The translations under genes and the position numbers were made by a program. This document shows positions 1-64,000 of a DNA stretch of 64,000 nt, piece after piece; the first letter of the stretch is position 1, and the number at the start of each line of letters is the position of its first letter. The notes beneath the pieces are model-generated. The model had not been told where the DNA came from. It worked only from the letters and a program-made list of their open reading frames with translations, and ran no database searches. This DNA is from Halovenus salina (GTDB lineage Archaea > Halobacteriota > Halobacteria > Halobacteriales > Haloarculaceae), in NCBI RefSeq assembly GCF_026410925.1, contig NZ_CP112972.1, forward strand, positions 1,674,001 to 1,738,000. Direction: 5' to 3'.

Positions 1-1
1 C

Positions 2-760
2 CACATGGGAAACCGAATCGGTGTCTTCGAGTCGGTGTTGAACCCTCGGAACGGCCCCGACAAGGTGCGCTTCCCGCGAGATATCGGCTCCGTGGAGGAG
101 GCCATCAACCGTATCGTCGAGGACGACCTGCTGGTCCCGATGCCGGTCGAGGACGGCGAGTACAGCGCGTTCCAGACGAAACACGGGACCTACTGGCGGT
201 GGGTGCGGCCGGTGTTTGGGGGGAGTTCGGGATCACAGGCGAACGCCCGCATCGAGTTCCGTCCCATCGCCGCCCAGCCGACCGTCCGGGACACCATCGC
301 CTTCCAAGCGGCCTTCGCCGGGTTGATGGAGGCATTGCCGGCCGCCGACCACCCGGTCGCCGAACTCGACTGGACGACCGCGCGGGACAACTTCTATCTC
401 GCCGCCGACGACGGCCTCCAGGCCAGGCTGACCTGGATTACCGGCGACGGTGAGCGCACGACCGACACAGAAGCTATCTTCACCGACCTGTTCGAGCACG
501 CCGCTGAAGGACTTCGGAGCTGTGGAATATCCGAGGAGGCTATCGGCCGGTACATCGGCCCACTCCGGCGGCGGGTCCGTCACGGCCTGACCCCGGCACG
601 CTGGAAGATTCAGCAAGTCTGTCACGAACTCGACGACGGTGCCACATTCGAGGAGGCAATCATCGCGATGCAACGGCAGTACTTCAGGCGGCAGTCGGAG
701 ACGCTGCTCGATAGTGACTTTGGCGCGTGGATCGAAACCTACAGCTACCGCGTCCAGTAG
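2..760 (+). CDS. Glutamate-cysteine ligase-like protein, C-terminal part (5' truncated by window edge)
   Basis: The frame is open to the left edge, so this is the last ~250 residues of a longer protein. The ATG at position 5 is probably internal, because carboxylate-amine ligases of this type usually run to about 350 residues or more. The segment around residues 80-100 (IEFRPIAAQPTVRDTIAFQA) resembles the conserved core of the GCS2/carboxylate-amine ligase superfamily, which includes gamma-glutamylcysteine synthetases; haloarchaea use gamma-glutamylcysteine as their main thiol. Substrate specificity cannot be read from this fragment, and it may be a paralogue of GshA rather than GshA itself. 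It stands alone, with a 93-bp gap before the next gene. Confidence 0.6.
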   Translation, partial: HMGNRIGVFESVLNPRNGPDKVRFPRDIGSVEEAINRIVEDDLLVPMPVEDGEYSAFQTKHGTYWRWVRPVFGGSSGSQANARIEFRPIAAQPTVRDTIAFQAAFAGLMEALPAADHPVAELDWTTARDNFYLAADDGLQARLTWITGDGERTTDTEAIFTDLFEHAAEGLRSCGISEEAIGRYIGPLRRRVRHGLTPARWKIQQVCHELDDGATFEEAIIAMQRQYFRRQSETLLDSDFGAWIETYSYRVQ

Positions 761-853
761 CACCGAGTGCGGCTTTGTGAGACATCTGGTAACAGATAAC
801 GGGCACGTCGCTAAGTCAAAGCCTTTGTATCCACGCACTCACGAGTCGTCTGT

Positions 854-2017
854 ATGACGGAGCAGGTCGTCGTACTCGGGTCCGGGTACGCGGGCGCTGG
901 CGCAGTACGGAGTCTCGAAGACGAACTTGACGGCGAGGCGGACATCCGCTGGATTTCGGATACGGAGTATCACCTCGTCTTGCACGAGTCACACCGCTGT
1001 ATCAGCGACCCCAACGTCGCAGACAAGATTACGATTCCAATCGAGGACATCAAGTCCCCACGCACAGAGTTTCGCCAGGGGACCGCCGAAGACATCGACG
1101 TCGAGGACCGAACAGTCCACCTCGAAGACGGGAGTGAACACGACTACGACTACCTCCTCGTCGCGGTCGGCTCCCAGACTGCTTTCTTCGGTATCGACGG
1201 CCTCGAAGAGTACGCACACACGCTCAAGGGTCTCGACGACGCGATGGCGATTCACGACGATATCAAAGAAGCCGCACGCGAGGCGACCCAGTCCGACCCC
1301 GCCCAGGTTGTCGTCGGCGGCGCAGGCCTCTCTGGCATCCAGACCGCCGGCGAAATCGCCGAGTACCGCGACGAGCACAACGCCCCAATCGACATCCACC
1401 TCGTCGAGGGGCTGGACGAAATCTTCCCCGGCAACGACGAGAGCATCCAGCAGGCACTCCGGTCCCGTCTGGAGGCCCGGGACGTGAACATCCTGACCGG
1501 CGACTTCATCAGTGAAGTCGACGAAGAGCGGGCCCACCTCGGCGAGGACGACGAACTCGAGCACGACGTGCTCATCTGGACCGGCGGTATCACCGGCCAG
1601 GACACCGTCGGCGATGTCGACGTCGAGAAAGACGACCGCAACCACCGTCTCAACACCGGCCAGACGTTCCAAACCTCGAACGAGCGCGTGTTCGCCCTCG
1701 GTGACTGTGCGCTCATCGAGCAGGGCGAGGACCCCGCGCCGCCGACCGCACAGGCCGCCTGGCAGGCCGCCGAAGTCGTCGGCGAGAACATCGCCCGCAC
1801 CATCCATAACCGCCCGCTCAAGGAGTGGACCTACGACGACAAGGGAACGGTCATCTCGGTGGGCGAGGCAGCCGTTGCCCACGACGTGTCGCTGTTTCCG
1901 TTCCTCGATACGTTCGGTGGGTTCCCGGCGAAGACGCTCAAGAAGGCAATCGCCGCCCGCTGGATTGCCTCGATTACGGGCGTCGGCACCGCGATGAAGG
2001 CTTGGCCCGACATGTAG
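854..2017 (+). CDS. NAD(P)/FAD-dependent oxidoreductase, NDH-2-like
   Basis: 387 residues with two Rossmann folds. An N-terminal FAD-binding motif (VVLGSGYAGAG, residues 6-16) is followed by a mid-protein NAD(P)H-binding motif (VVVGGAGLSGIQTAGEI, around 153-169). A C-terminal FAD contact of the form FALGDCA lies near residue 280. This is the layout of type II NADH:quinone dehydrogenases and sulfide:quinone reductase relatives: single-subunit, non-pumping enzymes at the cytoplasmic face of the membrane that pass electrons to quinone. No cysteine pair typical of sulfide:quinone reductases was noticed, so NADH dehydrogenase activity is the better guess. It appears monocistronic. Confidence 0.8.
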   Translation: MTEQVVVLGSGYAGAGAVRSLEDELDGEADIRWISDTEYHLVLHESHRCISDPNVADKITIPIEDIKSPRTEFRQGTAEDIDVEDRTVHLEDGSEHDYDYLLVAVGSQTAFFGIDGLEEYAHTLKGLDDAMAIHDDIKEAAREATQSDPAQVVVGGAGLSGIQTAGEIAEYRDEHNAPIDIHLVEGLDEIFPGNDESIQQALRSRLEARDVNILTGDFISEVDEERAHLGEDDELEHDVLIWTGGITGQDTVGDVDVEKDDRNHRLNTGQTFQTSNERVFALGDCALIEQGEDPAPPTAQAAWQAAEVVGENIARTIHNRPLKEWTYDDKGTVISVGEAAVAHDVSLFPFLDTFGGFPAKTLKKAIAARWIASITGVGTAMKAWPDM

Positions 2018-2027
2018 GCCCCGCGGC

Positions 2028-2150
2028 TCAGGAGATGTCCCGCCAGTCGGTCACCGAAACGACGACCTCCTTCTGTAAGTCGACCTCGGCAGCGAGACTC
2101 GTCTCGTCTGTCGTTGTATTGCGTACGTAGACGACCGCGCTATCGTCCCC
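2028..2150 (-). pseudogene. Open frame directly after the udp stop codon, possible gene remnant
   Basis: Reading on the minus strand, the frame of udp continues after its TAA for 40 sense codons to a TGA at 2028-2030. The translation (ending VVVSVTDWRDIS) is acidic and protein-like but has no ATG or GTG near its beginning. It may be the tail of a decayed gene, a former C-terminal extension of udp, or chance. No function is proposed. Confidence 0.2.
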
Positions 2151-2993
2151 TTACAGCCCGAGTCCCGCGTGCCAGGCGTCTGCGCCTGCCTCGTCCGCAC
2201 GGTCGTCCATCTCGGCGAGCAGCGAGATTGCCTTGCTCGCGGTCTTTGCGGCCTTGCTCTCGCCGGTGACCTCAAACTCGCCTGTCGTCCGGTCAGCGTA
2301 CACCGTACAGACTGCGCCGGCCCGGAGGCCATAGATATTGGCGAGTGTCAGGATTGCGCTTGCCTCCATCTCGAAGTTGAGGACGCCGGCTTCGCGGAGT
2401 TCCTCGATTTTGTCGTCTGCGTCGCGGGCGAGAAAGCCCTCGAACCCTTCGCGGCTCTGGCCGGCGTAGAAGCTGTCGGTGCTGGCGGTCAGGCCGACGT
2501 GGTAGTCGTAGCCCAGTTCGTCAGCGGCCGCGGCGAGTGCCGCGACGACAGCGTGGTCGGCGACGGCGGGGTACTCCTCACGGACGTACTCCTTACTGGT
2601 CCCCTCCTGTCTGACCGCGCCGCTCGTGATTATCAGGTCCCCCACGTCGGTTTCCTCTTGGATTGCGCCACAGGAGCCGACACGGACAAGCGTGTCCGCG
2701 CCAACGCGGGCGAGTTCTTCGACCGCGATTGCGCTGGAGGGTGCGCCGATGCCCGTCGACGTGACAGAGATTGGCGTCTCATCGTAGGTGCCGGTCGCGG
2801 TCCGGTACTCGCGGTGGTCGGCGACGATATCGTGGTCGTCCCAGCAGTCGGTGATCTTCTCGACGCGCTCGGGGTTGCCGGGCAGGAGCACCCCCTCGGC
2901 CACGTCGCCGTCGGTTACTTCGAGGTGGTACTGTTCGTCAGTTTTCGGATCTTCGCTGCCGTGTGTTGTGTTGGTGTCGTCCTCTGCTGTCAT
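2151..2993 (-). CDS. udp: Uridine phosphorylase
   Basis: 280 residues of the PNP/UDP phosphorylase family, which cleaves uridine with phosphate to uracil and ribose-1-phosphate in the cytoplasm. The phosphate-binding segment (GADTLVRVGSCGAI) and the nucleoside-contact motif (NFEMEASAILTLA) are both intact. An N-terminal acidic extension of about 25 residues precedes the fold, a common halophilic feature. Its ATG overlaps the stop of cdd (ATGA at 2990-2993), so the two are translationally coupled in the order cdd-udp. The pair makes a pyrimidine nucleoside salvage operon: cytidine to uridine, then uridine to uracil. Confidence 0.92.
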   Translation of the reverse strand: MTAEDDTNTTHGSEDPKTDEQYHLEVTDGDVAEGVLLPGNPERVEKITDCWDDHDIVADHREYRTATGTYDETPISVTSTGIGAPSSAIAVEELARVGADTLVRVGSCGAIQEETDVGDLIITSGAVRQEGTSKEYVREEYPAVADHAVVAALAAAADELGYDYHVGLTASTDSFYAGQSREGFEGFLARDADDKIEELREAGVLNFEMEASAILTLANIYGLRAGAVCTVYADRTTGEFEVTGESKAAKTASKAISLLAEMDDRADEAGADAWHAGLGL

Positions 2994-3397
2994 GGTGACT
3001 CCTCCGTGTCGAGTGTCTCCGCCGAAATCGTATCCGGGAGCAAGGTCCCGAGCGTGTACGTCTGAACGTCGTCGCCGGTGTCACAGTGGACCTCAAACTC
3101 ATCCACACAGAACTCCGCGAGTGTCTGACGACACATCCCACAGGGTGTGACGCCATCACGGGCCGCCGATGTGACCGCAAGCGCCGCGAACTCGCGGTGA
3201 CCCTCCCGGACTGCCGTTCCGACCGCGACCTCTTCGGCGTGGAGACTGTTCGAGTAGTTCGCGTTCTCGATATTGCAGCCGGTGTAGACCGTTCCGTCAG
3301 CGGTCAGGAGGGCCGCACCCACCTGGTACTCCGAGTACGGGGCGTACGCTGTCGCAAGCGCCTCGCGTGCCTCGGCGATGAGTTGGTCAGCGTCCAT
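2990..3397 (-). CDS. cdd: Cytidine deaminase
   Basis: Homotetramer-type cytidine deaminase of about 135 residues, converting cytidine and deoxycytidine to the uridine forms. The zinc and catalytic motifs are complete: HAEEVAVG supplies His and the proton-shuttle Glu, and PCGMCRQ supplies the two Cys ligands. The substrate-binding NIENANYS segment is present. The frame extends upstream to 3454, but ATG 3397 (MDADQLIAEAREAL) matches the usual family start and length, so it is preferred. It is the first gene of the cdd-udp operon and overlaps udp by 4 bp. Confidence 0.92.
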   Translation of the reverse strand: MDADQLIAEAREALATAYAPYSEYQVGAALLTADGTVYTGCNIENANYSNSLHAEEVAVGTAVREGHREFAALAVTSAARDGVTPCGMCRQTLAEFCVDEFEVHCDTGDDVQTYTLGTLLPDTISAETLDTEESP

Positions 3398-3487
3398 GTC
3401 ACGGGCGTGGAGTTGCGGGAGCAAATACTCTCCGACACCGAACCGGGGCCGCAAAGTATATGGTTCGCTTGGGGCTTGTCACACACA

Positions 3488-5743
3488 ATGAGCACACGCG
3501 TGGTCGACCGCGTCGACGAGTGGCGTGAGCGGCCGTTTTCAGACGGCTACCGCTCGTTGCACGAGCTGGCCGAGGATGGGTTTTCGGGTGCCGTCCGAGC
3601 CGGCGGCGCGGAACTCTATATAACGAAAGGCGCCGTCGTCGGCATCCGCCACGGAGATATCGATGATTTCGATGGGAGCGGGACGGCCTACGAGTCTCCC
3701 TCCCCCGCGCTGCCGTTACTCGCGGTGATGCAGGAGACCAACGACGAGGTGCGCGCGGAGTACTACACCGAGAAGACCGCAATCTCCGAGGTCGACAGCA
3801 CGCTCAGCAACGGCGGCTTCACCGGCTACATCGAACTCGCTGACAACGTCCTCAGCGGCGACTACTACCAGGTGTATCACGCCGGCCAGTCCATGAGTGT
3901 CGGCTTCATCGGGGAGTCCTCGCGGCTGGTCGACGGCGACGAGGCCTTCGAGACCGCAGACGACGAGGTCGGCATCTACCAGGTTCGTCCGGCAGACATC
4001 GAGATTATCGACCTTCCCGAGATCGAAGAACCCCTGGAGGAGACAGACGATACGGCCGCCGACGAGGCCGAGCCAGCGGAGGTGGACGACACAGAGGAAC
4101 GTGTCGACGACGAGACCACCGAAGACCACGAGCCAGCAGTCGACGCCGAGGACGATGTGACAACAGACGACCCCGGAAACGATGTGACAGCAGCGAACCG
4201 CGACGAGACGGCCACCACAGAGACAGAGGAACACGAGAGCCAAGAGAGAGCCGAGCCAACAGGAGCCACTCAAGGGTCGGCGACAACGGGCACAACGGCG
4301 ACCCAGGCCGTCGAAGAGCAGACTGCCGCTGCCGCCAGCGGAGAGTCCTCTCCACGAGGCGGCGGCCAGACAGCGGAGGCGAAACGGCGAAGCGACCAGC
4401 AGACCGAACAGGCAGGGAGTCGGGGGCGCTCGCGCTCGACGGAGGAGCCAAATCTCGCCCTCGAAACGCGAGCAATTCCCTCCCTCGACCCCAAAAAGAC
4501 CGCCGAGCCCGACGAGAGCACCAACGGCGCTCGGGCCGATTCAATCGAGCAGACTACGGAACCCCAGCAGTCCTACCCCGAGCGGAGCCAGACACAGCAG
4601 TCCACAGAGCAAGAGCCCGCGGGCCAGCCGGCGACGCGAACAGCCGACCAGACAGAGACCGAGGAGACGACACAGCACACAGACCGCGACTCGGCCGGGA
4701 GCCGGGCAGACAGAGAGGCAGCCACAGACGACAGCGGCGGACGGACAGAGAACGAATCCAGCCACACAAAAGAGACGACACAGGCCGCCGACCCCGAGCG
4801 AATCGAGGAGCTGGAGTCCGAAATAGCAGACAGAGACGAGGAAATCGAGCGCCTGGAGTCCGAGCTCGACCGGAAGACGACAGAGTACGACGACGCGAAA
4901 TCCCAGCTCGAAACCGTCCGCGAGGAGCGTGACGAACTCGCAACAGAGGTCGAACAACTTCGTGAGGAACTAGAGCGCCTGGAGACAGAGCTGGGAGCCG
5001 CGACAGACGCTGAGCGTCGGATAACACCGGCAGAGGCCCTGACAGGCACCGACATCTTCCCGCGATACAGGTCCAAAGGCGATGCGACCCTGGAGAAAGC
5101 CCACGACGGGAGCAACCGCCGTGAGGACGTACTCAGCAACCTCCAGCTCGAACAGAATACGCAGTTCGACGCAGAGGCCGTCGCGGTCGGCGGCCAGGAG
5201 TACAGCGAGTTCCTCGAATCCACCCTGGAGTATCGCTTCGTCAACTGGGTCGTCGGCAACCTCCTGTTCGAGATACGCGAGACCGGCCACGAAAAGGCCC
5301 TGAAAGACCTCTACGACGCGTTGCCGGTCATCGACTGGGCCGACATGAAGGGGACGGTCGACGTCGTCTACAAGGAGGACGGTCAGGAGACGCGCTCGGA
5401 GGAGTCGTTCGATATCGTCCTGCGAAACCGGATGGGTGAGCCGTTACTCGTCGCAAACGTCAACGACTCCCGGGAGGGCGCGACCCAGTCGATGATGGAG
5501 AATCTCGTTCGGGCTGCCGAGCGTGTCGGCCAGACCAGCGACGCCTTCGCGGGGGCATTCCTCGTCACGCGGAGCTTCTTCGAGCCGCCCGCACTGGAGA
5601 CGGCCGACGACGCGACAAAGAGCGGCCTGCTCAGTCGGAGCAAACGCAAAAGCTTCGTCAATCTCTCGCGCAAACGGGGGTATCACCTCTGTCTGGTCGA
5701 GGCGCGCAACGAGAACTTCACGATGCTCGTTCCCGAGCTATAA
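3488..5743 (+). CDS. Large acidic coiled-coil protein, DUF7527-like
   Basis: 751 residues from ATG 3488; the frame is open further upstream, but that stretch lies antisense to cdd. Three regions are visible. Residues 1-180 form a compact domain (FSGAVRAGGAELYITKGAVV, GGFTGYIELADNVLSGDYYQ) that resembles DUF4388/PATAN-like sensor or scaffold domains. Residues ~180-430 are a low-complexity, Glu/Asp/Thr-rich linker. Residues ~430-515 are a heptad-like coiled coil rich in EELESEIADRDEEIERLESE. The final ~230 residues are an alpha/beta domain with FDIVLRNRMGEPLLVANVN. It looks like a haloarchaea-specific cytoplasmic scaffold or regulator. No enzyme function is assigned. Confidence 0.7.
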   Translation: MSTRVVDRVDEWRERPFSDGYRSLHELAEDGFSGAVRAGGAELYITKGAVVGIRHGDIDDFDGSGTAYESPSPALPLLAVMQETNDEVRAEYYTEKTAISEVDSTLSNGGFTGYIELADNVLSGDYYQVYHAGQSMSVGFIGESSRLVDGDEAFETADDEVGIYQVRPADIEIIDLPEIEEPLEETDDTAADEAEPAEVDDTEERVDDETTEDHEPAVDAEDDVTTDDPGNDVTAANRDETATTETEEHESQERAEPTGATQGSATTGTTATQAVEEQTAAAASGESSPRGGGQTAEAKRRSDQQTEQAGSRGRSRSTEEPNLALETRAIPSLDPKKTAEPDESTNGARADSIEQTTEPQQSYPERSQTQQSTEQEPAGQPATRTADQTETEETTQHTDRDSAGSRADREAATDDSGGRTENESSHTKETTQAADPERIEELESEIADRDEEIERLESELDRKTTEYDDAKSQLETVREERDELATEVEQLREELERLETELGAATDAERRITPAEALTGTDIFPRYRSKGDATLEKAHDGSNRREDVLSNLQLEQNTQFDAEAVAVGGQEYSEFLESTLEYRFVNWVVGNLLFEIRETGHEKALKDLYDALPVIDWADMKGTVDVVYKEDGQETRSEESFDIVLRNRMGEPLLVANVNDSREGATQSMMENLVRAAERVGQTSDAFAGAFLVTRSFFEPPALETADDATKSGLLSRSKRKSFVNLSRKRGYHLCLVEARNENFTMLVPEL

Positions 5744-5787
5744 GCTCTCGGGCGGTGAGTCCAAGACGAGACAACAACACGCAGCAA

Positions 5788-6093
5788 TTAGTTCTCGGCT
5801 TCCGGAGCAGTCTCGATTTTCATCCCGTCGAGTTTCTCGACGATGTGGTCGATTTTGCCGTCGAGTTCCTCGACGAAGTCGTGAGTGTCTTCAGTGGTGA
5901 TCGCTCCCTGGCTCGACGGCTCGATGAGGTTTTCTTCCTCAAGGACTCGAAGCGAGTATCGAACCTTGTGATGCGGGTAACCGGTCTCGTTCGACATCTT
6001 GACAATGCCGATTGGTTCGTTCTCGATGACCATTCGCAAGACCTGCAAGTGACGCTCCAGCATATCGACTTCTTTTTCAAGCCTATCTATCAT
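5788..6093 (-). CDS. Small winged-helix transcriptional regulator
   Basis: 101 residues. An N-terminal helix (MIDRLEKEVDMLERHLQVL) is followed by a helix-turn-helix and wing (GIVKMSNETGYPHHKVRYSLRVLEEENLIEPS), and then a short C-terminal dimerisation-like helix. This is the pattern of small haloarchaeal wHTH regulators. A TATA-like element (6120-6127 on the minus strand) lies about 27 nt from the ATG, suggesting a leaderless transcript. It diverges from the MgtC/DUF4010 gene across a 312-bp region that holds palindromes, so it could regulate that gene and itself; this is inference. Confidence 0.75.
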   Translation of the reverse strand: MIDRLEKEVDMLERHLQVLRMVIENEPIGIVKMSNETGYPHHKVRYSLRVLEEENLIEPSSQGAITTEDTHDFVEELDGKIDHIVEKLDGMKIETAPEAEN

Positions 6094-6405
6094 GGCACTT
6101 GTTAACTAGTGTTGCGTTCATTTAAAAGTTATTGTCGGGTGAGCGCATTACCGGAAAGGGAGACCACGTATCGGAAACTGATGCCGGTATATACCACTGC
6201 GCGGGGCGAGGGTGACCGTTTCGAAGCTGTGACCTAATCTTGGCGAAACGGGTATAAAAACGCTTGGGAATAGTTGACCCGGTTGACAGTCTCCCAGGCC
6301 GGTCCCGTCCCGCCCGCGATTTTAAGTCACTCGACATACATATGTAGTGTGTCAACAAGTGTTGAAACGGCACCGCTGTTATCAAGCTATCTGGAGTGTG
6401 TGAGT
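6094..6405. promoter_or_regulatory. Divergent intergenic region with palindromes
   Basis: No gene is seen here. Three palindromic sites stand out. Near 6101-6116 is CACTTGTTAACTAGTG (14 of 16 symmetric). At 6337-6346 is TACATATGTA. At 6353-6364 is CAACA-AG-TGTTG. The first and third share AGTGTTG. They sit between the wHTH gene (minus) and the MgtC/DUF4010 gene (plus), where operators would be expected. Confidence 0.35.
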
Positions 6406-7680
6406 ATGGTGGATGTATCGACTGTGCCAGAAGTGCTTGCCGTGCCCGACCTGCTGGTCCACGTCGCCATCGCGATAGCTATCGGCGGCCTAATCGGGCT
6501 CGAACGCGAGCGTCTCGATAAGTTTGCCGGCGTTCGGACGCTGGCACTGCTCTCGGGGACAGCACCGGCAGTGGTCGAACTCGCGGAGCGCGATGGCCCC
6601 CCTGAACTGGTTGTTGTGTATCTTGGGCTAGTCGGCGCGCTCGCGCTGGCTATCGCCTACGTCCGGTTCGAACTCCAGTCCGACGAAATCGGCTTCACGA
6701 CGAGCGTCACCGTCTTCCTGGTCGGCGTGCTCGGCCTGCTCGTCGGCTACGGCCTTGTGTTTGAGGCGACCTCGATTGCTATCGTCACCGCGGTCCTGTT
6801 GACAGAGAAAGACCGGATTCAGGGCTCGGTCGACCGGCTCACCGACGAGGAGCTGTCGGATTCGATGAAACTCGGGGCGCTCGTGTTCATCCTCTATCCC
6901 ATCTTGCCGACGGAACCGGTCGACCCATACGGCGTCGTGAACCTGCGCGAGGTGCTGGTGTTCGCCATCTTTGTGTTGCTCATCCAGTTCGGGGCCTACG
7001 TTTCGATGCGACAGTTCGGCGGCTCAACCGGTCTCCAGGTGACTGGACTGCTCGCCGGCAGTGCGAACTCCCTTGCCACGGCAGGCGTCCTCGCCAGGAT
7101 GGCAAAGCGCTCCGAGCAGGCAGTCGACGCCGCCTCCTCTGCGCTGTTGCTCGCGACTGGTTCGATGATTGTCCGCAACGCTGCTATCGCGTCGGTTCTC
7201 GCGGTCTCGCTGGCGTGGGTGCTCTGGCCCGCGATTGCGGTTATGCTCGTGTTGACCGTTGGATTCGCCTATCTGGCGCTGTCTCGGGAGGGGACGGACG
7301 AGGCGTACGATTTCGACTTCGAGTCGCCGTTCTCGTTCGTTGCGGCCGGGAAGTTCGCTGTCGCCTACGTCGGCATCGTCCTCGCGAGCGTCCTCGGCGA
7401 GGAACTGTTCGGAGAACTCGGGCTGTACGCCACCTCGTTTGCCGGTGGGCTGGTCTCCTCTGCTGCAGTCGCGGTGTCGGCTGCGACCGTCCACTCGAAC
7501 GGCTCCGTCGGGGCTGTGCCCGCTGCAGGGATGGTGTTACTCGCTATCGTCGCGAGCCTGACGGCGAAGGTCGTCCTTGTCGAGGTGACGACCGCCGGAA
7601 TGCGGCGGCGGGCAACGTTCCCGATGATTGTTGTCGGCCTCGCCGGGCTGTTGGCCTATCTTCTGGTGCGTCTCGCGTGA
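6406..7680 (+). CDS. MgtC/SapB family DUF4010 membrane protein
   Basis: 424 residues, almost wholly hydrophobic, with about 11-12 predicted membrane helices. The N-terminal ~130 residues carry the MgtC signature (AIAIGGLIGLERERLDKFAGVRT written in part: GGLIGLERER, FAGVRTLALL). The remainder is the DUF4010 extension (TGLLAGSANSLATAGVLARM). ATG 6406 is chosen over the longer frame because the MgtC domain begins there and the upstream stretch is not protein-like. Members are linked to magnesium or membrane-potential homeostasis, but transport has not been shown for this subfamily. It is probably regulated by the divergent wHTH gene. Confidence 0.8.
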   Translation: MVDVSTVPEVLAVPDLLVHVAIAIAIGGLIGLERERLDKFAGVRTLALLSGTAPAVVELAERDGPPELVVVYLGLVGALALAIAYVRFELQSDEIGFTTSVTVFLVGVLGLLVGYGLVFEATSIAIVTAVLLTEKDRIQGSVDRLTDEELSDSMKLGALVFILYPILPTEPVDPYGVVNLREVLVFAIFVLLIQFGAYVSMRQFGGSTGLQVTGLLAGSANSLATAGVLARMAKRSEQAVDAASSALLLATGSMIVRNAAIASVLAVSLAWVLWPAIAVMLVLTVGFAYLALSREGTDEAYDFDFESPFSFVAAGKFAVAYVGIVLASVLGEELFGELGLYATSFAGGLVSSAAVAVSAATVHSNGSVGAVPAAGMVLLAIVASLTAKVVLVEVTTAGMRRRATFPMIVVGLAGLLAYLLVRLA

Positions 7681-7748
7681 CTGGGAGAGAGCAGGCGACC
7701 GACCCGGACGAAAGCCCTTTTGCCCGTTGACAGTCTGACGTTCTGGTA

Positions 7749-8861
7749 ATGGGGCTCGAAGAGGAGATAGCCGAAATCGAGCAGGAGATTCAGGAAACCC
7801 CGTACAACAAGTCGACAGAGGCCCACATCGGACGGCTCAAGTCTAAGCTCGCCGAGAAAAAAGAGGAGTTCGCTAGACGCCAGTCCTCGTCGGGCGGTGG
7901 ACCAGGGTACGCTGTCGAGAAACACGGCGACGCGACCGTGGCACTTGTCGGATTTCCGAGCGTTGGCAAGTCGACGATGCTCAACGCGATGACCAATGCC
8001 GACAGCAAGACCGGTGCCTACGAGTTCACGACAATCGATGTGAACCCCGGCATGTTGCAGTACCGCGGCGCGAACATCCAGATGCTCGACGTGCCCGGCC
8101 TCATCGAGGGGGCCGCGGGCGGCCGCGGCGACGGTCAGGAGGTGCTCTCGGTCGTCCGGACGGCAGACCTCGTCGTCTTCGTCCTCTCTGTGTTCGAAAT
8201 CGACCAGTACCAGCGTCTGTACGACGAACTCTACAAGAACGGCATCCGCCTCGACCAGCAGCCCCCACGTATCTCGGTTCGCCCCAAAGGCAAAGACGGT
8301 ATCTCCATCAACGCGAGCGTCGACCTCGACCTCGGCGAGGGGACAATCACCGAGATCATCCGTGAACACGGCTACGCGAACGCCGACGTGACCATCGGCG
8401 AACACGTCGACATCGACGAGCTCATCGACGGCATCCGGGACAATCGTGTCTATCTCCCCTCGCTAGTGAGCGTCAACAAGGCAGACCTCATCGAGCCCGA
8501 CTACAAGGAGACCGTCGACGACCAGCTCCGCGGACACGATATCGACCCCGAGGAGGCCATCTTCATCAGCGCCGAGAAAGACAAGGGTCTCGACGCGCTC
8601 AAAGAACGCATCTGGGAGGAACTCGGCCTCATCCGCATCTATATGGACAAGCCAGGACGGGGCATCGACTACGACGAGCCGCTGATGTTGTTCGAGGGCG
8701 ATACCGTCGAAGACGCCTGCACGAAACTCGGCGGCAGCTTCGACGAGCGGTTCCGGTTCGCCCGCGTGAGCGGCCCGAGCGCGAAGCACGACGAACAACA
8801 GGTCGGCACCGGCCACGAACTCGAAGACGAGGACGTACTGCGAATTGTGACGAGCAAGTAG
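7749..8861 (+). CDS. drg: DRG-family GTP-binding protein (Obg superfamily)
   Basis: 370 residues. The G-domain motifs are all present: P-loop GFPSVGKST (G1), TTIDVNPG (G2/switch I), DVPGLIEGAAGGRG (G3) and VNKADL (G4). An N-terminal helical pair (EEEIAEIEQEIQETPYNKST) and a C-terminal TGS domain (residues ~295-370) complete the archaeal/eukaryotic DRG layout. DRG proteins associate with ribosomes and are thought to act in translation or ribosome quality control. The length and architecture match the archaeal family fully. Confidence 0.93.
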   Translation: MGLEEEIAEIEQEIQETPYNKSTEAHIGRLKSKLAEKKEEFARRQSSSGGGPGYAVEKHGDATVALVGFPSVGKSTMLNAMTNADSKTGAYEFTTIDVNPGMLQYRGANIQMLDVPGLIEGAAGGRGDGQEVLSVVRTADLVVFVLSVFEIDQYQRLYDELYKNGIRLDQQPPRISVRPKGKDGISINASVDLDLGEGTITEIIREHGYANADVTIGEHVDIDELIDGIRDNRVYLPSLVSVNKADLIEPDYKETVDDQLRGHDIDPEEAIFISAEKDKGLDALKERIWEELGLIRIYMDKPGRGIDYDEPLMLFEGDTVEDACTKLGGSFDERFRFARVSGPSAKHDEQQVGTGHELEDEDVLRIVTSK

Positions 8862-8864
8862 GCC

Positions 8865-10148
8865 CTACTCGCGGCGAGCAAGCCGTCCCAGCGCGTACCC
8901 GAAGCCGCCGAGTGCTGTGACTGCTCCAGCCACGCCGAAGCCGGGGCCGTCACCGTCGGCGGCCTCCGTGGCCGATTCTGTCTGGGTTTCGGTCGGCTCC
9001 GGAGACTCCTCGGGCGTGGTCACGACTGGTGTCGGTGTTTCCACTGAAGTCGGCGTCTCCGTGGGCGTGGCTGTCGGTGTCGCCAGCGAGTCGTCCAGTT
9101 CGAAGGTAGCGACGACACCCGCGTGGTCTGAGGGCCAGAGTTCGACCGGCCCGTCCGCAGACTCGTAGGTGATGCGGTCGTCTGGCTCGTGACCGGTGCG
9201 GCTGGCTGCGGTCGGGGTGGCTCCCCGAACCAAAACAGCGTCAACGCGTTTTTCCAGTTGTGACTCCTCGTTGTCCAGCGCTGCCGGCTGACAGCAGGTG
9301 AATCCGTCGCTATCGGGGTTGCGCGTTCCGTAGGCGTCGGTGAAATTTCTCGTGAGCAGGTCGTACGCGTCGGTCGACGTGCCAGGGCCGCTGTTGAAAT
9401 CGCCCGCGAGCACCACTGGCCCATCGTCGGGAGCGACCTCCAGTAGCTCCTCGGCCTGCTTGCGGCGGGTCGAGCGCGACGACGATTCGAGGTGTGTCCC
9501 GACGGCGGTGAAGGTGGCACCGCCGACGGTCACCTCGGCCAGACAGTACCCACGCTGAATCCCAATCTCCTCGCCGCCGGCTGTGGCACTCTGGGCCGCG
9601 TCGTAGATGCCAGTCTCCGTGTTTCTGGTTTCGTGGTTGTCATGGACGAGCAACACGTCCCGATTCGCGACCCGAAGGCCGGACTCGTCGCCGAGGCCTG
9701 GGAGCTGGGTGTCTGCGGTCACCGTCTCGGCGGCGACCTCGTAGGACAGCTCTTCGGCCTCCAGCGCGGATTCGAGCGTCTCAAGCACGTCGATAGCGGG
9801 CTCGCTGTCACCGACACGCCCGACGAGGCCGACTTCCTGTAAGGCGACAACGTCGGGTTCGGCTGCTGCGATGCCGGCTGCGATACCGCGGGCACGCGCC
9901 GCGTAACGGTCGGGGTCGATCTCGCCGAGCAACTCGCTAATCCTCAGAAGTAACTCTCCGAGCGAGTCGGCCTCTGCCAGTTCGAAGAGGTCGACGCCGA
10001 CGTAGACGTTCTGTGTCATCACCGTCGGTGCCGCGGTCTGCTGGCCCACGGCGGGTCCGGGGATGATGGCTCCCGCGGCGGCGACCGCCGCGCCGCCGAG
10101 GAGCTGTCGGCGGGTCGGCCGTGGCTGTCCCACGCTGTCGTCTGTCAT
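8865..10148 (-). CDS. Exported endonuclease/exonuclease/phosphatase-fold hydrolase with Tat signal and PGF-CTERM anchor
   Basis: 427 residues from ATG 10148. A twin-arginine signal (PTRRQLLGGAAVAAAGAII) lies at residues 10-28. The catalytic EEP domain follows: TQNVYVGVD, VALQEVGL, VLAGDFNSG and WPSDHAGVVATF, where Asn, Glu, Asp and the final DH are the expected metal and catalytic residues. A Thr/Pro/Glu-rich spacer (~365-400) leads to a canonical archaeosortase tail, GPGFGVAGAVTALGG, with a final Arg-rich end. It should be Tat-folded, exported, cleaved by ArtA and lipid-anchored. DNase, phosphodiesterase or sphingomyelinase-like activity are all possible. A TATA-like element at 10171-10180 suggests a leaderless transcript. 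Confidence 0.85.
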   Translation of the reverse strand: MTDDSVGQPRPTRRQLLGGAAVAAAGAIIPGPAVGQQTAAPTVMTQNVYVGVDLFELAEADSLGELLLRISELLGEIDPDRYAARARGIAAGIAAAEPDVVALQEVGLVGRVGDSEPAIDVLETLESALEAEELSYEVAAETVTADTQLPGLGDESGLRVANRDVLLVHDNHETRNTETGIYDAAQSATAGGEEIGIQRGYCLAEVTVGGATFTAVGTHLESSSRSTRRKQAEELLEVAPDDGPVVLAGDFNSGPGTSTDAYDLLTRNFTDAYGTRNPDSDGFTCCQPAALDNEESQLEKRVDAVLVRGATPTAASRTGHEPDDRITYESADGPVELWPSDHAGVVATFELDDSLATPTATPTETPTSVETPTPVVTTPEESPEPTETQTESATEAADGDGPGFGVAGAVTALGGFGYALGRLARRE

Positions 10149-10413
10149 GTGTTGCGGTAGTGTCACGAGGCATAAAAAACGCAACACCGTCAGTCACTCT
10201 CGTACCGTTCCTCTCTGGAGGTCTGCGTGTGTCGTCGGTCAACTGTCCGTTGGCTCACAGGACCGCCAGTCGAAGCTATTAACATCGTTCTCGTGGTCAT
10301 AGTCAACTGTGCAAACCACTCTAGTGCGGTATCGTCCCGTCGGCTCGACGCGCTGGAGCTCGTCTTCTGTCATCGACTGTTAATCATGACACCAGGAACA
10401 CAACTCAGCCACC

Positions 10414-10420
10414 AAGGAGG
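10414..10420 (+). promoter_or_regulatory. Strong Shine-Dalgarno site
   Basis: AAGGAGG lies 9 nt before ATG 10430, an unusually full match to the 16S tail for a genome in which most starts look leaderless. It fixes the start of the permease gene. Confidence 0.6.
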
Positions 10421-10429
10421 GGGTATCGA

Positions 10430-12679
10430 ATGAGTGACGAAGAGCTCGCCAAGGACCTTGGTCCCCTCGCGGCGTTAACCATCGGCGTCGGGACGATGAT
10501 CGGCGCGGGGATTTTCGTCCTGCCCGGCGATGCCGTCACGACTGCGGGGTCACTGGCAGTTGGCGCCTTCGTTCTCGGCGGTTCCATCGCCCTCCTGACG
10601 GCGCTGTCGGCCAGCGAACTCGGGACCGCGATGCCCAAATCCGGCGGCGCGTACTTCTATGTCAACCACGCACTCGGGCCGCTGTTTGGCTCGGTTGCCG
10701 GCTGGGCGAACTGGCTCGGACTCGCCTTCGCCTCTGCCTTTTATATGGTCGGGTTCGGGGAGTACATCCAGCTAATCATTGGTATCTCCGGCACGGTGGC
10801 GCTTGGGCCCGTCTCGTTGAACGTCGCGACGCTCATCGCGCTCGTCGGCGGTGCTTTCTTCGTCGGCGTCAACTACATCGGGGCGAAAGAGACCGGCAAG
10901 CTCCAGAATGTCATCGTCATCATCCTCGTGGCAATTCTGGCGGTGTTCACGTTCGTCGGTGGCCTCCAGGCAGATATGTCAAATCTCCCGGCCAACGAGG
11001 GGTACGGCCCGATGCTCACCGCGACCGGATTCATCTTCGTCTCGTATCTCGGGTTCGTCCAGATTACGAGCGTTGCCGAGGAGATCAAAGAACCCGGCAA
11101 GAACCTCCCCCGGGCAGTCATCGGGAGCGTCGTGCTTGTCACTGGCATCTACGCGCTCGTCTTGTTCGTGATGAGTGCCTCGCTCGAACCCGGCTTTATT
11201 GCGGGAATCGGTGAGGATCAGATTGCCGTCGTCGAGGTCGCAGACGTACTTCTGGGACCAATCGGTGCCGTGGCAATGTTGTTCGGCGGCCTGCTGGCGA
11301 CGGCATCCTCGGCGAACGCCTCGATTCTCGCCTCCTCGCGTATCAACTTCGCGATGGGGCGTGACGAAATCGTCAGCCCGACGCTCAACGAGGTCCACCC
11401 TCGGTTTGCGACCCCATACAAGTCCATCGCTATCACCGGCGCGATGATTCTGGCGTTCATCCTGGGTGGAGACCTCATCGGGGGCAACGCCGTGTTGACA
11501 CTCTCGGGGGCCGCGAGCTTCCTCCATCTGGTTATCTACGGTCTTCTCAACATCGCGCTTATCGTGATGCGTACCGCAGACCCCGAGGAGTACCAGCCCG
11601 ACTTCCGGGTTCCGCTGTACCCGTTCACGCCGATTGCTGGGGCCATCACCTCCTTTGCGCTCATCGCCTACATCGAACCCGGCGTGCGCCTGTTCGGTGC
11701 GGCGATTATCGGCGCGTCGGTGCTGTGGTACGTCTTCTACGCCCGGACGCGCACCACCAAACAGGGAATCCTCTCAGAGTACGTTCTGGCACGACAGGAG
11801 ACGATGCCCGGCGCAGCCGTCTCAGCCGCCGAGTCGGTGAAACCCGACGGCGGCGAACACCGTGTGATGGTCGCGCTGGCAAACCCCGAACACGAAGAGA
11901 ACCTGATGACACTTGCGAGCGCGGTCGCCAGACAGCACGACGGCGTCGTCGACGCCGTCCACATCGTGACGGTCCCCGACCAGACCTCGCTCGAATACGC
12001 AGCCGACAACGCCGAGGAGTACGCCCCCAACCACCACGCAGTGCTCGACAACGCCAAGAGTCACGCCGAGACCTTCGGCGTCGATATCGAGACACACACC
12101 ATCTTCTCCCACCGCGGGTTCGAGGAGATATTCGACGCCGCGCGGACACACGACGCCGATACGGTCGTGATGGGCTGGGGTCCCGACTCGCATGGCTCGC
12201 CCGGCCGGGCCGAGAGCGCGCTCGACGACATCACGCGGACGCTGTCGGCCGATTTCCTCGTGGTCAGAGATAGGGAAATCGAACCCGAGAACATCCTCGT
12301 GCCGACCCGCGGCGGTCCGGGGTCAGCCTACGCCGCAAGCGTCGCTAAGCTCATCCAAGACGAGTACGGCTCCGAGGTGACGCTGTTACACGTCGCCGAC
12401 GACGAATCCGAGGACGGCTCTTTCCTCGAAGAGTGGGCCGCCGAACAGGGCCTGTCAGATGTGACCCTCCGAGTCGAGTATGGCGACACCGGCGAGGAGA
12501 TTGTCCGCGCCGCCGAGGACGCCTCGTTGCTGGTGCTTGGTGCCTCCAAGCGGGGACTGCTGGTACGGCTGGTGAGTAGCTCACCCGTCCAAGAGGTCGT
12601 CGACGAGGTGGATTGTTCGGTGATTCTGGCCGAGCAGGCCCACGAACGGTCACTGCTCCAGCGACTCCTCGGTCGGTGA
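10430..12679 (+). CDS. APC-family amino acid permease with two C-terminal UspA domains
   Basis: 749 residues. The first ~440 form a 12-helix APC-superfamily transporter with the typical opening (ALTIGVGTMIGAGIFVLPGD), whose unwound TM1 Gly-rich motif binds substrate. The C-terminal ~300 residues are two tandem universal-stress (UspA) domains: one near 480-610, and one near 615-735 with a VLGASKRGLLVRLVSSS nucleotide-binding-type end. Fusion of an APC permease to Usp domains is frequent in haloarchaea and suggests cytoplasmic control of transport by ATP or stress. The substrate is unknown. Translation probably uses the strong Shine-Dalgarno site just upstream. Confidence 0.88.
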   Translation: MSDEELAKDLGPLAALTIGVGTMIGAGIFVLPGDAVTTAGSLAVGAFVLGGSIALLTALSASELGTAMPKSGGAYFYVNHALGPLFGSVAGWANWLGLAFASAFYMVGFGEYIQLIIGISGTVALGPVSLNVATLIALVGGAFFVGVNYIGAKETGKLQNVIVIILVAILAVFTFVGGLQADMSNLPANEGYGPMLTATGFIFVSYLGFVQITSVAEEIKEPGKNLPRAVIGSVVLVTGIYALVLFVMSASLEPGFIAGIGEDQIAVVEVADVLLGPIGAVAMLFGGLLATASSANASILASSRINFAMGRDEIVSPTLNEVHPRFATPYKSIAITGAMILAFILGGDLIGGNAVLTLSGAASFLHLVIYGLLNIALIVMRTADPEEYQPDFRVPLYPFTPIAGAITSFALIAYIEPGVRLFGAAIIGASVLWYVFYARTRTTKQGILSEYVLARQETMPGAAVSAAESVKPDGGEHRVMVALANPEHEENLMTLASAVARQHDGVVDAVHIVTVPDQTSLEYAADNAEEYAPNHHAVLDNAKSHAETFGVDIETHTIFSHRGFEEIFDAARTHDADTVVMGWGPDSHGSPGRAESALDDITRTLSADFLVVRDREIEPENILVPTRGGPGSAYAASVAKLIQDEYGSEVTLLHVADDESEDGSFLEEWAAEQGLSDVTLRVEYGDTGEEIVRAAEDASLLVLGASKRGLLVRLVSSSPVQEVVDEVDCSVILAEQAHERSLLQRLLGR

Positions 12680-12694
12680 GAACGCGCCGCGCCC

Positions 12695-13045
12695 TCACTC
12701 CTGGACGGGACCGAGGTAGTGCCAGTGAAGCTTCGTATCCCCGTCCGGACGAGTCTCCTCTCGAACGTGATAGAGAAAGGGGCCGTGTGGACACTCGTCA
12801 CAGCCGTCGTCACATGGCTCGCGTTTGATGACTTCTGTGTAGCCGACCTGCTCTTCGATGCTGACGATTTCCTCGCCCGTCCCTGGCTCGATGTTGTCGG
12901 CGACGGCGGTGTGTAGGAAATCCTGTCTCTCGGTCGCGTAGTCGATGACCGCCCGTAGCTCGGCCTCGTCGAGGTTATCGAGAGTCTCGACGAGTGCCGG
13001 TGACAGCAGCGACGGCGCCTCCGGCTCGGCGTTGTCCTCTGGCAT
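12695..13045 (-). CDS. Haloarchaeal hypothetical protein with CxxxCxxCPHGP motif
   Basis: 116 residues, soluble and acidic. The N-terminal half is helical (LVETLDNLDEAELRAVIDYA), and the C-terminal half carries CDDGCDECPHGPFLYHV followed by LHWHYLG. The clustered Cys and His residues suggest metal binding. Similar small proteins occur widely in haloarchaea without a known role. It shares a 89-bp divergent promoter region with trkA, containing the symmetric TATA element at 13066-13075, which is about 25 nt from its ATG. Confidence 0.75.
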   Translation of the reverse strand: MPEDNAEPEAPSLLSPALVETLDNLDEAELRAVIDYATERQDFLHTAVADNIEPGTGEEIVSIEEQVGYTEVIKREPCDDGCDECPHGPFLYHVREETRPDGDTKLHWHYLGPVQE

Positions 13046-13065
13046 ATATCGACGTTGCCAGGGAG

Positions 13066-13075
13066 CTTATATAAG
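13066..13075. promoter_or_regulatory. Symmetric TATA element between divergent genes
   Basis: CTTATATAAG is a perfect palindrome. It lies at leaderless spacing from the minus-strand gene starting at 13045. It could also serve trkA on the plus strand, with an untranslated leader of roughly 35-40 nt. Confidence 0.45.
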
Positions 13076-13134
13076 TCATCCCCTCGCGCGACCATCGATG
13101 GATTTTCACCAGTCTGCTGAGAACGTCGACCAAG

Positions 13135-13821
13135 ATGTATCTCATCATCGTCGGTGCCGGCGACATCGGAACCCCGCTCATCGACATCGCGACGCGGGCT
13201 GGCAACGACGTGGTCGTCGTCGAGAGAGACGAAGCTAGAGCAGACAGCATCGCCAGCGAGTACGACTGTCTGGTGCTCAACGCCAACGCGACGACCAAAG
13301 ACGTGCTCCAGGACGCCGGCGCAGATCAGGCTGACGCTATCATCTCGACGACTGCAGAGGACGCAACGAACATCATGATAAGTCTCCTGGCCAAGGAGTT
13401 GGAGATTCCCTCGGTCGTGGCGGTCGTCCACAACCCCGAGCACATGGCGCTGTACAAACAGATTGGTGTCAACACGATGGAGAACCCCCAGCAACTCATC
13501 GCGGAGTATCTCTATCGCTCGGTCGCGCGCCCGGCAATCGTCGACTACATGCAGATTGGCGAGGAGGCAGAGGTCTTCGAGATAACCGTCACAGCGGGTG
13601 CTCCGATTGCAGGAATGACAATTCAGGAGGCCGCAACAGAGAACATCGTCCCCGAGGACGTGCTCATCGTCGCAATCGAGCGCGAGGGACAGGACACCCC
13701 AATCACCCCGCGAGGGAACGTCGAGATCAGGCCCGGCGACCTGCTGACGGTGTACTCCGGCTTCGGAGCCGACCCCGAGCTGACCGACCTGTTCGGTCAC
13801 TTCGAAGACGACCCGCAATGA
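13135..13821 (+). CDS. trkA: Potassium uptake regulator TrkA
   Basis: 228 residues. The N-terminal RCK-N Rossmann domain (IIVGAGDIGTPL, with VVVERDEARAD ending the second strand in an acidic residue typical of NAD(H) binding) covers ~1-130. A C-terminal TrkA-C/RCK-C domain (EVFEITVTAGAPIAGMTI to the end) covers ~140-225. It forms the cytoplasmic gating ring that binds NAD(H) or ATP and controls the membrane subunit TrkH. Its stop overlaps the ATG of trkH (ATGA), giving coupled synthesis of channel and gate. Potassium uptake is central to salt-in osmoadaptation in haloarchaea. Confidence 0.93.
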   Translation: MYLIIVGAGDIGTPLIDIATRAGNDVVVVERDEARADSIASEYDCLVLNANATTKDVLQDAGADQADAIISTTAEDATNIMISLLAKELEIPSVVAVVHNPEHMALYKQIGVNTMENPQQLIAEYLYRSVARPAIVDYMQIGEEAEVFEITVTAGAPIAGMTIQEAATENIVPEDVLIVAIEREGQDTPITPRGNVEIRPGDLLTVYSGFGADPELTDLFGHFEDDPQ

Positions 13822-15365
13822 GAGTATCGAGGGTCACAGTCGGGCGTGACGTGGGCCGCATCCTGCGCGTGGTCGCACTCATGCCCGTCGCGTCGATAGC
13901 CGTGGCGGCGGTCCACGGGGAGTTTTTCGCGATTCCGGCCTTCGCTCTGACCGCTATCGTGATAGCCGGCGTTGGAACCGGGCTCGCGAGCCGGTACCGC
14001 GACGCCGACCCACCCGGCAAGCTCGAAGCGATGGTCACTGCGGCGATGTCGTGGGCGGCCACTGGCCTGCTCGGCTCGCTCCCGTTTCTCTGTATCGCGT
14101 GGACGATTCACGTCGACCCGTACCCCGGCTGGATGAACACACCCGCGATGACCGAGACGGTCTCGGTCTTCGAGCGCCCGCTGGATGCGGTCTTCGAGAG
14201 TATGAGCGGCTTCACCGGGACGGGGCTGACGATGGCCGCCGTCGAAGAGCAACTGCCCCGCTCGCTGCACTGGTGGCGGTCATTCATCGAGTGGGTCGGC
14301 GGCGTCGGCGTCATCGTTCTCACGGTTGCTATCCTCGCCCGCCCCGGCAGCGGCTCGCTCACCCTCTACGAGAGCGAGGCCCGTTCGGAGAAGATTCACC
14401 CGAGCATCGTCTCGACCGTCCAGGAAATCTGGAAGATATACGCCGGTCTCACGGGTGCGTCGATTCTCCTGCTGTTCCTGGCGGGCATGCCCGCCTGGGA
14501 CGCCATCAACCACGCGATGACCGGCATCGCGACCGGCGGGTTCTCCGTTCACGCCGACTCGATTGGCCACTACGGCGAGCCGCTCATCGAGTACGCCGTT
14601 GTCCCCGTGATGGTCGCCGGCAGTATCGCGTTTCCGATCCACTACCTCATCGTCAAAGGCGAACTCGAAAACCTCTACCGAGACCTTCAGACCCGCTGGG
14701 TATTCATATGGTTCGGGGCCGGGTCGGTGTTGTTGACCGGACTGCTCCACAGGGCAGGCCAATACGGGAGTCTCGAAGAGAGCTTCAGGATCGGGCTCTT
14801 CCAGTTCGTCTCGGCCACCTCGAACGCTGGCTTCGGGACAGCAACCATCGGCAACGGAACCGAGCAGGTGTGGACCGCGGGTCCGGTGCTACTTGCCTGT
14901 CTGGGGATGCTCACAGGTGCCGCAGCGGGGTCGACCGTCAGCGGTATCAAACTCATCCGCGTCATCACGCTCATCAAGGGGACTCTCTGGCAGATACGCG
15001 GCGTCTTCGTTCCCGACACCGCGATTCGGTACCTCCAGGTGGGTGAGCGTCGGCTCAGCGAGGACCAGTTCCAGCGCGAGTACACCGAGGCGACGGTCGT
15101 GTTACTGCTGTGGCTGGCCTTTCTCGCGGTCGGGGTTGCGGTGCTCTTGCAGGTGCTCTCGCCGGGCCACCCACTCGAGTACGTCGTCTTCGAGGTGATG
15201 AGCGCCCAGAGTAACGTCGGCCTCGACTCGGGAATCACCGGGCCGACGATGCCCGCCCTCTCGAAGGCGATGTTGATTCTCAACATGTGGGTCGGGCGGC
15301 TCGAGATCATCCCGGTGGCGGTGCTGTTGAGTTCGGTCTTCAGCCGACTCGATCTCTACCGGTGA
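13818..15365 (+). CDS. trkH: Potassium uptake protein TrkH (channel subunit)
   Basis: 515 residues with about ten membrane helices and the four pore-loop repeats of the SKT family. Recognisable pieces are MSGFTGTGL (first selectivity filter), TGIATGGFSVHADSIG (second), SATSNAGFGTATIGN (third) and MSAQSNVGLDSGITGP (fourth). The Gly-centred filters are intact, so a functional K+ (or K+/Na+) channel is expected. It is the second gene of trkA-trkH, with a 4-bp overlap. Its 3' end overlaps the convergent DUF5518-like gene by 26 bp. Confidence 0.93.
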   Translation: MRVSRVTVGRDVGRILRVVALMPVASIAVAAVHGEFFAIPAFALTAIVIAGVGTGLASRYRDADPPGKLEAMVTAAMSWAATGLLGSLPFLCIAWTIHVDPYPGWMNTPAMTETVSVFERPLDAVFESMSGFTGTGLTMAAVEEQLPRSLHWWRSFIEWVGGVGVIVLTVAILARPGSGSLTLYESEARSEKIHPSIVSTVQEIWKIYAGLTGASILLLFLAGMPAWDAINHAMTGIATGGFSVHADSIGHYGEPLIEYAVVPVMVAGSIAFPIHYLIVKGELENLYRDLQTRWVFIWFGAGSVLLTGLLHRAGQYGSLEESFRIGLFQFVSATSNAGFGTATIGNGTEQVWTAGPVLLACLGMLTGAAAGSTVSGIKLIRVITLIKGTLWQIRGVFVPDTAIRYLQVGERRLSEDQFQREYTEATVVLLLWLAFLAVGVAVLLQVLSPGHPLEYVVFEVMSAQSNVGLDSGITGPTMPALSKAMLILNMWVGRLEIIPVAVLLSSVFSRLDLYR

Positions 15366-15747
15366 CGGCGGCGTCAACCCACGCACCGAGGCGGCCACAC
15401 GCGAGTCCGAACAGCGGGGCGAGACAGACCACGATCACGCCGGCAAACAGCAGTGCGCCGACGCTTGACTGTGCGTCCGTCGGCGCGGTGATTGCCCTCA
15501 CGAGTGAGGAGATGACGCTGAGCCCAGCGCCGAGGACGCCGGCCCGCGCGCCGGCTGCGTCTGGGTCAGTCGAGAAGCGAGCAGCGAGAGCGCCGGCGAT
15601 GGCCGCTCCAAGCACCATGACACTCCCGGCAGGTGTTGCTACGGAGTGGGGCAACTGTTCAATGGCGATACCGACGGGCACCGACACGAGTGCGCCGGTG
15701 AGCGCGAACTGCCAGGCGGCGGGCGGCGGGCGGAGAGCAATCGGCAT
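15340..15747 (-). CDS. DUF5518-like small membrane protein
   Basis: 135 residues from ATG 15747; the longer frame to 15804 adds a non-conserved, hydrophilic piece. Four hydrophobic segments are visible, with small-residue-rich helices (GAAIAGALAARF, GALLFAGVIVVCLAP), as in haloarchaeal DUF5518 proteins. The function is unknown. It runs towards trkH and overlaps its end, so the two transcripts are antisense to each other at their tails. Confidence 0.6.
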   Translation of the reverse strand: MPIALRPPPAAWQFALTGALVSVPVGIAIEQLPHSVATPAGSVMVLGAAIAGALAARFSTDPDAAGARAGVLGAGLSVISSLVRAITAPTDAQSSVGALLFAGVIVVCLAPLFGLACGRLGAWVDAAVTGRDRVG

Positions 15748-15847
15748 GTGCGGGTGAGACGCGCGCGACCGTATTATAACCTCGTCGAGCAGTGCTAGCC
15801 ACACCAGTCAAACGGTCTTCTTAAAGCCAGTGAGGCCAAGATTCGAT

Positions 15848-17467
15848 ATGACCGACAGCGCGGACGAGACACACGTCGAGTGGCGCGAGTGGGGCGAAGA
15901 CGCCTTCGAGGCGGCCGAGCGCGCGGGCAAGCCCGTCCTGCTCGCGCTCGTGACCGAGTGGTCCGAGGAATCTCACAACATGGACCTGGCGACCTACGCC
16001 GAGCCGCGTATCGCGGCCAACATCAACGACGGCTTCATCCCCATTCGCGTCGACGCCGACCGCAACCCCCACGTCCGCGAGCGATACAACATGGGCGGAT
16101 TCCCCTCGACTGTCTTCTGTACCCCTGAGGGCGAGATTCTCACCGGCGCGACCGTCCTCGGCATCGACGGCTTCCGAGAGATTCTCGACAGCGTCAGACG
16201 GACCTGGGACCAGCAAGGCGAGAAGGCCGGCTCGCTGCCCCGCCCACTCAAAGAGGAGCCGCCACGCGGCAAGGTGACCGCCCGCATCGAGGAGCACATG
16301 ATAGAGCAACTGCTGGGGACTTTCGACGACGAGTTCGGCGGCTGGGGAAACGACGTGAAGTTCCCGCTTCCCCGGACCGTCGAGTTCGCGCTCGTCCGGG
16401 CACGCGACCAGGCGACCCGGACACTCGATGCGATTCAGACACACCTGCTCGACACCTACGACGGGGGCTTCTATCGGTTCAGCCGCAACCGGAACTGGGG
16501 AGCCGCCCGGTGTGAGAAACTCGCCGACGAGAACGCCGCCGTCGTGCGCGCGCTCGCACACGGCTACCGCTACACAGGCGAGGAGAGCTACCGCGAGTCA
16601 GCAGAGCGCGGTATCGAGTTCCTGACGACGACGCTGTGGACCGGCGATGCCTTCGCGGCCAGTCAGGGCGGCGACGAGGAGTACTTCCGATTCGAACCAA
16701 GCGAGCGCGCCGACGCCGACGCACCCGCTGTCGACGAGACGGTCTTCGCCGGCCACAACGGCCTCGCTATCGACGCGTTGCTCCGCTACTACGCCTACAC
16801 GGACGACGAGACAGCGCGCCAATACGCCCGACAGGCCCGCGATACCGTGACCGAGACACTGGTCGAGGACGGTCGCGTCCAGCGGTATCCCGGTGCGGAC
16901 GCGCCACAGGGACTCCTCGTCGACCAGGCGCGGACGCTGCGCGGACTCGTGACCTCCTGGTCGGTGCTGGGCGAGCCCGGCCCGGCGGTCGAGGTTGCGG
17001 AGTGGACACTGTCAACTCTTCAGGACGAGGACGGCTCCGTCCGTGATGGGCCGACAGGTGGCGCGGGACTCCTCGACGAGCCGTTGTACCCGCTGGATAC
17101 GACCGTCGAACTCGCGGACGCGTTGCTCGACCTGGCGGCGCTGACCGGTGACGAGCAGTATCGAGCGGCAGCCTACGACGCAGTCGCGGCCTTTGCGGGT
17201 GCCGGCGAGCGGATGGGCGTCGAAGTCGCCCACTACGCGACCGTCGCCGCCCGCCTCGACGACTTCCAGGTCATCGAGGTCGGGACAGAAGCGGGGAGTG
17301 ACCTCCACCGCGCGGCGCTGCGCCTGGCCGACCACGAGGCTGTCGTCGTTCCCATGGCACAGGAGAGCCGGGACCTGCCAGCAGACGAGGCTCGACTCGT
17401 CGTTGACGGCGAGAAGCAGGGTGTCGCTTCCACCCCCGAAGAACTCGAAGCGCTGTTGATAGCGTAG
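15848..17467 (+). CDS. DUF255/YyaL-like thioredoxin-domain protein lacking redox cysteines
   Basis: 539 residues. The N-terminal ~110 residues match the thioredoxin-like domain of the DUF255/spermatogenesis-associated-20 family (VEWREWGEDAFEAAERAGKP, RIAANINDGFIPIRVDADRNP, YNMGGFPSTVFCTPEGE). The rest is an alpha/alpha-barrel resembling N-acylglucosamine epimerase-type folds. At residues 38-45, where family members normally have a CHWCH-type motif, this protein has WSEESHNM without any Cys, so it cannot do dithiol chemistry there. It is also shorter than the ~700-residue family norm. A TATA-like TTCTTAAAG about 27 nt upstream fits a leaderless start. Confidence 0.72.
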   Translation: MTDSADETHVEWREWGEDAFEAAERAGKPVLLALVTEWSEESHNMDLATYAEPRIAANINDGFIPIRVDADRNPHVRERYNMGGFPSTVFCTPEGEILTGATVLGIDGFREILDSVRRTWDQQGEKAGSLPRPLKEEPPRGKVTARIEEHMIEQLLGTFDDEFGGWGNDVKFPLPRTVEFALVRARDQATRTLDAIQTHLLDTYDGGFYRFSRNRNWGAARCEKLADENAAVVRALAHGYRYTGEESYRESAERGIEFLTTTLWTGDAFAASQGGDEEYFRFEPSERADADAPAVDETVFAGHNGLAIDALLRYYAYTDDETARQYARQARDTVTETLVEDGRVQRYPGADAPQGLLVDQARTLRGLVTSWSVLGEPGPAVEVAEWTLSTLQDEDGSVRDGPTGGAGLLDEPLYPLDTTVELADALLDLAALTGDEQYRAAAYDAVAAFAGAGERMGVEVAHYATVAARLDDFQVIEVGTEAGSDLHRAALRLADHEAVVVPMAQESRDLPADEARLVVDGEKQGVASTPEELEALLIA

Positions 17468-17561
17468 GCAGTACTCTCTGCAGGCAGATATTCAGAATGC
17501 CTCGACCGAAACCATCAATATACTAGATATTTATCAAAGTGTCGCGCCCTAAACGAGATAT

Positions 17562-19790
17562 ATGAAAGATAACACCGACGCCGGGGGTGATACCAAAGGG
17601 GATGAAACAACCGGTAGTAGCCAAAGAAGCGTTTACGAAGCTATCTGCAGTAAGATAGACGATGCAGTCTTTTTGATCGATGTTGAGCACTCAGATGACG
17701 ACTACACATTTACTTATGAATATTCCAATAGCTCATATCAACAACGGACTGGTCTTTCCGAAGGCGCGTTACGCCGGCAAACCCCACGAGAGCTTCTCGG
17801 CGACAAACAGGGTTCGACCGTCACGGGAAACTGCCGCCGGTGTGTCGAACAGCGAGAGACAATCGAATACGAAGAGAGAGTAGACCTATCGGACGGCACG
17901 AGTCACTGGCAGACAAAGCTCACCCCAATCACTGACACCGGACAAGTCACACAAATCGTCGGCATCGCACGGGACATAACAAAAGAAAAAGAACAACAAC
18001 AGCGCCTACGGCAGGTCTATCGGCGCTTCGAGACTGTCATGGAAACGATGTCTGCGGCGATATTTTTGAAAGATACTGACGGGCAGTACCTGCTAATGAA
18101 TCAGGCGTGTCGTGACCTGTTCAACGTCGCAGACCAGGACATCATTGGGTTGACTGATGACGCCATTCTTCCGTCGGACGTTGCTGAAAACGCCAGAACA
18201 GATGATCGACGGGTCATCGAGAACGGTGAGATAATCGAGATAGAGGAGACAATCCCGACCGCTGAGGGGACGACAGTTCGACTTACGCGGAAATCTCCGG
18301 TCTACAACGACGAGGGAGAGATAGAGGGGGTCTGTGGCGTCTCGACCGATATCACCGAGCGGAAGCGAAATGAACAGGAACTCCAGCATCTCAAAGACCA
18401 GTTCGAACTCGCTGTCGAGGGCGGAAATATCGGCATCTGGGACTGGGATATGAGTACCGACGAGGTTGAATTCAACGAACAGTGGGCAGAAATGCTGGGT
18501 TATTCACGTGACGAGCTGGCGTTTTCTTTCGACACCTGGGAGCGTCTCGTCCATCCCGACGATCTTGCATCTGTTACGGACGCACTGGAGACGCATATCG
18601 ACGGCGACACAGATATCTACGATCACGAAATTCGGATGCAGACAAAAGAGGGCGACTGGAAGTGGATTCAGACTATCGGTAGAGTCGTCGATAGAGACGA
18701 TGAGGGAGAAGCAACCCGTACTGCCGGCGTTCATATCGATATCAGCGACCGGAAGCAAGCCGAACAGGAACTCGAGCGAACCAGCGAGTTTCTCAGGGAG
18801 ACACAAGAGGTCGCCCGCATCGGTGGGTGGGAGTTCAACCTGCGGTCCGGGATGATGCGGTGGTCCGACGAACTGTATCACATCCATGGACTGCCACTGG
18901 ATGCAGACCTAACGCCTGAAGAAGGGATTGAGTTCTATCATCCAGACGATAGAGAGACGATCAGGGAAGCCTTCGACCGCCTCACTACGGAAGGCGAACC
19001 GTACGACTTGGAGTTACGGATTGTCACGGTAGACAACGACGTTCGCTGGATTCGCACGCGTGGAGAGCCGTCGTATGACGGTGACGAAATCGTTGCCGTT
19101 CAGGGGACATTTCAGGACATCACCGAGCGCAAGGAACGTGAACAGGAACTCAAGCGACAGAATAGTCGACTCAACGAGTTTGCAAGCGTTGTCTCCCACG
19201 ATCTCCGAAACCCACTCAACGTCGCTCAAATACGGGCGACGGCTCTGCAACAGCAGAATAGCAACGAGTTGCAAGAGCACCTCCGTCCGCTCGTGACTGC
19301 GCTGGAGCGAATAGAGAGCATTATCGAGGACACACTGACGCTCGCTCGACAGGGAAACACTGTTGGTGAAATGAGTACAATATCGGTCGTTGATCTCATT
19401 GGTAAATGCTGGGCAGGGGTAGAGACAGCAGAAGCGACGTTCGAACTCGACGACGAATTCACGATAGTAGGTGACCGCGACCGACTCCAACATGTGTTCG
19501 AGAACTTGTTCCGCAATGCAGTAGAACATGGTGGCGAGGACGTAACGGTTCGAATTGGACGCTGTGGTGAGAACTGTCTCTACGTCGAAGACGACGGGCC
19601 AGGAATTCCACCGGGTGACCGCGACACGGTGCTAGAACCAGGCCACACGTCTGCAACAGGGGAGACAGGTTTCGGTCTCACGATCGTCAAGCGCATCGCA
19701 GAGGCTCACGGCTGGGGAATAACGATTACTGACGGACGGGACGGCGGTGCTCGCTTTGAGTTCGATACTTCAGAACGGCTCGATGAGTGA
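17562..19790 (+). CDS. Multi-PAS sensor histidine kinase
   Basis: 742 residues, without membrane segments, so it is a cytoplasmic sensor. Four PAS/PAC modules follow one another (about 30-140, 150-265, 275-400, 405-520), each ending in a DITxRK-like PAC end. A HisKA dimerisation helix carries the phospho-acceptor in VVSHDLRNPLNVAQ (His ~546). The HATPase_c domain shows N (LFRNAVEHGG), G1 (VEDDGPGIP) and G2 (GETGFGLTIVKRIAEAHGW) boxes. No response regulator lies nearby, as is usual for haloarchaeal PAS kinases, so the partner is unknown. The ligand is also unknown; no heme or flavin motif was recognised. A perfect hairpin follows 10 nt after the stop. Confidence 0.9.
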   Translation: MKDNTDAGGDTKGDETTGSSQRSVYEAICSKIDDAVFLIDVEHSDDDYTFTYEYSNSSYQQRTGLSEGALRRQTPRELLGDKQGSTVTGNCRRCVEQRETIEYEERVDLSDGTSHWQTKLTPITDTGQVTQIVGIARDITKEKEQQQRLRQVYRRFETVMETMSAAIFLKDTDGQYLLMNQACRDLFNVADQDIIGLTDDAILPSDVAENARTDDRRVIENGEIIEIEETIPTAEGTTVRLTRKSPVYNDEGEIEGVCGVSTDITERKRNEQELQHLKDQFELAVEGGNIGIWDWDMSTDEVEFNEQWAEMLGYSRDELAFSFDTWERLVHPDDLASVTDALETHIDGDTDIYDHEIRMQTKEGDWKWIQTIGRVVDRDDEGEATRTAGVHIDISDRKQAEQELERTSEFLRETQEVARIGGWEFNLRSGMMRWSDELYHIHGLPLDADLTPEEGIEFYHPDDRETIREAFDRLTTEGEPYDLELRIVTVDNDVRWIRTRGEPSYDGDEIVAVQGTFQDITERKEREQELKRQNSRLNEFASVVSHDLRNPLNVAQIRATALQQQNSNELQEHLRPLVTALERIESIIEDTLTLARQGNTVGEMSTISVVDLIGKCWAGVETAEATFELDDEFTIVGDRDRLQHVFENLFRNAVEHGGEDVTVRIGRCGENCLYVEDDGPGIPPGDRDTVLEPGHTSATGETGFGLTIVKRIAEAHGWGITITDGRDGGARFEFDTSERLDE

Positions 19791-19799
19791 GTGATGTTG

Positions 19800-19820
19800 C
19801 AAGACTGATCTGCAGTCTTG
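19800..19820 (+). terminator. Hairpin after the PAS kinase gene
   Basis: CAAGACTG and CAGTCTTG form a perfect 8-bp stem around a 5-nt loop, 10 nt past the kinase stop codon. No strong T-run follows. The remaining ~220 bp up to 20043 show no gene I can support. Confidence 0.4.
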
Positions 19821-20043
19821 ATTCGAAACAGAGCCACTTTGCGGACTCTCTCTGAATGGGTTCTCTGTCGCCTATCCTGAGTGGCTTGCTCGTGCTGGCG
19901 ACACGCTCTACATCTTGCACCCTGAGTAGTATTGTACCAAAATGAGGTGTATTTCTCAACGCCATCGGTCTACGGGAGTTGCTCACGAGCGCCCAACGAC
20001 TACCGGTGACTGGTTCACTCGGAGAGACCGATGAAGTAGCCGG

Positions 20044-21123
20044 TCAGTTCGTCGGAGCCTGGGTCAGTTCATCTGCCGGCGACTCGACAGCCGCGCCAGC
20101 CTCGTCATAGAGGTCGAGCAGTTGGCCGATAGTGTGGTCGATATCGTACTGTTCGACGGCCCCCCTCGTGTCGCGGTCGCCGTCGAGACAGTCCTCGATT
20201 GCCGCGGCCATCGCGTCGATATCGTCGTAGGCGAATCGTTCGCCGTTGTCGGCTTGGATGGTCTCCTCGAAGGGCGGGACATCGGCCGCGGCGACGGGTG
20301 TCCCACAGGCGTTTGCTTCGAGCGTCGAGAGCCCGAGCGTGTCGGCCGTCGAGGCCGTGACGAACGCGTCGATAGAGGAATAGAAGATAGGGAGCTCTTC
20401 CCGGGGGAGAAACTCGCTGAACTGGACGTTTTCGGGAGGGTCGCGTTTGAGAACGTCGGCGTAGGGGCCTTCGCCCACGATGACGAAGTCGTACTCCGGG
20501 AGGTGTCTGGCGACCCGGAGAATCTCGTCGACGTTTTTCTCCTTGCTGAGGCGGCCGCTGTAGCCGATGACGGTTCGGGTCTCGTACCACCGCGTCTGTG
20601 TCGGCTTGAAGAAATCGAGGTCGATACCGACCGGGAGCTGGACGTGGTCGACGTCGCGGTCGATGCGCTCGGTCGAGGCTGTCACGGCGTCGAAACTCTC
20701 TAGGTATGACTGTTCCATCGGGAGATACACCCGGGCGAGCGCGTCGGCAACGGATTCGAGCTTGACGCCCTGGTCGAAGTACTCCTCGACGGGGGTGTGG
20801 TGGGTGTACACCGTCGGCAGGTCGTCTTTCCAGGCGTAGTAGCGCCCGAGCAGGCCGACCGGGCCGGGACCGTGACAGTGGACCACGTCGAGGTCGGGCA
20901 GCGTCGACGGCCGCCGGAAGAGTGGAATCCGGTACCCCTCGTAGAAGGGGTTGGGCAGCGACGACACCGGGAATTCACCGTCTTGTGGGTCGTAGTCGCC
21001 GTCCGGATAGACGACAGAGACATCGTGGCCGCGGCGTTCGAGTTCCTCGCGCCAGAGCTTAATCGTGTAGGTGACACCGTCAATTTCCGGGAAGTAGCTG
21101 TCTGTAAAGAAGCCCAGTTTCAT
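20044..21123 (-). CDS. GT4-family glycosyltransferase
   Basis: 359 residues with a GT-B fold. The N-terminal acceptor domain opens with FFTDSYFPEIDGVTYTIKLW, the glycine-rich form seen in GDP-mannose or UDP-sugar dependent lipid glycosyltransferases. The C-terminal donor domain has GYSGRLSKEKNVDEIL, FVIVGEGPYADVLK and DTLGLSTLEANACGTPV; the last corresponds to the EX7E donor-site region. It is a soluble or membrane-associated retaining enzyme that probably glycosylates a lipid acceptor. It lies 42 bp downstream of the alkaline-phosphatase-like gene on the same strand and is likely co-transcribed. Confidence 0.85.
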   Translation of the reverse strand: MKLGFFTDSYFPEIDGVTYTIKLWREELERRGHDVSVVYPDGDYDPQDGEFPVSSLPNPFYEGYRIPLFRRPSTLPDLDVVHCHGPGPVGLLGRYYAWKDDLPTVYTHHTPVEEYFDQGVKLESVADALARVYLPMEQSYLESFDAVTASTERIDRDVDHVQLPVGIDLDFFKPTQTRWYETRTVIGYSGRLSKEKNVDEILRVARHLPEYDFVIVGEGPYADVLKRDPPENVQFSEFLPREELPIFYSSIDAFVTASTADTLGLSTLEANACGTPVAAADVPPFEETIQADNGERFAYDDIDAMAAAIEDCLDGDRDTRGAVEQYDIDHTIGQLLDLYDEAGAAVESPADELTQAPTN

Positions 21124-21165
21124 TGTATCACCACCGTCGTCTCAGTCCCGGCTGGGTGCCGGTCG

Positions 21166-22020
21166 TTACTCGATTTCGAGCCACGGAACCTCCATCAACG
21201 GGGGGATGTACGTCTCGATGTGGTGTTCCCAGACGTCTTCCTCGCCGAAGGCCTCGCCGTGGTCGGCCGTGACGACGACATCGCCGTCGAGCTGTGGTAT
21301 CAGTTCGGCGATTTCTTCGAGTGCAATACGCAGATTCTCCTCGTACAGCGCCATCGCCGCGCCACGGGTGCCGTTTTTGACGACGTCGGTCGGGTCGAGT
21401 TCGAGCCAGAGACCGGCCTTCTGGGCGAGTGCGCTCCCGTCGAGTTTGTCCTCGACCTTGGGTCGGATGGCGTCGCTCAGCGAGGAGAGCGCGCCGCCGT
21501 CGGCGACCTCCTCGGCGTCTTCCTGGCTCCGGATGCCCTTCTGAATCTGCTTGAGCTTGCGGCCTTTGCCCCGCGAGAGATACGGCGCGTGGGGCTGCAT
21601 ATAGTGGAGGACGGTCCGGTCTGCCTCCTCGACGGCCGCCTGGTGGTCCCACAGCGACTCGGCGAGATTCTCCGGCGGGACCGTCGCCAGGTCGTCGTCC
21701 CAGCCGTGTTTCCAGACATCGATGACCTCGGCGAGATGTTCGGTCGCCGTCCACTCGTAGTCACAGCTCGCGCCCCACTTGAGTTCGTTCAGCGGGATGC
21801 CGAGGCTGTTGATGAACGGATTGCCAGAGAAGTACGCGATATCGTGGTCCTCGGTGAGTGTCCGGTAGGCCCACTCCGGGGTCGACGAGCCCAGGCTCCG
21901 ACGCTTTTCGAGACTCCCATCGAGATACTCGTCGTAGACATCGCTGAACACGTCGTAGCGACAGGCGTCGAGAACCAGGCAGTAGTCCCACTCAGACTCC
22001 AGAAACTGCTGGTCTTCCAT
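21166..22020 (-). CDS. Alkaline-phosphatase/sulfatase-fold enzyme, glycan cluster type
   Basis: 284 residues from ATG 22020; upstream residues in the open frame are low quality. The AP-superfamily marks are YCLVLDACRYDVF (first metal Asp), GSSTPEWAY (nucleophile region with Ser/Thr, no FGly-type Cys), HYMQPHAPYL and VVVTADHGEAFGEED (second metal site). It closely parallels the protein at 52637-53578 in order and wording of motifs. Lacking a sulfatase Cys, it is more likely a phosphodiesterase or phosphotransferase acting on surface glycan or lipid substrates. It is first in a likely two-gene operon with the GT4 gene and divergent from the GT87 gene (127 bp). Confidence 0.75.
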   Translation of the reverse strand: MEDQQFLESEWDYCLVLDACRYDVFSDVYDEYLDGSLEKRRSLGSSTPEWAYRTLTEDHDIAYFSGNPFINSLGIPLNELKWGASCDYEWTATEHLAEVIDVWKHGWDDDLATVPPENLAESLWDHQAAVEEADRTVLHYMQPHAPYLSRGKGRKLKQIQKGIRSQEDAEEVADGGALSSLSDAIRPKVEDKLDGSALAQKAGLWLELDPTDVVKNGTRGAAMALYEENLRIALEEIAELIPQLDGDVVVTADHGEAFGEEDVWEHHIETYIPPLMEVPWLEIE

Positions 22021-22147
22021 CGTATCCCGTGGTTTTCGGGGAAGTTGTATAATGCTGTTGGTTGGTCCGCGACACCGACAGCGGCCCACAGACCCCGGAA
22101 TCAGCAGTCGAAACGTTGATTGCTGACCCGCGGATGCCTCCGACAAG

Positions 22148-23413
22148 ATGGGGAGGTTCAAGCGGCTTCAGTCGGTAGCAGATCAGCGGCCAGAACGGCT
22201 CGCTCTTGTATTCGGGTTGCTCACCGGTGTCCTCGGTGTCGTCCTCGCCGCCGTCGAGTTCGCTGAAGGCCAGGAAATCGACTACCAAGCCTACTACTTC
22301 GCCGGACGGGCGGTAGTCAAAGGCGAGCCCTTCGTCGGCTGGGCCATCACCGACGGTTCCTTTCTCACCGAGAAGGCATACGTCTACACGCCGGTGACGG
22401 CCCCCGTTTTCTCGGTCTACGGGGCCCTCCCGCGGTGGCAGTTCGGCTACGTTCTTAACGTCGTGCTTTTGATGGTTGTCTTCTATCTCATCGGCCGACT
22501 CGTACTGACATTCCTCGACCGCCATGGGGTCGAGCTCGAACGTGTCGACCGGCTGCTAATCCTGGGTTTCTCCGTGTTCTCGGGACACAGCATCCTCGGC
22601 ATCTACCGGGGGAACGTCGACCCAATCGTGCTGCTGGCACTTGGCGTGGGCCTGCTGGCTATCGAACGCGGCGAGGGATGGAAAGGTGGTACGCTCTGGG
22701 CGGCGACGGCTCACTTCAAGCTCTTTCCGGCGTTTCTGGGCGTCTGGCTGCTGTACCGCCGTGCCTACCGAGCCATCGCCGCGGCGGTTGTCACTGGGCT
22801 GGGGCTCATCGCCCTCGGGGTCGTCTTCTTTGGTATCGACGCACACATTGACTTCGTCGAGTTCATCGTCAACGAGCGAAGCCGCGAGGGGTACTTCGCG
22901 GGCGGACTCGACCCCGAAATTCAGTGGATTACGCTTCGGCGGCCTCTCTCACAGTTCGTCTCGCTGTCGGGCAATCAGCTATTCGTCGTGACGACGGCAC
23001 TCGTCGCGCCCTTTGTCTATCGGGTCTACCGGCACGCCAACTCCGAACTCGACCGGACGGTCGCCTTCTTCGCGACGATGGTCGCCATGCTCATCACCAT
23101 CGTCCCCTCGACGCTCAACTACGTCGTCTACCTCTATTTCCCGCTGCTCGGGCTGGTGTACATGACCGAAGACCCGACTGCGAAGCGGCTGTTCATCGCA
23201 GGACTCATTTTGGTCAATCTCCCGCTATACCCCCAGCACATCGACCTCATCGTCGGGGCACTCCCGCTGGGGGTCGTCGGCGACGCAGTCACCACGGGGG
23301 CGCGGGCGGTCCTGACCTACACCTCGATTCCACTGGTCGGCTTCCTCTGTATCCTGGCCGGCTGTATCAGGTTCGTTCAGGTGCCAAACGTCACCGAACG
23401 GCCGGCCGAGTGA
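22148..23413 (+). CDS. GT87-like polyprenyl-phosphate-dependent membrane glycosyltransferase
   Basis: 421 residues with about ten membrane helices. After the first helix comes an extracellular loop with EIDYQAYYFAGRAV and the YVYTPVTAPVFSVYG segment, followed by LGIYRGNVDPIVLLAL. This is the DUF2029/GT87 pattern of alpha-mannosyltransferases that use a polyprenyl-phosphate sugar on the outer face of the membrane. The acidic residue pair near the first loop would be catalytic. It most likely extends a glycolipid or surface glycan built with the neighbouring GT4. It converges with the APH-fold gene (3 bp between stops). Confidence 0.8.
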   Translation: MGRFKRLQSVADQRPERLALVFGLLTGVLGVVLAAVEFAEGQEIDYQAYYFAGRAVVKGEPFVGWAITDGSFLTEKAYVYTPVTAPVFSVYGALPRWQFGYVLNVVLLMVVFYLIGRLVLTFLDRHGVELERVDRLLILGFSVFSGHSILGIYRGNVDPIVLLALGVGLLAIERGEGWKGGTLWAATAHFKLFPAFLGVWLLYRRAYRAIAAAVVTGLGLIALGVVFFGIDAHIDFVEFIVNERSREGYFAGGLDPEIQWITLRRPLSQFVSLSGNQLFVVTTALVAPFVYRVYRHANSELDRTVAFFATMVAMLITIVPSTLNYVVYLYFPLLGLVYMTEDPTAKRLFIAGLILVNLPLYPQHIDLIVGALPLGVVGDAVTTGARAVLTYTSIPLVGFLCILAGCIRFVQVPNVTERPAE

Positions 23414-23416
23414 CCG

Positions 23417-24307
23417 TCACAGGAGACTCCGGAGATGCCGGCGAAGCTGTGCCCGACCCCGACTGGTCGTGACGTGTCGGGCGAGGCGCTCGGCTGACTG
23501 CCCGAGCCAGAGGAGTTTGTAGGCAGTCCCGAGTGTCTCGTAATCCGGCGGGAGCGGGCGGTACCGGCGGTACCCCTCCCTGAGTTCGTGCCGGAGCTGT
23601 TCCCGTGTCGCCGCCGAGAGCGACGGCCAGAACCAGTCGACAAAGCGCATCTCCGCGCGAGCGAGCGCGTATCCCGCGGTCGTGACGTGGGCGTTCCCCC
23701 AGTCGAGAACTGCCGTCGCGCCGTCGTCGACGAGCAGATTCCCGGGAAAGAGGTCGCCGTGTGTGAGCACCGGCTGCCAGTCCTCGGTGTCACAGCCGGC
23801 GTGTTCGGCGAGTCGGCGTCCCTGTTCGGGAATCCAGACACCGGCCGGCCGCTCGACGACCAGGTCGTCGCCGTTACGGGCGAGTCCACCGGTCCGGTCG
23901 AACGCGTGGGTCGCGTGGAGTTCGCCGAGCATCGCGCCGGCGTCGCGGAGAATCCGCGAACAGTCATCGCCAAGCGACGGAAAGGGCGTCGGCGGGGACC
24001 CATCCAGGAACTCGTACAGCGCCCACCGGGTGGTCGACCCGTTCTCTCGGACGAGCCCGGAGGCAAGAACCGACGGGGCGACGATCTCGGTCGTCTCGGT
24101 CACCAGTTCGAGCACCAGCGGCTCGATGACGTCGCCGGTCCGGACGCTCGGTCCGCCGAGCTTGCAGACCGCCCGGCCGGGGCCGCTATCGAGTTCGAGC
24201 AGGTACGTCTGTGCGACCCGGCCGCCCGTCGCCTGCTCGCAGCTCCGGACACCACACGACAGCGCCGCCTCGACAATGTGTTCGACTCGCTGGGGTGGGC
24301 CAGCCAT
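23417..24307 (-). CDS. Aminoglycoside phosphotransferase (APH)-fold kinase
   Basis: 296 residues; ATG 24307 is chosen because the kinase fold begins there (GPPQRVEHIVEAAL). The kinase N-lobe (TYLLELDSGPGRAVCKLG, with the ATP-binding Lys) is followed by the Brenner motif VLTHGDLFPGNLLVDD and the metal-binding VLDWGNAH. APH-fold proteins phosphorylate small molecules such as sugars, choline or amino sugars. In a glycan cluster a sugar or lipid-precursor kinase is a plausible reading; antibiotic resistance is not implied. It diverges from the LPG-synthase-like gene with 97 bp between starts. Confidence 0.82.
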   Translation of the reverse strand: MAGPPQRVEHIVEAALSCGVRSCEQATGGRVAQTYLLELDSGPGRAVCKLGGPSVRTGDVIEPLVLELVTETTEIVAPSVLASGLVRENGSTTRWALYEFLDGSPPTPFPSLGDDCSRILRDAGAMLGELHATHAFDRTGGLARNGDDLVVERPAGVWIPEQGRRLAEHAGCDTEDWQPVLTHGDLFPGNLLVDDGATAVLDWGNAHVTTAGYALARAEMRFVDWFWPSLSAATREQLRHELREGYRRYRPLPPDYETLGTAYKLLWLGQSAERLARHVTTSRGRAQLRRHLRSLL

Positions 24308-24404
24308 CGTGAGACGTATCTCACGGTGGGGATTTGGCTCCGTCGGTCGGCGGATTCCGATACCCTCAAACGGCCGGTGGTCAAACCGATACAACACTCT
24401 CGGG

Positions 24405-25424
24405 ATGCTAGATAAAAAGCAGGCGCTGACGGGAATTCTCCTCTGGGCGCTGGTCGCCGTCGCCTTTGCGACGCTTGCTGGTGTCGGTGACTTCGTCGAG
24501 CGACTGAGCGGGATTACACCCTCCGAGTTCGCGGTCATGCTCGTGGCAGTGAGCATCGGCGTCATCGCAATGGGGTCGTGTCTCTACGTCATCGCCCGCA
24601 ACCTCGGCCTCGGTGGCTCGCTCATCGAGACGATCTTTCTTAACACGAGCGTGAGCCTCGCCCACAACCTCACGCCCTTCGGACAGGCAAGCGGTGTCCC
24701 AATCGGCGCGGCAATCCTCTCGAAGCGATTCGAGGGCGACTACGAGGAGTCACTGGCCGCGCTATCGATGAAGGACATCGTCAGCTTCGCGCCCGCAATC
24801 GTCGTGTTCATCTTTGGTGGCGGCTATCTCGCCTTCTACGAGCAGTCGATTCCGGACCGAATCCGGCCACTCGTGGCTGCCTTCGCGGGGTTCGTCCTCC
24901 TCCTCTGTACCGCGGCGCTCGCGGTCTATCGCTATCCAGAGTACATGCGCGCCATCATCCGCCGTCTCGTCGCCGGGGCGAACCGTCTTGCGGGACGGCT
25001 CCCGCTCGTGCCGAATCTCTCGCCCGAAGAAATCGACAGCCGTATCACGAACTTCCTCGACTCGATTGCACAGGTCGCCGGCAACAGACGGACCGTCGCG
25101 CTCGCGAGTCTCTTCGCGACATCGTCATTTGTCGCACAGGGCTGTCTCCTCTGGCTCACACTCGGGGCGGTCGGCGTTGAGGTCTCGGTCGTCTTCGCGG
25201 TGTTTACCGTCCAGGCCTCGTTGCTGGCCTCCGGGCTCCCGCTCCCGGGGGGCAGCGGCGGCGTCGAGGGCGTCCAGGTAGTCATGTTGATTGCGACCGC
25301 CGGCGTCTCTAGAGAGGCCGTGATTCCCGCAGTCGTCCTCAGCCGTGGCCTCGTCTTCTGGACGCCTATCATCGTCGGGTCGATGACCCTGCTGGTGCTC
25401 CAGATACAGGGCACCTTCGAGTAA
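24405..25424 (+). CDS. Lysylphosphatidylglycerol synthase TM-region/UPF0104 membrane protein
   Basis: 339 residues from ATG 24405. Eight or so membrane helices match the flippase-like N-terminal domain of MprF/UPF0104. The family signature loops are present: LAHNLTPFGQASGVPIGA in the first half and the Gly-rich SGLPLPGGSGGVEG near residue 270. No aminoacyl-transfer domain is attached, so it is the stand-alone membrane type common in archaea, often found beside glycosyltransferases and presumed to move or bind lipids. It belongs by position to the 20.0-25.4 kb glycolipid cluster. Confidence 0.85.
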   Translation: MLDKKQALTGILLWALVAVAFATLAGVGDFVERLSGITPSEFAVMLVAVSIGVIAMGSCLYVIARNLGLGGSLIETIFLNTSVSLAHNLTPFGQASGVPIGAAILSKRFEGDYEESLAALSMKDIVSFAPAIVVFIFGGGYLAFYEQSIPDRIRPLVAAFAGFVLLLCTAALAVYRYPEYMRAIIRRLVAGANRLAGRLPLVPNLSPEEIDSRITNFLDSIAQVAGNRRTVALASLFATSSFVAQGCLLWLTLGAVGVEVSVVFAVFTVQASLLASGLPLPGGSGGVEGVQVVMLIATAGVSREAVIPAVVLSRGLVFWTPIIVGSMTLLVLQIQGTFE

Positions 25425-25460
25425 CGGTACGGGCGACAACTGGAAACAGACAGTGAGTTT

Positions 25461-26294
25461 ATGTCTGTGGACACGAACACAGAGATAATGGCAAGTCTCA
25501 GGGACCTCGGGTTGTCAGAGTACGAATCCCGGGCCTATCAGTCGTTACTCGATACGGGACCGACAACCGCAAAAGAGTTGTCTCGAACCAGCGACGTGCC
25601 GATGGGGCGGATATACGACGTGTTGAACAGCTTGGAGACACAGAATCTGGCCCGGAGTCAGGCGGCCAGCCGGCCAAAAAAGTACGTCGCCGTCGAGCCC
25701 GAGACGGCACTCGACCGCCTGCTCGAAGACAAAGAACAGGAGCTCGACGAACAGCTCACACAGTTCGAGAGCATCGCGAGCGAGCTGGAGACACAGCTCG
25801 AGGCGAGCGACCCCGTCGACGAGCAGTTCTGGACGGCGGCGCTGGGAGCAGAGGAGACAATCGACCTGCTCGCCGAGCGTCTTGCCGCCGCCGACGAGCG
25901 CATCATCTTCGTCGCCGCCACCCCCACCTCGCGGTTCGATGTTGACGCCGTCGGCGAGCGCATCACCGACGAGCTCGAACGCGTTCTCGAACGCGGGATT
26001 CCTGTCTCGCTGCTCGAACATCCCTCGGTCGTCGAGGCCCTCCCGACGGAAGTGGGCAAACGCTACCGCGAGCAGCTCCAGAACTACGACCACTTCGAGG
26101 TCCGGGTGGTCGAAGATATCGGGAGCACCTTCGCTATCATCGATCAGGTCGAAATCTGCATCGAGGTTCCGCATCCGCTGAACCGGAAGGAGGCCTTCGC
26201 CCTTATCAACCTCAAAGACGCCGAGTTCGCCGCCGACGTCGAGGCCTCCTTCGAGCGCCGGTGGGAGCAGGCCCGCGATTTCTCGCTGAGCTAA
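25461..26294 (+). CDS. TrmB-family transcriptional regulator
   Basis: 277 residues. The N-terminal TrmB-type winged helix (LGLSEYESRAYQSLLDTGP, TAKELSRTSDVPMGRIYDVL, RPKKYVAVEP) covers ~10-80. A coiled linker covers ~85-115. The C-terminal effector domain resembles the TrmB/phospholipase-D-like regulatory region. An internal ATG at 25488 is an alternative start. TrmB proteins often control sugar uptake or central metabolism. The adjacency to a glycolipid cluster upstream and to a small membrane protein 5 bp downstream gives the only hints to its target. Confidence 0.88.
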   Translation: MSVDTNTEIMASLRDLGLSEYESRAYQSLLDTGPTTAKELSRTSDVPMGRIYDVLNSLETQNLARSQAASRPKKYVAVEPETALDRLLEDKEQELDEQLTQFESIASELETQLEASDPVDEQFWTAALGAEETIDLLAERLAAADERIIFVAATPTSRFDVDAVGERITDELERVLERGIPVSLLEHPSVVEALPTEVGKRYREQLQNYDHFEVRVVEDIGSTFAIIDQVEICIEVPHPLNRKEAFALINLKDAEFAADVEASFERRWEQARDFSLS

Positions 26295-26299
26295 CGGCG

Positions 26300-26506
26300 A
26301 TGAAATTGCCCCCTCCGTCGTACAGCGCGTACGTGGAGTTCGTGACGACCGTAGTCGTGACCGTTGCACTCCTTCAGTATCTCGGCGTGTTCGGTCCGTC
26401 GGAAGCAGTCGACCTGATGTACCTTGCCGGCCTGTGCCTCACGCTCCCAGTGGTCACCTATCTGCTGACGGTCGTCTGTGAGAACACCACATTGGTTTCA
26501 CAGTGA
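26300..26506 (+). CDS. Small two-helix membrane protein
   Basis: 68 residues from ATG 26300, starting 5 bp after the TrmB stop and so probably in the same transcript. Two hydrophobic segments (FVTTVVVTVALLQYLGVF and LMYLAGLCLTLPVVTYLLTV) are separated by a short acidic loop. No family is recognised. The tight spacing suggests a role linked to the regulator, for instance as membrane partner; this is inference. Confidence 0.55.
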   Translation: MKLPPPSYSAYVEFVTTVVVTVALLQYLGVFGPSEAVDLMYLAGLCLTLPVVTYLLTVVCENTTLVSQ

Positions 26507-26631
26507 AGAAGATGGTCCGAGACGGGCAATAGGAGTCGTTCGGTATGCTCTACGACGTGTTGCTGTGAATCGGGCTCGTCGCCGCACCGGAGGACAAGTC
26601 TCTCTACGCTTGGGCGCCCACTGCTAGACCG

Positions 26632-26904
26632 ATGGGCGAGCGTCTTCGAGAACTTGTTACGGACACACAGACGGTTGTGACAGCGGGGGCCCGCCCGCTC
26701 GGCGCTGTCTTGCTCTGTGCTGGTATTGCACACGTACTGATGCCGCGGGTGCTCCTCGCGGTTGCGGCCACGGGCTACGCGCGCGTCCTCGGCGTCGACT
26801 TCGAGTCCGGTGCGACGACCCCACGTCGGGTTCGGGCCGTCGGCATCGGGATGGTGCTGCTCGGGGGACATCTGGTCTATCACGGCGGCCTCAGACCAAC
26901 GTGA
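26632..26904 (+). CDS. Small membrane protein, hypothetical
   Basis: 90 residues with two hydrophobic stretches (GAVLLCAGIAHVLMPRVLLAV and VGIGMVLLGGHLVYH) joined by a loop (FESGATTPRRVRAV). The composition is coding-like, with GC-rich third positions. It resembles haloarchaeal DoxX/DUF-type two-helix proteins only in general form. The function is unknown. Confidence 0.55.
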   Translation: MGERLRELVTDTQTVVTAGARPLGAVLLCAGIAHVLMPRVLLAVAATGYARVLGVDFESGATTPRRVRAVGIGMVLLGGHLVYHGGLRPT

Positions 26905-26927
26905 GTCAAAGCCGTCCCAGCCGGGCA

Positions 26928-27116
26928 CTACTGCGCCAGGAGACTGTGCTGTGTGTCGTCTCTGCAGAGTCCACCAACCACGGAGATGACGATGAGGAGG
27001 CCAACAGCGACCAGTGCGAGACCGAGCGGTGACCCGAGCAGCGTGTGGAACACCCAACCCATGGTCAGGTTCCCGCCGGCCAGGAGAAGCCGATAGAGGA
27101 GCGGTGCAAGTGACAT
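26928..27116 (-). CDS. Small membrane protein, hypothetical
   Basis: 62 residues: two predicted helices (LLYRLLLAGGNLTMGWVF and LGLALVAVGLLIVISVVGG) and a Cys-containing polar tail. It is convergent with the preceding 90-residue gene. No family is recognised, and with so short a frame the call is tentative. Confidence 0.45.
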   Translation of the reverse strand: MSLAPLLYRLLLAGGNLTMGWVFHTLLGSPLGLALVAVGLLIVISVVGGLCRDDTQHSLLAQ

Positions 27117-27250
27117 CTGTCTCGTTTCACGCTACACACGGCTCTGATAAAGCTGCTGTTCAGACTCAAACGTGGAGTTGAGTCTGTGCGTGATGGAGGC
27201 GACATGTCGCTGTGGACTCTCTGGCGGACGGAGTGTACGGCATAAGTCGT

Positions 27251-28129
27251 CTAGAGCAGGTCGCCGCGAGCAACCGGAACGACCTGCCCGCCGACCTGCA
27301 CCGCAACCTCGTCGCCGTCGGGTTCGGCCCGGAGCGACAGCACCGACGGCCGGCCCATCTCGTACCCCTGTTCGACGCGAACGTCGACCGACGGCGACCC
27401 GAGGTATTCGTGTTTCGAGAGGTACGCGGCGAGACAGCCGTTTGCCGAGCCGGTCGCGGGGTCTTCGGGCACGCCGTAGTACGGCGAGAACATTCGGACA
27501 GCAAGGTCGTGTTCCGCCTCTCGTGGCTCCGAACAGACCGCGTGGACGAGTTTCGCCTCGCGTCCGGCGACGAGGTCGTCGTAGGCCTGCCGGTCGAGGT
27601 CGATTCCTTCCAGTGCCGCCCTGTCTTCGAGCGGCACGATAATCGTCGGCAGTCCGGTCGAGACGACTTGGACTGGCCATGCGTCGTCGACCTGCTCGGC
27701 GTCGAGACCGAGAACGTCCGCCAGCTCTGCGTGGTCGAGGCTCTCACCGAACTCCGGGGGCTGTTGGCGCATCCAGAGGAGTTCCGTCCCTTCCTCGTTG
27801 CGAACGTCGACAGGGACCTCCCCAACCTGCAGGTCGAGCACCACCGACTCGGGCGTGCCGTCGGCGAGTTCCTGGCGAATGACCGACGCTGTGCCGAGCG
27901 TAGGGTGGCCAGCGAACGGTACCTCCTCCGTGGGCGTGAAGATACGGACCGGCCACCCTGAGTCGGTCGGCTCGCCGGTGACGAACGTCGTCTCGGAGTA
28001 ATCCATCTCCGCCGCAATTGCCTGCATCTCCTCGCCGGAGAGGTCGCCGGCGCCGGTGACCACCGCAAGCTGGTTACCGGCGTATTTCTCCTGTGCGAAG
28101 ACATCGACGATGTGGAAAGAGTGGGTCAT
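27251..28129 (-). CDS. PhzF-family isomerase/epimerase
   Basis: 292 residues with the duplicated diaminopimelate-epimerase-like fold. The catalytic Glu lies in MDYSETTFV (Glu46), and the second half has the family motif DPATGSANGCLAAYLS. The opening HIVDVFAQEKYAGNQLAVV is typical. PhzF proper isomerises a phenazine precursor, but most archaeal members are isomerases of unknown substrate and no phenazine genes are present here. It is flanked by unrelated small genes and appears monocistronic. Confidence 0.88.
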   Translation of the reverse strand: MTHSFHIVDVFAQEKYAGNQLAVVTGAGDLSGEEMQAIAAEMDYSETTFVTGEPTDSGWPVRIFTPTEEVPFAGHPTLGTASVIRQELADGTPESVVLDLQVGEVPVDVRNEEGTELLWMRQQPPEFGESLDHAELADVLGLDAEQVDDAWPVQVVSTGLPTIIVPLEDRAALEGIDLDRQAYDDLVAGREAKLVHAVCSEPREAEHDLAVRMFSPYYGVPEDPATGSANGCLAAYLSKHEYLGSPSVDVRVEQGYEMGRPSVLSLRAEPDGDEVAVQVGGQVVPVARGDLL

Positions 28130-28233
28130 TCGTCTCGAATCAGGACGGCAACTCTCAAAAGCGGCCGGGAAGGCGCGACTGTCGCCGATACCTTGCCACC
28201 AAGCTAAAAGCCAAGCCGGGCCGAACGCTACCT

Positions 28234-28476
28234 ATGGAGCAACTGGACGTCTCCGACGGGTTCGACGTTCACGAGTACCGCCACGGGCTGAAGCTACTGA
28301 GCGAGGAGCGACAGACGATGCACCTCGAAAATCGGGACGGGTTCGCCTGTCCGGCCTGTGGCAACCCCTTCGAACAGTTGTTCGTCACCGAGAAGCGGAC
28401 GAACACATTTGGCGACCCGGGCTCGTCGTTCTGTCTTGTGCGGACCGACGAGGCGTTGCTGTTGCTGACGCACTGA
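28234..28476 (+). CDS. Small zinc-finger protein, 'flagella cluster protein' type
   Basis: 80 residues from ATG 28234. A CPACGNPF knuckle and the trailing SSFCLVRTDEALLLLTH match a small haloarchaeal protein family often labelled flagella cluster protein (DUF7385-like), although no archaellum genes are near. Two to three Cys residues suggest zinc binding. The role is unknown. Confidence 0.65.
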   Translation: MEQLDVSDGFDVHEYRHGLKLLSEERQTMHLENRDGFACPACGNPFEQLFVTEKRTNTFGDPGSSFCLVRTDEALLLLTH

Positions 28477-28511
28477 GAGCGACCGTGTCGCCTTTCAGGA
28501 TTCCGTCCTAA

Positions 28512-29108
28512 ATGCAGCCGATGGGAACAAGCCGGAGCACCGTCGTCGGAGTTGTCTTCGCCTGTTTTCTCGCCGCAGTACTGCTCCGACCCCTCGCCGC
28601 GATACCCGGTCTCGCCGCAATCGAAGACGTGTCGGGGGTGGCGCTCTGGCTCCCGCTCGTGGCTGTCGGGCTCGGGGTCGCCTGGCTCCGGCTTCGCTCG
28701 GACGGCGACAGTCAGCCGGGTCCAGAGGTCCAGGGGAACCACTGGGGCGATACCGCCCGTGAGAGCGACACCGCCGACCAGACGGGGGATGCGTCGGCAC
28801 AGCTCCTGGGTGGACAGGGTGGGTCCCGGGACCGCTCGTTCGAAATCGAGACCGAGCCCCCTGACGCCGGATTAGACGACCACCTCGACCACCTCAGAGC
28901 AGAACTCGACGGCCAGACGACCGAGCTGCGTACCCTCGAAGAAGTCGCCGAGAAAGTCGACGACGAGCAGACGGTCCCGGACCGCTGTCCGGAATGCGAT
29001 GCGCTGTGGGAGGCACGGACGATAACAGGCATCACCGCAGGACGATACGAGCGTCTCGACGACGGGACGGTCTGCTGTCTGACCTGTGAGGAGCGCTTCG
29101 AGCCGTGA
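28512..29108 (+). CDS. Membrane protein with C-terminal zinc ribbon, hypothetical
   Basis: 198 residues. Two N-terminal hydrophobic helices (VVGVVFACFLAAVLLRPLA and VALWLPLVAVGLGVAWL) anchor a long acidic cytoplasmic linker with a short coiled segment (LRAELDGQTTELRTLEEVAE). The C-terminus holds a CPECDALWEAR...CCLTCEERF zinc ribbon. An internal ATG at 28521 is an alternative start. The layout is known among haloarchaeal proteins of unknown function. It lies 45 bp upstream of trm5. Confidence 0.6.
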   Translation: MQPMGTSRSTVVGVVFACFLAAVLLRPLAAIPGLAAIEDVSGVALWLPLVAVGLGVAWLRLRSDGDSQPGPEVQGNHWGDTARESDTADQTGDASAQLLGGQGGSRDRSFEIETEPPDAGLDDHLDHLRAELDGQTTELRTLEEVAEKVDDEQTVPDRCPECDALWEARTITGITAGRYERLDDGTVCCLTCEERFEP

Positions 29109-29153
29109 CGGCTCAACGTCAGACTTACCCCCGCTACCCTCTGAACGGGAGAT

Positions 29154-30137
29154 ATGACAGTGCCGTGCGTGCGCGTCGACCGCGAGGCCGGCGAGGAGGC
29201 CAGACGCCGCCTCGCCGAGGATAACCTCGTGAACCAGCAACGCGAAATCGTCGTCGAGGACGGCTACATCTACATTCCGGTGACTGATCCGGCCGCAGTC
29301 GCCGACGAATACGCGGTCGTCAACCGCTCGGCACCAGAACGCGAGACGCAGACGATGCCCGCAGACCTCGTCGCGTTCGACGCTTCCTACGAGCGGCTGG
29401 GAGAGGTCGTGCTAATCGACGAGGACGACCCCGAGCAGGCCCGGGAACTGGCCGATGCCATTGTTGCCTCTGACATTCCGACGAAGACCGTTCTCAACCG
29501 CGCCTCGAAGATTCGCGGCGAACAGCGAGTGCGGGACTGGGAGGTGCTTGCTGGCGAGGAGACCGAGGCCGTCCACCGCGAGTACGGCTGTGATTTCGCA
29601 CTCGACCTCGCGGCGGTGTACTTCTCGCCCCGGCTGGCGACCGAGCGCCACCGCGTCGCCGAACAGGTCGCCGCCGGCGAGCAGGCCGTCGACATGTTCG
29701 CCGGTGTCGGTCCCTTCGTCGTCCCCTTCGCAAAGCGCGGCGCAGCGGTCGTAGGAGCCGACATCAACGAGACCGCAATCGAATACCTCCGTGAGAACGC
29801 CGAGCGAAACGGCGTCGCCGACCGCGTAACCGCTGTCCACGGCGACGTACGAGAAGTTCTCGACGACTACGAGAGCTGGGCCGACCGACTCGTCATGAAC
29901 CTCCCGCATTCGGCCGACGAATTTCTCGATACCGCGCGGCGACTCGCCGGCGAGGAGTGTGTCCTGCATTACTACGACATCCAGCACGAGGACGATCCCT
30001 TCAGTCCGGGCGTGCGGGCGCTCCGAGATGCTATGGAGCCCGAATACGCCGTCGAAGTCGAGACCGAACACGTCGTCAGGTCCTACGCACCACACGAGGA
30101 CAACGTGGTCCTCGATGTGCGCCTGCTGCGAGCGTGA
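29154..30137 (+). CDS. trm5: tRNA (guanine(37)-N1)-methyltransferase Trm5
   Basis: 327 residues. It makes m1G37 next to the anticodon, which prevents +1 frameshifting. The N-terminal domain is followed by a class I SAM-binding Rossmann fold: DMFAGVGPFVVPFAKRG binds SAM, VVGADINETAIEYLRENAERN follows, and VMNLPHSADEFL carries the Trm5-type NLPH active-site motif. ATG 29154 follows a TATA-like region and gives the usual archaeal Trm5b length. It sits just upstream of a tRNA gene, probably by chance. Confidence 0.92.
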   Translation: MTVPCVRVDREAGEEARRRLAEDNLVNQQREIVVEDGYIYIPVTDPAAVADEYAVVNRSAPERETQTMPADLVAFDASYERLGEVVLIDEDDPEQARELADAIVASDIPTKTVLNRASKIRGEQRVRDWEVLAGEETEAVHREYGCDFALDLAAVYFSPRLATERHRVAEQVAAGEQAVDMFAGVGPFVVPFAKRGAAVVGADINETAIEYLRENAERNGVADRVTAVHGDVREVLDDYESWADRLVMNLPHSADEFLDTARRLAGEECVLHYYDIQHEDDPFSPGVRALRDAMEPEYAVEVETEHVVRSYAPHEDNVVLDVRLLRA

Positions 30138-30196
30138 CAGTCCTCGGGCGGATTCGCAACGCTTATTGGACGCATCGACACTACATTGTGATGCGC

Positions 30197-30271
30197 GCCG
30201 GTGTAGCTCAGACTGGCTAGAGCGATTCCTTCGTAAGGAATAGGCCGAGGGTTCAAATCCCTCCACCGGCT
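30197..30271 (+). tRNA. tRNA-Thr (anticodon CGT)
   Basis: 75-nt cloverleaf without encoded CCA. The acceptor stem GCCGGTG pairs with CACCGGC. The D arm is TAGCTCAGACTGGCTAGAGC. The anticodon stem is ATTCC/GGAAT with loop TTCGTAA (anticodon CGT at 30232-30234). The T arm is GAGGG-TTCAAAT-CCCTC, and the discriminator is T. No intron is present. Confidence 0.96.
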
Positions 30272-30295
30272 TTCCTTATACCTGAGATAAGCCGC

Positions 30296-30505
30296 TCACT
30301 GGCGAGTCTCGTCAACTGCACCGCAGGCAGAACACGTCGGAGCACCGACATCATCATCGTACTGCATCGTTCCCTCGCCACACTCGGGGCACGGCATGAA
30401 GTTCACCGATTCGCCGTACTGTGGGACCTCCGTCGGGTTCATCTCGGCGTTGCTCTTTCGGGTCCGCCAACGACCACGTAGGTAGTTCAGCAGCTTCGAA
30501 AGCAT
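30296..30505 (-). CDS. Small zinc-ribbon protein
   Basis: 69 residues. A basic N-terminus (LSKLLNYLRGRWRTRKSN) precedes a two-knuckle zinc ribbon, CPECGEGTMQYDDD followed by CSACGAVDETRQ. Such proteins are common small regulators or RNA-binding factors in haloarchaea. It converges on the tRNA-Thr gene. Confidence 0.65.
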   Translation of the reverse strand: MLSKLLNYLRGRWRTRKSNAEMNPTEVPQYGESVNFMPCPECGEGTMQYDDDVGAPTCSACGAVDETRQ

Positions 30506-30633
30506 TGCCGAATGATAATGGCCATAGCGTAATGTGGCTGTCCCGTCAGCGGCGCACGAGTATATGCAAAAACAACAAGTAACATACGTTCGAACGGAAC
30601 ACCGTACGTAGTTCCATTTTCACAGCAGCTGAC

Positions 30634-30813
30634 GTGCTTATATCGACCATCGAATCGTTCCTAGTCGATATCCTGTCAGGGGTACCCGCGATGCTCACCG
30701 GGTTGTTCGTTCTCGTATTCACGTACGAACTCGACAACGGCGACACGACTGTCCGTGCAAACAGTGCTGTCGAGTCAGACTGGACGAGACACGCAGACGA
30801 AACCGAACGGTAG
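30634..30813 (+). CDS. Possible small membrane-segment protein (GTG start)
   Basis: 59 codons from GTG 30634, or 40 from ATG 30691, too short for a routine ORF list. The translation contains a hydrophobic stretch (FLVDILSGVPAMLTGLFVLV) followed by an acidic polar tail ending HADETER. Third codon positions are mostly G or C. It occupies the otherwise empty 370 bp between the zinc-ribbon gene and the YdjM-like gene. This is suggestive only. Confidence 0.3.
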   Translation: MLISTIESFLVDILSGVPAMLTGLFVLVFTYELDNGDTTVRANSAVESDWTRHADETER

Positions 30814-30876
30814 CGGCCAGACACGACCTTGGACAGTGCGAAAGCGGGTTGTACCGAGGCCAATAACAGACACCCA

Positions 30877-31389
30877 ATGTGGCCGATTGGACACGTCGCG
30901 GTCGCGTACCTGGCATACGCTGGAACGCGTCGCGCCCGCTCACTGCAACCGCTTCACGGCACGCTTGTACTGACAGTCTGTTTCGCCGGACTCGTCCCGG
31001 ACTTGATTGACAAACCGCTGTCTTGGCAGGCAGGCCTGCTGCCGACCGGCCGGTCACTCGCCCACTCGCTTCTCGTACTCGTCCCGGTCTGTCTGCTCGG
31101 CTATCTCCTCGCCCGACGGCGGGGCCGCGGGGAGTTCGGGGTTGCCTTCGCAGTCGGCACAATCTCACATCCACTCGTCGACGCACTCCCCAGCCTGTGG
31201 CGCGCCGGAGATGCGTCGTTTCTATTGTGGCCGTATCTGTCTGTCGAGCCCTACGAGGGCTCCTCACCGGAGGTCATCGAGCTGCTCACCTCGGCAGCCG
31301 CCGAGCCCTACTTCCTGAGCGAGTTCGTCCTATTCGCGCTGGCTCTCGGCATCTGGCGTCTCGACGGGTCGCCAGGACTCCCCGAGTGA
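30877..31389 (+). CDS. YdjM-like membrane-bound metal-dependent hydrolase
   Basis: 170 residues from ATG 30877. It opens with WPIGHVAVAYLAYAG, contains VCFAGLVPDLIDKPL and TGRSLAHSLLVL, then GTISHPLVDALPSLW. These His and Asp residues are the conserved metal-site pattern of the LexA-binding, membrane-associated hydrolase family (YdjM/DUF457). Four to five helices are predicted. The substrate is unknown; family members have been linked to phospholipid or UV-response processes. Confidence 0.75.
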   Translation: MWPIGHVAVAYLAYAGTRRARSLQPLHGTLVLTVCFAGLVPDLIDKPLSWQAGLLPTGRSLAHSLLVLVPVCLLGYLLARRRGRGEFGVAFAVGTISHPLVDALPSLWRAGDASFLLWPYLSVEPYEGSSPEVIELLTSAAAEPYFLSEFVLFALALGIWRLDGSPGLPE

Positions 31390-31397
31390 ACGCAGAT

Positions 31398-31411
31398 ATA
31401 TAGAGCTATAT
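31398..31411. promoter_or_regulatory. Palindrome in the pstB promoter region
   Basis: ATATAG-AG-CTATAT is a perfect inverted repeat. A TATA-like TTTATAG at ~31450 could serve the pstB start at 31542, so this palindrome would lie just upstream as an operator or activator site. Confidence 0.3.
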
Positions 31412-31541
31412 TCAGCTTTATTACGGTACGTAGCGTCAATAGTATAGTATTTATAGAGGTGCGCAAAACACAAAAACAACAGACGAGCCTGCCCCGGTAG
31501 GCCATCGCGAGCGACGTGACGGGGAACGGTCATAACTACCA

Positions 31542-32378
31542 ATGAGCCTCGAAGACACACAGGCGACCGAGATGGAATCGACAATCGACACTTCCGGCGT
31601 GACAAGCGAGAGCACCGGCGGGACTGGCGAGAACATTATCGAGACCGAGAGCGTCGACGTGTGGTACGGCGAGACCCAGGCGCTCGATGACATCACGATG
31701 GAGATTCCCGAACAGCAGGTGACGGCGCTCATCGGCCCCTCTGGCTGTGGGAAATCGACGTTCCTGCGCTGTATCAACCGGATGAACGACCTCATCGAGA
31801 GCGCCCGCATCGAGGGCGACATCCGTCTGCGCGGCAAGAACGTCCACGACAACGATGTCGATCCAGTCGCGCTCCGCCGGGCTGTGGGAATGGTGTTCCA
31901 AGAACCCAACCCATTCCCCAAGACCATCTACGACAACGTCGCGTACGGACTGCGCGTCCAGGGACAAGATGACAACCTCGACGAGAAAGTCGAAGATGCG
32001 CTCCGGCGAGCGGCGCTGTGGGAAGAGGTCAACGACCAGCTTGACTCCTCTGGACTGGACCTCTCCGGTGGACAACAACAGCGACTCTGTATCGCACGAG
32101 CCATCGCACCCGACCCCGAGGTCATCCTGATGGACGAGCCCGCATCCGCGCTTGACCCGGTCGCGACCTCGAAAATCGAAGATCTCATCGAGGATCTGGC
32201 CTCTGAGTATACGGTCGCTATCGTCACCCACAACATGCAACAGGCCGCCCGAATCTCTGATAAGACGGCGGTCTTTCTCACCGGCGGCAAGCTGGTCGAG
32301 TTCGGCGACACCGAGAAAATTTTCGAGAATCCCGAACACCAGCGCGTCGAGGACTACATCACCGGCAAGTTCGGTTGA
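31542..32378 (+). CDS. pstB: Phosphate ABC transporter ATP-binding protein PstB (orphan)
   Basis: 278 residues. Walker [11 protein letters not shown]-loop FQEPNPFP (the PNPFP following the Q is typical of PstB), signature LSGGQQQR and Walker [14 protein letters not shown] are complete. The end ([11 protein letters not shown]) also matches PstB. It would power high-affinity phosphate uptake with PstS, PstC and PstA, yet none of those, nor phoU, is within reach on either side. An N-terminal Ser/Thr/Glu-rich extension of ~35 residues is present. The next gene, dphB, begins 38 bp after the stop and may be co-transcribed. Confidence 0.9.
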
Positions 32379-32416
32379 AACGGGGCGTTTACCCGAGTCG
32401 GCCCGAAAGGGGGAGT

Positions 32417-33178
32417 ATGCTCTCGTTCATCGGACTTGGCCTCTACGACGAGCGCTCGATAACGCTCCGTGGCCGCGACGTGCTCGCGGACGCGGATACG
32501 GCGTTCGCGGAGTTTTACACCAGCCAGCTCGTCGGCACGGCCGTCGAGCAACTCGAATCCACACACGACATCGACATCGAGGTGCGCGAACGCGCGGGCA
32601 TCGAACAACGGCCAGAGCCGATTCTGGCCGCCGCAGAGGAACGTCACGCGGCGATGCTCACCGCCGGCGATACGATGATATCGACCACACACGTCGACCT
32701 CAGGACGCGCGCCCACGAGCGGGGTATCGAGACACAGGTCATCCACGGGACGACCGCCCAGACAGCGGCGAGCTCTCTCACAGGCCTCCAGAACTACCGG
32801 TTCGGGAAGGCGACGACGCTCCCCTTCGAGGAGACTCACGGCGGCGTTCCCGACAGCGTTATCGAGACGGTACAAGCCAACCGCGAGCGAGACCTGCACA
32901 CGCTGGTCTACCTCGACATCGATGCAGAAGACGACCGGTTCATGACCGGTGATACCGCCGCGTCGTTGCTCGGCGACGAACTCGACGACCCGCTCGGCGT
33001 CGTTGTCACACAGGCCGGAAGCGATGACCCCACTGTCCGGGCAGACAGACTCTCGATACTGGCAGAGGAGTCGTTCGGTGACCCGTTGCACCTGCTTGTC
33101 GTGCCGGCGGCATGTCACCCACTCGAAAAGGAGAGTCTCCAGACGTTCGGCGGCGCACCCGAGTCGGCTTTCGAGTGA
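32417..33178 (+). CDS. dphB: Diphthine synthase DphB
   Basis: 253 residues, SAM-dependent tetrapyrrole-methylase fold. It methylates the modified histidine of elongation factor aEF2 during diphthamide formation. ATG 32417 starts the characteristic MLSFIGLGLYDERSITLRG. The middle QNYRFGKATTLPF and the late LLVVPAACHPLEKESL also match archaeal DphB. It is universal in archaea, and no other diphthamide genes are near. Confidence 0.93.
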   Translation: MLSFIGLGLYDERSITLRGRDVLADADTAFAEFYTSQLVGTAVEQLESTHDIDIEVRERAGIEQRPEPILAAAEERHAAMLTAGDTMISTTHVDLRTRAHERGIETQVIHGTTAQTAASSLTGLQNYRFGKATTLPFEETHGGVPDSVIETVQANRERDLHTLVYLDIDAEDDRFMTGDTAASLLGDELDDPLGVVVTQAGSDDPTVRADRLSILAEESFGDPLHLLVVPAACHPLEKESLQTFGGAPESAFE

Positions 33179-33203
33179 CTATCTTGATTCAGCGAGAGAA
33201 TCC

Positions 33204-33269
33204 CGCCGTTCACGGCGTTGACGAGACGCAGAGCGTCTCGTTCGCACACCAGAACGCTCCGCGTTCTGG
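33204..33269. repeat. Three consecutive perfect hairpins, possible IS200/IS605-type element remnant
   Basis: CGCCG-TTCA-CGGCG (33204-33217), CGAGACGC-AGA-GCGTCTCG (33222-33240) and CCAGAACGC-TCC-GCGTTCTGG (33249-33269) follow each other between the convergent genes dphB and artA. They could end transcription from both sides. The preceding ATTCAGCGAGAGAATCCC and the hairpins recall right ends of haloarchaeal IS200/IS605-type elements, but no tnpA or tnpB frame remains. Confidence 0.45.
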
Positions 33270-33337
33270 GGACGGGCGTGAATCGCGTAAGCCCGGTAAT
33301 TCGTTCAACGGAGACTGCACGGCCGGATATTCCACGT

Positions 33338-34342
33338 TCACTTTTCGCTCGGTTCGCGGTCGACGTTGAGCGCCTCGGCCAGGTCGAGCTCCTCGTCAAA
33401 GAGCAGGTAGAGGACTTCCTCCACGGGCTCTAGAACCTCAGGGACCTCGTGGACGACCAGCCAGAAGATGGCAATCATCGCGATTACAGACGCGGATTGG
33501 GCCATGATGCGGTCTGCCCAGATGTACGAGACTCGAAGCGGGGTTTCGAGCGCGAACAGCGTCACCGTCGCATCCGGGAAGAAGTGAGCGTACTGGTGGC
33601 CGAAGCTGATGCCGATAAAGACGTTCCGGAAGATGTTCAGAACGTAGATTATCGGTAACGCGAGTCCCAGTGCGCGTAGCTTCCGACGAGGTGGTGCGCG
33701 GACCGCCAACACGAGCCCACCGATGACGGCCATGCTGCCGATGCCAGTACAGGCGAGGATAATCGTGTAGGTAATGGTGCCGCCTGCATCGGTGAAAAAG
33801 ACGAACGTGTTCTCGAAGGCAAGCTCCTTGCCGCTGATTGTGCGGTCGAGTCTCGCCGGGTCAAACCACGAGGGGGCCGCCGACGCAGCTTCGGGGAGTT
33901 TTGTTACGAGTGGCGGGTCGTAGCCGATGAGATTCATTGTCCACCTCGTATGGTGTGTCACGAGGAGGACAAGCCGTTCTTTGAGCGTCTGGGAGGCAAG
34001 AAACGGAACGTAGAACAGCCCCATCAACGGGATTGCCCGCGAGAGCGTGAACAGCCGGTCCTGGCCCGAGTAGATGACTCTGGCGACGGCAACCGACAGG
34101 GGCGCGGCAACGACAGCCCCGACACCACGGATAACGCTCTGGTCTGTGACGAAAAACGGGTAGATGAGCGCGAACCAGAACGCGCCGAAACACACCCACG
34201 CGACGACGAACACCGGCCTGGCAGTCTCACGGTTGCGTGTGTCGAGTGCGACGGCAGCCAGAAACACGACGAGCGTCACCCAGCCGATAGGGCGAGCAAT
34301 CCCGCCGAGGGCGGCGAACACGGCTTCGACCTGGCCCAGCAT
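33338..34342 (-). CDS. artA: Archaeosortase A
   Basis: 334 residues, polytopic membrane transpeptidase-like enzyme that removes PGF-CTERM tails and couples proteins to membrane lipid. The active-site Cys198 (ILACTGIGS), Arg239 (NIFRNVFIG) and Arg278 (WADRIM) keep the 41- and 39-residue spacing of the essential C-R-R set known from Haloferax ArtA. An acidic tail follows the last helix. The gene lies directly downstream of its likely main substrate, csg. It has its own TATA-like CCTATAGG (34365-34372) at leaderless spacing, so it is probably transcribed on its own as well. Confidence 0.93.
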   Translation of the reverse strand: MLGQVEAVFAALGGIARPIGWVTLVVFLAAVALDTRNRETARPVFVVAWVCFGAFWFALIYPFFVTDQSVIRGVGAVVAAPLSVAVARVIYSGQDRLFTLSRAIPLMGLFYVPFLASQTLKERLVLLVTHHTRWTMNLIGYDPPLVTKLPEAASAAPSWFDPARLDRTISGKELAFENTFVFFTDAGGTITYTIILACTGIGSMAVIGGLVLAVRAPPRRKLRALGLALPIIYVLNIFRNVFIGISFGHQYAHFFPDATVTLFALETPLRVSYIWADRIMAQSASVIAMIAIFWLVVHEVPEVLEPVEEVLYLLFDEELDLAEALNVDREPSEK

Positions 34343-34364
34343 ACCCGTGTGTATCCGATGGGGG

Positions 34365-34372
34365 CCTATAGG
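34365..34372 (-). promoter_or_regulatory. TATA element of artA
   Basis: CCTATAGG sits about 26 nt before the artA ATG at 34342, fitting a leaderless transcript independent of csg. Confidence 0.4.
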
Positions 34373-34452
34373 TTTTGTCAGTTTGTGTGCGCGACGAGCG
34401 CAAGCGTTGCCACTCGTCGAGAAGCGCCAAAAGAAATGGAACGTGTCGACAA

Positions 34453-34469
34453 ACCGGATAGAATCCGGT
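34453..34469 (-). terminator. Hairpin after csg
   Basis: ACCGGAT-AGA-ATCCGGT (plus-strand reading) is a perfect 7-bp stem with a 3-nt loop, 10 nt beyond the csg stop. On the minus strand a T-rich stretch follows some 20 nt later. It probably ends the very abundant csg mRNA before artA. Confidence 0.5.
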
Positions 34470-34479
34470 GGTTAGTTAG

Positions 34480-37400
34480 TTATTCGCGAGTCTGGCGGCG
34501 GACAGCCAGGAGCGCAGCACCGAGGAACGCCAGCAGTGCCACGACAACACCGAAGCCAGCTCCGTCACCGTCGCTGTCATCAGTGTCCGTCTCCGTGTCT
34601 TCAGGCTCCTCGGTTGCCGTCGGCTCGGGCTCCTCCGTTGCCGTCGGCTCGGGCTCCTCCGTTGCCGTCGGCGTCGGTTCGGGCGTCGACTCCGGACCGA
34701 TGGTCAGCGCACCGGAAGTGTCGTCGTCCGCAGTCGCAATGCTGTGGACGTACGTCGTGCCGAACTCGAGTGAGCCGGTGTCCGCTTCGAAGGTCACCGT
34801 CGTCGACTCGCCGCCCGCCAGGGTGACGGACTGCGTGTTGAGCGTCTGACCGTCGATGCGGAGTTCGACGTCCTGGGTTGCCTCCTCGTCACCGTCGTTG
34901 GTGACCGTCGCGCTGACCTCGACGGCTGTACCGGGCTCGTCGAGTTCAGCGTTCTGGGGCGACAGGTCGCTGACCTGGAAGTCAGCGGGGTCTGCGTCCT
35001 CGACCGTCACCTGTGCGGTGCGCGTGATGGCGTTACCGTCATCGTCGGTGTACGGTGCGCCTTCAGCGCGGTAGGCAACTGCGGTCAGTTCCTGGTTCTC
35101 CTCGACATCCTCGTCGAGGGAGACTGCGACGCGGGTCTGCTCACCAGTAGCGAGGTCGCTGCTTGTGCCGAGGCGTTCGCCGTCGGCGTTCTGGATGGCG
35201 ATGAAGCCACCCTGCGTGGTGTTGAACGTGTCAACAGTCACGGAAGCGCCACCGGAGCGCTGGTCCGAGAACGTGAACTCGTCAACAGCAGGCGGTGCGG
35301 TAACGACACCAGGCACCGTCTCCTCGTTCGCCGTCAGCGGAGTGTTGCTGTCGGGTCCAGTGACGCGGACATCGAACTCAGTGCCGGCCGATTCGTCACC
35401 GAAGTCTTCAGTCACGGACCAGGTGTTGGCGCCGCCTTCGACGTACTCGACGGTTGTCGTCGGCGTCTTGACGAAGGCGTCATCCTCACCGGAGGCCGTG
35501 ACCATTTCGATGGTCAGTTCCGTTCCGGCAGCGAGCGTCGTCGTACCGCTGACCTGGACGCCGTCTTGCTGCGGAACGTTCACTTGGTCACCTTCGAAGT
35601 CAATCGTTGCAGATTCCTCTTCGACGGTGAGGCTGCTGGTGGCACCTTCGTCAGGGTCGAAGACCTTGACGTTGTTACCGCTAGAGTCAACCTCGAACCG
35701 GTACTCACCGCTGATGAAGTCCGTGTTCGTGCCGAGTGACGTCTCCTCGGTCACTGACTGGACCTGATAGAACGTGCTGTAGTCGGTGTCCGTCTCGAAT
35801 CCGTTACCGATGTTCTGCGGGAAGTAGTACGTCTCGAGGTTCCCGTCGTTGTCAGTGCCGGCAAGGACGGTGTCCGGATCAGTTACGAGGACGGAAGCGG
35901 ATCCACCGGTGTTAGCGTCCGCGTCGCCAGCCGAGAAGAGCTGGACGAGAAGCGGCGTGGTTCCACTACCAATCAGGAATGGGTGTTCGGCCGCATTCTG
36001 GCGGGTAGCGACCTGCGACGCTGCCGAGAATGCGGTCGAGACATCGTGGTCGTCTTCACGGTCGAACAGGAGCGTCTCTGCTGCGTCGAAGAAGTCGCCC
36101 TGGCCTGCGTTACCGTAGCTACCCTCATTGTCCGTCACGAGCGCCTCGTGGAGGAGGCCCTCGAGGCCGGAGGACTGCATCTCGACGATCAAGAGGTCGC
36201 CGTCGGCGACAGCGCCATCAGCCGGCGTGACGAGTTCGTCCTCGACTGCCGTGGCGATGTCGTCGACCGTCTCGAGGTCAGATGCGACACCATCGGGAGC
36301 GGTCCACTGCTGGAAGCCCTCGGTGTTGCGTTCGTTCAGACGAACCTTCGTACGTGCGTCGAGGCCGTCTGCTGCTCTGTACATCTGGCTACCGGTGACG
36401 ACCGTCAGGTCGTAGCTACCGGATGCGAGAACTGCACCGCCGTCACCGCCGGTGCCGTCGAATGCACCGCCAAGGTCGGCGGCCGTTTGGCTGGTAACGC
36501 TACTCTCTAGCGAGGTGTCCTCGCCCGTGACGATACCGTGGTCACGAGCCGACGAACCGATCTGGAACGTGTTCAGGTAAGCCGTCACCGTTCCGTCACC
36601 GTCGTCGTCGACGAGGGTGGCGTTGACTTCAACGTTCTGGCCCTCGGCTTCTGCGCCGAAGGTCATTGTCGCCGTGTCAGTACCCTGCAGGTCGATCTCG
36701 ATCGGGACGATGTCACCGCGGACGTACTCGCTGTCCGTCGTTGGTGCGTTGATCGACGCGGTCGTATCGACCGGGTCACCGATCTGCAGCGTACCGGTCA
36801 GTACAGAGACCTCCGAGGGGACGTGCTGGACGACGGCCTGATAATCACCGTCGTCAGTGATGTCCTCGCCGTCACCCGTCGAGAAGTCCACAGTCGCGTC
36901 ACCGGAGCCGTCCAGTTCCACTGTGTCGGATGCTATCGAGCTCTCGGTGGGGTCATACTCACCTTCCCAGACGCCGACGAAGACCGAACTACCGGTGAGG
37001 TCGTCGGTGTTGACGTTCACCGTGGCATCCTCGTTGAGGTTGGTTTCGTTCTCTGCGAACTCAGCCGAGAGGCCAAGCGGTTGGACGTCCACGACGACGA
37101 GGTTGCTGCTGTCGTCACCGAACTGTAGGACGTACAGTCCCTCGTCCAGGCCAGACGTATCGATGTTCGCGGCCTGACCGGGCGTTGTACCGGTCCGCAC
37201 GGCAGTGTCGCCGAGTTCAATCGGGTCACCGCTAGCATCGCCTTCAGTGAACTCGCGGAGCTTGAGGACCTCCCGGTCGTTGTTAGCGTCGACGGTCAGC
37301 GTCTCGCCTTCGAAGACACGGAGGTACTCGTCACCGGCGCTCGGGTTGAAGTTGTCGACGATGGTGCTCGTCTGCCGGTCGCCAGTCACGCTCGTCTGGC

Positions 37401-38034
37401 TCGCGGCGGACGTACCGGCTTCGACAGCGCGGTAGCTGGCCGACGCAGTGTTGCCGAACTCGTCACTGGCGACGTGGTCGACGATCCCGCCACTGAGGTC
37501 GGTGTCATCGTCGATGGTGTTCCAGCTCGACGCGGTGACATCGGCGCTGAGCTGCACATCGAACTGAACGGTTTCCGTAGTGCCATTGTCACTGTCGCTG
37601 ACAGAGCCAGCCCAGTTGACATTCAGCAGCGTATCGCCGTTCGACTCGGTGACGCTAACGCTGTTGACACCAGAGGCAAAGCCTGTTCCCGAGTCGCTCC
37701 CGGAAACGTAACTGACGCTCACACCGCTTTCGAGCGAGTCCTGGATATTGACGGTGAAGTCGTTGCTCTCATCGAACACACCGTTCTCAGCGGTGAGGTC
37801 TACCTCAACCGTCTGTGTAATGGTTCCGATGTTGTTGCTTTGAAGAACACCGTCAACGTTTTCATCAATTATCGTACTTTGGCCACTCGCGATCGAGATG
37901 TCGGAGACACCTTGATCGATGTCTGCATTCTGCGCAGCGACTGCCCCGCTAAAGGATGCGGTCATGGCAACTACCGAAAGCACCATGATCGCAGCGAGGA
38001 ATACTGCGCGTAATTTCTCTGTTGTGTCTGTCAT
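34480..38034 (-). CDS. csg: S-layer glycoprotein
   Basis: 1184 residues, strongly acidic. The signal peptide (LRAVFLAAIMVLSVVAMTAS...AVAAQ) is the haloarchaeal surface-glycoprotein type (TIGR04207-like). The body consists of beta-rich, Ig-like repeats with several N-glycosylation sequons (NGT, NET, NAT, NTT). A Thr/Pro/Glu repeat of TATEEPEP units (residues ~1125-1150) is a likely O-glycosylated spacer. The tail, GDGAGFGVVVALLAFLGAALL then basic residues, is PGF-CTERM-like but with AGF in place of PGF. It would form the cell wall, anchored through ArtA encoded next door. A leader of ~115 nt is inferred from the TATA box. Confidence 0.92.
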   Translation of the reverse strand: MTDTTEKLRAVFLAAIMVLSVVAMTASFSGAVAAQNADIDQGVSDISIASGQSTIIDENVDGVLQSNNIGTITQTVEVDLTAENGVFDESNDFTVNIQDSLESGVSVSYVSGSDSGTGFASGVNSVSVTESNGDTLLNVNWAGSVSDSDNGTTETVQFDVQLSADVTASSWNTIDDDTDLSGGIVDHVASDEFGNTASASYRAVEAGTSAASQTSVTGDRQTSTIVDNFNPSAGDEYLRVFEGETLTVDANNDREVLKLREFTEGDASGDPIELGDTAVRTGTTPGQAANIDTSGLDEGLYVLQFGDDSSNLVVVDVQPLGLSAEFAENETNLNEDATVNVNTDDLTGSSVFVGVWEGEYDPTESSIASDTVELDGSGDATVDFSTGDGEDITDDGDYQAVVQHVPSEVSVLTGTLQIGDPVDTTASINAPTTDSEYVRGDIVPIEIDLQGTDTATMTFGAEAEGQNVEVNATLVDDDGDGTVTAYLNTFQIGSSARDHGIVTGEDTSLESSVTSQTAADLGGAFDGTGGDGGAVLASGSYDLTVVTGSQMYRAADGLDARTKVRLNERNTEGFQQWTAPDGVASDLETVDDIATAVEDELVTPADGAVADGDLLIVEMQSSGLEGLLHEALVTDNEGSYGNAGQGDFFDAAETLLFDREDDHDVSTAFSAASQVATRQNAAEHPFLIGSGTTPLLVQLFSAGDADANTGGSASVLVTDPDTVLAGTDNDGNLETYYFPQNIGNGFETDTDYSTFYQVQSVTEETSLGTNTDFISGEYRFEVDSSGNNVKVFDPDEGATSSLTVEEESATIDFEGDQVNVPQQDGVQVSGTTTLAAGTELTIEMVTASGEDDAFVKTPTTTVEYVEGGANTWSVTEDFGDESAGTEFDVRVTGPDSNTPLTANEETVPGVVTAPPAVDEFTFSDQRSGGASVTVDTFNTTQGGFIAIQNADGERLGTSSDLATGEQTRVAVSLDEDVEENQELTAVAYRAEGAPYTDDDGNAITRTAQVTVEDADPADFQVSDLSPQNAELDEPGTAVEVSATVTNDGDEEATQDVELRIDGQTLNTQSVTLAGGESTTVTFEADTGSLEFGTTYVHSIATADDDTSGALTIGPESTPEPTPTATEEPEPTATEEPEPTATEEPEDTETDTDDSDGDGAGFGVVVALLAFLGAALLAVRRQTRE

Positions 38035-38172
38035 GTTTTGTTGTGTTGTTTGCGTCCGGTGTGCCCAGCTTTCGACCGGGAATCGTCGTTGCCGACCTGC
38101 GTGCCGGATTCCAGCGCCGGGTTACTCGCTGCACACACCATGGGCAGGGGTACAACGGAATGCACTACCGGC

Positions 38173-38182
38173 TGTTATAAAT
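38173..38182 (-). promoter_or_regulatory. csg promoter (TATA box)
   Basis: On the minus strand CATTTATAAC lies ~140 nt before the csg ATG. A start site ~25 nt downstream (near 38150) gives an untranslated leader of roughly 115 nt, a feature also reported for S-layer genes of other haloarchaea. Confidence 0.5.
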
Positions 38183-38231
38183 GTTTTGTGGTCCGGTACG
38201 TAGGATGATATACATACCCACGGTCAGATTC

Positions 38232-38246
38232 GGCCGTTTCACGGCC
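38232..38246 (-). terminator. Hairpin between the uppP-type gene and csg
   Basis: GGCCGT-TTC-ACGGCC is a perfect 6-bp stem. It lies between the uppP stop (38367) and the csg promoter and could end read-through into csg. The rest of the 38035-38366 gap holds the csg leader and promoter and no gene. Confidence 0.35.
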
Positions 38247-38366
38247 TCTGCGTGTCGAAACAGCCACACCAATCAACTGTCTGACGCGTGTCTTCCGCGA
38301 ATCCGACAATATATAATAAGCTTTGTGGTAGAGCAGCTGGCGGTTCGCTCGTGCGCGCCGGGAATA

Positions 38367-39191
38367 TCAGGAAAGAAAGGCGAGCACGCCCCCAAGAATA
38401 GCGACGCCCCCGAGGCCGAAACAGACCGTCCAGAACGGGACCCTGTCGACGACCCGCATGATGGCGTCAATAGCGAGATAGCCGACCAGCGCGCTCACCG
38501 CAAGGGCCGCGGCTGCGGCAGTCGGGCTGATACCGGGGAGTCCGCCAGCGCCGACGAGAGTCAGGACTGCGGCCCCCAGTGCTGCGGGAATCGACAACAG
38601 AAAGGAGAGCCGAAACGCCTCCGGCGGGTCGTATCGCCGGAACAGCAACACACTACTGGTCATGCCCGACCGCGAAATCCCAGGCAAGATAGCAAGTCCC
38701 TGGGCGGCCCCGACCAGCACCGAGTCACGCACCGTCGGCTCCTCGCGTCGAGCACCCTCGGTGGATTCCGCACGCAGTTGAAACACGCCGGTAGCAACGA
38801 GCAACACACCGATGACGGCGACGAATACACCTCCCGTGAGTTCGCTCGCCACGTCGACAGCGAAAATATACAGCGGGATTCCGACGAGACCGGTCATCGC
38901 GCACGCGACGATAAGGTAGACGACCAATGCACGCTGTCCGGTCTCGTTCGGCTCGCCTTGCCACCCACGGAGAGTCTGGGCAACGTCAGCAATATCAGAC
39001 CGGAAGTACGTGGCTGCGGAAAGAGTCGTCCCGACCTGCAGGAACAGCGCCAGCTGCAGGGCAATATCCGGGTCGGTTCCGACCGTCGTCAAAAAGAGGG
39101 CAAGGTTCCCCTGGCTGGAGACGGGCAGCCACTCGACAACACCCTGGACGATGCCGGCCAGAATTGCTATCGCGAGATCGACCCAACTCAT
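38367..39191 (-). CDS. uppP: UppP/BacA-family polyprenyl-diphosphate phosphatase
   Basis: 274 residues from ATG 39191; the frame extends upstream, but only with Arg-rich, non-conserved residues. About eight membrane helices are predicted. The two BacA signature loops are present: GVVEWLPVSSQGNLALF and LPGISRSGMTSSVLL. In bacteria the enzyme recycles undecaprenyl diphosphate; in archaea the likely substrate is dolichyl diphosphate released after glycan transfer by AglB, whose relative is encoded just upstream. It probably forms an operon with the two small genes before it. Confidence 0.87.
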   Translation of the reverse strand: MSWVDLAIAILAGIVQGVVEWLPVSSQGNLALFLTTVGTDPDIALQLALFLQVGTTLSAATYFRSDIADVAQTLRGWQGEPNETGQRALVVYLIVACAMTGLVGIPLYIFAVDVASELTGGVFVAVIGVLLVATGVFQLRAESTEGARREEPTVRDSVLVGAAQGLAILPGISRSGMTSSVLLFRRYDPPEAFRLSFLLSIPAALGAAVLTLVGAGGLPGISPTAAAAALAVSALVGYLAIDAIMRVVDRVPFWTVCFGLGGVAILGGVLAFLS

Positions 39192-39232
39192 TCGGTAGAC
39201 GGTCCGTATCCCGGCGGTAATTAGCTTGCGAG

Positions 39233-39445
39233 TTAGTTCTCGTCGTACTCGACCGGCGGATGGATGAACAACCCGTCGACGACGATTAAACAACAGACCA
39301 GGCCCGCGGCCGCGAGCGCGTGTGCGCCTGCGCTGACGGCCCAACGAGTCATCCCGTAGGTGCCCACGAAGAGCACCGGCAGTGAGAAAAGAATGTAATC
39401 TGCTCGGGAGCGTGAAACGCGGGTTGCCAAGGTGTCGGCACTCAT
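39233..39445 (-). CDS. Small two-helix membrane protein
   Basis: 70 residues from ATG 39445, 4 bp after the ribbon-helix-helix gene and 41 bp before the uppP-type gene. Two hydrophobic segments (YILFSLPVLFVGTYGMT and ALAAAGLVCCLIVVDGLFI) end in HPPVEYDEN. No named family is recognised. It resembles DUF-type 8-kDa haloarchaeal membrane proteins, and its tight packing suggests co-expression with both neighbours. Confidence 0.6.
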   Translation of the reverse strand: MSADTLATRVSRSRADYILFSLPVLFVGTYGMTRWAVSAGAHALAAAGLVCCLIVVDGLFIHPPVEYDEN

Positions 39446-39449
39446 GGAT

Positions 39450-39650
39450 TCACTCCATATACCCCAAATCTCTGAGTTTCTGTGCAATCTGACGGGCCTC
39501 AGCCGTCGAAATTTCCTCCTCCGACTCCATCTCACGGATAACCAGGTGTTTCATGAACTCCTTTACCGAGTCGAAGGGCTCGTCCTCGATGTACTCCTCG
39601 ACATCCGCAACGAACTCCTTGCGTAGCGAGATCGTCGTGTATTCGCTCAT
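39450..39650 (-). CDS. Ribbon-helix-helix (CopG-like) DNA-binding protein
   Basis: 66 residues. The N-terminal strand YTTISLRKEFVADVEEYI followed by SVKEFMKHLVIREMES is the MetJ/Arc/CopG fold, and the acidic C-terminal helix ends KLRDLGYME. It probably acts as a dimeric repressor. It is the first gene of a likely operon with the small membrane protein and uppP, and a TATATAA element lies ~25 nt upstream of its ATG (39671-39680). The target may be its own operon or the neighbouring aglB-like gene; this is inference. Confidence 0.75.
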   Translation of the reverse strand: MSEYTTISLRKEFVADVEEYIEDEPFDSVKEFMKHLVIREMESEEEISTAEARQIAQKLRDLGYME

Positions 39651-39844
39651 GTTGGTGGTGTGGTTGTCCTGTTATATAAAGACTAATTATATATAATTAA
39701 CGGAGCGTCAAGTAATAGAAATTAATTCTGGAGAACAAACGACAGTCTCTCGACAGATACTGGTCACAGACTCAGGAACATTCGGCCAGGCAGGCTCCCC
39801 TGTTCGTCTCACCAGAAACGACTGGTATGGCGAGATTTTCCATA

Positions 39845-42259
39845 CTACGTTCCATCGTCTTCTGATGACACCGATACCGTTGCTCCCTCGTAAACCGCTT
39901 CCCTGGCGACAGTTACAGTTTCACTACCGACAGTGTACTTACCGGGATACGCAACTCGGATCGTTGCGGTACCTGTATCATTAGCCGTCGTTGTCCGGCG
40001 GTATGTGAACTGTTCGCCGGCAGTCTCGACAGTCGTTTTGGCAGTCACGTTTGCACCTGGGCTGGTTTGGACCTGGACTACTGCGCCCGGTACGACGGCG
40101 AACGTTCGAACATCAGGTGACGAATATATTAGTTGAAAGTGCGCAACAGAATTGTTGCCAGCACCGAGTTTTTCGAAGAGTTTGGAATGTGTCGTCCCTG
40201 TCGGAAGATCCTGGTCCAGCAGGACGACATATCCCACACGACCCAAGAATTGGTCGTATTGACTATCTGGTTGCTCACCGGTTATAAATCGTTCATGAAA
40301 GTTCTGCGCATAGCTATAACTCGGTGAGTCCCAACCGACGAAGTAGTTGTACATACGATTGTCACCCCACTGGCTGAGGACGAGGTTAGAGTGGCTGGGA
40401 GTGGTCGATTCATTATGTGCAGCGATAGCCGTCGCCGCCTCGAACTGGCCATCGCTGTGTTGAATTTGTCCGAGCAATGTGGGGACGAAAATGAGGTTCA
40501 ATAGAAGTACGAACCCGACCACTGCAACGAGGTATCCAGTTTGTCGTCGCTCAGGAAATGATGGTATCTCTAGGTTTGTGGTGTCATCTATCTCAAATAG
40601 AGTGGGAGTTCGCGCGAGATCGACTGCAGCGAGGAGATAGATGAGTGCGACGCCTGCAAAAATCGCGATAAAAAGAGACAATTGTGCCGCGAACCGGACC
40701 TGAAGACCGGCAAGAAGCAGATACGACCAGGCGAAACAGACCAGCACCAGCCAGTCTGGCTCGTATCGCCGGGCGACGTGCCAGGTTACAAGCACGAGCG
40801 CAGCTAGCCCGAGATAGAATCCAAACCCAATCTGCGCCAATGGTTTTAAGATAATGCCCTGGTCTATGGAGAACAACGACGTGGCTTCGGTAATACCTTC
40901 GCGGCCGAAGAGGTCACTAGCCCGTCCCTGAAGTTTGTTGACACTCTCCGGACGAGACAGACGGAAGGCCAAACCACCGACGACAGCGACCACGCCCTCG
41001 GCGATCAGTAATCGGTTCGGCGGAAGGTTCAAATGTCGCCAAATCGTCGCAAAACCGACAAGTCCAATAGCGCCAACGGTGACCAGAGCAGGGGCCGCCA
41101 CGGCAATAAACTGGTGCCAGCCGAATTGGAAATGCGCGAACGCAGCAAGCAAAGTTCCAGCCCCGAGCCCGACTAGCACCGGAATATTGGTGAGCCATGG
41201 CGGAACATCTTTAGCCACATCGACGACAACACGACTTCCGAGATACAGCGCGACGGGAATGAACGTCAGCGGTGACCCCCCCCATGCATGCACGGACGCA
41301 GCAACTGCAAGGGCGAGGAGAGCGGTTACAGCCCATGTGCGAGGAGCGCGAATATGATTAACTGCGGCGTTCCAATCTCCTTGAGTATTACTCACACTGT
41401 TATCAGCCGATGGGCTGTTTCGCTGGCGACGTCGCTTGAAATCGACCGCAAGCCAGACTAGCGCGAATACCAGCGCAGTGAGCCAGAAATACTGATATGT
41501 GCGGTGTTCAAGGAACCCAAGGCTAGTGTAGATGGTGTGAACAGGGGTTAGCGCAAGAAAGAGGAGTGTCGCTACTGCAATCCGGTGGTCCATACTCAGC
41601 GTGACGACAAGGGAGTAGAGGACAATCGCGAGGAAAACTGACGCCACGATAGGCAGCCAGGCTGCAACCATGCTGGCCGCGTCGGGTGTCCCGCCAAGCA
41701 GTTCAGTGAACCACCAGTTAAACGCGTGTGTCAGTGGGCGACGGCGTGTTAGATCACCGACAGTCCCAAGCATCCCAAAGTCAGTCAGTCCGGTAGACTG
41801 CTCAAGCAGCCGCTCCTGCCAGTACCGATAAAAGTATGGATCGTTCGCTGGGGAGACGACGTATTCGCCCCGGAAGACTGACTCGAAGTACATCAGCCTT
41901 ACTGCAACGATAACCACAAGCGACCCGACGAGGGTTCCAATCGCGCCCAGGTCGATAGTTGGAATCGACAGGTCGACCGAAGTTGCGTCCGCTGTGGTCG
42001 TCGATGTGGCTGTGGTATCTCTTGAGAGAGTGGTTTCGATGACAACAGAATCAACGAATCGATACTCACCATCCTCGGTCTGTTCAACGAATTCGCGTGA
42101 GACAAGTTCGCCGAATTGCCCAGAATCGAGTGGCGCATCAGCGAATGTCCAAGAGCCGGTTTGGTGTTGCTGTTCGAGAAGAGCTTCAACACTGTTCTCG
42201 AGATCAGGATACTCGGAGAGAAACGAACGCGTCGCTTCTTTGACACGCTCCGGTGTCAT
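39845..42259 (-). CDS. AglB/STT3-family oligosaccharyltransferase-like protein, non-canonical
   Basis: 804 residues. An N-terminal cytosolic ~90 residues look like a winged-helix domain (GQFGELVSREFVEQTEDGEYR). About 13 membrane helices follow, and then an extracellular globular domain. The first loop has the catalytic-type acidic motif SPANDPYFYRYW and the second region GFLEHRTYQYFW. At the place of the hallmark WWDYG, however, it reads SQWGDNRMYNYF. It is therefore a divergent paralogue, not a standard AglB, though probably still a lipid-linked glycan transferase. It faces the nonulosonate operon across 180 bp. Base composition is noticeably more AT-rich than in csg. Confidence 0.8.
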   Translation of the reverse strand: MTPERVKEATRSFLSEYPDLENSVEALLEQQHQTGSWTFADAPLDSGQFGELVSREFVEQTEDGEYRFVDSVVIETTLSRDTTATSTTTADATSVDLSIPTIDLGAIGTLVGSLVVIVAVRLMYFESVFRGEYVVSPANDPYFYRYWQERLLEQSTGLTDFGMLGTVGDLTRRRPLTHAFNWWFTELLGGTPDAASMVAAWLPIVASVFLAIVLYSLVVTLSMDHRIAVATLLFLALTPVHTIYTSLGFLEHRTYQYFWLTALVFALVWLAVDFKRRRQRNSPSADNSVSNTQGDWNAAVNHIRAPRTWAVTALLALAVAASVHAWGGSPLTFIPVALYLGSRVVVDVAKDVPPWLTNIPVLVGLGAGTLLAAFAHFQFGWHQFIAVAAPALVTVGAIGLVGFATIWRHLNLPPNRLLIAEGVVAVVGGLAFRLSRPESVNKLQGRASDLFGREGITEATSLFSIDQGIILKPLAQIGFGFYLGLAALVLVTWHVARRYEPDWLVLVCFAWSYLLLAGLQVRFAAQLSLFIAIFAGVALIYLLAAVDLARTPTLFEIDDTTNLEIPSFPERRQTGYLVAVVGFVLLLNLIFVPTLLGQIQHSDGQFEAATAIAAHNESTTPSHSNLVLSQWGDNRMYNYFVGWDSPSYSYAQNFHERFITGEQPDSQYDQFLGRVGYVVLLDQDLPTGTTHSKLFEKLGAGNNSVAHFQLIYSSPDVRTFAVVPGAVVQVQTSPGANVTAKTTVETAGEQFTYRRTTTANDTGTATIRVAYPGKYTVGSETVTVAREAVYEGATVSVSSEDDGT

Positions 42260-42400
42260 TGCTCGGACTCATGACCGGCGCGAGTATAGTGGTTTCGCTC
42301 GAAGGTTGGTGGTGTCAATATCGAAAGGAGATAATAAAAGACGGATAGACAACAGTTGTCAACACACAGAACGGGATTCAATACAAAAGCAGATAAACGG

Positions 42401-42409
42401 ATATAAACG
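42401..42409 (+). promoter_or_regulatory. TATA element of the nonulosonate operon
   Basis: ATATAAACG lies ~31-39 nt before ATG 42440, placing the start of transcription close to 42430. It would drive the plus-strand arm (dehydratase, epimerase, aminotransferase). Confidence 0.4.
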
Positions 42410-42439
42410 TATTTTTGTACCGGGCAACAGAATTTACTA

Positions 42440-43468
42440 ATGATTGCGGGTAACAACGTTTTGGTGACGGGAGGAACAGGCTCAGTCGGTCGAGTGTTAG
42501 TACGCCGACTTCTGAATCGTAATCCAAACGTTATTCGAGTTTTCGATCAAAGCGAACCGGGACTTGCGGCACTCAAGGACGAACTTGACGACGACCGCTG
42601 TCGGTTCCTGGCCGGAAACATCCGCGACAAGGACCGTCTCGTTCGGGCAGTCGATGATATCGATACTGTAATTCACACTGCCGCGATGAAACACGTCGAT
42701 GTCTGCGAGTACAATCCGTTCGAGGCCGTAAAAACAAACGTCGTGGGGTTACAGAACCTCATCGACGCCTCGATAGATGCAACGGTCGAGCAGTTTGTCT
42801 TTACCAGCAGCGACAAGGCAGTCAATCCTGCAAACACCATGGGGACGACGAAACTGCTCGGCGAGAAGCTGGTCACCGCTGCAAACAAATACAGCGGCCG
42901 ACAGGACATTCAGCTCTGTTCTGTCCGGTTCGGGAACGTCATCAACTCGTCGCAATCTGTCATCCCAGTGTTCAGAGAGCAGATTGAAAACGGCGGACCG
43001 ATTACGCTGACAGACCGTCGGATGACACGGTTTTTCCTCACCTACGATGATGTTGCAGGACTCGTTACCAACGCGATGAAATACACAGCGGGCGGCGAAG
43101 TCTTCGTCCGCAAGATGGATGCCGTCCGAATCGAGGACCTTGCAGAGGCCATGATTCAAGCGTTTGCGCCGAAGGCCGGCTACGACCCGTCCGATATCGA
43201 GATTGAGATGACCGGGAGGCGTGTCGGCGAGACGTTCGACGAGAAAATCCTCACCGAGCGGGAAGTAACACGAACAGTCGAAAACGAATCACTGTACGCT
43301 GTCACCCCGGAGCAGGCCGGCGAAAATGGCTACCTTTCGCATGATGGCATCGATGGGTTCGACGATGTCGATGACGTTGTACTCTCGTCACACAACGCAG
43401 AGCAACTCGAACAGGATGCGATTCTGGAACTGCTCAGAACTGAGTTCGAGGAGGGGATTGCACGATGA
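42440..43468 (+). CDS. UDP-GlcNAc 4,6-dehydratase-like SDR enzyme (PseB/CapE/FnlA type)
   Basis: 342 residues. NAD-binding TGGTGSVGRVL (10-20) and the dehydratase motif SSDKAVNPANTMGTTK (Lys126, Lys138) identify the polysaccharide-biosynthesis SDR group. The usual catalytic Tyr is Met134, as in CapE- and PglF-type enzymes. The short form and the C-terminal RRVGETFDEKILTERE match CapE/FnlA proteins, which invert C5, suiting a PseB role: UDP-GlcNAc to the 4-keto-6-deoxy L-arabino sugar. It is first in an operon; its stop overlaps the next ATG (ATGA). Bacillosamine or L-FucNAc formation are alternatives. Confidence 0.82.
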   Translation: MIAGNNVLVTGGTGSVGRVLVRRLLNRNPNVIRVFDQSEPGLAALKDELDDDRCRFLAGNIRDKDRLVRAVDDIDTVIHTAAMKHVDVCEYNPFEAVKTNVVGLQNLIDASIDATVEQFVFTSSDKAVNPANTMGTTKLLGEKLVTAANKYSGRQDIQLCSVRFGNVINSSQSVIPVFREQIENGGPITLTDRRMTRFFLTYDDVAGLVTNAMKYTAGGEVFVRKMDAVRIEDLAEAMIQAFAPKAGYDPSDIEIEMTGRRVGETFDEKILTEREVTRTVENESLYAVTPEQAGENGYLSHDGIDGFDDVDDVVLSSHNAEQLEQDAILELLRTEFEEGIAR

Positions 43469-44415
43469 CTGACGATACTGTCGTCGTCACCGGTGCAGCC
43501 GGATTCATCGGCAGATGGGTCGTCAAAGAGCTGTTAGCGCGTGACTACACGGTTCGGGGACTCGACGACCTCTCGAATGGGTCACGACGGAACGTTGCAG
43601 CGTTCGATTCGAATCCAGGGTTCGAACTCGTCACCGGCGATGTCACTGACCGGGAGACTGTCGAGGCGGTGTTCGACGAAGACGTTACAGCTTGCTTCCA
43701 CCTCGCTGCAGAAATCGACGTGCAGGAGAGTCTCGACGACCCACGGCGACACTTCGAGACGAACGTGACAGGGACCGAGCGGGTACTCGAAGCGTGCCGG
43801 CGGACGGAGACGAGACTTGGCCTTGTTGGCACATGTATGGTCTACGACATGGCGGACTCCGAGACAGGCATCGACGAGACACATCCGGTGAAGCCGGCAT
43901 CTCCGTACGCCGGGAGCAAACTCGCCGCAGAGAATCTCGCCGAGAGCTACTATCACGGCTACGGGTTGCCGGTGACGATTCTCCGACCGTTCAACACGTA
44001 CGGCCCCCACCAGAAGACCGGCATGGCGGGCGGTGTTGTCTCTATCTTTACCAACCGTGACCTGCAGGGAGAGCCGCTGAAAATCTTCGGCGACGGAACA
44101 CAGACACGCGACCTGCTGTACGCAACTGACTGTGCCCGCTTCGTCGTCGATGGAACTTTCTCTGAGGCTGCCGTCGGCGAGGTGCTCAATGCGGGGACCG
44201 GGTCGGATATCTCGATCAACGAACTCGCGGAGCTGATCGCAACTGACCAGACAGAGATCACCCACGTCGAGCATCACCACCCCCAGAGTGAGGTCCAGAA
44301 GTTACAGTGTGACCCGACGAAAGCAAGGGACCTGCTCGACTGGGAGCCCGAGGTCACTCTCGAAGAGGGCGTCAGTCGTTTACGCGACTGGATGCAAAGA
44401 AGAGACGAACAGTAA
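43465..44415 (+). CDS. NAD-dependent sugar epimerase/dehydratase
   Basis: 316 residues of extended-SDR type. TGAAGFIGRWV binds NAD, and the active site has YAGSKLAAENLAE (Tyr-x3-Lys). The sugar-binding TFNTYGPHQ-like segment is RPFNTYGPHQKTGMAGG. It resembles UDP-glucose/GlcNAc 4-epimerases and dTDP-glucose dehydratases. In this operon it may supply a second glycan sugar or modify the 4-keto intermediate; classical pseudaminate synthesis needs no such enzyme. It overlaps the dehydratase gene by 4 bp and ends 1 bp before the aminotransferase ATG. Confidence 0.85.
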   Translation: MTDDTVVVTGAAGFIGRWVVKELLARDYTVRGLDDLSNGSRRNVAAFDSNPGFELVTGDVTDRETVEAVFDEDVTACFHLAAEIDVQESLDDPRRHFETNVTGTERVLEACRRTETRLGLVGTCMVYDMADSETGIDETHPVKPASPYAGSKLAAENLAESYYHGYGLPVTILRPFNTYGPHQKTGMAGGVVSIFTNRDLQGEPLKIFGDGTQTRDLLYATDCARFVVDGTFSEAAVGEVLNAGTGSDISINELAELIATDQTEITHVEHHHPQSEVQKLQCDPTKARDLLDWEPEVTLEEGVSRLRDWMQRRDEQ

Positions 44416-44416
44416 G

Positions 44417-45604
44417 ATGCCAGGGAAGCAACCGGCACACTACCGCGGCGACCCAGTCCGTGAGGAGGTCCTCGGCTACGGAAGCCAGAGTATCACGGAC
44501 CACGAGAAAGAAGCGGTTGTCGAGGCGCTCGAAGGAGATTACATCACTCGTGGCCCGACAGTCGACGAGTTCGAACGACGTGTTGCCGATTTGGTCGGCG
44601 TCGAGCACGCTGTCGCAACAACTTCAGGCACAACTGCGTTACACCTCACAGGCCGAGCCGCTGGGTTCGAGGCGGGGGACGAGGTGATTACGACACCGCT
44701 CACCTTCGCGTCGACATCTCACGCGGCGACCTACTGTGGCGCAGAGCCAGTGCTAGCAGATATCGACCCACACCGGCGGACACTCGATCCCGATGCAGTG
44801 CGTGAGCAGATCACCGAAGACACTGCTGGGATTATTCCGATGCACTATGCGGGCCATCCCGCAGATATCGAGGGACTGCTCGACGTTGCAGACGAGCACG
44901 ACCTGACTGTTATCTGGGATGCCTGTCACGCGTTCGGGGGGACCTGGCGTGATGAGGCGATTGGCGCACAGCGGGATATGGCGATTTTCAGCTTCCATCC
45001 AGTCAAAAACATCACCACGGGCGAGGGCGGGATGGTCGTTACCGACGACGACGACCTCGCAGAGCGGCTGCGACAGTTGCGGTCGTTCGATATGGACTAC
45101 GACCCAGCGGGCCACGAATCCGAGCCCTGGTATCAGGTGACCGAAGGCATTGGATACAACTACAACGTGACAGATATGCAGGCTGCCCTAGGACTCGCCC
45201 AGCTCGATCGGCTGGATGAGTTCAAACAGCGACGTGACGAAATTGCTGCCCGCTACGACGAGGCATTTGCCGATATTCCAGGCCTCCGGACGCCGCCAGA
45301 GCCGGTCGAGGCAGACCCGATGTATCATCTCTATGCGGTTGAAGTTCGCGAGGAGTTTGGCTGTGATCGCGAGGAGTTTGTCAACGCGATGCACGCTGAG
45401 AACATCGGCGTACAGGTTCACTATGTGCCACTGTATTACCATCCGTTCTTCCAGGAGGAGTACGGCTATACCGAGGGCATGTTCCCCGAGACCGAACGCG
45501 TCTACGAGGGCGTAGTGAGCCTTCCACTCCACGCGGAGATGAGCGACGACGACATCGACGATGTTGTGCGGGCTGTTGAGCGACTGCACGCCCACTGGAA
45601 CTAG
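44417..45604 (+). CDS. pseC: DegT/DnrJ-type sugar aminotransferase, PseC-like
   Basis: 395 residues from ATG 44417. The PLP-binding Lys197 lies in FSFHPVKNITTGEGG, the precise wording of PseC-type enzymes, and WDACHAFGG supplies the cofactor-stacking region. It would add the 4-amino group to the keto sugar from the first gene, using glutamate. It is third in the plus-strand operon, 1 bp after the epimerase stop. About 110 bp then separate it from the synthase gene, which has its own TATA-like element. Confidence 0.85.
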   Translation: MPGKQPAHYRGDPVREEVLGYGSQSITDHEKEAVVEALEGDYITRGPTVDEFERRVADLVGVEHAVATTSGTTALHLTGRAAGFEAGDEVITTPLTFASTSHAATYCGAEPVLADIDPHRRTLDPDAVREQITEDTAGIIPMHYAGHPADIEGLLDVADEHDLTVIWDACHAFGGTWRDEAIGAQRDMAIFSFHPVKNITTGEGGMVVTDDDDLAERLRQLRSFDMDYDPAGHESEPWYQVTEGIGYNYNVTDMQAALGLAQLDRLDEFKQRRDEIAARYDEAFADIPGLRTPPEPVEADPMYHLYAVEVREEFGCDREEFVNAMHAENIGVQVHYVPLYYHPFFQEEYGYTEGMFPETERVYEGVVSLPLHAEMSDDDIDDVVRAVERLHAHWN

Positions 45605-45715
45605 CGCGTCTCGGAGCCAGCACGGGGAGGACGGCTCTGGAAAGACACCTGTCTGTTACAGAATGTCGTTCGTGAGTCAGAAGCATTTATCCTGTTGTGA
45701 TTGATGGTATCTGCT

Positions 45716-46771
45716 ATGTCAGACTTCTCTATCGGAGACCATCCGATTGGCCCGGATGAGCCGACATTTGTGATTGCCGAGGCGGGCTCGAATCACAACG
45801 GAGACATAGAGACTGCAAAAGAGTTGATAGATGTCGCCGCTGATGCGGGTGCAGACGCGGTGAAGTTCCAGACGTTCCGCGCCGAGGATATGTACGTCGA
45901 GGAAAGCGGCGAGGCGGAGTATCTCGAAGACGAGCGCTCGCTCTACGAGATTATCGAGGACATGGAGATGCCCTACGAGTGGATACCGGAGCTGTACGAG
46001 TACTGCAAAGAGCAGGGTGTCTGCTTCATGTCGACGCCGTTTGACGAGCGCTCGGCCGACGAGCTCGAAGCGTATGTCCCGGCATTCAAGATTGCGTCGT
46101 ACACCATGTCTCATCACCCGTTTCTGGAACACCTCGCCAGCATGGACAAGCCAATAATCATGTCTACCGGTGCACACGAAATGGCTGAGGTGGCCGAGTC
46201 TGTCGACACACTCGACAGCGTCGGATTCGACGAGTTGGTCCTGTTGCAGTGTGTCGCGGCGTATCCGACGCCACTAGAGTTGATCAACGTCCGTGTCGTC
46301 GAAACACTTCGGGAGGAGTTTGGTGTGCCAACTGGCTTATCCGATCACACACTCGACCCGACGACTGCACCGAGTACGGCGGTTACACTCGGCGCGTCGG
46401 TCGTCGAGAAACATTTCACTCTCGACAAATCGATGGAAGGCCCGGACCACCAGTTCGCGCTCGAACCCGACGAACTCGATGTGATGGTCGATGCGATACG
46501 GAAGACCGAATCTGTTCTCGGGACCGGGCACAAGGAAGTGATAGAGGTAGAACAGGAGCTACACGACATCGCAAGACGACGAATCCACGCGGCGCGTGAC
46601 ATCAACGAGGGCGAGATCATAACCGAGGAAAACATCGCCGTGCTCCGGTCGGGCAAGCGCGAGCCCGGACTCAAACCCAAGTTTTACCACGAGATTCTCG
46701 GTACGACTGCCACAACTGCGCTCGGCGAAAATGATGGCATCTCGTGGGACGATATCTCGATGGACGAGTGA
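45716..46771 (+). CDS. pseI: NeuB-family nonulosonic acid synthase, PseI-like
   Basis: 351 residues from ATG 45716 (TTTAT about 30 nt upstream suggests a leaderless start; a shorter ATG-TTG option lies at 45701-45704). The TIM-barrel opens IAEAGSNHNGD, continues with ADAVKFQTFRAEDMY and CFMSTPFDERSADELE, and has GLSDHTLDPTTAPSTAVTLG. A C-terminal antifreeze-like SAF domain carries RRRIHAARDINEGEIIT. It condenses a 6-carbon diacetamido sugar with phosphoenolpyruvate to give a 9-carbon nonulosonic acid. With PseG and PseC nearby, pseudaminic acid is the likely product. Sialic or legionaminic acid synthase remain possible. Confidence 0.9.
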   Translation: MSDFSIGDHPIGPDEPTFVIAEAGSNHNGDIETAKELIDVAADAGADAVKFQTFRAEDMYVEESGEAEYLEDERSLYEIIEDMEMPYEWIPELYEYCKEQGVCFMSTPFDERSADELEAYVPAFKIASYTMSHHPFLEHLASMDKPIIMSTGAHEMAEVAESVDTLDSVGFDELVLLQCVAAYPTPLELINVRVVETLREEFGVPTGLSDHTLDPTTAPSTAVTLGASVVEKHFTLDKSMEGPDHQFALEPDELDVMVDAIRKTESVLGTGHKEVIEVEQELHDIARRRIHAARDINEGEIITEENIAVLRSGKREPGLKPKFYHEILGTTATTALGENDGISWDDISMDE

Positions 46772-46798
46772 TCTGTTACTCTCTCGCCTGAGTACCTG

Positions 46799-47260
46799 TT
46801 ATAAATCGATGAGATACTCGCCCTCGCTTTCTTCTGTCGAACTAATCCTTTCGAATCCTACTTTCTCGAAGAGGTTCTGTGACGCCTCGTTATCTTTGGC
46901 AATTTTGGCTCTTGCTTCAGCGTAGTTTTGTTCTCGCAGCCAATCAGTAATAAAGTTCAGTGCGTCCGTTGCGATACCGTTCCCCCACGATGTGATTTCA
47001 CCGACATACACACCAACCTCTGGTGTCTCTGTTTCGAGATCGGCCACAGAGACTGAGCCTACATCACGCCATTGCTCAGCGGTGTTGATGACAATTATCC
47101 AGTCGCGCCGATTCTCTCGCGACTGCCACCATTCGAGATGATTCTCCCAGACGAGTGGTTCGTCTTGTTCCGAGAAGTGGTGATATACTTCGGGATGTGA
47201 CCGCCATGCGAGCAGTAATTCTAAATCATCCGCTGTCGCTGGTCGGAATTCTATTTTCAC
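46799..47260 (-). CDS. GNAT-family N-acetyltransferase, possible PseH role
   Basis: About 153 residues from GTG 47260, where the fold begins (VKIEFRPATADDLELLLAWR). A longer frame starts with GTG 47320 and would overlap PseG by 11 bp. Typical RimJ/RimL-like GNAT elements are VGVYVGEITSWGNGIATDAL (acetyl-CoA loop) and NEASQNLFEKVGFERI. It is third in the minus-strand arm after the cytidylyltransferase and PseG, the right company for the step that N-acetylates the 4-amino sugar made by PseC. The end (STEESEGEYLIDL) is acidic. It converges on the synthase gene, 27 bp apart. Confidence 0.8.
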   Translation of the reverse strand: MKIEFRPATADDLELLLAWRSHPEVYHHFSEQDEPLVWENHLEWWQSRENRRDWIIVINTAEQWRDVGSVSVADLETETPEVGVYVGEITSWGNGIATDALNFITDWLREQNYAEARAKIAKDNEASQNLFEKVGFERISSTEESEGEYLIDL

Positions 47261-47309
47261 TCTTTCTTTCCTTCTCCCGTCAGCAATAATAGATTTGCGG
47301 AACAGGAAA

Positions 47310-48308
47310 TTAGTTAGCACTGATCACGTCTGCGACTCGGGCCGCTCCACGGCCGTCGACAAGCGTGCGACCGCGGGAACGCCGTTCCCGACGCCGCTCC
47401 GGACTGGTCATATACTCCGCTATTGCTGTTTTGAACGTCACGGTGTCTGCGTCTGGGTCCAGTACCGTAGCGAGATCGCGTTCCCGAAGTGCATCTGTAA
47501 TCTGTTCCTGATTCGGCGCGACGGGGAGACAGATAATCGGCGTCCCGAGGCCGAGCAACTCGTAGATGGTACTGCTGGCGGTTGTGATTGCAAAATCTGC
47601 CCGGTACATTCTCTCGGGAAGGTCCTCTGGGTCACGAACTACAGAGACTGTCGTCGTCACGTCATCTGCGACATCTCTGACGGTTTGCTCTTGTGCTTCC
47701 GAGAATCCTGGCCCAACAATTGCATCCACGTGTACGTCTTGATTATCGAGCGCTCGTATGACGTGTGGTGTTCGTTTCTCTATGTCGCTTCCGCCCATCG
47801 TCACGAGGACGTACTGCGGGACGTCTCGCCACGGCGGTTGCTCTGCCATCTGTGTCGTAATCTCTTCACGCAAGAGCACGTACTCAGGGCCCAGATACAC
47901 CTCTGGGGGCGAGCCATGGTACTCGTAGTCCATGTCTGTGGCATGGATGTTCCCGTTCGTGAATATATCAGCACAGACTGCGTGTCTGTCGTCGTCTTGA
48001 AGCACTGCGAGCGTTGTTCGGTCCCGAGTTGCTCTCTGATACTCGGTATCGACCGGATAAGAGTCGGTGAACACAGCATCTGGCTGTGTCTTTTCGAGCC
48101 ACTCGACGAACGGCTCTGGATTGTCACGAGACGGAAGTGAGGCGGTTTCGACGCCGTTTGGACACACCTCGTTGACATGTTCTGGTGTCGTCGTGGCGTA
48201 GGTGACGTCGTGACCTTGACTCAGCAGTGCGCCAGCCAGTGCACCCGACCGAACCAGATGGCCGTATCCAATCTCTGGGCCTCCGTCAGCGCGGATTACC
48301 AGTTTCAT
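47310..48308 (-). CDS. pseG: UDP-sugar hydrolase PseG
   Basis: 332 residues with a MurG-like GT-B fold. The start, RADGGPEIGYGHLVRSGALA, carries the family's catalytic His at position 17. The donor domain has LVTMGGSDIEKRT and TTASSTIYELLGLGTPIICLP. PseG removes UDP from UDP-2,4-diacetamido-2,4,6-trideoxy-altrose and so separates the pseudaminate route from legionaminate, which uses a NeuC-like epimerase. Its ATG overlaps the stop of the cytidylyltransferase gene by 1 nt (TAATG). Confidence 0.9.
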   Translation of the reverse strand: MKLVIRADGGPEIGYGHLVRSGALAGALLSQGHDVTYATTTPEHVNEVCPNGVETASLPSRDNPEPFVEWLEKTQPDAVFTDSYPVDTEYQRATRDRTTLAVLQDDDRHAVCADIFTNGNIHATDMDYEYHGSPPEVYLGPEYVLLREEITTQMAEQPPWRDVPQYVLVTMGGSDIEKRTPHVIRALDNQDVHVDAIVGPGFSEAQEQTVRDVADDVTTTVSVVRDPEDLPERMYRADFAITTASSTIYELLGLGTPIICLPVAPNQEQITDALRERDLATVLDPDADTVTFKTAIAEYMTSPERRRERRSRGRTLVDGRGAARVADVISAN

Positions 48309-49060
48309 TATTTTGGTTTCTTCTGAGAAACTGTCGTGTTTATGTCAGCCAGACCGTGCTCGTCGATGTAGTCGACGGCGTCAGCAAATCCTGGCGTTCG
48401 GTCGTATTCGAGGCCATCGAACACTGCGCGAAGAAGTTTGTAATCTGCGGCTTCGTCTAATGTGAGCCTGAGATTCGGTCGGTTCTGAGGAGACCCCTTT
48501 CTAAACGTCTCTTCGGCTGTCACGCTGTGGAACTCGAACTGGTCTGGGTTGTCTCTATAATAGAGTGTGACATGTTCCAGATGCGCCGGGTCCTGTGCGT
48601 GCTCGTGGACACGGTTGAAACTCTCGAAGGTGAACACCTCGACATCGAGTCCGCGCGGGAACGTCCGTTCGAGGATATTCGTCGCGTACTCGACACCAGT
48701 GTCGCGTCGTTGTGCAATTACCTCGTCGACAGTCGCCGGGTCGAGCAACGGACAATCTGCGGTGATGCGAACCACTTCGTCGGCATCCACAGATTCGGCC
48801 GCACGGTACATCCGGTCGAGAACGTTCTCTTCGTCTCCCCGGAAGACCTCGACACCAGTCTGTTGTGCGTGCCACTCGATGATGTCGTCTGCCTGTTTTG
48901 TCGACGTTGCAACGACGACGGTGTCGATGTTTGTCGCGGATTGAACTCTATCGACGACATGGTCAAGTTCGAACCGGCCACCGAGCGGAAGCAGGACCTT
49001 GCCTGGAAGTCGCGTCGATCCCATTCGTGCCTGAATTATTGCTACTGTGTGGTGGCTCAT
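48308..49060 (-). CDS. Cytidylyltransferase activating a nonulosonic acid (PseF/SpsF-like)
   Basis: 250 residues. The nucleotide-binding opening IIQARMGSTRLPGKVLLPLG is the SpsF/PseF/NeuA type, with ITADCPLLDP holding the metal-binding acid and PRGLDVEVFTFE the sugar site. It would form the CMP-activated 9-carbon sugar needed for transfer. It is first gene of the minus-strand arm and is preceded by a symmetric TATA element (GTATTAAATAC, 49091-49101). SpsF-like members can also take other sugars, so the CMP-pseudaminate role rests on context. Confidence 0.82.
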   Translation of the reverse strand: MSHHTVAIIQARMGSTRLPGKVLLPLGGRFELDHVVDRVQSATNIDTVVVATSTKQADDIIEWHAQQTGVEVFRGDEENVLDRMYRAAESVDADEVVRITADCPLLDPATVDEVIAQRRDTGVEYATNILERTFPRGLDVEVFTFESFNRVHEHAQDPAHLEHVTLYYRDNPDQFEFHSVTAEETFRKGSPQNRPNLRLTLDEAADYKLLRAVFDGLEYDRTPGFADAVDYIDEHGLADINTTVSQKKPK

Positions 49061-49272
49061 TTAGCTCGATACAAATGAGATGGCGCATCTGTATTAAATA
49101 CTGTCCCTCTTCTGTGGACCCGTTTGTTTATCGAATTATAAGTCGAATACCTCGAGGTCATCCGAAAGTCAAAGCGTTCCGTACTCACAAAAGTCTCCGT
49201 TTCTCGAACGACTTGACCCCGAGGCAGTTGACTGTGATAGCGCCCGAAGAGGAGTCACCAACCGGACCTAAA

Positions 49273-50727
49273 TCAGGAGGCGATAGCCTCTTTCACGAAT
49301 AACACGTCCTCTTTCGTGAGGAATCCCATCAGGAAGCCAAAAGTTCCGTACACAATAATGCCAGTTGCCACAAGGATTGGGAGTCCGACCAATGCAGGCG
49401 TATGGACAATTGGCTGAATTCCCCGGACAGCGCCCCCCATCAGTGCTGACGCGATGAGGACCTTGCTGAGGACTCTCAGAGAGATTGTGAAGCGCTTTCG
49501 TTTCCATACGACTACGACAGCGAGACCAAATACGAGGCTTCCAAGAGTCGATATTGATGCACCTGTTGCGGCATAGGTTGGGACCAGAACAAAATTTGCT
49601 CCGATGTTTACAATTGCGACCGCCGTCCACAGTACTGCAGACCCGCGTGATTGACCATCCGAGAGAAGAGTTTGAATAAGTATATTGAACAGTCCGTACG
49701 CGAGCATTGCTGGCGCAAGCAGATACATCAAGTCTGTATACCCTTGAACTGTCGTAGAACTCAGGACTCGTAAGAGAGGGTCTGCGATAACAATCAGACC
49801 GATGGTTGCTGGAATGCTCAGTATCAGAAAATATTCCAGTACACTACTCAGTCGGCGTCGGTACTCTTTGATGTTGTTGTTCTCATGTAGGGACGCAAGG
49901 TCCGGAAACAGGACTGTCCCAATGGCCAGCGAGACGATACTCAGGCCGCTTGCGGTCGCGTATACGACCGCGTACCCACCGGTAACATCAACGTTATGAA
50001 AATACGTGATTAGATACCGGTCACTCACGTTCACGACCCAGTACATCATTCCAGTCGCGATTAGTGGAACACCAAATCGGAGATAGTGGTCGATACGTTC
50101 GAAATTTGGACGGGCGACCCCGAAGTCAGCCACGACATAACCACCGAGGACAATCGAAAGAACGACATGGAAAAGCAGATACGCCACAAATATCGCGAGA
50201 ATAGACTCGAACCGAATAGCAGCCACGATGATGACCAGGATTTCACCCACTGAGCGGACAGATTTCACCCCCGCGAACACCGTCATCCGCCGCTGTGATC
50301 GATAAAACTGTGTCGACTGCCTCGTAAACAGTGAGAAAAGGAGGACACCGGCAAGGATAACGACTAGGTGTGATTGTTCTTTCCCGCCGAACGCAACTAT
50401 CGCAATCGGATTCTGCAAGAGCATCATGAACCCACCGACGATCACTGCTACGATGAACGTCACAACGATAATTGCCCAGAATTCGCCACGAATCCGCTCT
50501 TCGGATGCATCCACTAGCAATTTGTTCGTTGCTGCTCCGAGGCTCAGGCTCGCGACGCTGGATACAAGAGTCAAGCCGATGGCAAAATTTGTCCACAAGC
50601 CGTAGGCACCTGAATCGATAATTTTCGTCACGACTGGGATGAGGATGATTCCTCTGAGTTTGTTGACCAACTTCGGTAGCGTCGAGATAAGAAAATCCGT
50701 TATGAACTTTTTTCGGCTCTCTGCCAT
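49273..50727 (-). CDS. Polysaccharide flippase (Wzx/MATE-like)
   Basis: 484 residues with about 14 membrane helices, in the MOP superfamily layout (RGIILIPVVTKIIDSGAYGLW in helix 1-2; LIATGMMYWVVNVSDRYLIT; GTVLFPDLASLHENN). It should flip a lipid-linked oligosaccharide across the membrane. Its start lies 1 bp after the stop of the KpsC/S-like gene, implying one transcript. It is then separated by ~210 bp from the next gene on the strand, the cytidylyltransferase. Confidence 0.85.
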   Translation of the reverse strand: MAESRKKFITDFLISTLPKLVNKLRGIILIPVVTKIIDSGAYGLWTNFAIGLTLVSSVASLSLGAATNKLLVDASEERIRGEFWAIIVVTFIVAVIVGGFMMLLQNPIAIVAFGGKEQSHLVVILAGVLLFSLFTRQSTQFYRSQRRMTVFAGVKSVRSVGEILVIIVAAIRFESILAIFVAYLLFHVVLSIVLGGYVVADFGVARPNFERIDHYLRFGVPLIATGMMYWVVNVSDRYLITYFHNVDVTGGYAVVYATASGLSIVSLAIGTVLFPDLASLHENNNIKEYRRRLSSVLEYFLILSIPATIGLIVIADPLLRVLSSTTVQGYTDLMYLLAPAMLAYGLFNILIQTLLSDGQSRGSAVLWTAVAIVNIGANFVLVPTYAATGASISTLGSLVFGLAVVVVWKRKRFTISLRVLSKVLIASALMGGAVRGIQPIVHTPALVGLPILVATGIIVYGTFGFLMGFLTKEDVLFVKEAIAS

Positions 50728-50728
50728 A

Positions 50729-52135
50729 TTATCTGGTTCCGAGGTACTCCGTTATCGACTCGGCAAAGGTTTCCACGTTCTCCGGACGGGTATCGCCCCA
50801 CGATCCGTCGTAACTCGATTCACGAACACCATGGGCGAACGCAGCGATTTCCTTCTCGGCCAGACCCTCAGACGTTACAGCGTTGTCGAGTACACTCGGG
50901 AGGGCGTCTGGATTTCTCAGGTCGTGGGTGTACCCACCGTCGCTGTAGAATGCATCGGCGAGCGTGAGAACCGGTTTACCGTACATTATCGCTTCGTACC
51001 CGACTGTGTTATTCAGTGTGACAACCGCATCTGCGTGTGTGATAACGTCCCGTCCGGAGATGGTCGGTGCGATTGCCTTCGAGTATCGGCTTATTGCCCG
51101 CACATGTGACAGCGGGAGTGCACCCAGTTGCTGGGGGTGGTCCTTGACAACCAACTCGTAACCGAGTGGGAGCGAGCGCGAAAGATACTCAATCAGCCAC
51201 AGTTGATTATAGAACGCTGGTGCCCGCATCGTCACGCGTGACTCTCGGAAGTAGTGAAGTGGGTAGAAGATATACCGGGTTGATTCGATGAGTTCGCGTG
51301 AGGACTGTTCGTCCATGTACCACTGTTTACTTATTTTTCCGAGGGCGCGCTTTGCGACGCGCCGACGAAGCCAGTCGATTGCGACGGGTCCGATTTCGTG
51401 TTTGTACTCTCGAATCCGTTGCAGTTTTCGCTGTATGTTATCGAAGAGGGTCTCCGGTTGGCCAGGGTACTCAATCACTGCCTTCCGGTTGCCAGCGACT
51501 GTCTCTCGTAGCTCTTGGGCAGATTCTCGTTCCTCTTGTGTCATATCCTCGTATGTTGCTGCTTCAATGGAAGGAAACTGCATCTCTTCCGTTGATCGTA
51601 AAAATATTTTTCCAGAGAGTGGTGAAACAGACGCTCGGACAGAGGGATAGTCGTGGTAATCAGCAACCCGCTGAAGTGCTCGACGGAGAATCTCTGCACC
51701 TTGCCACTGGAGAGGTATCCCGCCGTCGCCGTTCTCATAGAGAGTATCGAGAAAATCAAGCGTCCGGTGCAGGAGGTCAAGATATGACTTGTAATCCATG
51801 GATTCAACACCGGACAACCAGTACCGTCGTGCCGACGGTGAGTCGTAGCTTCTGTCGTACACCATCTGTGGAAACACGAGCCGTTTTGGACTGTCGATCC
51901 CGTATTTCTCACAGAGTGCATTAAGCCCAGTCGTTGGTTCGTGGTTCAAGTAATCTCGTCGATACTGTCCCGAGGAAAGTGTCTTCGCCGCCGTCTCTGC
52001 GATGTTCCTATTCTGTGGAATGTATACCGGGAGAGCCCCTCTCTCTTGGATTTCCTCCCCGACAAGGTCCAGAAACTCCACTATCGAATTCGAGTGAAGG
52101 GGGAGAATAAATCGACCTGAAGGGACTGAATCCAT
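50729..52135 (-). CDS. Capsule-synthesis (KpsC/KpsS, PF05159-like) protein, candidate nonulosonate transferase
   Basis: 468 residues from ATG 52135 (a GTG lies 15 nt upstream). The C-terminal half matches the Capsule_synth pattern: IFYPLHYFRESRV, a helix, then YELVVKDHPQQLGALP, and VVTLNNTVGYEAIMYGKPVLTL followed by AFYSDGGYT. Bacterial KpsC and KpsS are Kdo transferases that use CMP-Kdo, a relative of CMP-nonulosonates. Here CMP-pseudaminate seems to be made by adjacent genes, so it may attach that sugar. The N-terminal ~200 residues (ARRYWLSGVESMDYKSYLDL) are unlike named families. It precedes the flippase in a two-gene unit. Confidence 0.72.
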   Translation of the reverse strand: MDSVPSGRFILPLHSNSIVEFLDLVGEEIQERGALPVYIPQNRNIAETAAKTLSSGQYRRDYLNHEPTTGLNALCEKYGIDSPKRLVFPQMVYDRSYDSPSARRYWLSGVESMDYKSYLDLLHRTLDFLDTLYENGDGGIPLQWQGAEILRRALQRVADYHDYPSVRASVSPLSGKIFLRSTEEMQFPSIEAATYEDMTQEERESAQELRETVAGNRKAVIEYPGQPETLFDNIQRKLQRIREYKHEIGPVAIDWLRRRVAKRALGKISKQWYMDEQSSRELIESTRYIFYPLHYFRESRVTMRAPAFYNQLWLIEYLSRSLPLGYELVVKDHPQQLGALPLSHVRAISRYSKAIAPTISGRDVITHADAVVTLNNTVGYEAIMYGKPVLTLADAFYSDGGYTHDLRNPDALPSVLDNAVTSEGLAEKEIAAFAHGVRESSYDGSWGDTRPENVETFAESITEYLGTR

Positions 52136-52225
52136 ACAATGTAGTCGCACGGCAATCTATGAAATGCGTTTTGATAAAAGCCCCATCGGTTATCAGTATT
52201 GAACTGAATTATCGTCGGGTTATGC

Positions 52226-52557
52226 GGTAGTGTTCAGATAAGGAATTTCAGTGGCGATTGAGACAGAGAAGGCCCTCGGTACTCTCGACTCCCGCGCCTC
52301 GCTGCGCGTGGTTCGAAAGAGCGGAGCTCTTTCGTCATCACGAAAATCTTTGATTTTCGAACGACTTCGGCCGCAAGCGGCCTGCAGTGTCTCCTCACGG
52401 CGCAACGCGCCGTTCGGACGGGCCGAGGCGGCAGTGCCGCCTCGCGGCTTACGTCGTCGGGGTTCGTCGAGAGCGCTTCGCCCTTTCAGTCCACCAGGAT
52501 TCACTAAATTGGCCGGCAGAAACTGGCTCGTTGATTGGTGCTTATCTGAACACCGCC
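52226..52557. mobile_element. MITE, 332 bp, with 17-bp inverted ends and 8-bp target duplication
   Basis: The left end GGTAGTGTTCAGATAAG and the right end (reverse complement GGCGGTGTTCAGATAAG) differ at two of 17 bases. GGTTATGC is duplicated perfectly at 52218-52225 and 52558-52565. An 8-bp duplication suits IS6-family elements, whose haloarchaeal members I recall having GTGTTCAGATAAG-like ends. No transposase is encoded. The interior is a row of perfect hairpins with about 3-nt loops: 52314-52334, 52341-52359, 52369-52382, 52397-52413 and 52424-52444. It lies between two divergent genes, 80 bp before the 52637 start. Confidence 0.8.
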
Positions 52558-52636
52558 GGTTATGCTCCCCAAAAGTCAATATAGTTGTAGCGATTCGAAT
52601 ATTAAAACATATGCGACAGAGACGGATACAGTTGGT

Positions 52637-53578
52637 ATGGGCCTGATAGAGCGATTCGGGCGGGCCGCTCGTAATCCCCGTCTCTTTGCCCGTGGTATGA
52701 ATCGACTCTTCTATCGGCGCGTTGGACTACGCCACGAAAACCCAGAGGGTATCGACGTTTTCGACGAGGACTGGGATACTCTTGTTGTGCTTGACGCTTG
52801 CCGGTTCGATATGTTCGAGCAGGTCAACCACCTTGACGGAACAGTCACAGCAAGAGAATCAAAAGGTTCTGCGACAGCCGAGTGGCTCCAGGCAAACGTC
52901 GATGGGCGTGCCCTTCGCGATACGGTATATGTTACCTCGAATCCGCAACTCGAACGGAACCGGGACAGCTGGGATGTAAGTTTCCATCACGTCGACAACG
53001 TCTGGTTCGATCACGGGTGGGACAAAGAGACGGGTACTGTACTCGCCGAGACGATGACTGAAGCTGCGATAAATGCGTACGAACAGTTCCCCAATAAGCG
53101 TCTCGTCGTTCACTATATGCAGCCTCACTACCCGTTCGTTCCGGCTGATACCGATTTCGATAAAACCCATCTCGACTCGATAGAGAGTGGCGACGATACG
53201 GCTACTGGAGAGAACGTGTGGAACATGAAATTCATGGGGCAAATTGACATGTCCCGCAACGAGCTGTGGGATGTCTACACTGCGAATCTTGAGTACGTCT
53301 TAGAACACGTGGAAGACCTCCTAGAGAAGATACCGGGTAAATCTGTCATCACCTCTGACCACGGAAACTACGTCGGTGAACGAGCGTTTCCGATTCCAAT
53401 TCGGGAGTATGGCCACCCACGAGGACTCTACGACACGCCTCTCGTCCGTATACCGTGGTTCGAGCGGACAAATGGCGAGAGACGGACTATCCGTGACGGC
53501 TCTGCTGACGAGCGTCAGGAGGCTGTCTCGTCGTCGGTGGTCACTGACCGACTACAGGACCTCGGATATAAGGAGTAG
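52637..53578 (+). CDS. Alkaline-phosphatase/sulfatase-fold enzyme, glycan island copy
   Basis: 313 residues from ATG 52637. DTLVVLDACRFDMFEQV supplies the first metal Asp (Asp53). GSATAEWLQAN gives the Ser/Thr nucleophile region, HYMQPHYPFV and VITSDHGNYVGERAF the other ligands, and the end reads DRLQDLGYKE. It is the sister of the 21166-22020 protein. It lacks a sulfatase-type Cys, so phospho-transfer or hydrolysis on a glycan is preferred. The MITE inserted 80 bp upstream may have altered its promoter. Confidence 0.77.
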   Translation: MGLIERFGRAARNPRLFARGMNRLFYRRVGLRHENPEGIDVFDEDWDTLVVLDACRFDMFEQVNHLDGTVTARESKGSATAEWLQANVDGRALRDTVYVTSNPQLERNRDSWDVSFHHVDNVWFDHGWDKETGTVLAETMTEAAINAYEQFPNKRLVVHYMQPHYPFVPADTDFDKTHLDSIESGDDTATGENVWNMKFMGQIDMSRNELWDVYTANLEYVLEHVEDLLEKIPGKSVITSDHGNYVGERAFPIPIREYGHPRGLYDTPLVRIPWFERTNGERRTIRDGSADERQEAVSSSVVTDRLQDLGYKE

Positions 53579-53587
53579 TCCTGGTTG

Positions 53588-54862
53588 TCAATCTGTTGTC
53601 CTCGATAACCTCGCCAAACCGCCTGCTAGACCGAATGTAATGAACCACCCCACCTGTAGCGGCTTGGATATCGAACTAACCAACGAGTATATCGAAAAAT
53701 ACACACAAAATGAAAAGACGACGGCCCACAGGTCCTGGTTCAACTGCGATTGCGTAATGTAGTGGCTTGCCTGCTTGAACGGGAGCATCACCAACAGAGC
53801 GAGCGGAACGAACCCGGCCAGACCTAACTCGGCCAGTATCTTCAGATAGTAGCTGTGAGCACCCCAGTCTTTCGTCCCTTCTACTGCGCTGAGGCCGGGC
53901 GTCGAGTAGACCGGTTTCGCAACGTGCCAGTTTTCCGGTCCAACTCCGAGTAACGGATTCGCTCCGAACATTTCGAGGCCTGTCTGATAGAGGTGGTAGC
54001 GAGGCTGTGAAAATGGACGGAGAAACTGTTCGAGTGCCCCAAACGTCGCGCTCTGGAGTGGCGACACGAGGACGGTAAAAAAAACACCGACAGCAACGGT
54101 AAGCCCCAGTACTGGCCACAGTACACTCACCCTCAGTTCTTTCTTTGCGCTGAGGTGCCACCACACTCTCATCGCCAAGATAGCCACCACAATGCCGACA
54201 ATTCCTTTTCTATCATTCGAGACTGCGATAGGAAATATCAGGAATAAGGCTCCTGCTATACGCCCTTTTGTCACTCCGTTATTGAACAGCAATACGAGAG
54301 TCGTGAGTAATCCCATCCCCATAACGACCGTTCCGTAACTATATATCGGTACCCCGAAGATGAGCAGATTAGCCACCACGAAAGCAGCCTTGAACAACGC
54401 CACATACACGAGTAGACCCAACAGCAGTCGTATTTCTGCAGTTGATCGGACGAAGTTTGCCACAAGGGCCACCAACAGCGCGAGTCCAACCCACTGGAAC
54501 AGTTCGGTCAGCGTCCCAAGAGTAAAATCCGCGTTCAGATACGACGACGCCAGAATGGCAAAACAGATGGCCAGAATATACTTCATCGAACGCGGGAACA
54601 GTATCTGGGTTTGATTGTAACAGATAGCGTTCCAGACCACGTACAGCCCAGCGACTCCCCCAAGAAAGAAGACATAGATGTTCGACGGACCGACGAGCGC
54701 ACCACCGATTTCAAGACTCGGGAGAGAGCGAACAGGACCAGGGAGACCGATCATAAACGAGGTTACCAGAAATAGAAATCCGATTGAACCAATCCGGAGG
54801 AACCTATCGACTGAGGAATCAGTAAAAAAAGAGTGGTTCTGTAAGTTAATTACTTCTGTCAC
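53588..54862 (-). CDS. O-antigen ligase/polymerase-like (Wzy_C) membrane protein
   Basis: About 424 residues from GTG 54862; a TTG at 54889 gives a slightly longer form. Eleven or so helices surround a large outer loop that has the family hallmark NPLLGVGPENW followed by AHSYYLKILAELGLAGF, where His is the likely catalytic residue. Such enzymes polymerise or transfer lipid-linked glycans. It converges with the preceding phosphatase-fold gene (9 bp) and diverges from the GT4 gene at 54923. Confidence 0.8.
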   Translation of the reverse strand: MTEVINLQNHSFFTDSSVDRFLRIGSIGFLFLVTSFMIGLPGPVRSLPSLEIGGALVGPSNIYVFFLGGVAGLYVVWNAICYNQTQILFPRSMKYILAICFAILASSYLNADFTLGTLTELFQWVGLALLVALVANFVRSTAEIRLLLGLLVYVALFKAAFVVANLLIFGVPIYSYGTVVMGMGLLTTLVLLFNNGVTKGRIAGALFLIFPIAVSNDRKGIVGIVVAILAMRVWWHLSAKKELRVSVLWPVLGLTVAVGVFFTVLVSPLQSATFGALEQFLRPFSQPRYHLYQTGLEMFGANPLLGVGPENWHVAKPVYSTPGLSAVEGTKDWGAHSYYLKILAELGLAGFVPLALLVMLPFKQASHYITQSQLNQDLWAVVFSFCVYFSIYSLVSSISKPLQVGWFITFGLAGGLARLSRTTD

Positions 54863-54922
54863 AATACTCAGTCGAAGGTCAATCCCCAAATACTATAAGC
54901 GTTCTGTCTCCCCATTCAGGTG

Positions 54923-56020
54923 ATGGTCAAAGTACTCTTCTTTGTAAATGAATTAACCTCAACCTCAATTCCAGTCGAGATATCGGCAAAAGTTCACTCA
55001 CAAGATGATGTCGAGGTCACGCTTGTCTCTTATTACGATGGCAGCAACGACGAGATTGATCCCGATGTCGCCGAGTTGGACATCCCGATGGTCAAGCTTG
55101 CTGCTGATTCTCGGTTAGATTTTGCCGCATATCGACGACTACGGCAGATTTGTGTCGAACAGAATATCGATATCTTGCACACACACCACAATTCGACGGG
55201 TTCACTTGGTCGACTTGCTGTAATAGGAACTAACACGAAAGTCATTAACACGGAGCATAATGACCATCGGTTTTTTACACATCTTCAAAAGTCTGTCAAC
55301 GCCATCTCGTACCCTGTCGTCAATACGATGGTTTCTAATTCTGAGAATACCAGCCGTTCTTTCGAGTGGTACGAGCGGCTTCTGTTAGGGAACACTAGAC
55401 AGGAGGTCGTGTACAATGGTATCGACGCAAAACGAATTGATAATGCCAGGTCGCCGACGTTTGATATACCCACAGGTCCGTTAGTTGTGACCGCTGGGCG
55501 ATTAGTTGAGCAGAAAAATTACGAGACCTTACTCCGGATATTCAAAACCGTCGTTGACCGGGTGCCTGAAGCGACACTCGTCATCGTCGGTGACGGCCCA
55601 CTTTTGAACGACCTGCAAGCGCTAGCGAGGAGGCTGGACATTCAGGACGATGTCTTGTTTACTGGCTATCTTCCTCGCCGTGAAGATGTGTACGGCGTAT
55701 TAAAACAGGCCGAGATAGCTGTCTTTCCTTCCTGGTACGAAGGATTCTGTGTTGCAGCAGTAGAAGCGATGGCTGCGGGCCTTCCTGTCGTCGTGAGCGA
55801 TATCGCTGTTCTCCGCGAAGTTGTCGGTGAGCCTGGACTCTTCGCAGACCCTGAAACGCCACAAACATTCGCAGAACAAATTATTGAGCTGCTAGAGAAT
55901 CAGGAAAAGTGTAATCAACTTGGCTCTGAAGCAAAGGAGCGAGCACGGACGACATTCTCACTGGAGCGAACCGCTCGTGAGTACCTGAATATTTATAAAA
56001 CAATGGCTGAAACGCCATAA
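54923..56020 (+). CDS. GT4-family glycosyltransferase
   Basis: 365 residues from ATG 54923 (the GTG just before it is an alternative). A TATA-like ACTATAAGC ~27 nt upstream suits a near-leaderless start. The GT-B pieces are DILHTHHNSTGSLGRLAVIG, VTAGRLVEQKNYETLLRIF, VIVGDGPLLNDLQ and SWYEGFCVAAVEAMAAGLPVV (EX7E donor motif). It is 2 bp upstream of the phosphodiesterase-like gene, so both are co-transcribed. The sugar is unknown. Confidence 0.87.
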   Translation: MVKVLFFVNELTSTSIPVEISAKVHSQDDVEVTLVSYYDGSNDEIDPDVAELDIPMVKLAADSRLDFAAYRRLRQICVEQNIDILHTHHNSTGSLGRLAVIGTNTKVINTEHNDHRFFTHLQKSVNAISYPVVNTMVSNSENTSRSFEWYERLLLGNTRQEVVYNGIDAKRIDNARSPTFDIPTGPLVVTAGRLVEQKNYETLLRIFKTVVDRVPEATLVIVGDGPLLNDLQALARRLDIQDDVLFTGYLPRREDVYGVLKQAEIAVFPSWYEGFCVAAVEAMAAGLPVVVSDIAVLREVVGEPGLFADPETPQTFAEQIIELLENQEKCNQLGSEAKERARTTFSLERTAREYLNIYKTMAETP

Positions 56021-56022
56021 CG

Positions 56023-57627
56023 ATGACCGAAACTATCGTTTTAGGACTTGACGGTGCAACTTGGGATATTCTTAAGCCATTGATACAAGAAGGGGCCCTC
56101 CCAAATATAGAGCGGCTCCGGTCGGACGGTCACTCCGGAACCTTGGAGAGTACGTTTCCACCGATTACCGCTCCTGCCTGGCTCTCTATGGCGACTGGTC
56201 AAAACCCCGGCAAGACCGGTGTGTTCTATTTCCTCAATCGGGAAGACAGCGAGTCGTTCGACTTTGAGACGCTGGGGTCAGACAAGTTTCACGGGCAGAG
56301 TTTTTGGGACGTTTTCTCAGCACATGAACAGTCGGTTGGGATTTTTAATTACCCGATGCTCTATCCGCCTTATGAGATTAATGGGTTCATGGTTAGTGGC
56401 CTCGGTTCAGAGGCAGACGACACAATAACATACCCCAGGTCACTTGGAGCAGAGCTAGACGAGGTAACCAGCGGATATCAGGTCAAGGTCCCGTATGCTG
56501 ATCCAAAGTACCAGGACCGACCAGAAAAACTCGAAACTGACCTGCTAAACATCGTCGAAAAGCGAGAAACGGCAATCGAGTATCTCCTCACTGAGAAGGA
56601 CCCAGACCACTTCTTCGGAATAATCAGTGCAACCGACTGGGCACAGCACTATTTTTGGCGCTACACCGACGAAGAGCATGCATTGTACGATCCAGCGGCC
56701 GGACACGAGAACGCACTCAAACGAATTTGGATGCGAGTTGACGAGGCTGTTGGAACAGTGGCTGAACTATCCAATGAGGACGATGCCACCCTGCTACTGG
56801 TTTCTGACCACGGTTTCGGCCCGGTCAATCGCACGTTCCATTCAAACGAGTGGCTTGAACGTCAGGGCCATTTGCACTACAACGAACAGTCGTTGACAGA
56901 TCAGCTGCGGACGAAGTACTTCCCGTACCTCCGTCGAATGGGAGAGTCTGTTGTCAGCGTCGTCCCACAGTTGAACGACTTTGCGAAATCCATTGGAAAG
57001 TCGATTCGGAAGACACCCGGTGATGGGATTGACTTCGAACGAAGCACCGCATTCGCTCCGAGACAGAATCTCACCAGTGGAATGATTTATGTGTTGTCCG
57101 ACGACGAGTCTGAGAAGAATAAGATACGTGACGAGCTAGAGTCACTCACCGAGCTCCCGGATGGGCCGGACACGGTTGATGTCTATGAGCCAGGAGAGGT
57201 TTATACTGGCAAAAATACGGAGCTGGCACCGGAATTGATGATTGTGGTTGATGGCTTTGAGTGTGCTGTGGATCCACGCGCGAGTACAGACAGTCAGATA
57301 TTCACCGCCGGGCCGCCTTCGGAGGCCCGGAGTGGTGGGCACAATCAAGACGGTATTGTTATCGCCGCTGGACCTGCTATTGAGCCAGGATCTAATGTCG
57401 ATGCGAAGATATACGACATTGCTCCGACGTTGCTCTCTCTCCACGATATGCCAATTCCAGAGGAGATGGACGGGAGAGTCAGGACGAGCTTTTTAGCCGA
57501 GGTAACAGACGACGAAGGACTACCGCCGACAGCGCCAATCGATACGCTGGTCAATTCTGGTGAGCAAACTCAAAGAGAAGACGACGACGAGGTTCAACAA
57601 CGCCTGGAAGATCTGGGATACATTTGA
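56023..57627 (+). CDS. Type I phosphodiesterase/nucleotide pyrophosphatase-fold enzyme
   Basis: 534 residues. LGLDGATWDILKPL gives the first metal Asp (Asp10). The nucleophile Thr49 lies in PPITAPAWLSMATGQNPGKTG, and SDHGFGPVNRTFHSNEWL carries the second metal ligands. The C-terminus is QQRLEDLGYI. This is the archaeal alkaline-phosphatase-family type often annotated as AP family protein or phosphodiesterase. It may cleave or transfer phosphate groups on surface glycans. It is coupled to the GT4 gene before it. Confidence 0.82.
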   Translation: MTETIVLGLDGATWDILKPLIQEGALPNIERLRSDGHSGTLESTFPPITAPAWLSMATGQNPGKTGVFYFLNREDSESFDFETLGSDKFHGQSFWDVFSAHEQSVGIFNYPMLYPPYEINGFMVSGLGSEADDTITYPRSLGAELDEVTSGYQVKVPYADPKYQDRPEKLETDLLNIVEKRETAIEYLLTEKDPDHFFGIISATDWAQHYFWRYTDEEHALYDPAAGHENALKRIWMRVDEAVGTVAELSNEDDATLLLVSDHGFGPVNRTFHSNEWLERQGHLHYNEQSLTDQLRTKYFPYLRRMGESVVSVVPQLNDFAKSIGKSIRKTPGDGIDFERSTAFAPRQNLTSGMIYVLSDDESEKNKIRDELESLTELPDGPDTVDVYEPGEVYTGKNTELAPELMIVVDGFECAVDPRASTDSQIFTAGPPSEARSGGHNQDGIVIAAGPAIEPGSNVDAKIYDIAPTLLSLHDMPIPEEMDGRVRTSFLAEVTDDEGLPPTAPIDTLVNSGEQTQREDDDEVQQRLEDLGYI

Positions 57628-57798
57628 TGACTCGTTTCTCTGGTGCGACGCAATGATTGTTAAGCATTACTCTGGAGTGGGGCTTCGCGAACGGCTGGTT
57701 TTCAGGTGGTATTCCACCGCGACAGCTACTTCCTGGTGCTACCTAACCGACACAGTTTAGTTGTATCCTCAACTGCAACCAGTCAGAAGACCCCTAGT

Positions 57799-59271
57799 AT
57801 GAGCGAAGCGCGACCGAACATCGTCGTCATCGTGATGGACACGGCCCGCGCAGATGCATTCTCATCGAAGGAACCATCACTAACGCCTAACTTCGATACA
57901 CTGTCATCAACTGGAACCGCTTATTCCCGCAGCTTCAGCGTCAGTCCGTGGACTCTCCCCTCGCACGCGTCCCTCTTTACCGGAATGGTCCCCTCTAAAC
58001 ACGGTGCCCATGCAGGACACAAACGCCTGGAACAGGAACACGAACGTTTGCCAGCAGTTCTCTCCGACGCTGGTTATCAGACTGTTGCAGTCTCAAACAA
58101 CACGTGGCTCAGCGAGGAATTCGGCTTCGCTCGTGGCTTCGATACGTTTCGGAAGAACTGGCAATACATCCAGTCTGACGTTGACCTAGGAACAATTGCC
58201 CGGACGGAAGAAGGACTCGACAAACTTCGTAGCGTTGCTGCTCGTATCTTCGATGGGAACCCACTGATAAACACTGCCAACGCTGTGTACGGACAGTTCG
58301 TGCGAAAGCGAGCGGAGGACGATGGGGCACAGTCTACAAACGACTGGATACGTGACTGGCTAGCCAGGCGCGAGCAAACGGATCCGTTTTTTCTATTCGT
58401 AAACTATCTCGAACCACATCTCGAGTACAAACCACCACGGGAACACGCTGTACCGCTGCTTCCAGAGGATGTTTCGTATAACGAAGCGATGGCGGTCAAT
58501 CAAGATGCGTGGCAGTATATTGCAAAGAAAGCCGATATGAGCGAACGGGACTTCGAGATCCTTGAAGCCCTCTACCAGGCAGAGATTTCGTATCTGGACG
58601 AGCGAATCGGCGAACTCAAAGAACTACTTCAGGAGGAGGGAGAATGGAAGGATACAATCTTCATCCTTACAGGTGACCACGGAGAGAATATCGGTGAACA
58701 CCGATTGATGGACCACCAATACTGCCTGTACGAGACACTCTTGCATGTTCCACTTGTCATCCACGGCCGGGAGTTTACCGGGGGAGGGACCGTTGACGAG
58801 TTGATTCAGTTAACTGATCTCGTTCCAACCCTGCTTGATGCCGTAGATATTGACGCACCCGGTTTTCGCGAGCAGTTACAGGCGAGGTCGTTCTATCCGG
58901 CTGCCGACACTGCTTCGAGAGAGTACGTCGTCGCCGAGTACATGGCCCCCCAACCGTCAATGGAGGCGCTCGAAGGGCGTGTTGGTGAGATTCCAGATCC
59001 GGTCTACAAATACAACCGTTCCCTCAGGGCAATTCGAACCGACCGCTGGAAACTTATTCGTGGCTCTGACGGCTCGGTCGAACTCTACAATATCGAGAAC
59101 GATCCTGGAGAAACGACAGACTGCTCTGGGGATAAAGAAGAGATACGTCGAGAGCTGGCAGATGACCTTGACGACTGGCTTGACTCATTTGACCGGACCG
59201 AGTACTCCGATGGTGTCAGAATGAAAGAGGGAACAAAACAACGGCTCGAAGATCTCGGCTATCTGCAGTAA
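57799..59271 (+). CDS. Sulfatase-like phosphotransferase/hydrolase with Thr at the nucleophile position
   Basis: 490 residues from ATG 57799; the frame extends to 57706 with non-conserved residues. NIVVIVMDTARADAF gives the metal Asp14. The expected FGly motif C-x-P-S-R is TLPSHASLFTG, with Thr52 in the Cys position. ILTGDHGENIGEHRLMDH and KLIRGSDGSVELYNIENDPGE follow, and the end is KQRLEDLGYLQ. Without Cys or Ser for formylglycine it is unlikely to be a classic sulfatase; Thr nucleophiles occur in phosphoethanolamine and glycerol-phosphate transferases. It follows the phosphodiesterase gene after 171 bp. Confidence 0.82.
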   Translation: MSEARPNIVVIVMDTARADAFSSKEPSLTPNFDTLSSTGTAYSRSFSVSPWTLPSHASLFTGMVPSKHGAHAGHKRLEQEHERLPAVLSDAGYQTVAVSNNTWLSEEFGFARGFDTFRKNWQYIQSDVDLGTIARTEEGLDKLRSVAARIFDGNPLINTANAVYGQFVRKRAEDDGAQSTNDWIRDWLARREQTDPFFLFVNYLEPHLEYKPPREHAVPLLPEDVSYNEAMAVNQDAWQYIAKKADMSERDFEILEALYQAEISYLDERIGELKELLQEEGEWKDTIFILTGDHGENIGEHRLMDHQYCLYETLLHVPLVIHGREFTGGGTVDELIQLTDLVPTLLDAVDIDAPGFREQLQARSFYPAADTASREYVVAEYMAPQPSMEALEGRVGEIPDPVYKYNRSLRAIRTDRWKLIRGSDGSVELYNIENDPGETTDCSGDKEEIRRELADDLDDWLDSFDRTEYSDGVRMKEGTKQRLEDLGYLQ

Positions 59272-59291
59272 GGCTGCTCAACTGTCCGGCC

Positions 59292-60419
59292 TTACTGTGG
59301 GAGATCTTTTGTCAACTTGGATAAACTTGTAGTTGTTTGGGAGACTGTGTCTGACCAAGCAAATCTCTCTTCGACCGTACACCGTCCTTGCGACCCACAC
59401 TCGGCTCGGAGTTTCGGATCCGCGAGCAACTGTGATATATTCGTGGCCATCTGCTGAGTATCACCAATTGGGACAGTGTACCCTGCACCGTCTACTGCGG
59501 TCTCAACCTGATCCAGTGCGGTACAGACGACCGGTGTTTCCGCTGCCATTGCCTCCATCACGACCCGTGGGAACCCTTCTGCTCGACTCGGTAACAGCAG
59601 TACATCTGCGGAACGAAACAGTGGCGGCATCTCGTCGTACTCGAGTTGACCGAGGAATTCGACGGCATCGCTAAGATTCCGCTCTCGCACCATACTCTGC
59701 AACTCAGCACGCATTGGGCCGTCTCCGACCAGATACAGTGTTGCGGCGGGATGTTCGTCCCGAACGGTAGCAATCGTTTCGATAGCGTCCTGTGGGTTTT
59801 TTCCTTCGACGAGACGCCCAACAAAGAGGACACTCGGAGCGTCCAAAGCCATATACTCACTCTCTGGTCCGTCTGGGTGGAATTGCTGTTCGTCGATGCC
59901 GTTAGCGATGACGGCAGTCTCGGAACTTACCCCCAGTTCGTGTGTCTTTTGACGCTCTTCTTCGGTATAACAGAAGATTATGTCTGCACTGTCGAGTGTC
60001 CAGCGTCCGACTGTTCGGAGGTAATACGAGAATAGTCGCTCGGGCGCAGATTGGGAGTACAGAGAGTGATTCGTAATCGCGAGCGGCGTCTCTCCTAGCC
60101 GACGCTTCAGTGCGGCCAAGTTTGTCGAAAAGTAAAAATGAGAGTGGGCGTGAATAACGTCAAAGTCATCTGCATCGAATAGCTTCCGGGCCGCGGCGAA
60201 CGAGATGTCGTTTTTGAGGACATCAATCGTTGCCGGGCAGTATACGATTTCGTAGCCATGCCGTTCCTCTCGGCGTACCTGCTCAATATCCGTGGCAATT
60301 TTGAGAACTGTCACATCGTGTCCTTGTGTGGCCTGATCTCGGCTCATCGCGTGGACGTGATATCCACCACCGCCGATTTCGTCCGGGTACAGCCAGTGAC
60401 TGACTCGTAGGATTCGCAT
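59292..60419 (-). CDS. GT4-family glycosyltransferase
   Basis: 375 residues from ATG 60419. It opens RILRVSHWLYPDEIGGGGYHVHA and continues with DVIHAHSHFYFSTNLAALKR, VLFVGRLVEGKNPQDAIETI, LYLVGDGPMRAEL and RAEGFPRVVMEAMAAETPVV (EX7E). The Gly-rich acceptor loop and donor site are complete. It is the last gene of a minus-strand run with the formyltransferase and the deacetylase (54 bp apart), so it may act on the formylated or deacetylated amino sugar. Confidence 0.87.
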   Translation of the reverse strand: MRILRVSHWLYPDEIGGGGYHVHAMSRDQATQGHDVTVLKIATDIEQVRREERHGYEIVYCPATIDVLKNDISFAAARKLFDADDFDVIHAHSHFYFSTNLAALKRRLGETPLAITNHSLYSQSAPERLFSYYLRTVGRWTLDSADIIFCYTEEERQKTHELGVSSETAVIANGIDEQQFHPDGPESEYMALDAPSVLFVGRLVEGKNPQDAIETIATVRDEHPAATLYLVGDGPMRAELQSMVRERNLSDAVEFLGQLEYDEMPPLFRSADVLLLPSRAEGFPRVVMEAMAAETPVVCTALDQVETAVDGAGYTVPIGDTQQMATNISQLLADPKLRAECGSQGRCTVEERFAWSDTVSQTTTSLSKLTKDLPQ

Positions 60420-60473
60420 CTGTGAATTACCTCTCGTTGGTTGGCTCAAGTGGAGGACACGTTATACATTCGC

Positions 60474-61286
60474 TCATACGTTCCCTCCAATCGGTTCCCA
60501 GTCGAAGTCTGAAAGCAACTGCTCGAGCTTTCGTTCAGTACTTTCGAGGTTGGTGTAATGTCGGATACGATACTGATATTTTACATCAGAAACTCGTGGT
60601 TGGTCTGGGTCAATTTCCCACGGATGGAGGTAGAATACGCAGTCTCGGCTTCGGCGGATTCGTTTGAGTCCGCGCCGGTACGCCTCGTATGGAAGAAATC
60701 GGAAATATCCTCCACCCGCCCATGGGATCTGAGTGAGTTTCGCGTCCAGAAGCGGAAGTTGGACTTCGGTAAACCTGTCGTACACTGGAGCAATTGTCTC
60801 GGAAGACTCAAGATTGAGGTCTCCATACCGGTCGTGTGTTGCTGCCGGAAAGTAGCTGGAGTCGTACTCAAATCCAAGGTCGTCGAGGATGTCAATCGCC
60901 CAGTTCGTAATCGTGAAACTCGGTGCCCTGTACCCCCGGATTTTCTGACCGGCTATCGGTTCCAACAGTTCGAGTGACCGAGAGATATCTGACCGAACAG
61001 TGGACTGTTCCTGCTCGTACAGCAGTTCGTGATTGTAGCCGTGGCTGGCCAGTTCGTGTCCCCGGTCGTCGATTTCTGCGACCAGTTCCGGTGCTCGGTC
61101 GGCGATATGTCCGAGCACAAAAAACGTCGCTTTTGTGTTGTGCCGGTCTAGTAAATCAAGTATTCGGCCGGTTGTGCGTTGGACACGAAGTTCGTACTCA
61201 TCCCATTTATTTCGATCCAATCCGCCCCTGAGGTTATGTGAATGGAACCAGTCCTCAACATCGAACGATAGCATCATTTTGCTCAT
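60474..61286 (-). CDS. Polysaccharide deacetylase (NodB/DUF3473 type)
   Basis: 270 residues, carbohydrate esterase 4 fold. The metal and catalytic motifs are SFDVEDWFHSH (Asp9, Asp12) and ASHGYNHELLY (His82, His86), and RGYRAPSFTITN and YLHPWEIDPDQPRV are further conserved pieces. This exopolysaccharide-locus type removes N-acyl groups from amino sugars. The absence of a signal peptide points to the cytoplasm, acting on a lipid-linked or nucleotide sugar. Its ATG overlaps the stop of the formyltransferase gene (ATGA). Confidence 0.88.
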   Translation of the reverse strand: MSKMMLSFDVEDWFHSHNLRGGLDRNKWDEYELRVQRTTGRILDLLDRHNTKATFFVLGHIADRAPELVAEIDDRGHELASHGYNHELLYEQEQSTVRSDISRSLELLEPIAGQKIRGYRAPSFTITNWAIDILDDLGFEYDSSYFPAATHDRYGDLNLESSETIAPVYDRFTEVQLPLLDAKLTQIPWAGGGYFRFLPYEAYRRGLKRIRRSRDCVFYLHPWEIDPDQPRVSDVKYQYRIRHYTNLESTERKLEQLLSDFDWEPIGGNV

Positions 61287-62053
61287 AGAAGCTCCCTCCC
61301 TCGACGCTGGAATTCGCGTCGTTCCGCAGTTGTGGGAAATGAAAAGTACGATCCCTCCCCGTCCATCTCACGTAGTGACACATTCTCGGCACTGATATCA
61401 TTGATGGCTTCAGCTGCTGTCCGCCCGCCCTCACGTTTTCCACGTGTGATTGCACCATCGAGAGTTGTCGATTCGGTGATTGGAAAATGGTCTTGCCGGA
61501 CAATCTGTCCTCTGTCTATCTCTGGTTCCATCGTGTGAACGGTGACACCGATTTCGTCTTCGTCGTGATACAGTGCCCAGAACGTGGGAAGCATTCCTCG
61601 ATACTTCGGGAGATCTGCTGTGTGGACGTTGATGCAGCCCCAATTTGGGGCATCAAGTAACTCTTCATCAAATATCTGTGGTGCAGAGACCGAAAGGACG
61701 ATATCGATGTCTTCGGTTTTGACCCAGTTGATATACTCGGCTGTGTTTATCTCGTCTCGGCTCTCGACTGGTGTACCGTCTCTCTCGGCCACTGATTCAA
61801 CAGAGTACAGTCCGTGTCCAGTTGCATTCAGCCCTTTTCGGTAGAGGTAAGCAATCCCTCGTCGAAAGAAGTTGGTTGGTCCGTAAAGACCGTACATCCG
61901 ATATAAGAACGAGGGAAAGCTCTCGTCTAGAACGTCAAGGACACTCACACGTTCGACCGAAACGGTGTCATCAATTCGAGGAAAAAACTCTTGAAAGAAC
62001 AATGGCATGTAGAATGGCTCGTCCTGTGTTATGATTGCAACGCTTGTGTTCAT
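61283..62053 (-). CDS. Sugar N-formyltransferase-like protein
   Basis: 256 residues. The formyltransferase core of Met-tRNA formyltransferase/ArnA type is complete: CINVHTADLPKYRG holds Asn142 and His144, and MEPEIDRGQIV holds Asp180, with the 38-residue Asn-Asp spacing of the family. The N-terminal ~115 residues are less typical and no Met-tRNA C-domain follows, so a small-molecule amino-sugar substrate is expected, with N10-formyl-THF as donor. It is the first gene of a three-gene minus-strand operon and overlaps the deacetylase by 4 bp. Confidence 0.82.
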   Translation of the reverse strand: MNTSVAIITQDEPFYMPLFFQEFFPRIDDTVSVERVSVLDVLDESFPSFLYRMYGLYGPTNFFRRGIAYLYRKGLNATGHGLYSVESVAERDGTPVESRDEINTAEYINWVKTEDIDIVLSVSAPQIFDEELLDAPNWGCINVHTADLPKYRGMLPTFWALYHDEDEIGVTVHTMEPEIDRGQIVRQDHFPITESTTLDGAITRGKREGGRTAAEAINDISAENVSLREMDGEGSYFSFPTTAERREFQRRGRELL

Positions 62054-62256
62054 TATAGTTTTTTGATAGTCTGTTTGTTGCTTTGGTAGTTAATTGTCCT
62101 CGATCTGTATCGTTTTACCGGAGTAGTACTTAGTGACGAGCAAGAAGGTTCTCAGTCTTACGGTTCGAATTACTCGTCAACCTCGTCGCATATGTGATAT
62201 AGAGCGCGCTATGAGCGTGGCTGCGAACAACAGTATTGGGCCGGAAATTCACTATA

Positions 62257-63816
62257 TTAGTTTTGAGTCCGTGACATCTTAGACTCTGACTCTGCACCGG
62301 TCTCTTCGTTTTCCGGCGGTTCTGTGTGTCGCTTTGTCTGTGCCGTGTCCGACGCCCCGGGCGAAGTAGCGTTGCTTGCTTCTGTGGTATCATCGAGAGG
62401 CACTTGCAACGCATCTGCCCCAACCATCCACAGCTGTCGGATGACAATCTTTAGATCGAACCAGAATGACTGCTTGCGAATGTACAACAGATCGTACCGC
62501 AGTTTCTCTTTCGGCTCAGCACCGGTGGCATTGTTGACCTGTGCTAGCCCTGTCAGTCCGGGCCGTACAAACCACCTGCGTCGCCAGTTTCCAACACCTT
62601 TCTCAATGTCGGTATCAAGCTGTGGACGCTCAGGCCGCGGCCCAACAACGCTCATATCGCCGATTAGGATCGACCAGAGTTGCGGAATTTCGTCGAGATG
62701 TGTCTTTCGAAGGACCCGACCGGTTCTTGTCACACGCGGATCGACCTCTCCTTTATCCTCTTCGCTCAGTTTTGCACCGCTCTTCGATTCTGCATCGGGA
62801 ATCATGCTTCGGAACTTCGAGACAGTGAACGTGTCCCCGAACGCAGCCGTCCGGTCGTGACTGTAGAGAATTGGGCCACCGTCATCAAGTTTAATTGCCA
62901 GACAAATGACTGCGATGACTGGCGACAGTACAAGTAGTGCTGTCGCTGCAAACGCTATATCGAAGAGGCGCTTTGCGATGTGAGTCTGCCAGTCCCACGG
63001 TTCGAGGTCCACTGAAAGAAGCGACTTTCCTGTATTCTCGGCAGTTAATACGTGATCAGCATGGTCCTGATGTACTAATGCGTTTATGCCGTGGTCGTAG
63101 CACGTTTCAATCGCTCCAAAGAACTCCTCGCGATCCGTTGCTGCAAACGCCAACAGCGCCGTATCGATATCCTCATCAACGATTACTTCATCCAGTCTCG
63201 CCAACCCACCCAGACACGGTAGTTCATCCAGTTGATCTGTCGCCCGCCCTCCGTCAGTAACTTCCACCGGTGCGGGCTCAAACCCCTCCGGTTCGTACAC
63301 GGACGGTGGTGAGACGTACCCAAGCACGGGGAGCTTCGTCGCCGTCAGTAGCGAGTCCATTGCTTTGGGGTCGTCTCCAACGATAATCGCTCGCGAACTG
63401 CCCGATGGCCGCCGCCGAATCGTAATCATAAATAGCGGCAACAAAACCAACAACGCTGTTGTCGTCAGCATTATTGTCGTTCGTGGAAGCCGATAGGAGT
63501 ATTTGAAGTATCCGATAGCGGCCAACCCGACCATCGCGAGAATCATACGTTTCTGGGTAAGCAAAATTGTATCCAGAATCCGCCGGGGTTGTGGTTTAAA
63601 TAACGGCCACATCGTCGCCAGAACAACAACAAGCGTCGTTATGACCGCAAACTGCAGTTCACCGGCTGGCAGCACCTCCGGGGCGGGATTCCCAAAGAAG
63701 GGGACAGTGGCAAACGCCTCGTGGACAACCCGGAGGTTCGTCGCGACGACAGCCCCCGCGGTCAACATTGCCGTCCCAAGAATACTTGAAAGTCGATACT
63801 GCCAGCCGGAATCCAT
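62257..63816 (-). CDS. Polyprenyl-phosphate sugar-1-phosphate transferase (bacterial sugar transferase family)
   Basis: 519 residues. Four or five N-terminal helices and a CoA-binding/Rossmann-like central part (SSRAIIVGDDPKAMDSLL) precede the catalytic polyPGT domain from ~290: KRLFDIAFAATALLVLSPVI, SKFRSMIPDAE, RKTHLDEIPQLW (catalytic Asp-Glu), VVGPRPERPQ and RPGLTGLAQVNNA. It starts glycan assembly by moving a sugar-1-phosphate onto the lipid carrier. An acidic Thr/Glu tail ends the protein. A TATA-like element at ~63838-63848 fits a leaderless start. Confidence 0.9.
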   Translation of the reverse strand: MDSGWQYRLSSILGTAMLTAGAVVATNLRVVHEAFATVPFFGNPAPEVLPAGELQFAVITTLVVVLATMWPLFKPQPRRILDTILLTQKRMILAMVGLAAIGYFKYSYRLPRTTIMLTTTALLVLLPLFMITIRRRPSGSSRAIIVGDDPKAMDSLLTATKLPVLGYVSPPSVYEPEGFEPAPVEVTDGGRATDQLDELPCLGGLARLDEVIVDEDIDTALLAFAATDREEFFGAIETCYDHGINALVHQDHADHVLTAENTGKSLLSVDLEPWDWQTHIAKRLFDIAFAATALLVLSPVIAVICLAIKLDDGGPILYSHDRTAAFGDTFTVSKFRSMIPDAESKSGAKLSEEDKGEVDPRVTRTGRVLRKTHLDEIPQLWSILIGDMSVVGPRPERPQLDTDIEKGVGNWRRRWFVRPGLTGLAQVNNATGAEPKEKLRYDLLYIRKQSFWFDLKIVIRQLWMVGADALQVPLDDTTEASNATSPGASDTAQTKRHTEPPENEETGAESESKMSRTQN

Positions 63817-63878
63817 TAGCTATGAGTAATCTCAAGAATAATATAAAGGCTGTGAAAATTGCCGTAACCTGTCGGTAG

Positions 63879-64000
63879 TCACGTCGATATGACGTATCGA
63901 TCTGTGACGAACACAGTCACAGCCAAGAGCAGTGTCACCGCAAGCACCCACCAGTCGGCAGAAACATACCAGCCGGGCGTCGGGTTTCGCCACCACGAGA
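63879..64000 (-). CDS. C-terminal end of a membrane protein (truncated by window edge)
   Basis: On the minus strand the frame is open from the right edge to a TGA at 63879-63881. The 39 residues WWRNPTPGWYVSADWWVLA then a hydrophobic helix and VTDRYVIST look like the last segment of a polytopic membrane protein. It lies 62 bp upstream of the sugar transferase on the same strand. The family cannot be named from this piece. Confidence 0.45.
   Translation of the reverse strand, partial: SWWRNPTPGWYVSADWWVLAVTLLLAVTVFVTDRYVIST

Follow-up and report, generated by a model that had tools for sequence, protein, structure and literature searches.

A Pal-containing nonulosonate gene cluster beside aglB in the haloarchaeon Halovenus salina, with a possible pseudaminic-series product

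In Campylobacter and Helicobacter, CMP-pseudaminate is made by the PseBCHGIF enzymes. Bacillus thuringiensis makes it by a pathway that uses Pen and Pal, and this pathway is also described in Geobacillus type IV islands (PMC5109656). B. subtilis makes legionaminate through its sps operon with a PseG-like SpsG (PMC7439481). The archaeal nonulosonate route described as worked out is that of legionaminate in Halorubrum sp. PV6 (PMC6137143). The H. salina cluster analyzed here lies in a window of 64,000 nucleotides, the whole stretch of DNA examined, and shares features with all of these systems. Like the B. thuringiensis pathway, it has a Pal ortholog (52% identity), a Pen-like first enzyme, and PseC-, PseG-, and CTP-transferase types, but its dehydratase carries Met instead of Tyr, its synthase is SpsE-like and not PseI by model, and its genes form convergent arms beside aglB. 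Likewise, it shares with the sps operon a Met-form dehydratase, an SpsE-type synthase, a PseG-like protein, and an SpsF-type CTP transferase (PMC7439481), but it contains Pal, which is missing from the fetched sps stretch. The PseG family and a PseC-like aminotransferase recall PseBCHGIF; however, two enzymes stand in place of one PseB, and the PseI model is missed. As in Halorubrum sp. PV6, nonulosonate genes lie near aglB with the S-layer as the likely target, but the account of that strain has LegG (a NeuC homolog) and a NeuA homolog (PMC6137143) where PseG, Pal, and an SpsF-type enzyme are found here.

A preliminary description of this DNA placed seven pathway genes in two convergent arms. 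Both the genes with their positions (Table 1) and the arrangement were recovered, the plus-strand arm ending at 46771 and the minus-strand arm at 46799. The description also called the set a probably complete CMP-pseudaminic-acid-type pathway. What is present is a near-complete CMP-nonulosonate set of the PseG kind beside S-layer-type and AglB genes; the PseB-type route was not upheld, because the PseB model was missed and a Pen-like dehydratase plus Pal occur instead. Among the curated family models tested (PseB, PseC, PseH, PseG, PseI, and NeuB_NnaB), PseG alone scored above its cut-off, and all scores were far from chance. The S-layer-type protein has a signal-like start and a Thr/Glu/Pro-rich end with a membrane stretch, as read from its sequence. 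The Capsule_synth protein, which had no match in an NCBIfam model search, is a possible candidate for a CMP-sugar-dependent transferase.

Table 1. Features of the cluster and its surroundings (positions in the window)
Feature	Position	Strand	Evidence
S-layer-type glycoprotein with C-terminal anchor (putative name)	34480..38034	-	PF25162, PF23951; sequence read directly
AglB oligosaccharyltransferase	39845..42259	-	PF18079 AglB_L1 30.6 bits
Pen-like UDP-GlcNAc dehydratase, Met form (SSDKAVNPANTMGTTK)	42440..43468	+	PF02719 313 bits
Pal ortholog (putative second step, C5 inversion)	43465..44415	+	6bwl match 351.7 bits
PseC-like sugar 4-aminotransferase	44417..45604 (likely start ATG 44417)	+	TIGR03588 397.5 bits
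SpsE-like nonulosonate synthase of the NeuB family (SAF domain present)	45716..46771 (likely start ATG 45716)	+	Profile models, tree
GNAT acetyltransferase, weak PseH match	46799..47260 (GTG start)	-	PF13302 81.5 bits
PseG-type UDP-sugar hydrolase, His17	47310..48308	-	TIGR03590 above cut-off
SpsF-like cytidylyltransferase (CTP transferase)	48308..49060	-	PF02348 112.4 bits
MurJ/Wzx-like flippase adjoining pathway genes	49273..50727	-	PF03023, PF13440
Capsule_synth protein	50729..52150	-	PF05159 39.8 bits

How would the pathway begin? In a sequence search against solved structures, the best match of the dehydratase was Pen (6bwc, 240.9 bits), followed by PseB (2gn4, 206 bits). A fold search also put Pen on top by E-value, with PseB 2gn4 slightly better in rmsd (2.3 A), and the dehydratase tree grouped the protein with Pen (support 88/84). 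The plain PseB pathway of Campylobacter was rejected because the dehydratase missed the PseB model (289.3 bits, cut-off 407.75) and adjoins Pal. Judged by these matches, the predicted first step is that of a Pen-like dehydratase together with Pal, in other words two enzymes instead of one PseB. All 24 haloarchaeal dehydratases have Met at the position of the Tyr of Bacillus Pen in the DK...Y-x3-K motif. AU tests on the dehydratase tree rejected neither monophyly of the Met form (p 0.418) nor its grouping with SpsM (p 0.305).

The gene that adjoins the dehydratase had been described as an SDR epimerase with no role assigned. It is a Pal ortholog, and no other gene in the cluster is as informative. 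Its best match among solved structures was 6bwl, the 'Pal' of B. thuringiensis, at 351.7 bits; the next best reached 165.1 bits, which led to the rejection of GalE, RmlB, and LegB as identities. With a relaxed pattern, Y-x3-K is present in 89 of 89 Pal rows and the T..VY stretch in 88; a stricter pattern of the Pal motif was found in 60 of the 89.

PseG family membership of the hydrolase comes from a TIGR03590 score of 159.8 bits (cut-off 153.55) and a match to the solved structure 3hbm (E 1.3e-8). The catalytic His17 in GYGH, pointed out in the preliminary description, is invariant in a 34-row alignment, and GxGHxxR occurs in 66 of 66 PseG rows. An unrelated MurG-like transferase, which that description named as an outcome that would speak against its reading, was rejected on profile scores (24 bits for the murG model, 160 for PseG). 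A fold search with the predicted model does not decide between PseG and MurG: MurG was top by E-value and MurG 3s2u had the highest TM-score, and 3hbm/3hbn had the lowest rmsd (3.0-3.1 A) among the 50 matches listed. The PseG tree gave no usable placement. The neighboring CTP transferase is 42% identical to SpsF of the sps operon over residues 8-214; the PseF model TIGR03584 was absent among the 14 models listed for it.

Does PseG argue against legionaminate? It had been presented as the main argument, and PseG is present with no NeuC beside it, but the argument is weakened because B. subtilis makes legionaminate with a PseG-like protein. Pal is a better argument because the B. subtilis sps operon has none. 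However, Pal is not proof, because a B. subtilis spsM mutant regained legionaminate completely when given pen together with pal, and Pen plus Pal formed both keto sugars in vitro, as described in PMC7439481.

The distribution of the genes was followed in 195 Halobacteriales genomes. Pal (E 1e-60 or better) occurs in eight of them. A synthase of the window type (at least 56% identity, followed by a gap to 45%) is found in all eight and in one other genome, and PseG (E < 1e-30) in seven of the eight and in three of the remaining 187. Fisher p values for association with Pal were 2e-13 (synthase) and 5e-10 (PseG), both overstated because the genomes are related. In genome G068, Pal lies at a contig end and PseG was not found anywhere in the assembly; genome G124 lacks Pal but carries a synthase and a PseG of these types. 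At the level of loci, each of the 23 other distinct haloarchaeal loci examined, all selected for having Pal, also contains the dehydratase, the aminotransferase, and the synthase. Halovenus rubra and Halorubrum xinjiangense are among the cultured carriers. PseG and the CTP transferase are also present in 20 of these, and the three misses are short contigs or contig ends. Across 87 Pal loci, PseG was found in 64 (62 of 84 without the duplicates L012=L040, L013=L044, and L017=L060), NeuC in none, and neither in 23, with profile models that were derived from these same retrieved rows. The dehydratase of L012/L040 spans two frames and was counted as present; the survey of relatives kept 80 of 409. 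Within the window, no ORF matched a 15-row NeuC model (NeuC/LegG), and the genome's NeuC (397.5 bits, cut-off 235.9) sits in another locus. In Altarchaeum, Methanoperedens, and Methanolobus, the Met-form dehydratase and Pal stand beside PseI (474-515 bits, cut-off 340) and PseC (448-476 bits, cut-off 423.5) above cut-off, with no PseG in reach of Pal. The Met form plus Pal therefore probably feeds a pseudaminate line in these archaea.

The synthase scored 323 bits against PseI (cut-off 340.25) and 356 against NeuB_NnaB (cut-off 399.65). This pattern of NeuB above PseI is shared with SpsE (301 versus 257), unlike the Pal cluster of B. mojavensis (PseI 514). The preliminary description had named clustering with sialic or legionaminic enzymes as evidence against pseudaminate, and half of this is seen: the synthase stands apart from NmNeuB, but its sister and nearest characterized relative is SpsE from the legionaminate route of B. 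subtilis (support 98/93). It is also separate from haloarchaeal synthases that mostly neighbor NeuC (two groups so labeled, with NeuC in the short flanking stretches of 15 of 19 rows). Sampling affected the tree, as Lokiarchaeal and other SpsE-like rows joined the haloarchaeal ones in one tree (83) and PseI in a later one (99/97). The sps reference was genome G205, in which SpsE matches 1vli exactly; B. mojavensis and B. atrophaeus had no synthase near SpsE (38-39% at best). The aminotransferase missed the PseC model (397.5 bits, cut-off 423.5; LegC model 245) and was not separated from SpsC in an AU test (p 0.515), and its tree had no usable resolution. Haloarchaeal rows were thinned in the dehydratase, PseG, synthase, and aminotransferase trees. 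The GNAT missed the PseH model (40.6 bits, cut-off 93.1), and a comparison of this slot across loci indicated that the gene is swapped in relatives.

A pseudaminic acid on the cell surface, as the preliminary description proposed, is still favored by Pal, PseG, the conserved set, and the missing NeuC. Against plain pseudaminate count the missed PseI, PseC, and PseH models, the SpsE-sister synthase, the unresolved aminotransferase and PseG trees, the modest support for the Pen grouping, the pen-plus-pal rescue of legionaminate in B. subtilis, genomes G068 and G124, and the lack of PseG near Pal in Altarchaeum, Methanoperedens, and Methanolobus. On balance, we consider it somewhat more probable than not that the cluster supplies surface glycans with a 5,7-diamido nonulosonic acid in CMP-activated form, belonging to the pseudaminic (C5-inverted) series. 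UDP-GlcNAc would be oxidized and dehydrated by the Pen-like enzyme, to give either UDP-6-deoxy-GlcNAc-5,6-ene, the product of Bacillus Pen, or a plain 4-keto sugar. Pal would finish the inversion at C5, yielding UDP-4-keto-6-deoxy-L-AltNAc. C4 would be aminated by the PseC-like enzyme, and the GNAT would acylate the amino sugar. PseG would then remove UDP without C2 epimerization, the SpsE-like synthase would add phosphoenolpyruvate, and the SpsF-like enzyme CMP. The sugar could be placed on the S-layer through the adjacent AglB.

The strongest competitor, though an unlikely one, is legionaminate made by the sps-type route. The SpsC, SpsE, SpsF, and SpsG gene types are the same as here, with the synthase as sister to SpsE; the Met motif is as in SpsM, and pen plus pal supported legionaminate in B. 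subtilis (PMC7439481). However, the sps operon has no Pal, which accompanies dehydratase, aminotransferase, and synthase throughout the Pal-chosen haloarchaeal loci, and eight of the nine carriers of this type of synthase among the 195 genomes also have Pal.

C5 inversion plus C2 epimerization leads to an L-gulo intermediate and 8-epilegionaminate. This isomer, an improbable product, would arise if Pal inverted C5 and the PseG/SpsG-like protein epimerized C2, and it would bring Pal and an SpsE-related synthase into one pathway; however, the Pal loci hold no detected NeuC-type C2-epimerase, and PseG scores above the hydrolase-model cut-off. That the cluster serves two sugars, with dehydratase, Pal, and aminotransferase making a UDP-amino-sugar and the minus arm another nonulosonate, is very improbable, since for all the opposite strands and the Pal-free G124, the synthase belongs to the plus arm and PseG, synthase, and Pal stay together in every other haloarchaeal Pal locus except the three on cut contigs.

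A more specific idea is offered tentatively. Archaea may have their own form of the Pal route, in which the Met-form dehydratase would skip the exo-glycal and give the 4-keto sugar directly, Pal would be a plain C5 epimerase, and the haloarchaeal SpsE-type synthase would yield a sugar of the pseudaminic series or another isomer. The N-substituent (acetyl, formyl, or another) would be set by an acyl enzyme that is interchangeable.

The cluster is probably a known Bacillus-type pathway whose first enzyme differs in being the Met form, and which makes a sialic-acid-like nine-carbon surface sugar. If the pseudaminic-series reading is true, the Bacillus-type entry into pseudaminate synthesis would extend to haloarchaea and, judging from the loci recovered, also to Altarchaea, Lokiarchaea, and methanotrophic archaea. 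Pal, never beside NeuC in the haloarchaea sampled, would then be a one-gene genomic marker, and the Met/Tyr split would open the mechanism of Pen to comparative testing.

The window encodes a haloarchaeal nonulosonate pathway of the Pal type and PseG type, whose first enzyme is of the Met form and whose synthase is of the SpsE type. All seven genes that the preliminary description had placed in two convergent arms are present, with stops at 46771 and 46799. The finding itself was real, but its reading was partly mistaken. Among NCBIfam models, PseG matched above its cut-off, PseC, NeuB/PseI, PseB and PseH matched under theirs, and PseF was not among the models listed for the CTP transferase. 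The SDR, to which no role had been given beyond that of an epimerase, is 52% identical to Bacillus thuringiensis Pal (6bwl) and scores 351.7 bits against it versus 165 for the next solved structure. The best solved match of the dehydratase was 6bwc, described as a Pen chain changed at its acid/base pair (PMC8987622). In B. thuringiensis, Pen and Pal are reported to jointly replace PseB (PMC5109656, PMC7439481). Fold searches with predicted models placed PseG (mean pLDDT 96) in the PseG/MurG group and the dehydratase (mean pLDDT 87.6) in the Pen/PseB/WbjB/CapE/PglF group, with Pen first by E-value and PseB by rmsd. The predicted folds are consistent with the families and do not settle stereochemistry.

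Features of the window and of compared loci (L-numbers)
Feature	Sequence	Position	Strand	Remark
Dehydratase	window	42440-43468	+	Met form
SDR	window	43465-44415	+	Pal
Aminotransferase	window	44417 (likely start)-45604	+	
Synthase	window	45716 (likely start)-46771	+	
GNAT	window	46799-47260	-	
PseG-like	window	47310-48308	-	
SpsF-like CTP transferase	window	48308-49060	-	
Capsule_synth protein	window	50729-52150	-	PF05159; adjoins flippase
Formyltransferase	window	61283-62053	-	PF00551; about 12 kb from pathway
Second nonulosonate locus	L018	9377-12276		same genome, G000:C1, about 986-989 kb
Split dehydratase	L012/L040	10415-11475 (L012)		Halobacterium bonnevillei
PIG-L-type deacetylase	L035	13987-14685		by Pfam
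PIG-L-type deacetylase	L046	13920-14594		by Pfam
PIG-L-type deacetylase	L043	14158-14838		by similarity

The surrounding genome spans 3.77 Mb and is haloarchaeal in character. GC content is mostly 0.60-0.65 before about 38 kb, except in two lower 2-kb steps, and 0.49-0.59 from there onward. Because its upstream side carries S-layer-type and AglB genes, and its downstream side those of flippase, O-antigen-ligase-like and glycosyltransferase type, this latter tract is a surface-glycan island. The PF05159 family includes CMP-Kdo transferases, which makes its member here a candidate CMP-nonulosonate transferase. The formyltransferase may N-formylate the pathway's sugar or another one. The second nonulosonate locus consists of consecutive genes for a NeuB-family synthase, NeuC (397.5 bits, cut-off 235.9) and a NeuA/PseF-like CMP transferase.

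Among 195 Halobacteriales genomes, Pal occurred in 8, PseG (E below 1e-30) in 10, seven of them Pal carriers, and the window-type synthase in 9, namely the eight Pal carriers and G124. No PseG was found anywhere in the assembly of the eighth Pal carrier, G068, in which Pal is situated close to the end of a contig. In the Pal-less G124 (L030), synthase and PseG of the window's types occur alongside an aminotransferase of another kind and a NeuA-like gene identified by eye. In Pal-less haloarchaeal G119 and G122 (L026/L031, L028/L032), PseG lies inside a 549-560 aa frame adjoining a distant synthase; these loci are a further, different nonulosonate type. From a scan of named genomes, 80 Pal loci out of 409 relatives were compared: 46 are bacterial, 19 haloarchaeal and 15 from other archaea, among them Altarchaea, Lokiarchaea, Methanophagales, Methanoperedens and Methanolobus. 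With four further loci, 23 distinct haloarchaeal Pal loci besides the window were compared. All 23 hold dehydratase, Pal, aminotransferase and synthase, and 20 also hold PseG and CTP transferase; the others (L044, which is G068, L047 and L049) are on short contigs or contig ends. The H. bonnevillei dehydratase is split across two frames, through either a frameshift or a sequencing error. In close relatives of B. subtilis (genomes of L074, L067, L075, L088), a Pen-Pal cluster occurs with no second strong NeuB-family synthase. Archaeal nonulosonate genes were surveyed by Kandiba and Eichler in 2013 (via PMC6137143); in titles, abstract beginnings and passages of non-subscription papers on pseudaminic or nonulosonic sugars or Pal in archaea, no report of archaeal Pal was found.

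The slot between synthase and PseG holds a GNAT in the window, L015, L046 and L051; on L044 and L047, both cut contigs, a GNAT comes after the synthase. By crude gene calls, the slot is filled by a sugar N-formyltransferase (PF00551 with PF18216) in L035, L037, L045, L048 and L050, a hexapeptide acyltransferase in L038 and L041, and PylC-like or ATP-grasp proteins in L040 and L042. These contents fit a step on a 4-amino sugar with a variable N-acyl group. N-formyl legionaminate is described from Halorubrum PV6 (PMC6137143). PIG-L-type deacetylase genes beside long formyltransferases suggest deacetylation followed by formylation.

Does the first enzyme point to legionaminate? By a tally of listed rows, Met replaces the Tyr of Pen in 24/24 haloarchaeal dehydratases, window included, and in all 11 found among the 15 other archaeal loci; the 46 bacterial loci gave Tyr in 33, Met in 5 and no dehydratase in 8. 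In the dehydratase tree, a branch supported at 88/84 has the Pal-linked enzymes to one side, and Tyr occurs in one 34-row clade and recurs elsewhere in H. pylori PseB; alternatives were not rejected by AU tests. PglF reportedly functions with Met at this position, via Thr/Asp and Lys (PMC8987622), and SpsM likewise has Met (PMC7439481). The Met form does not by itself imply legionaminate, because Altarchaeum (L053), Methanoperedens (L091) and Methanolobus (L077) pair it with Pal and with PseI and PseC matches above cut-off; none has PseG within reach of the locus. For a Methanoperedens enrichment, masses of Pse/Leg type, the two not distinguished, were called legionaminate from genes by the authors (PMC11337218).

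In a tree with further haloarchaeal synthases, the window synthase lies in a 30-row clade holding SpsE and PseI (100/98), sister to SpsE (98/93) and apart from NmNeuB and mostly NeuC-linked haloarchaeal synthases. PseI/PseC/PseG scores (NCBIfam) were 323/397.5/159.8 for the window, 257/419/130 for the B. subtilis legionaminate operon sps and 514/518/324 for the B. mojavensis Pal cluster, and agree with the tree. Therefore, it is Pal and the lack of NeuC, rather than the synthase, that carry the pseudaminate claim. None of the 87 Pal loci (three of them duplicates) yielded a NeuC; 64 have PseG and 23 neither gene. Among other haloarchaeal synthase loci (L166-L186; short flanking stretches), 15 of 21 have a NeuC-like gene near the synthase. 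Pal is itself no proof of pseudaminate: in a B. subtilis spsM mutant, pen and pal jointly, though neither gene singly, brought legionaminate back in full (PMC7439481). Aminotransferase specificity decides between the products, and the tree did not place this enzyme firmly as PseC-like or SpsC-like. The product of this haloarchaeal pathway is most likely pseudaminic in series.
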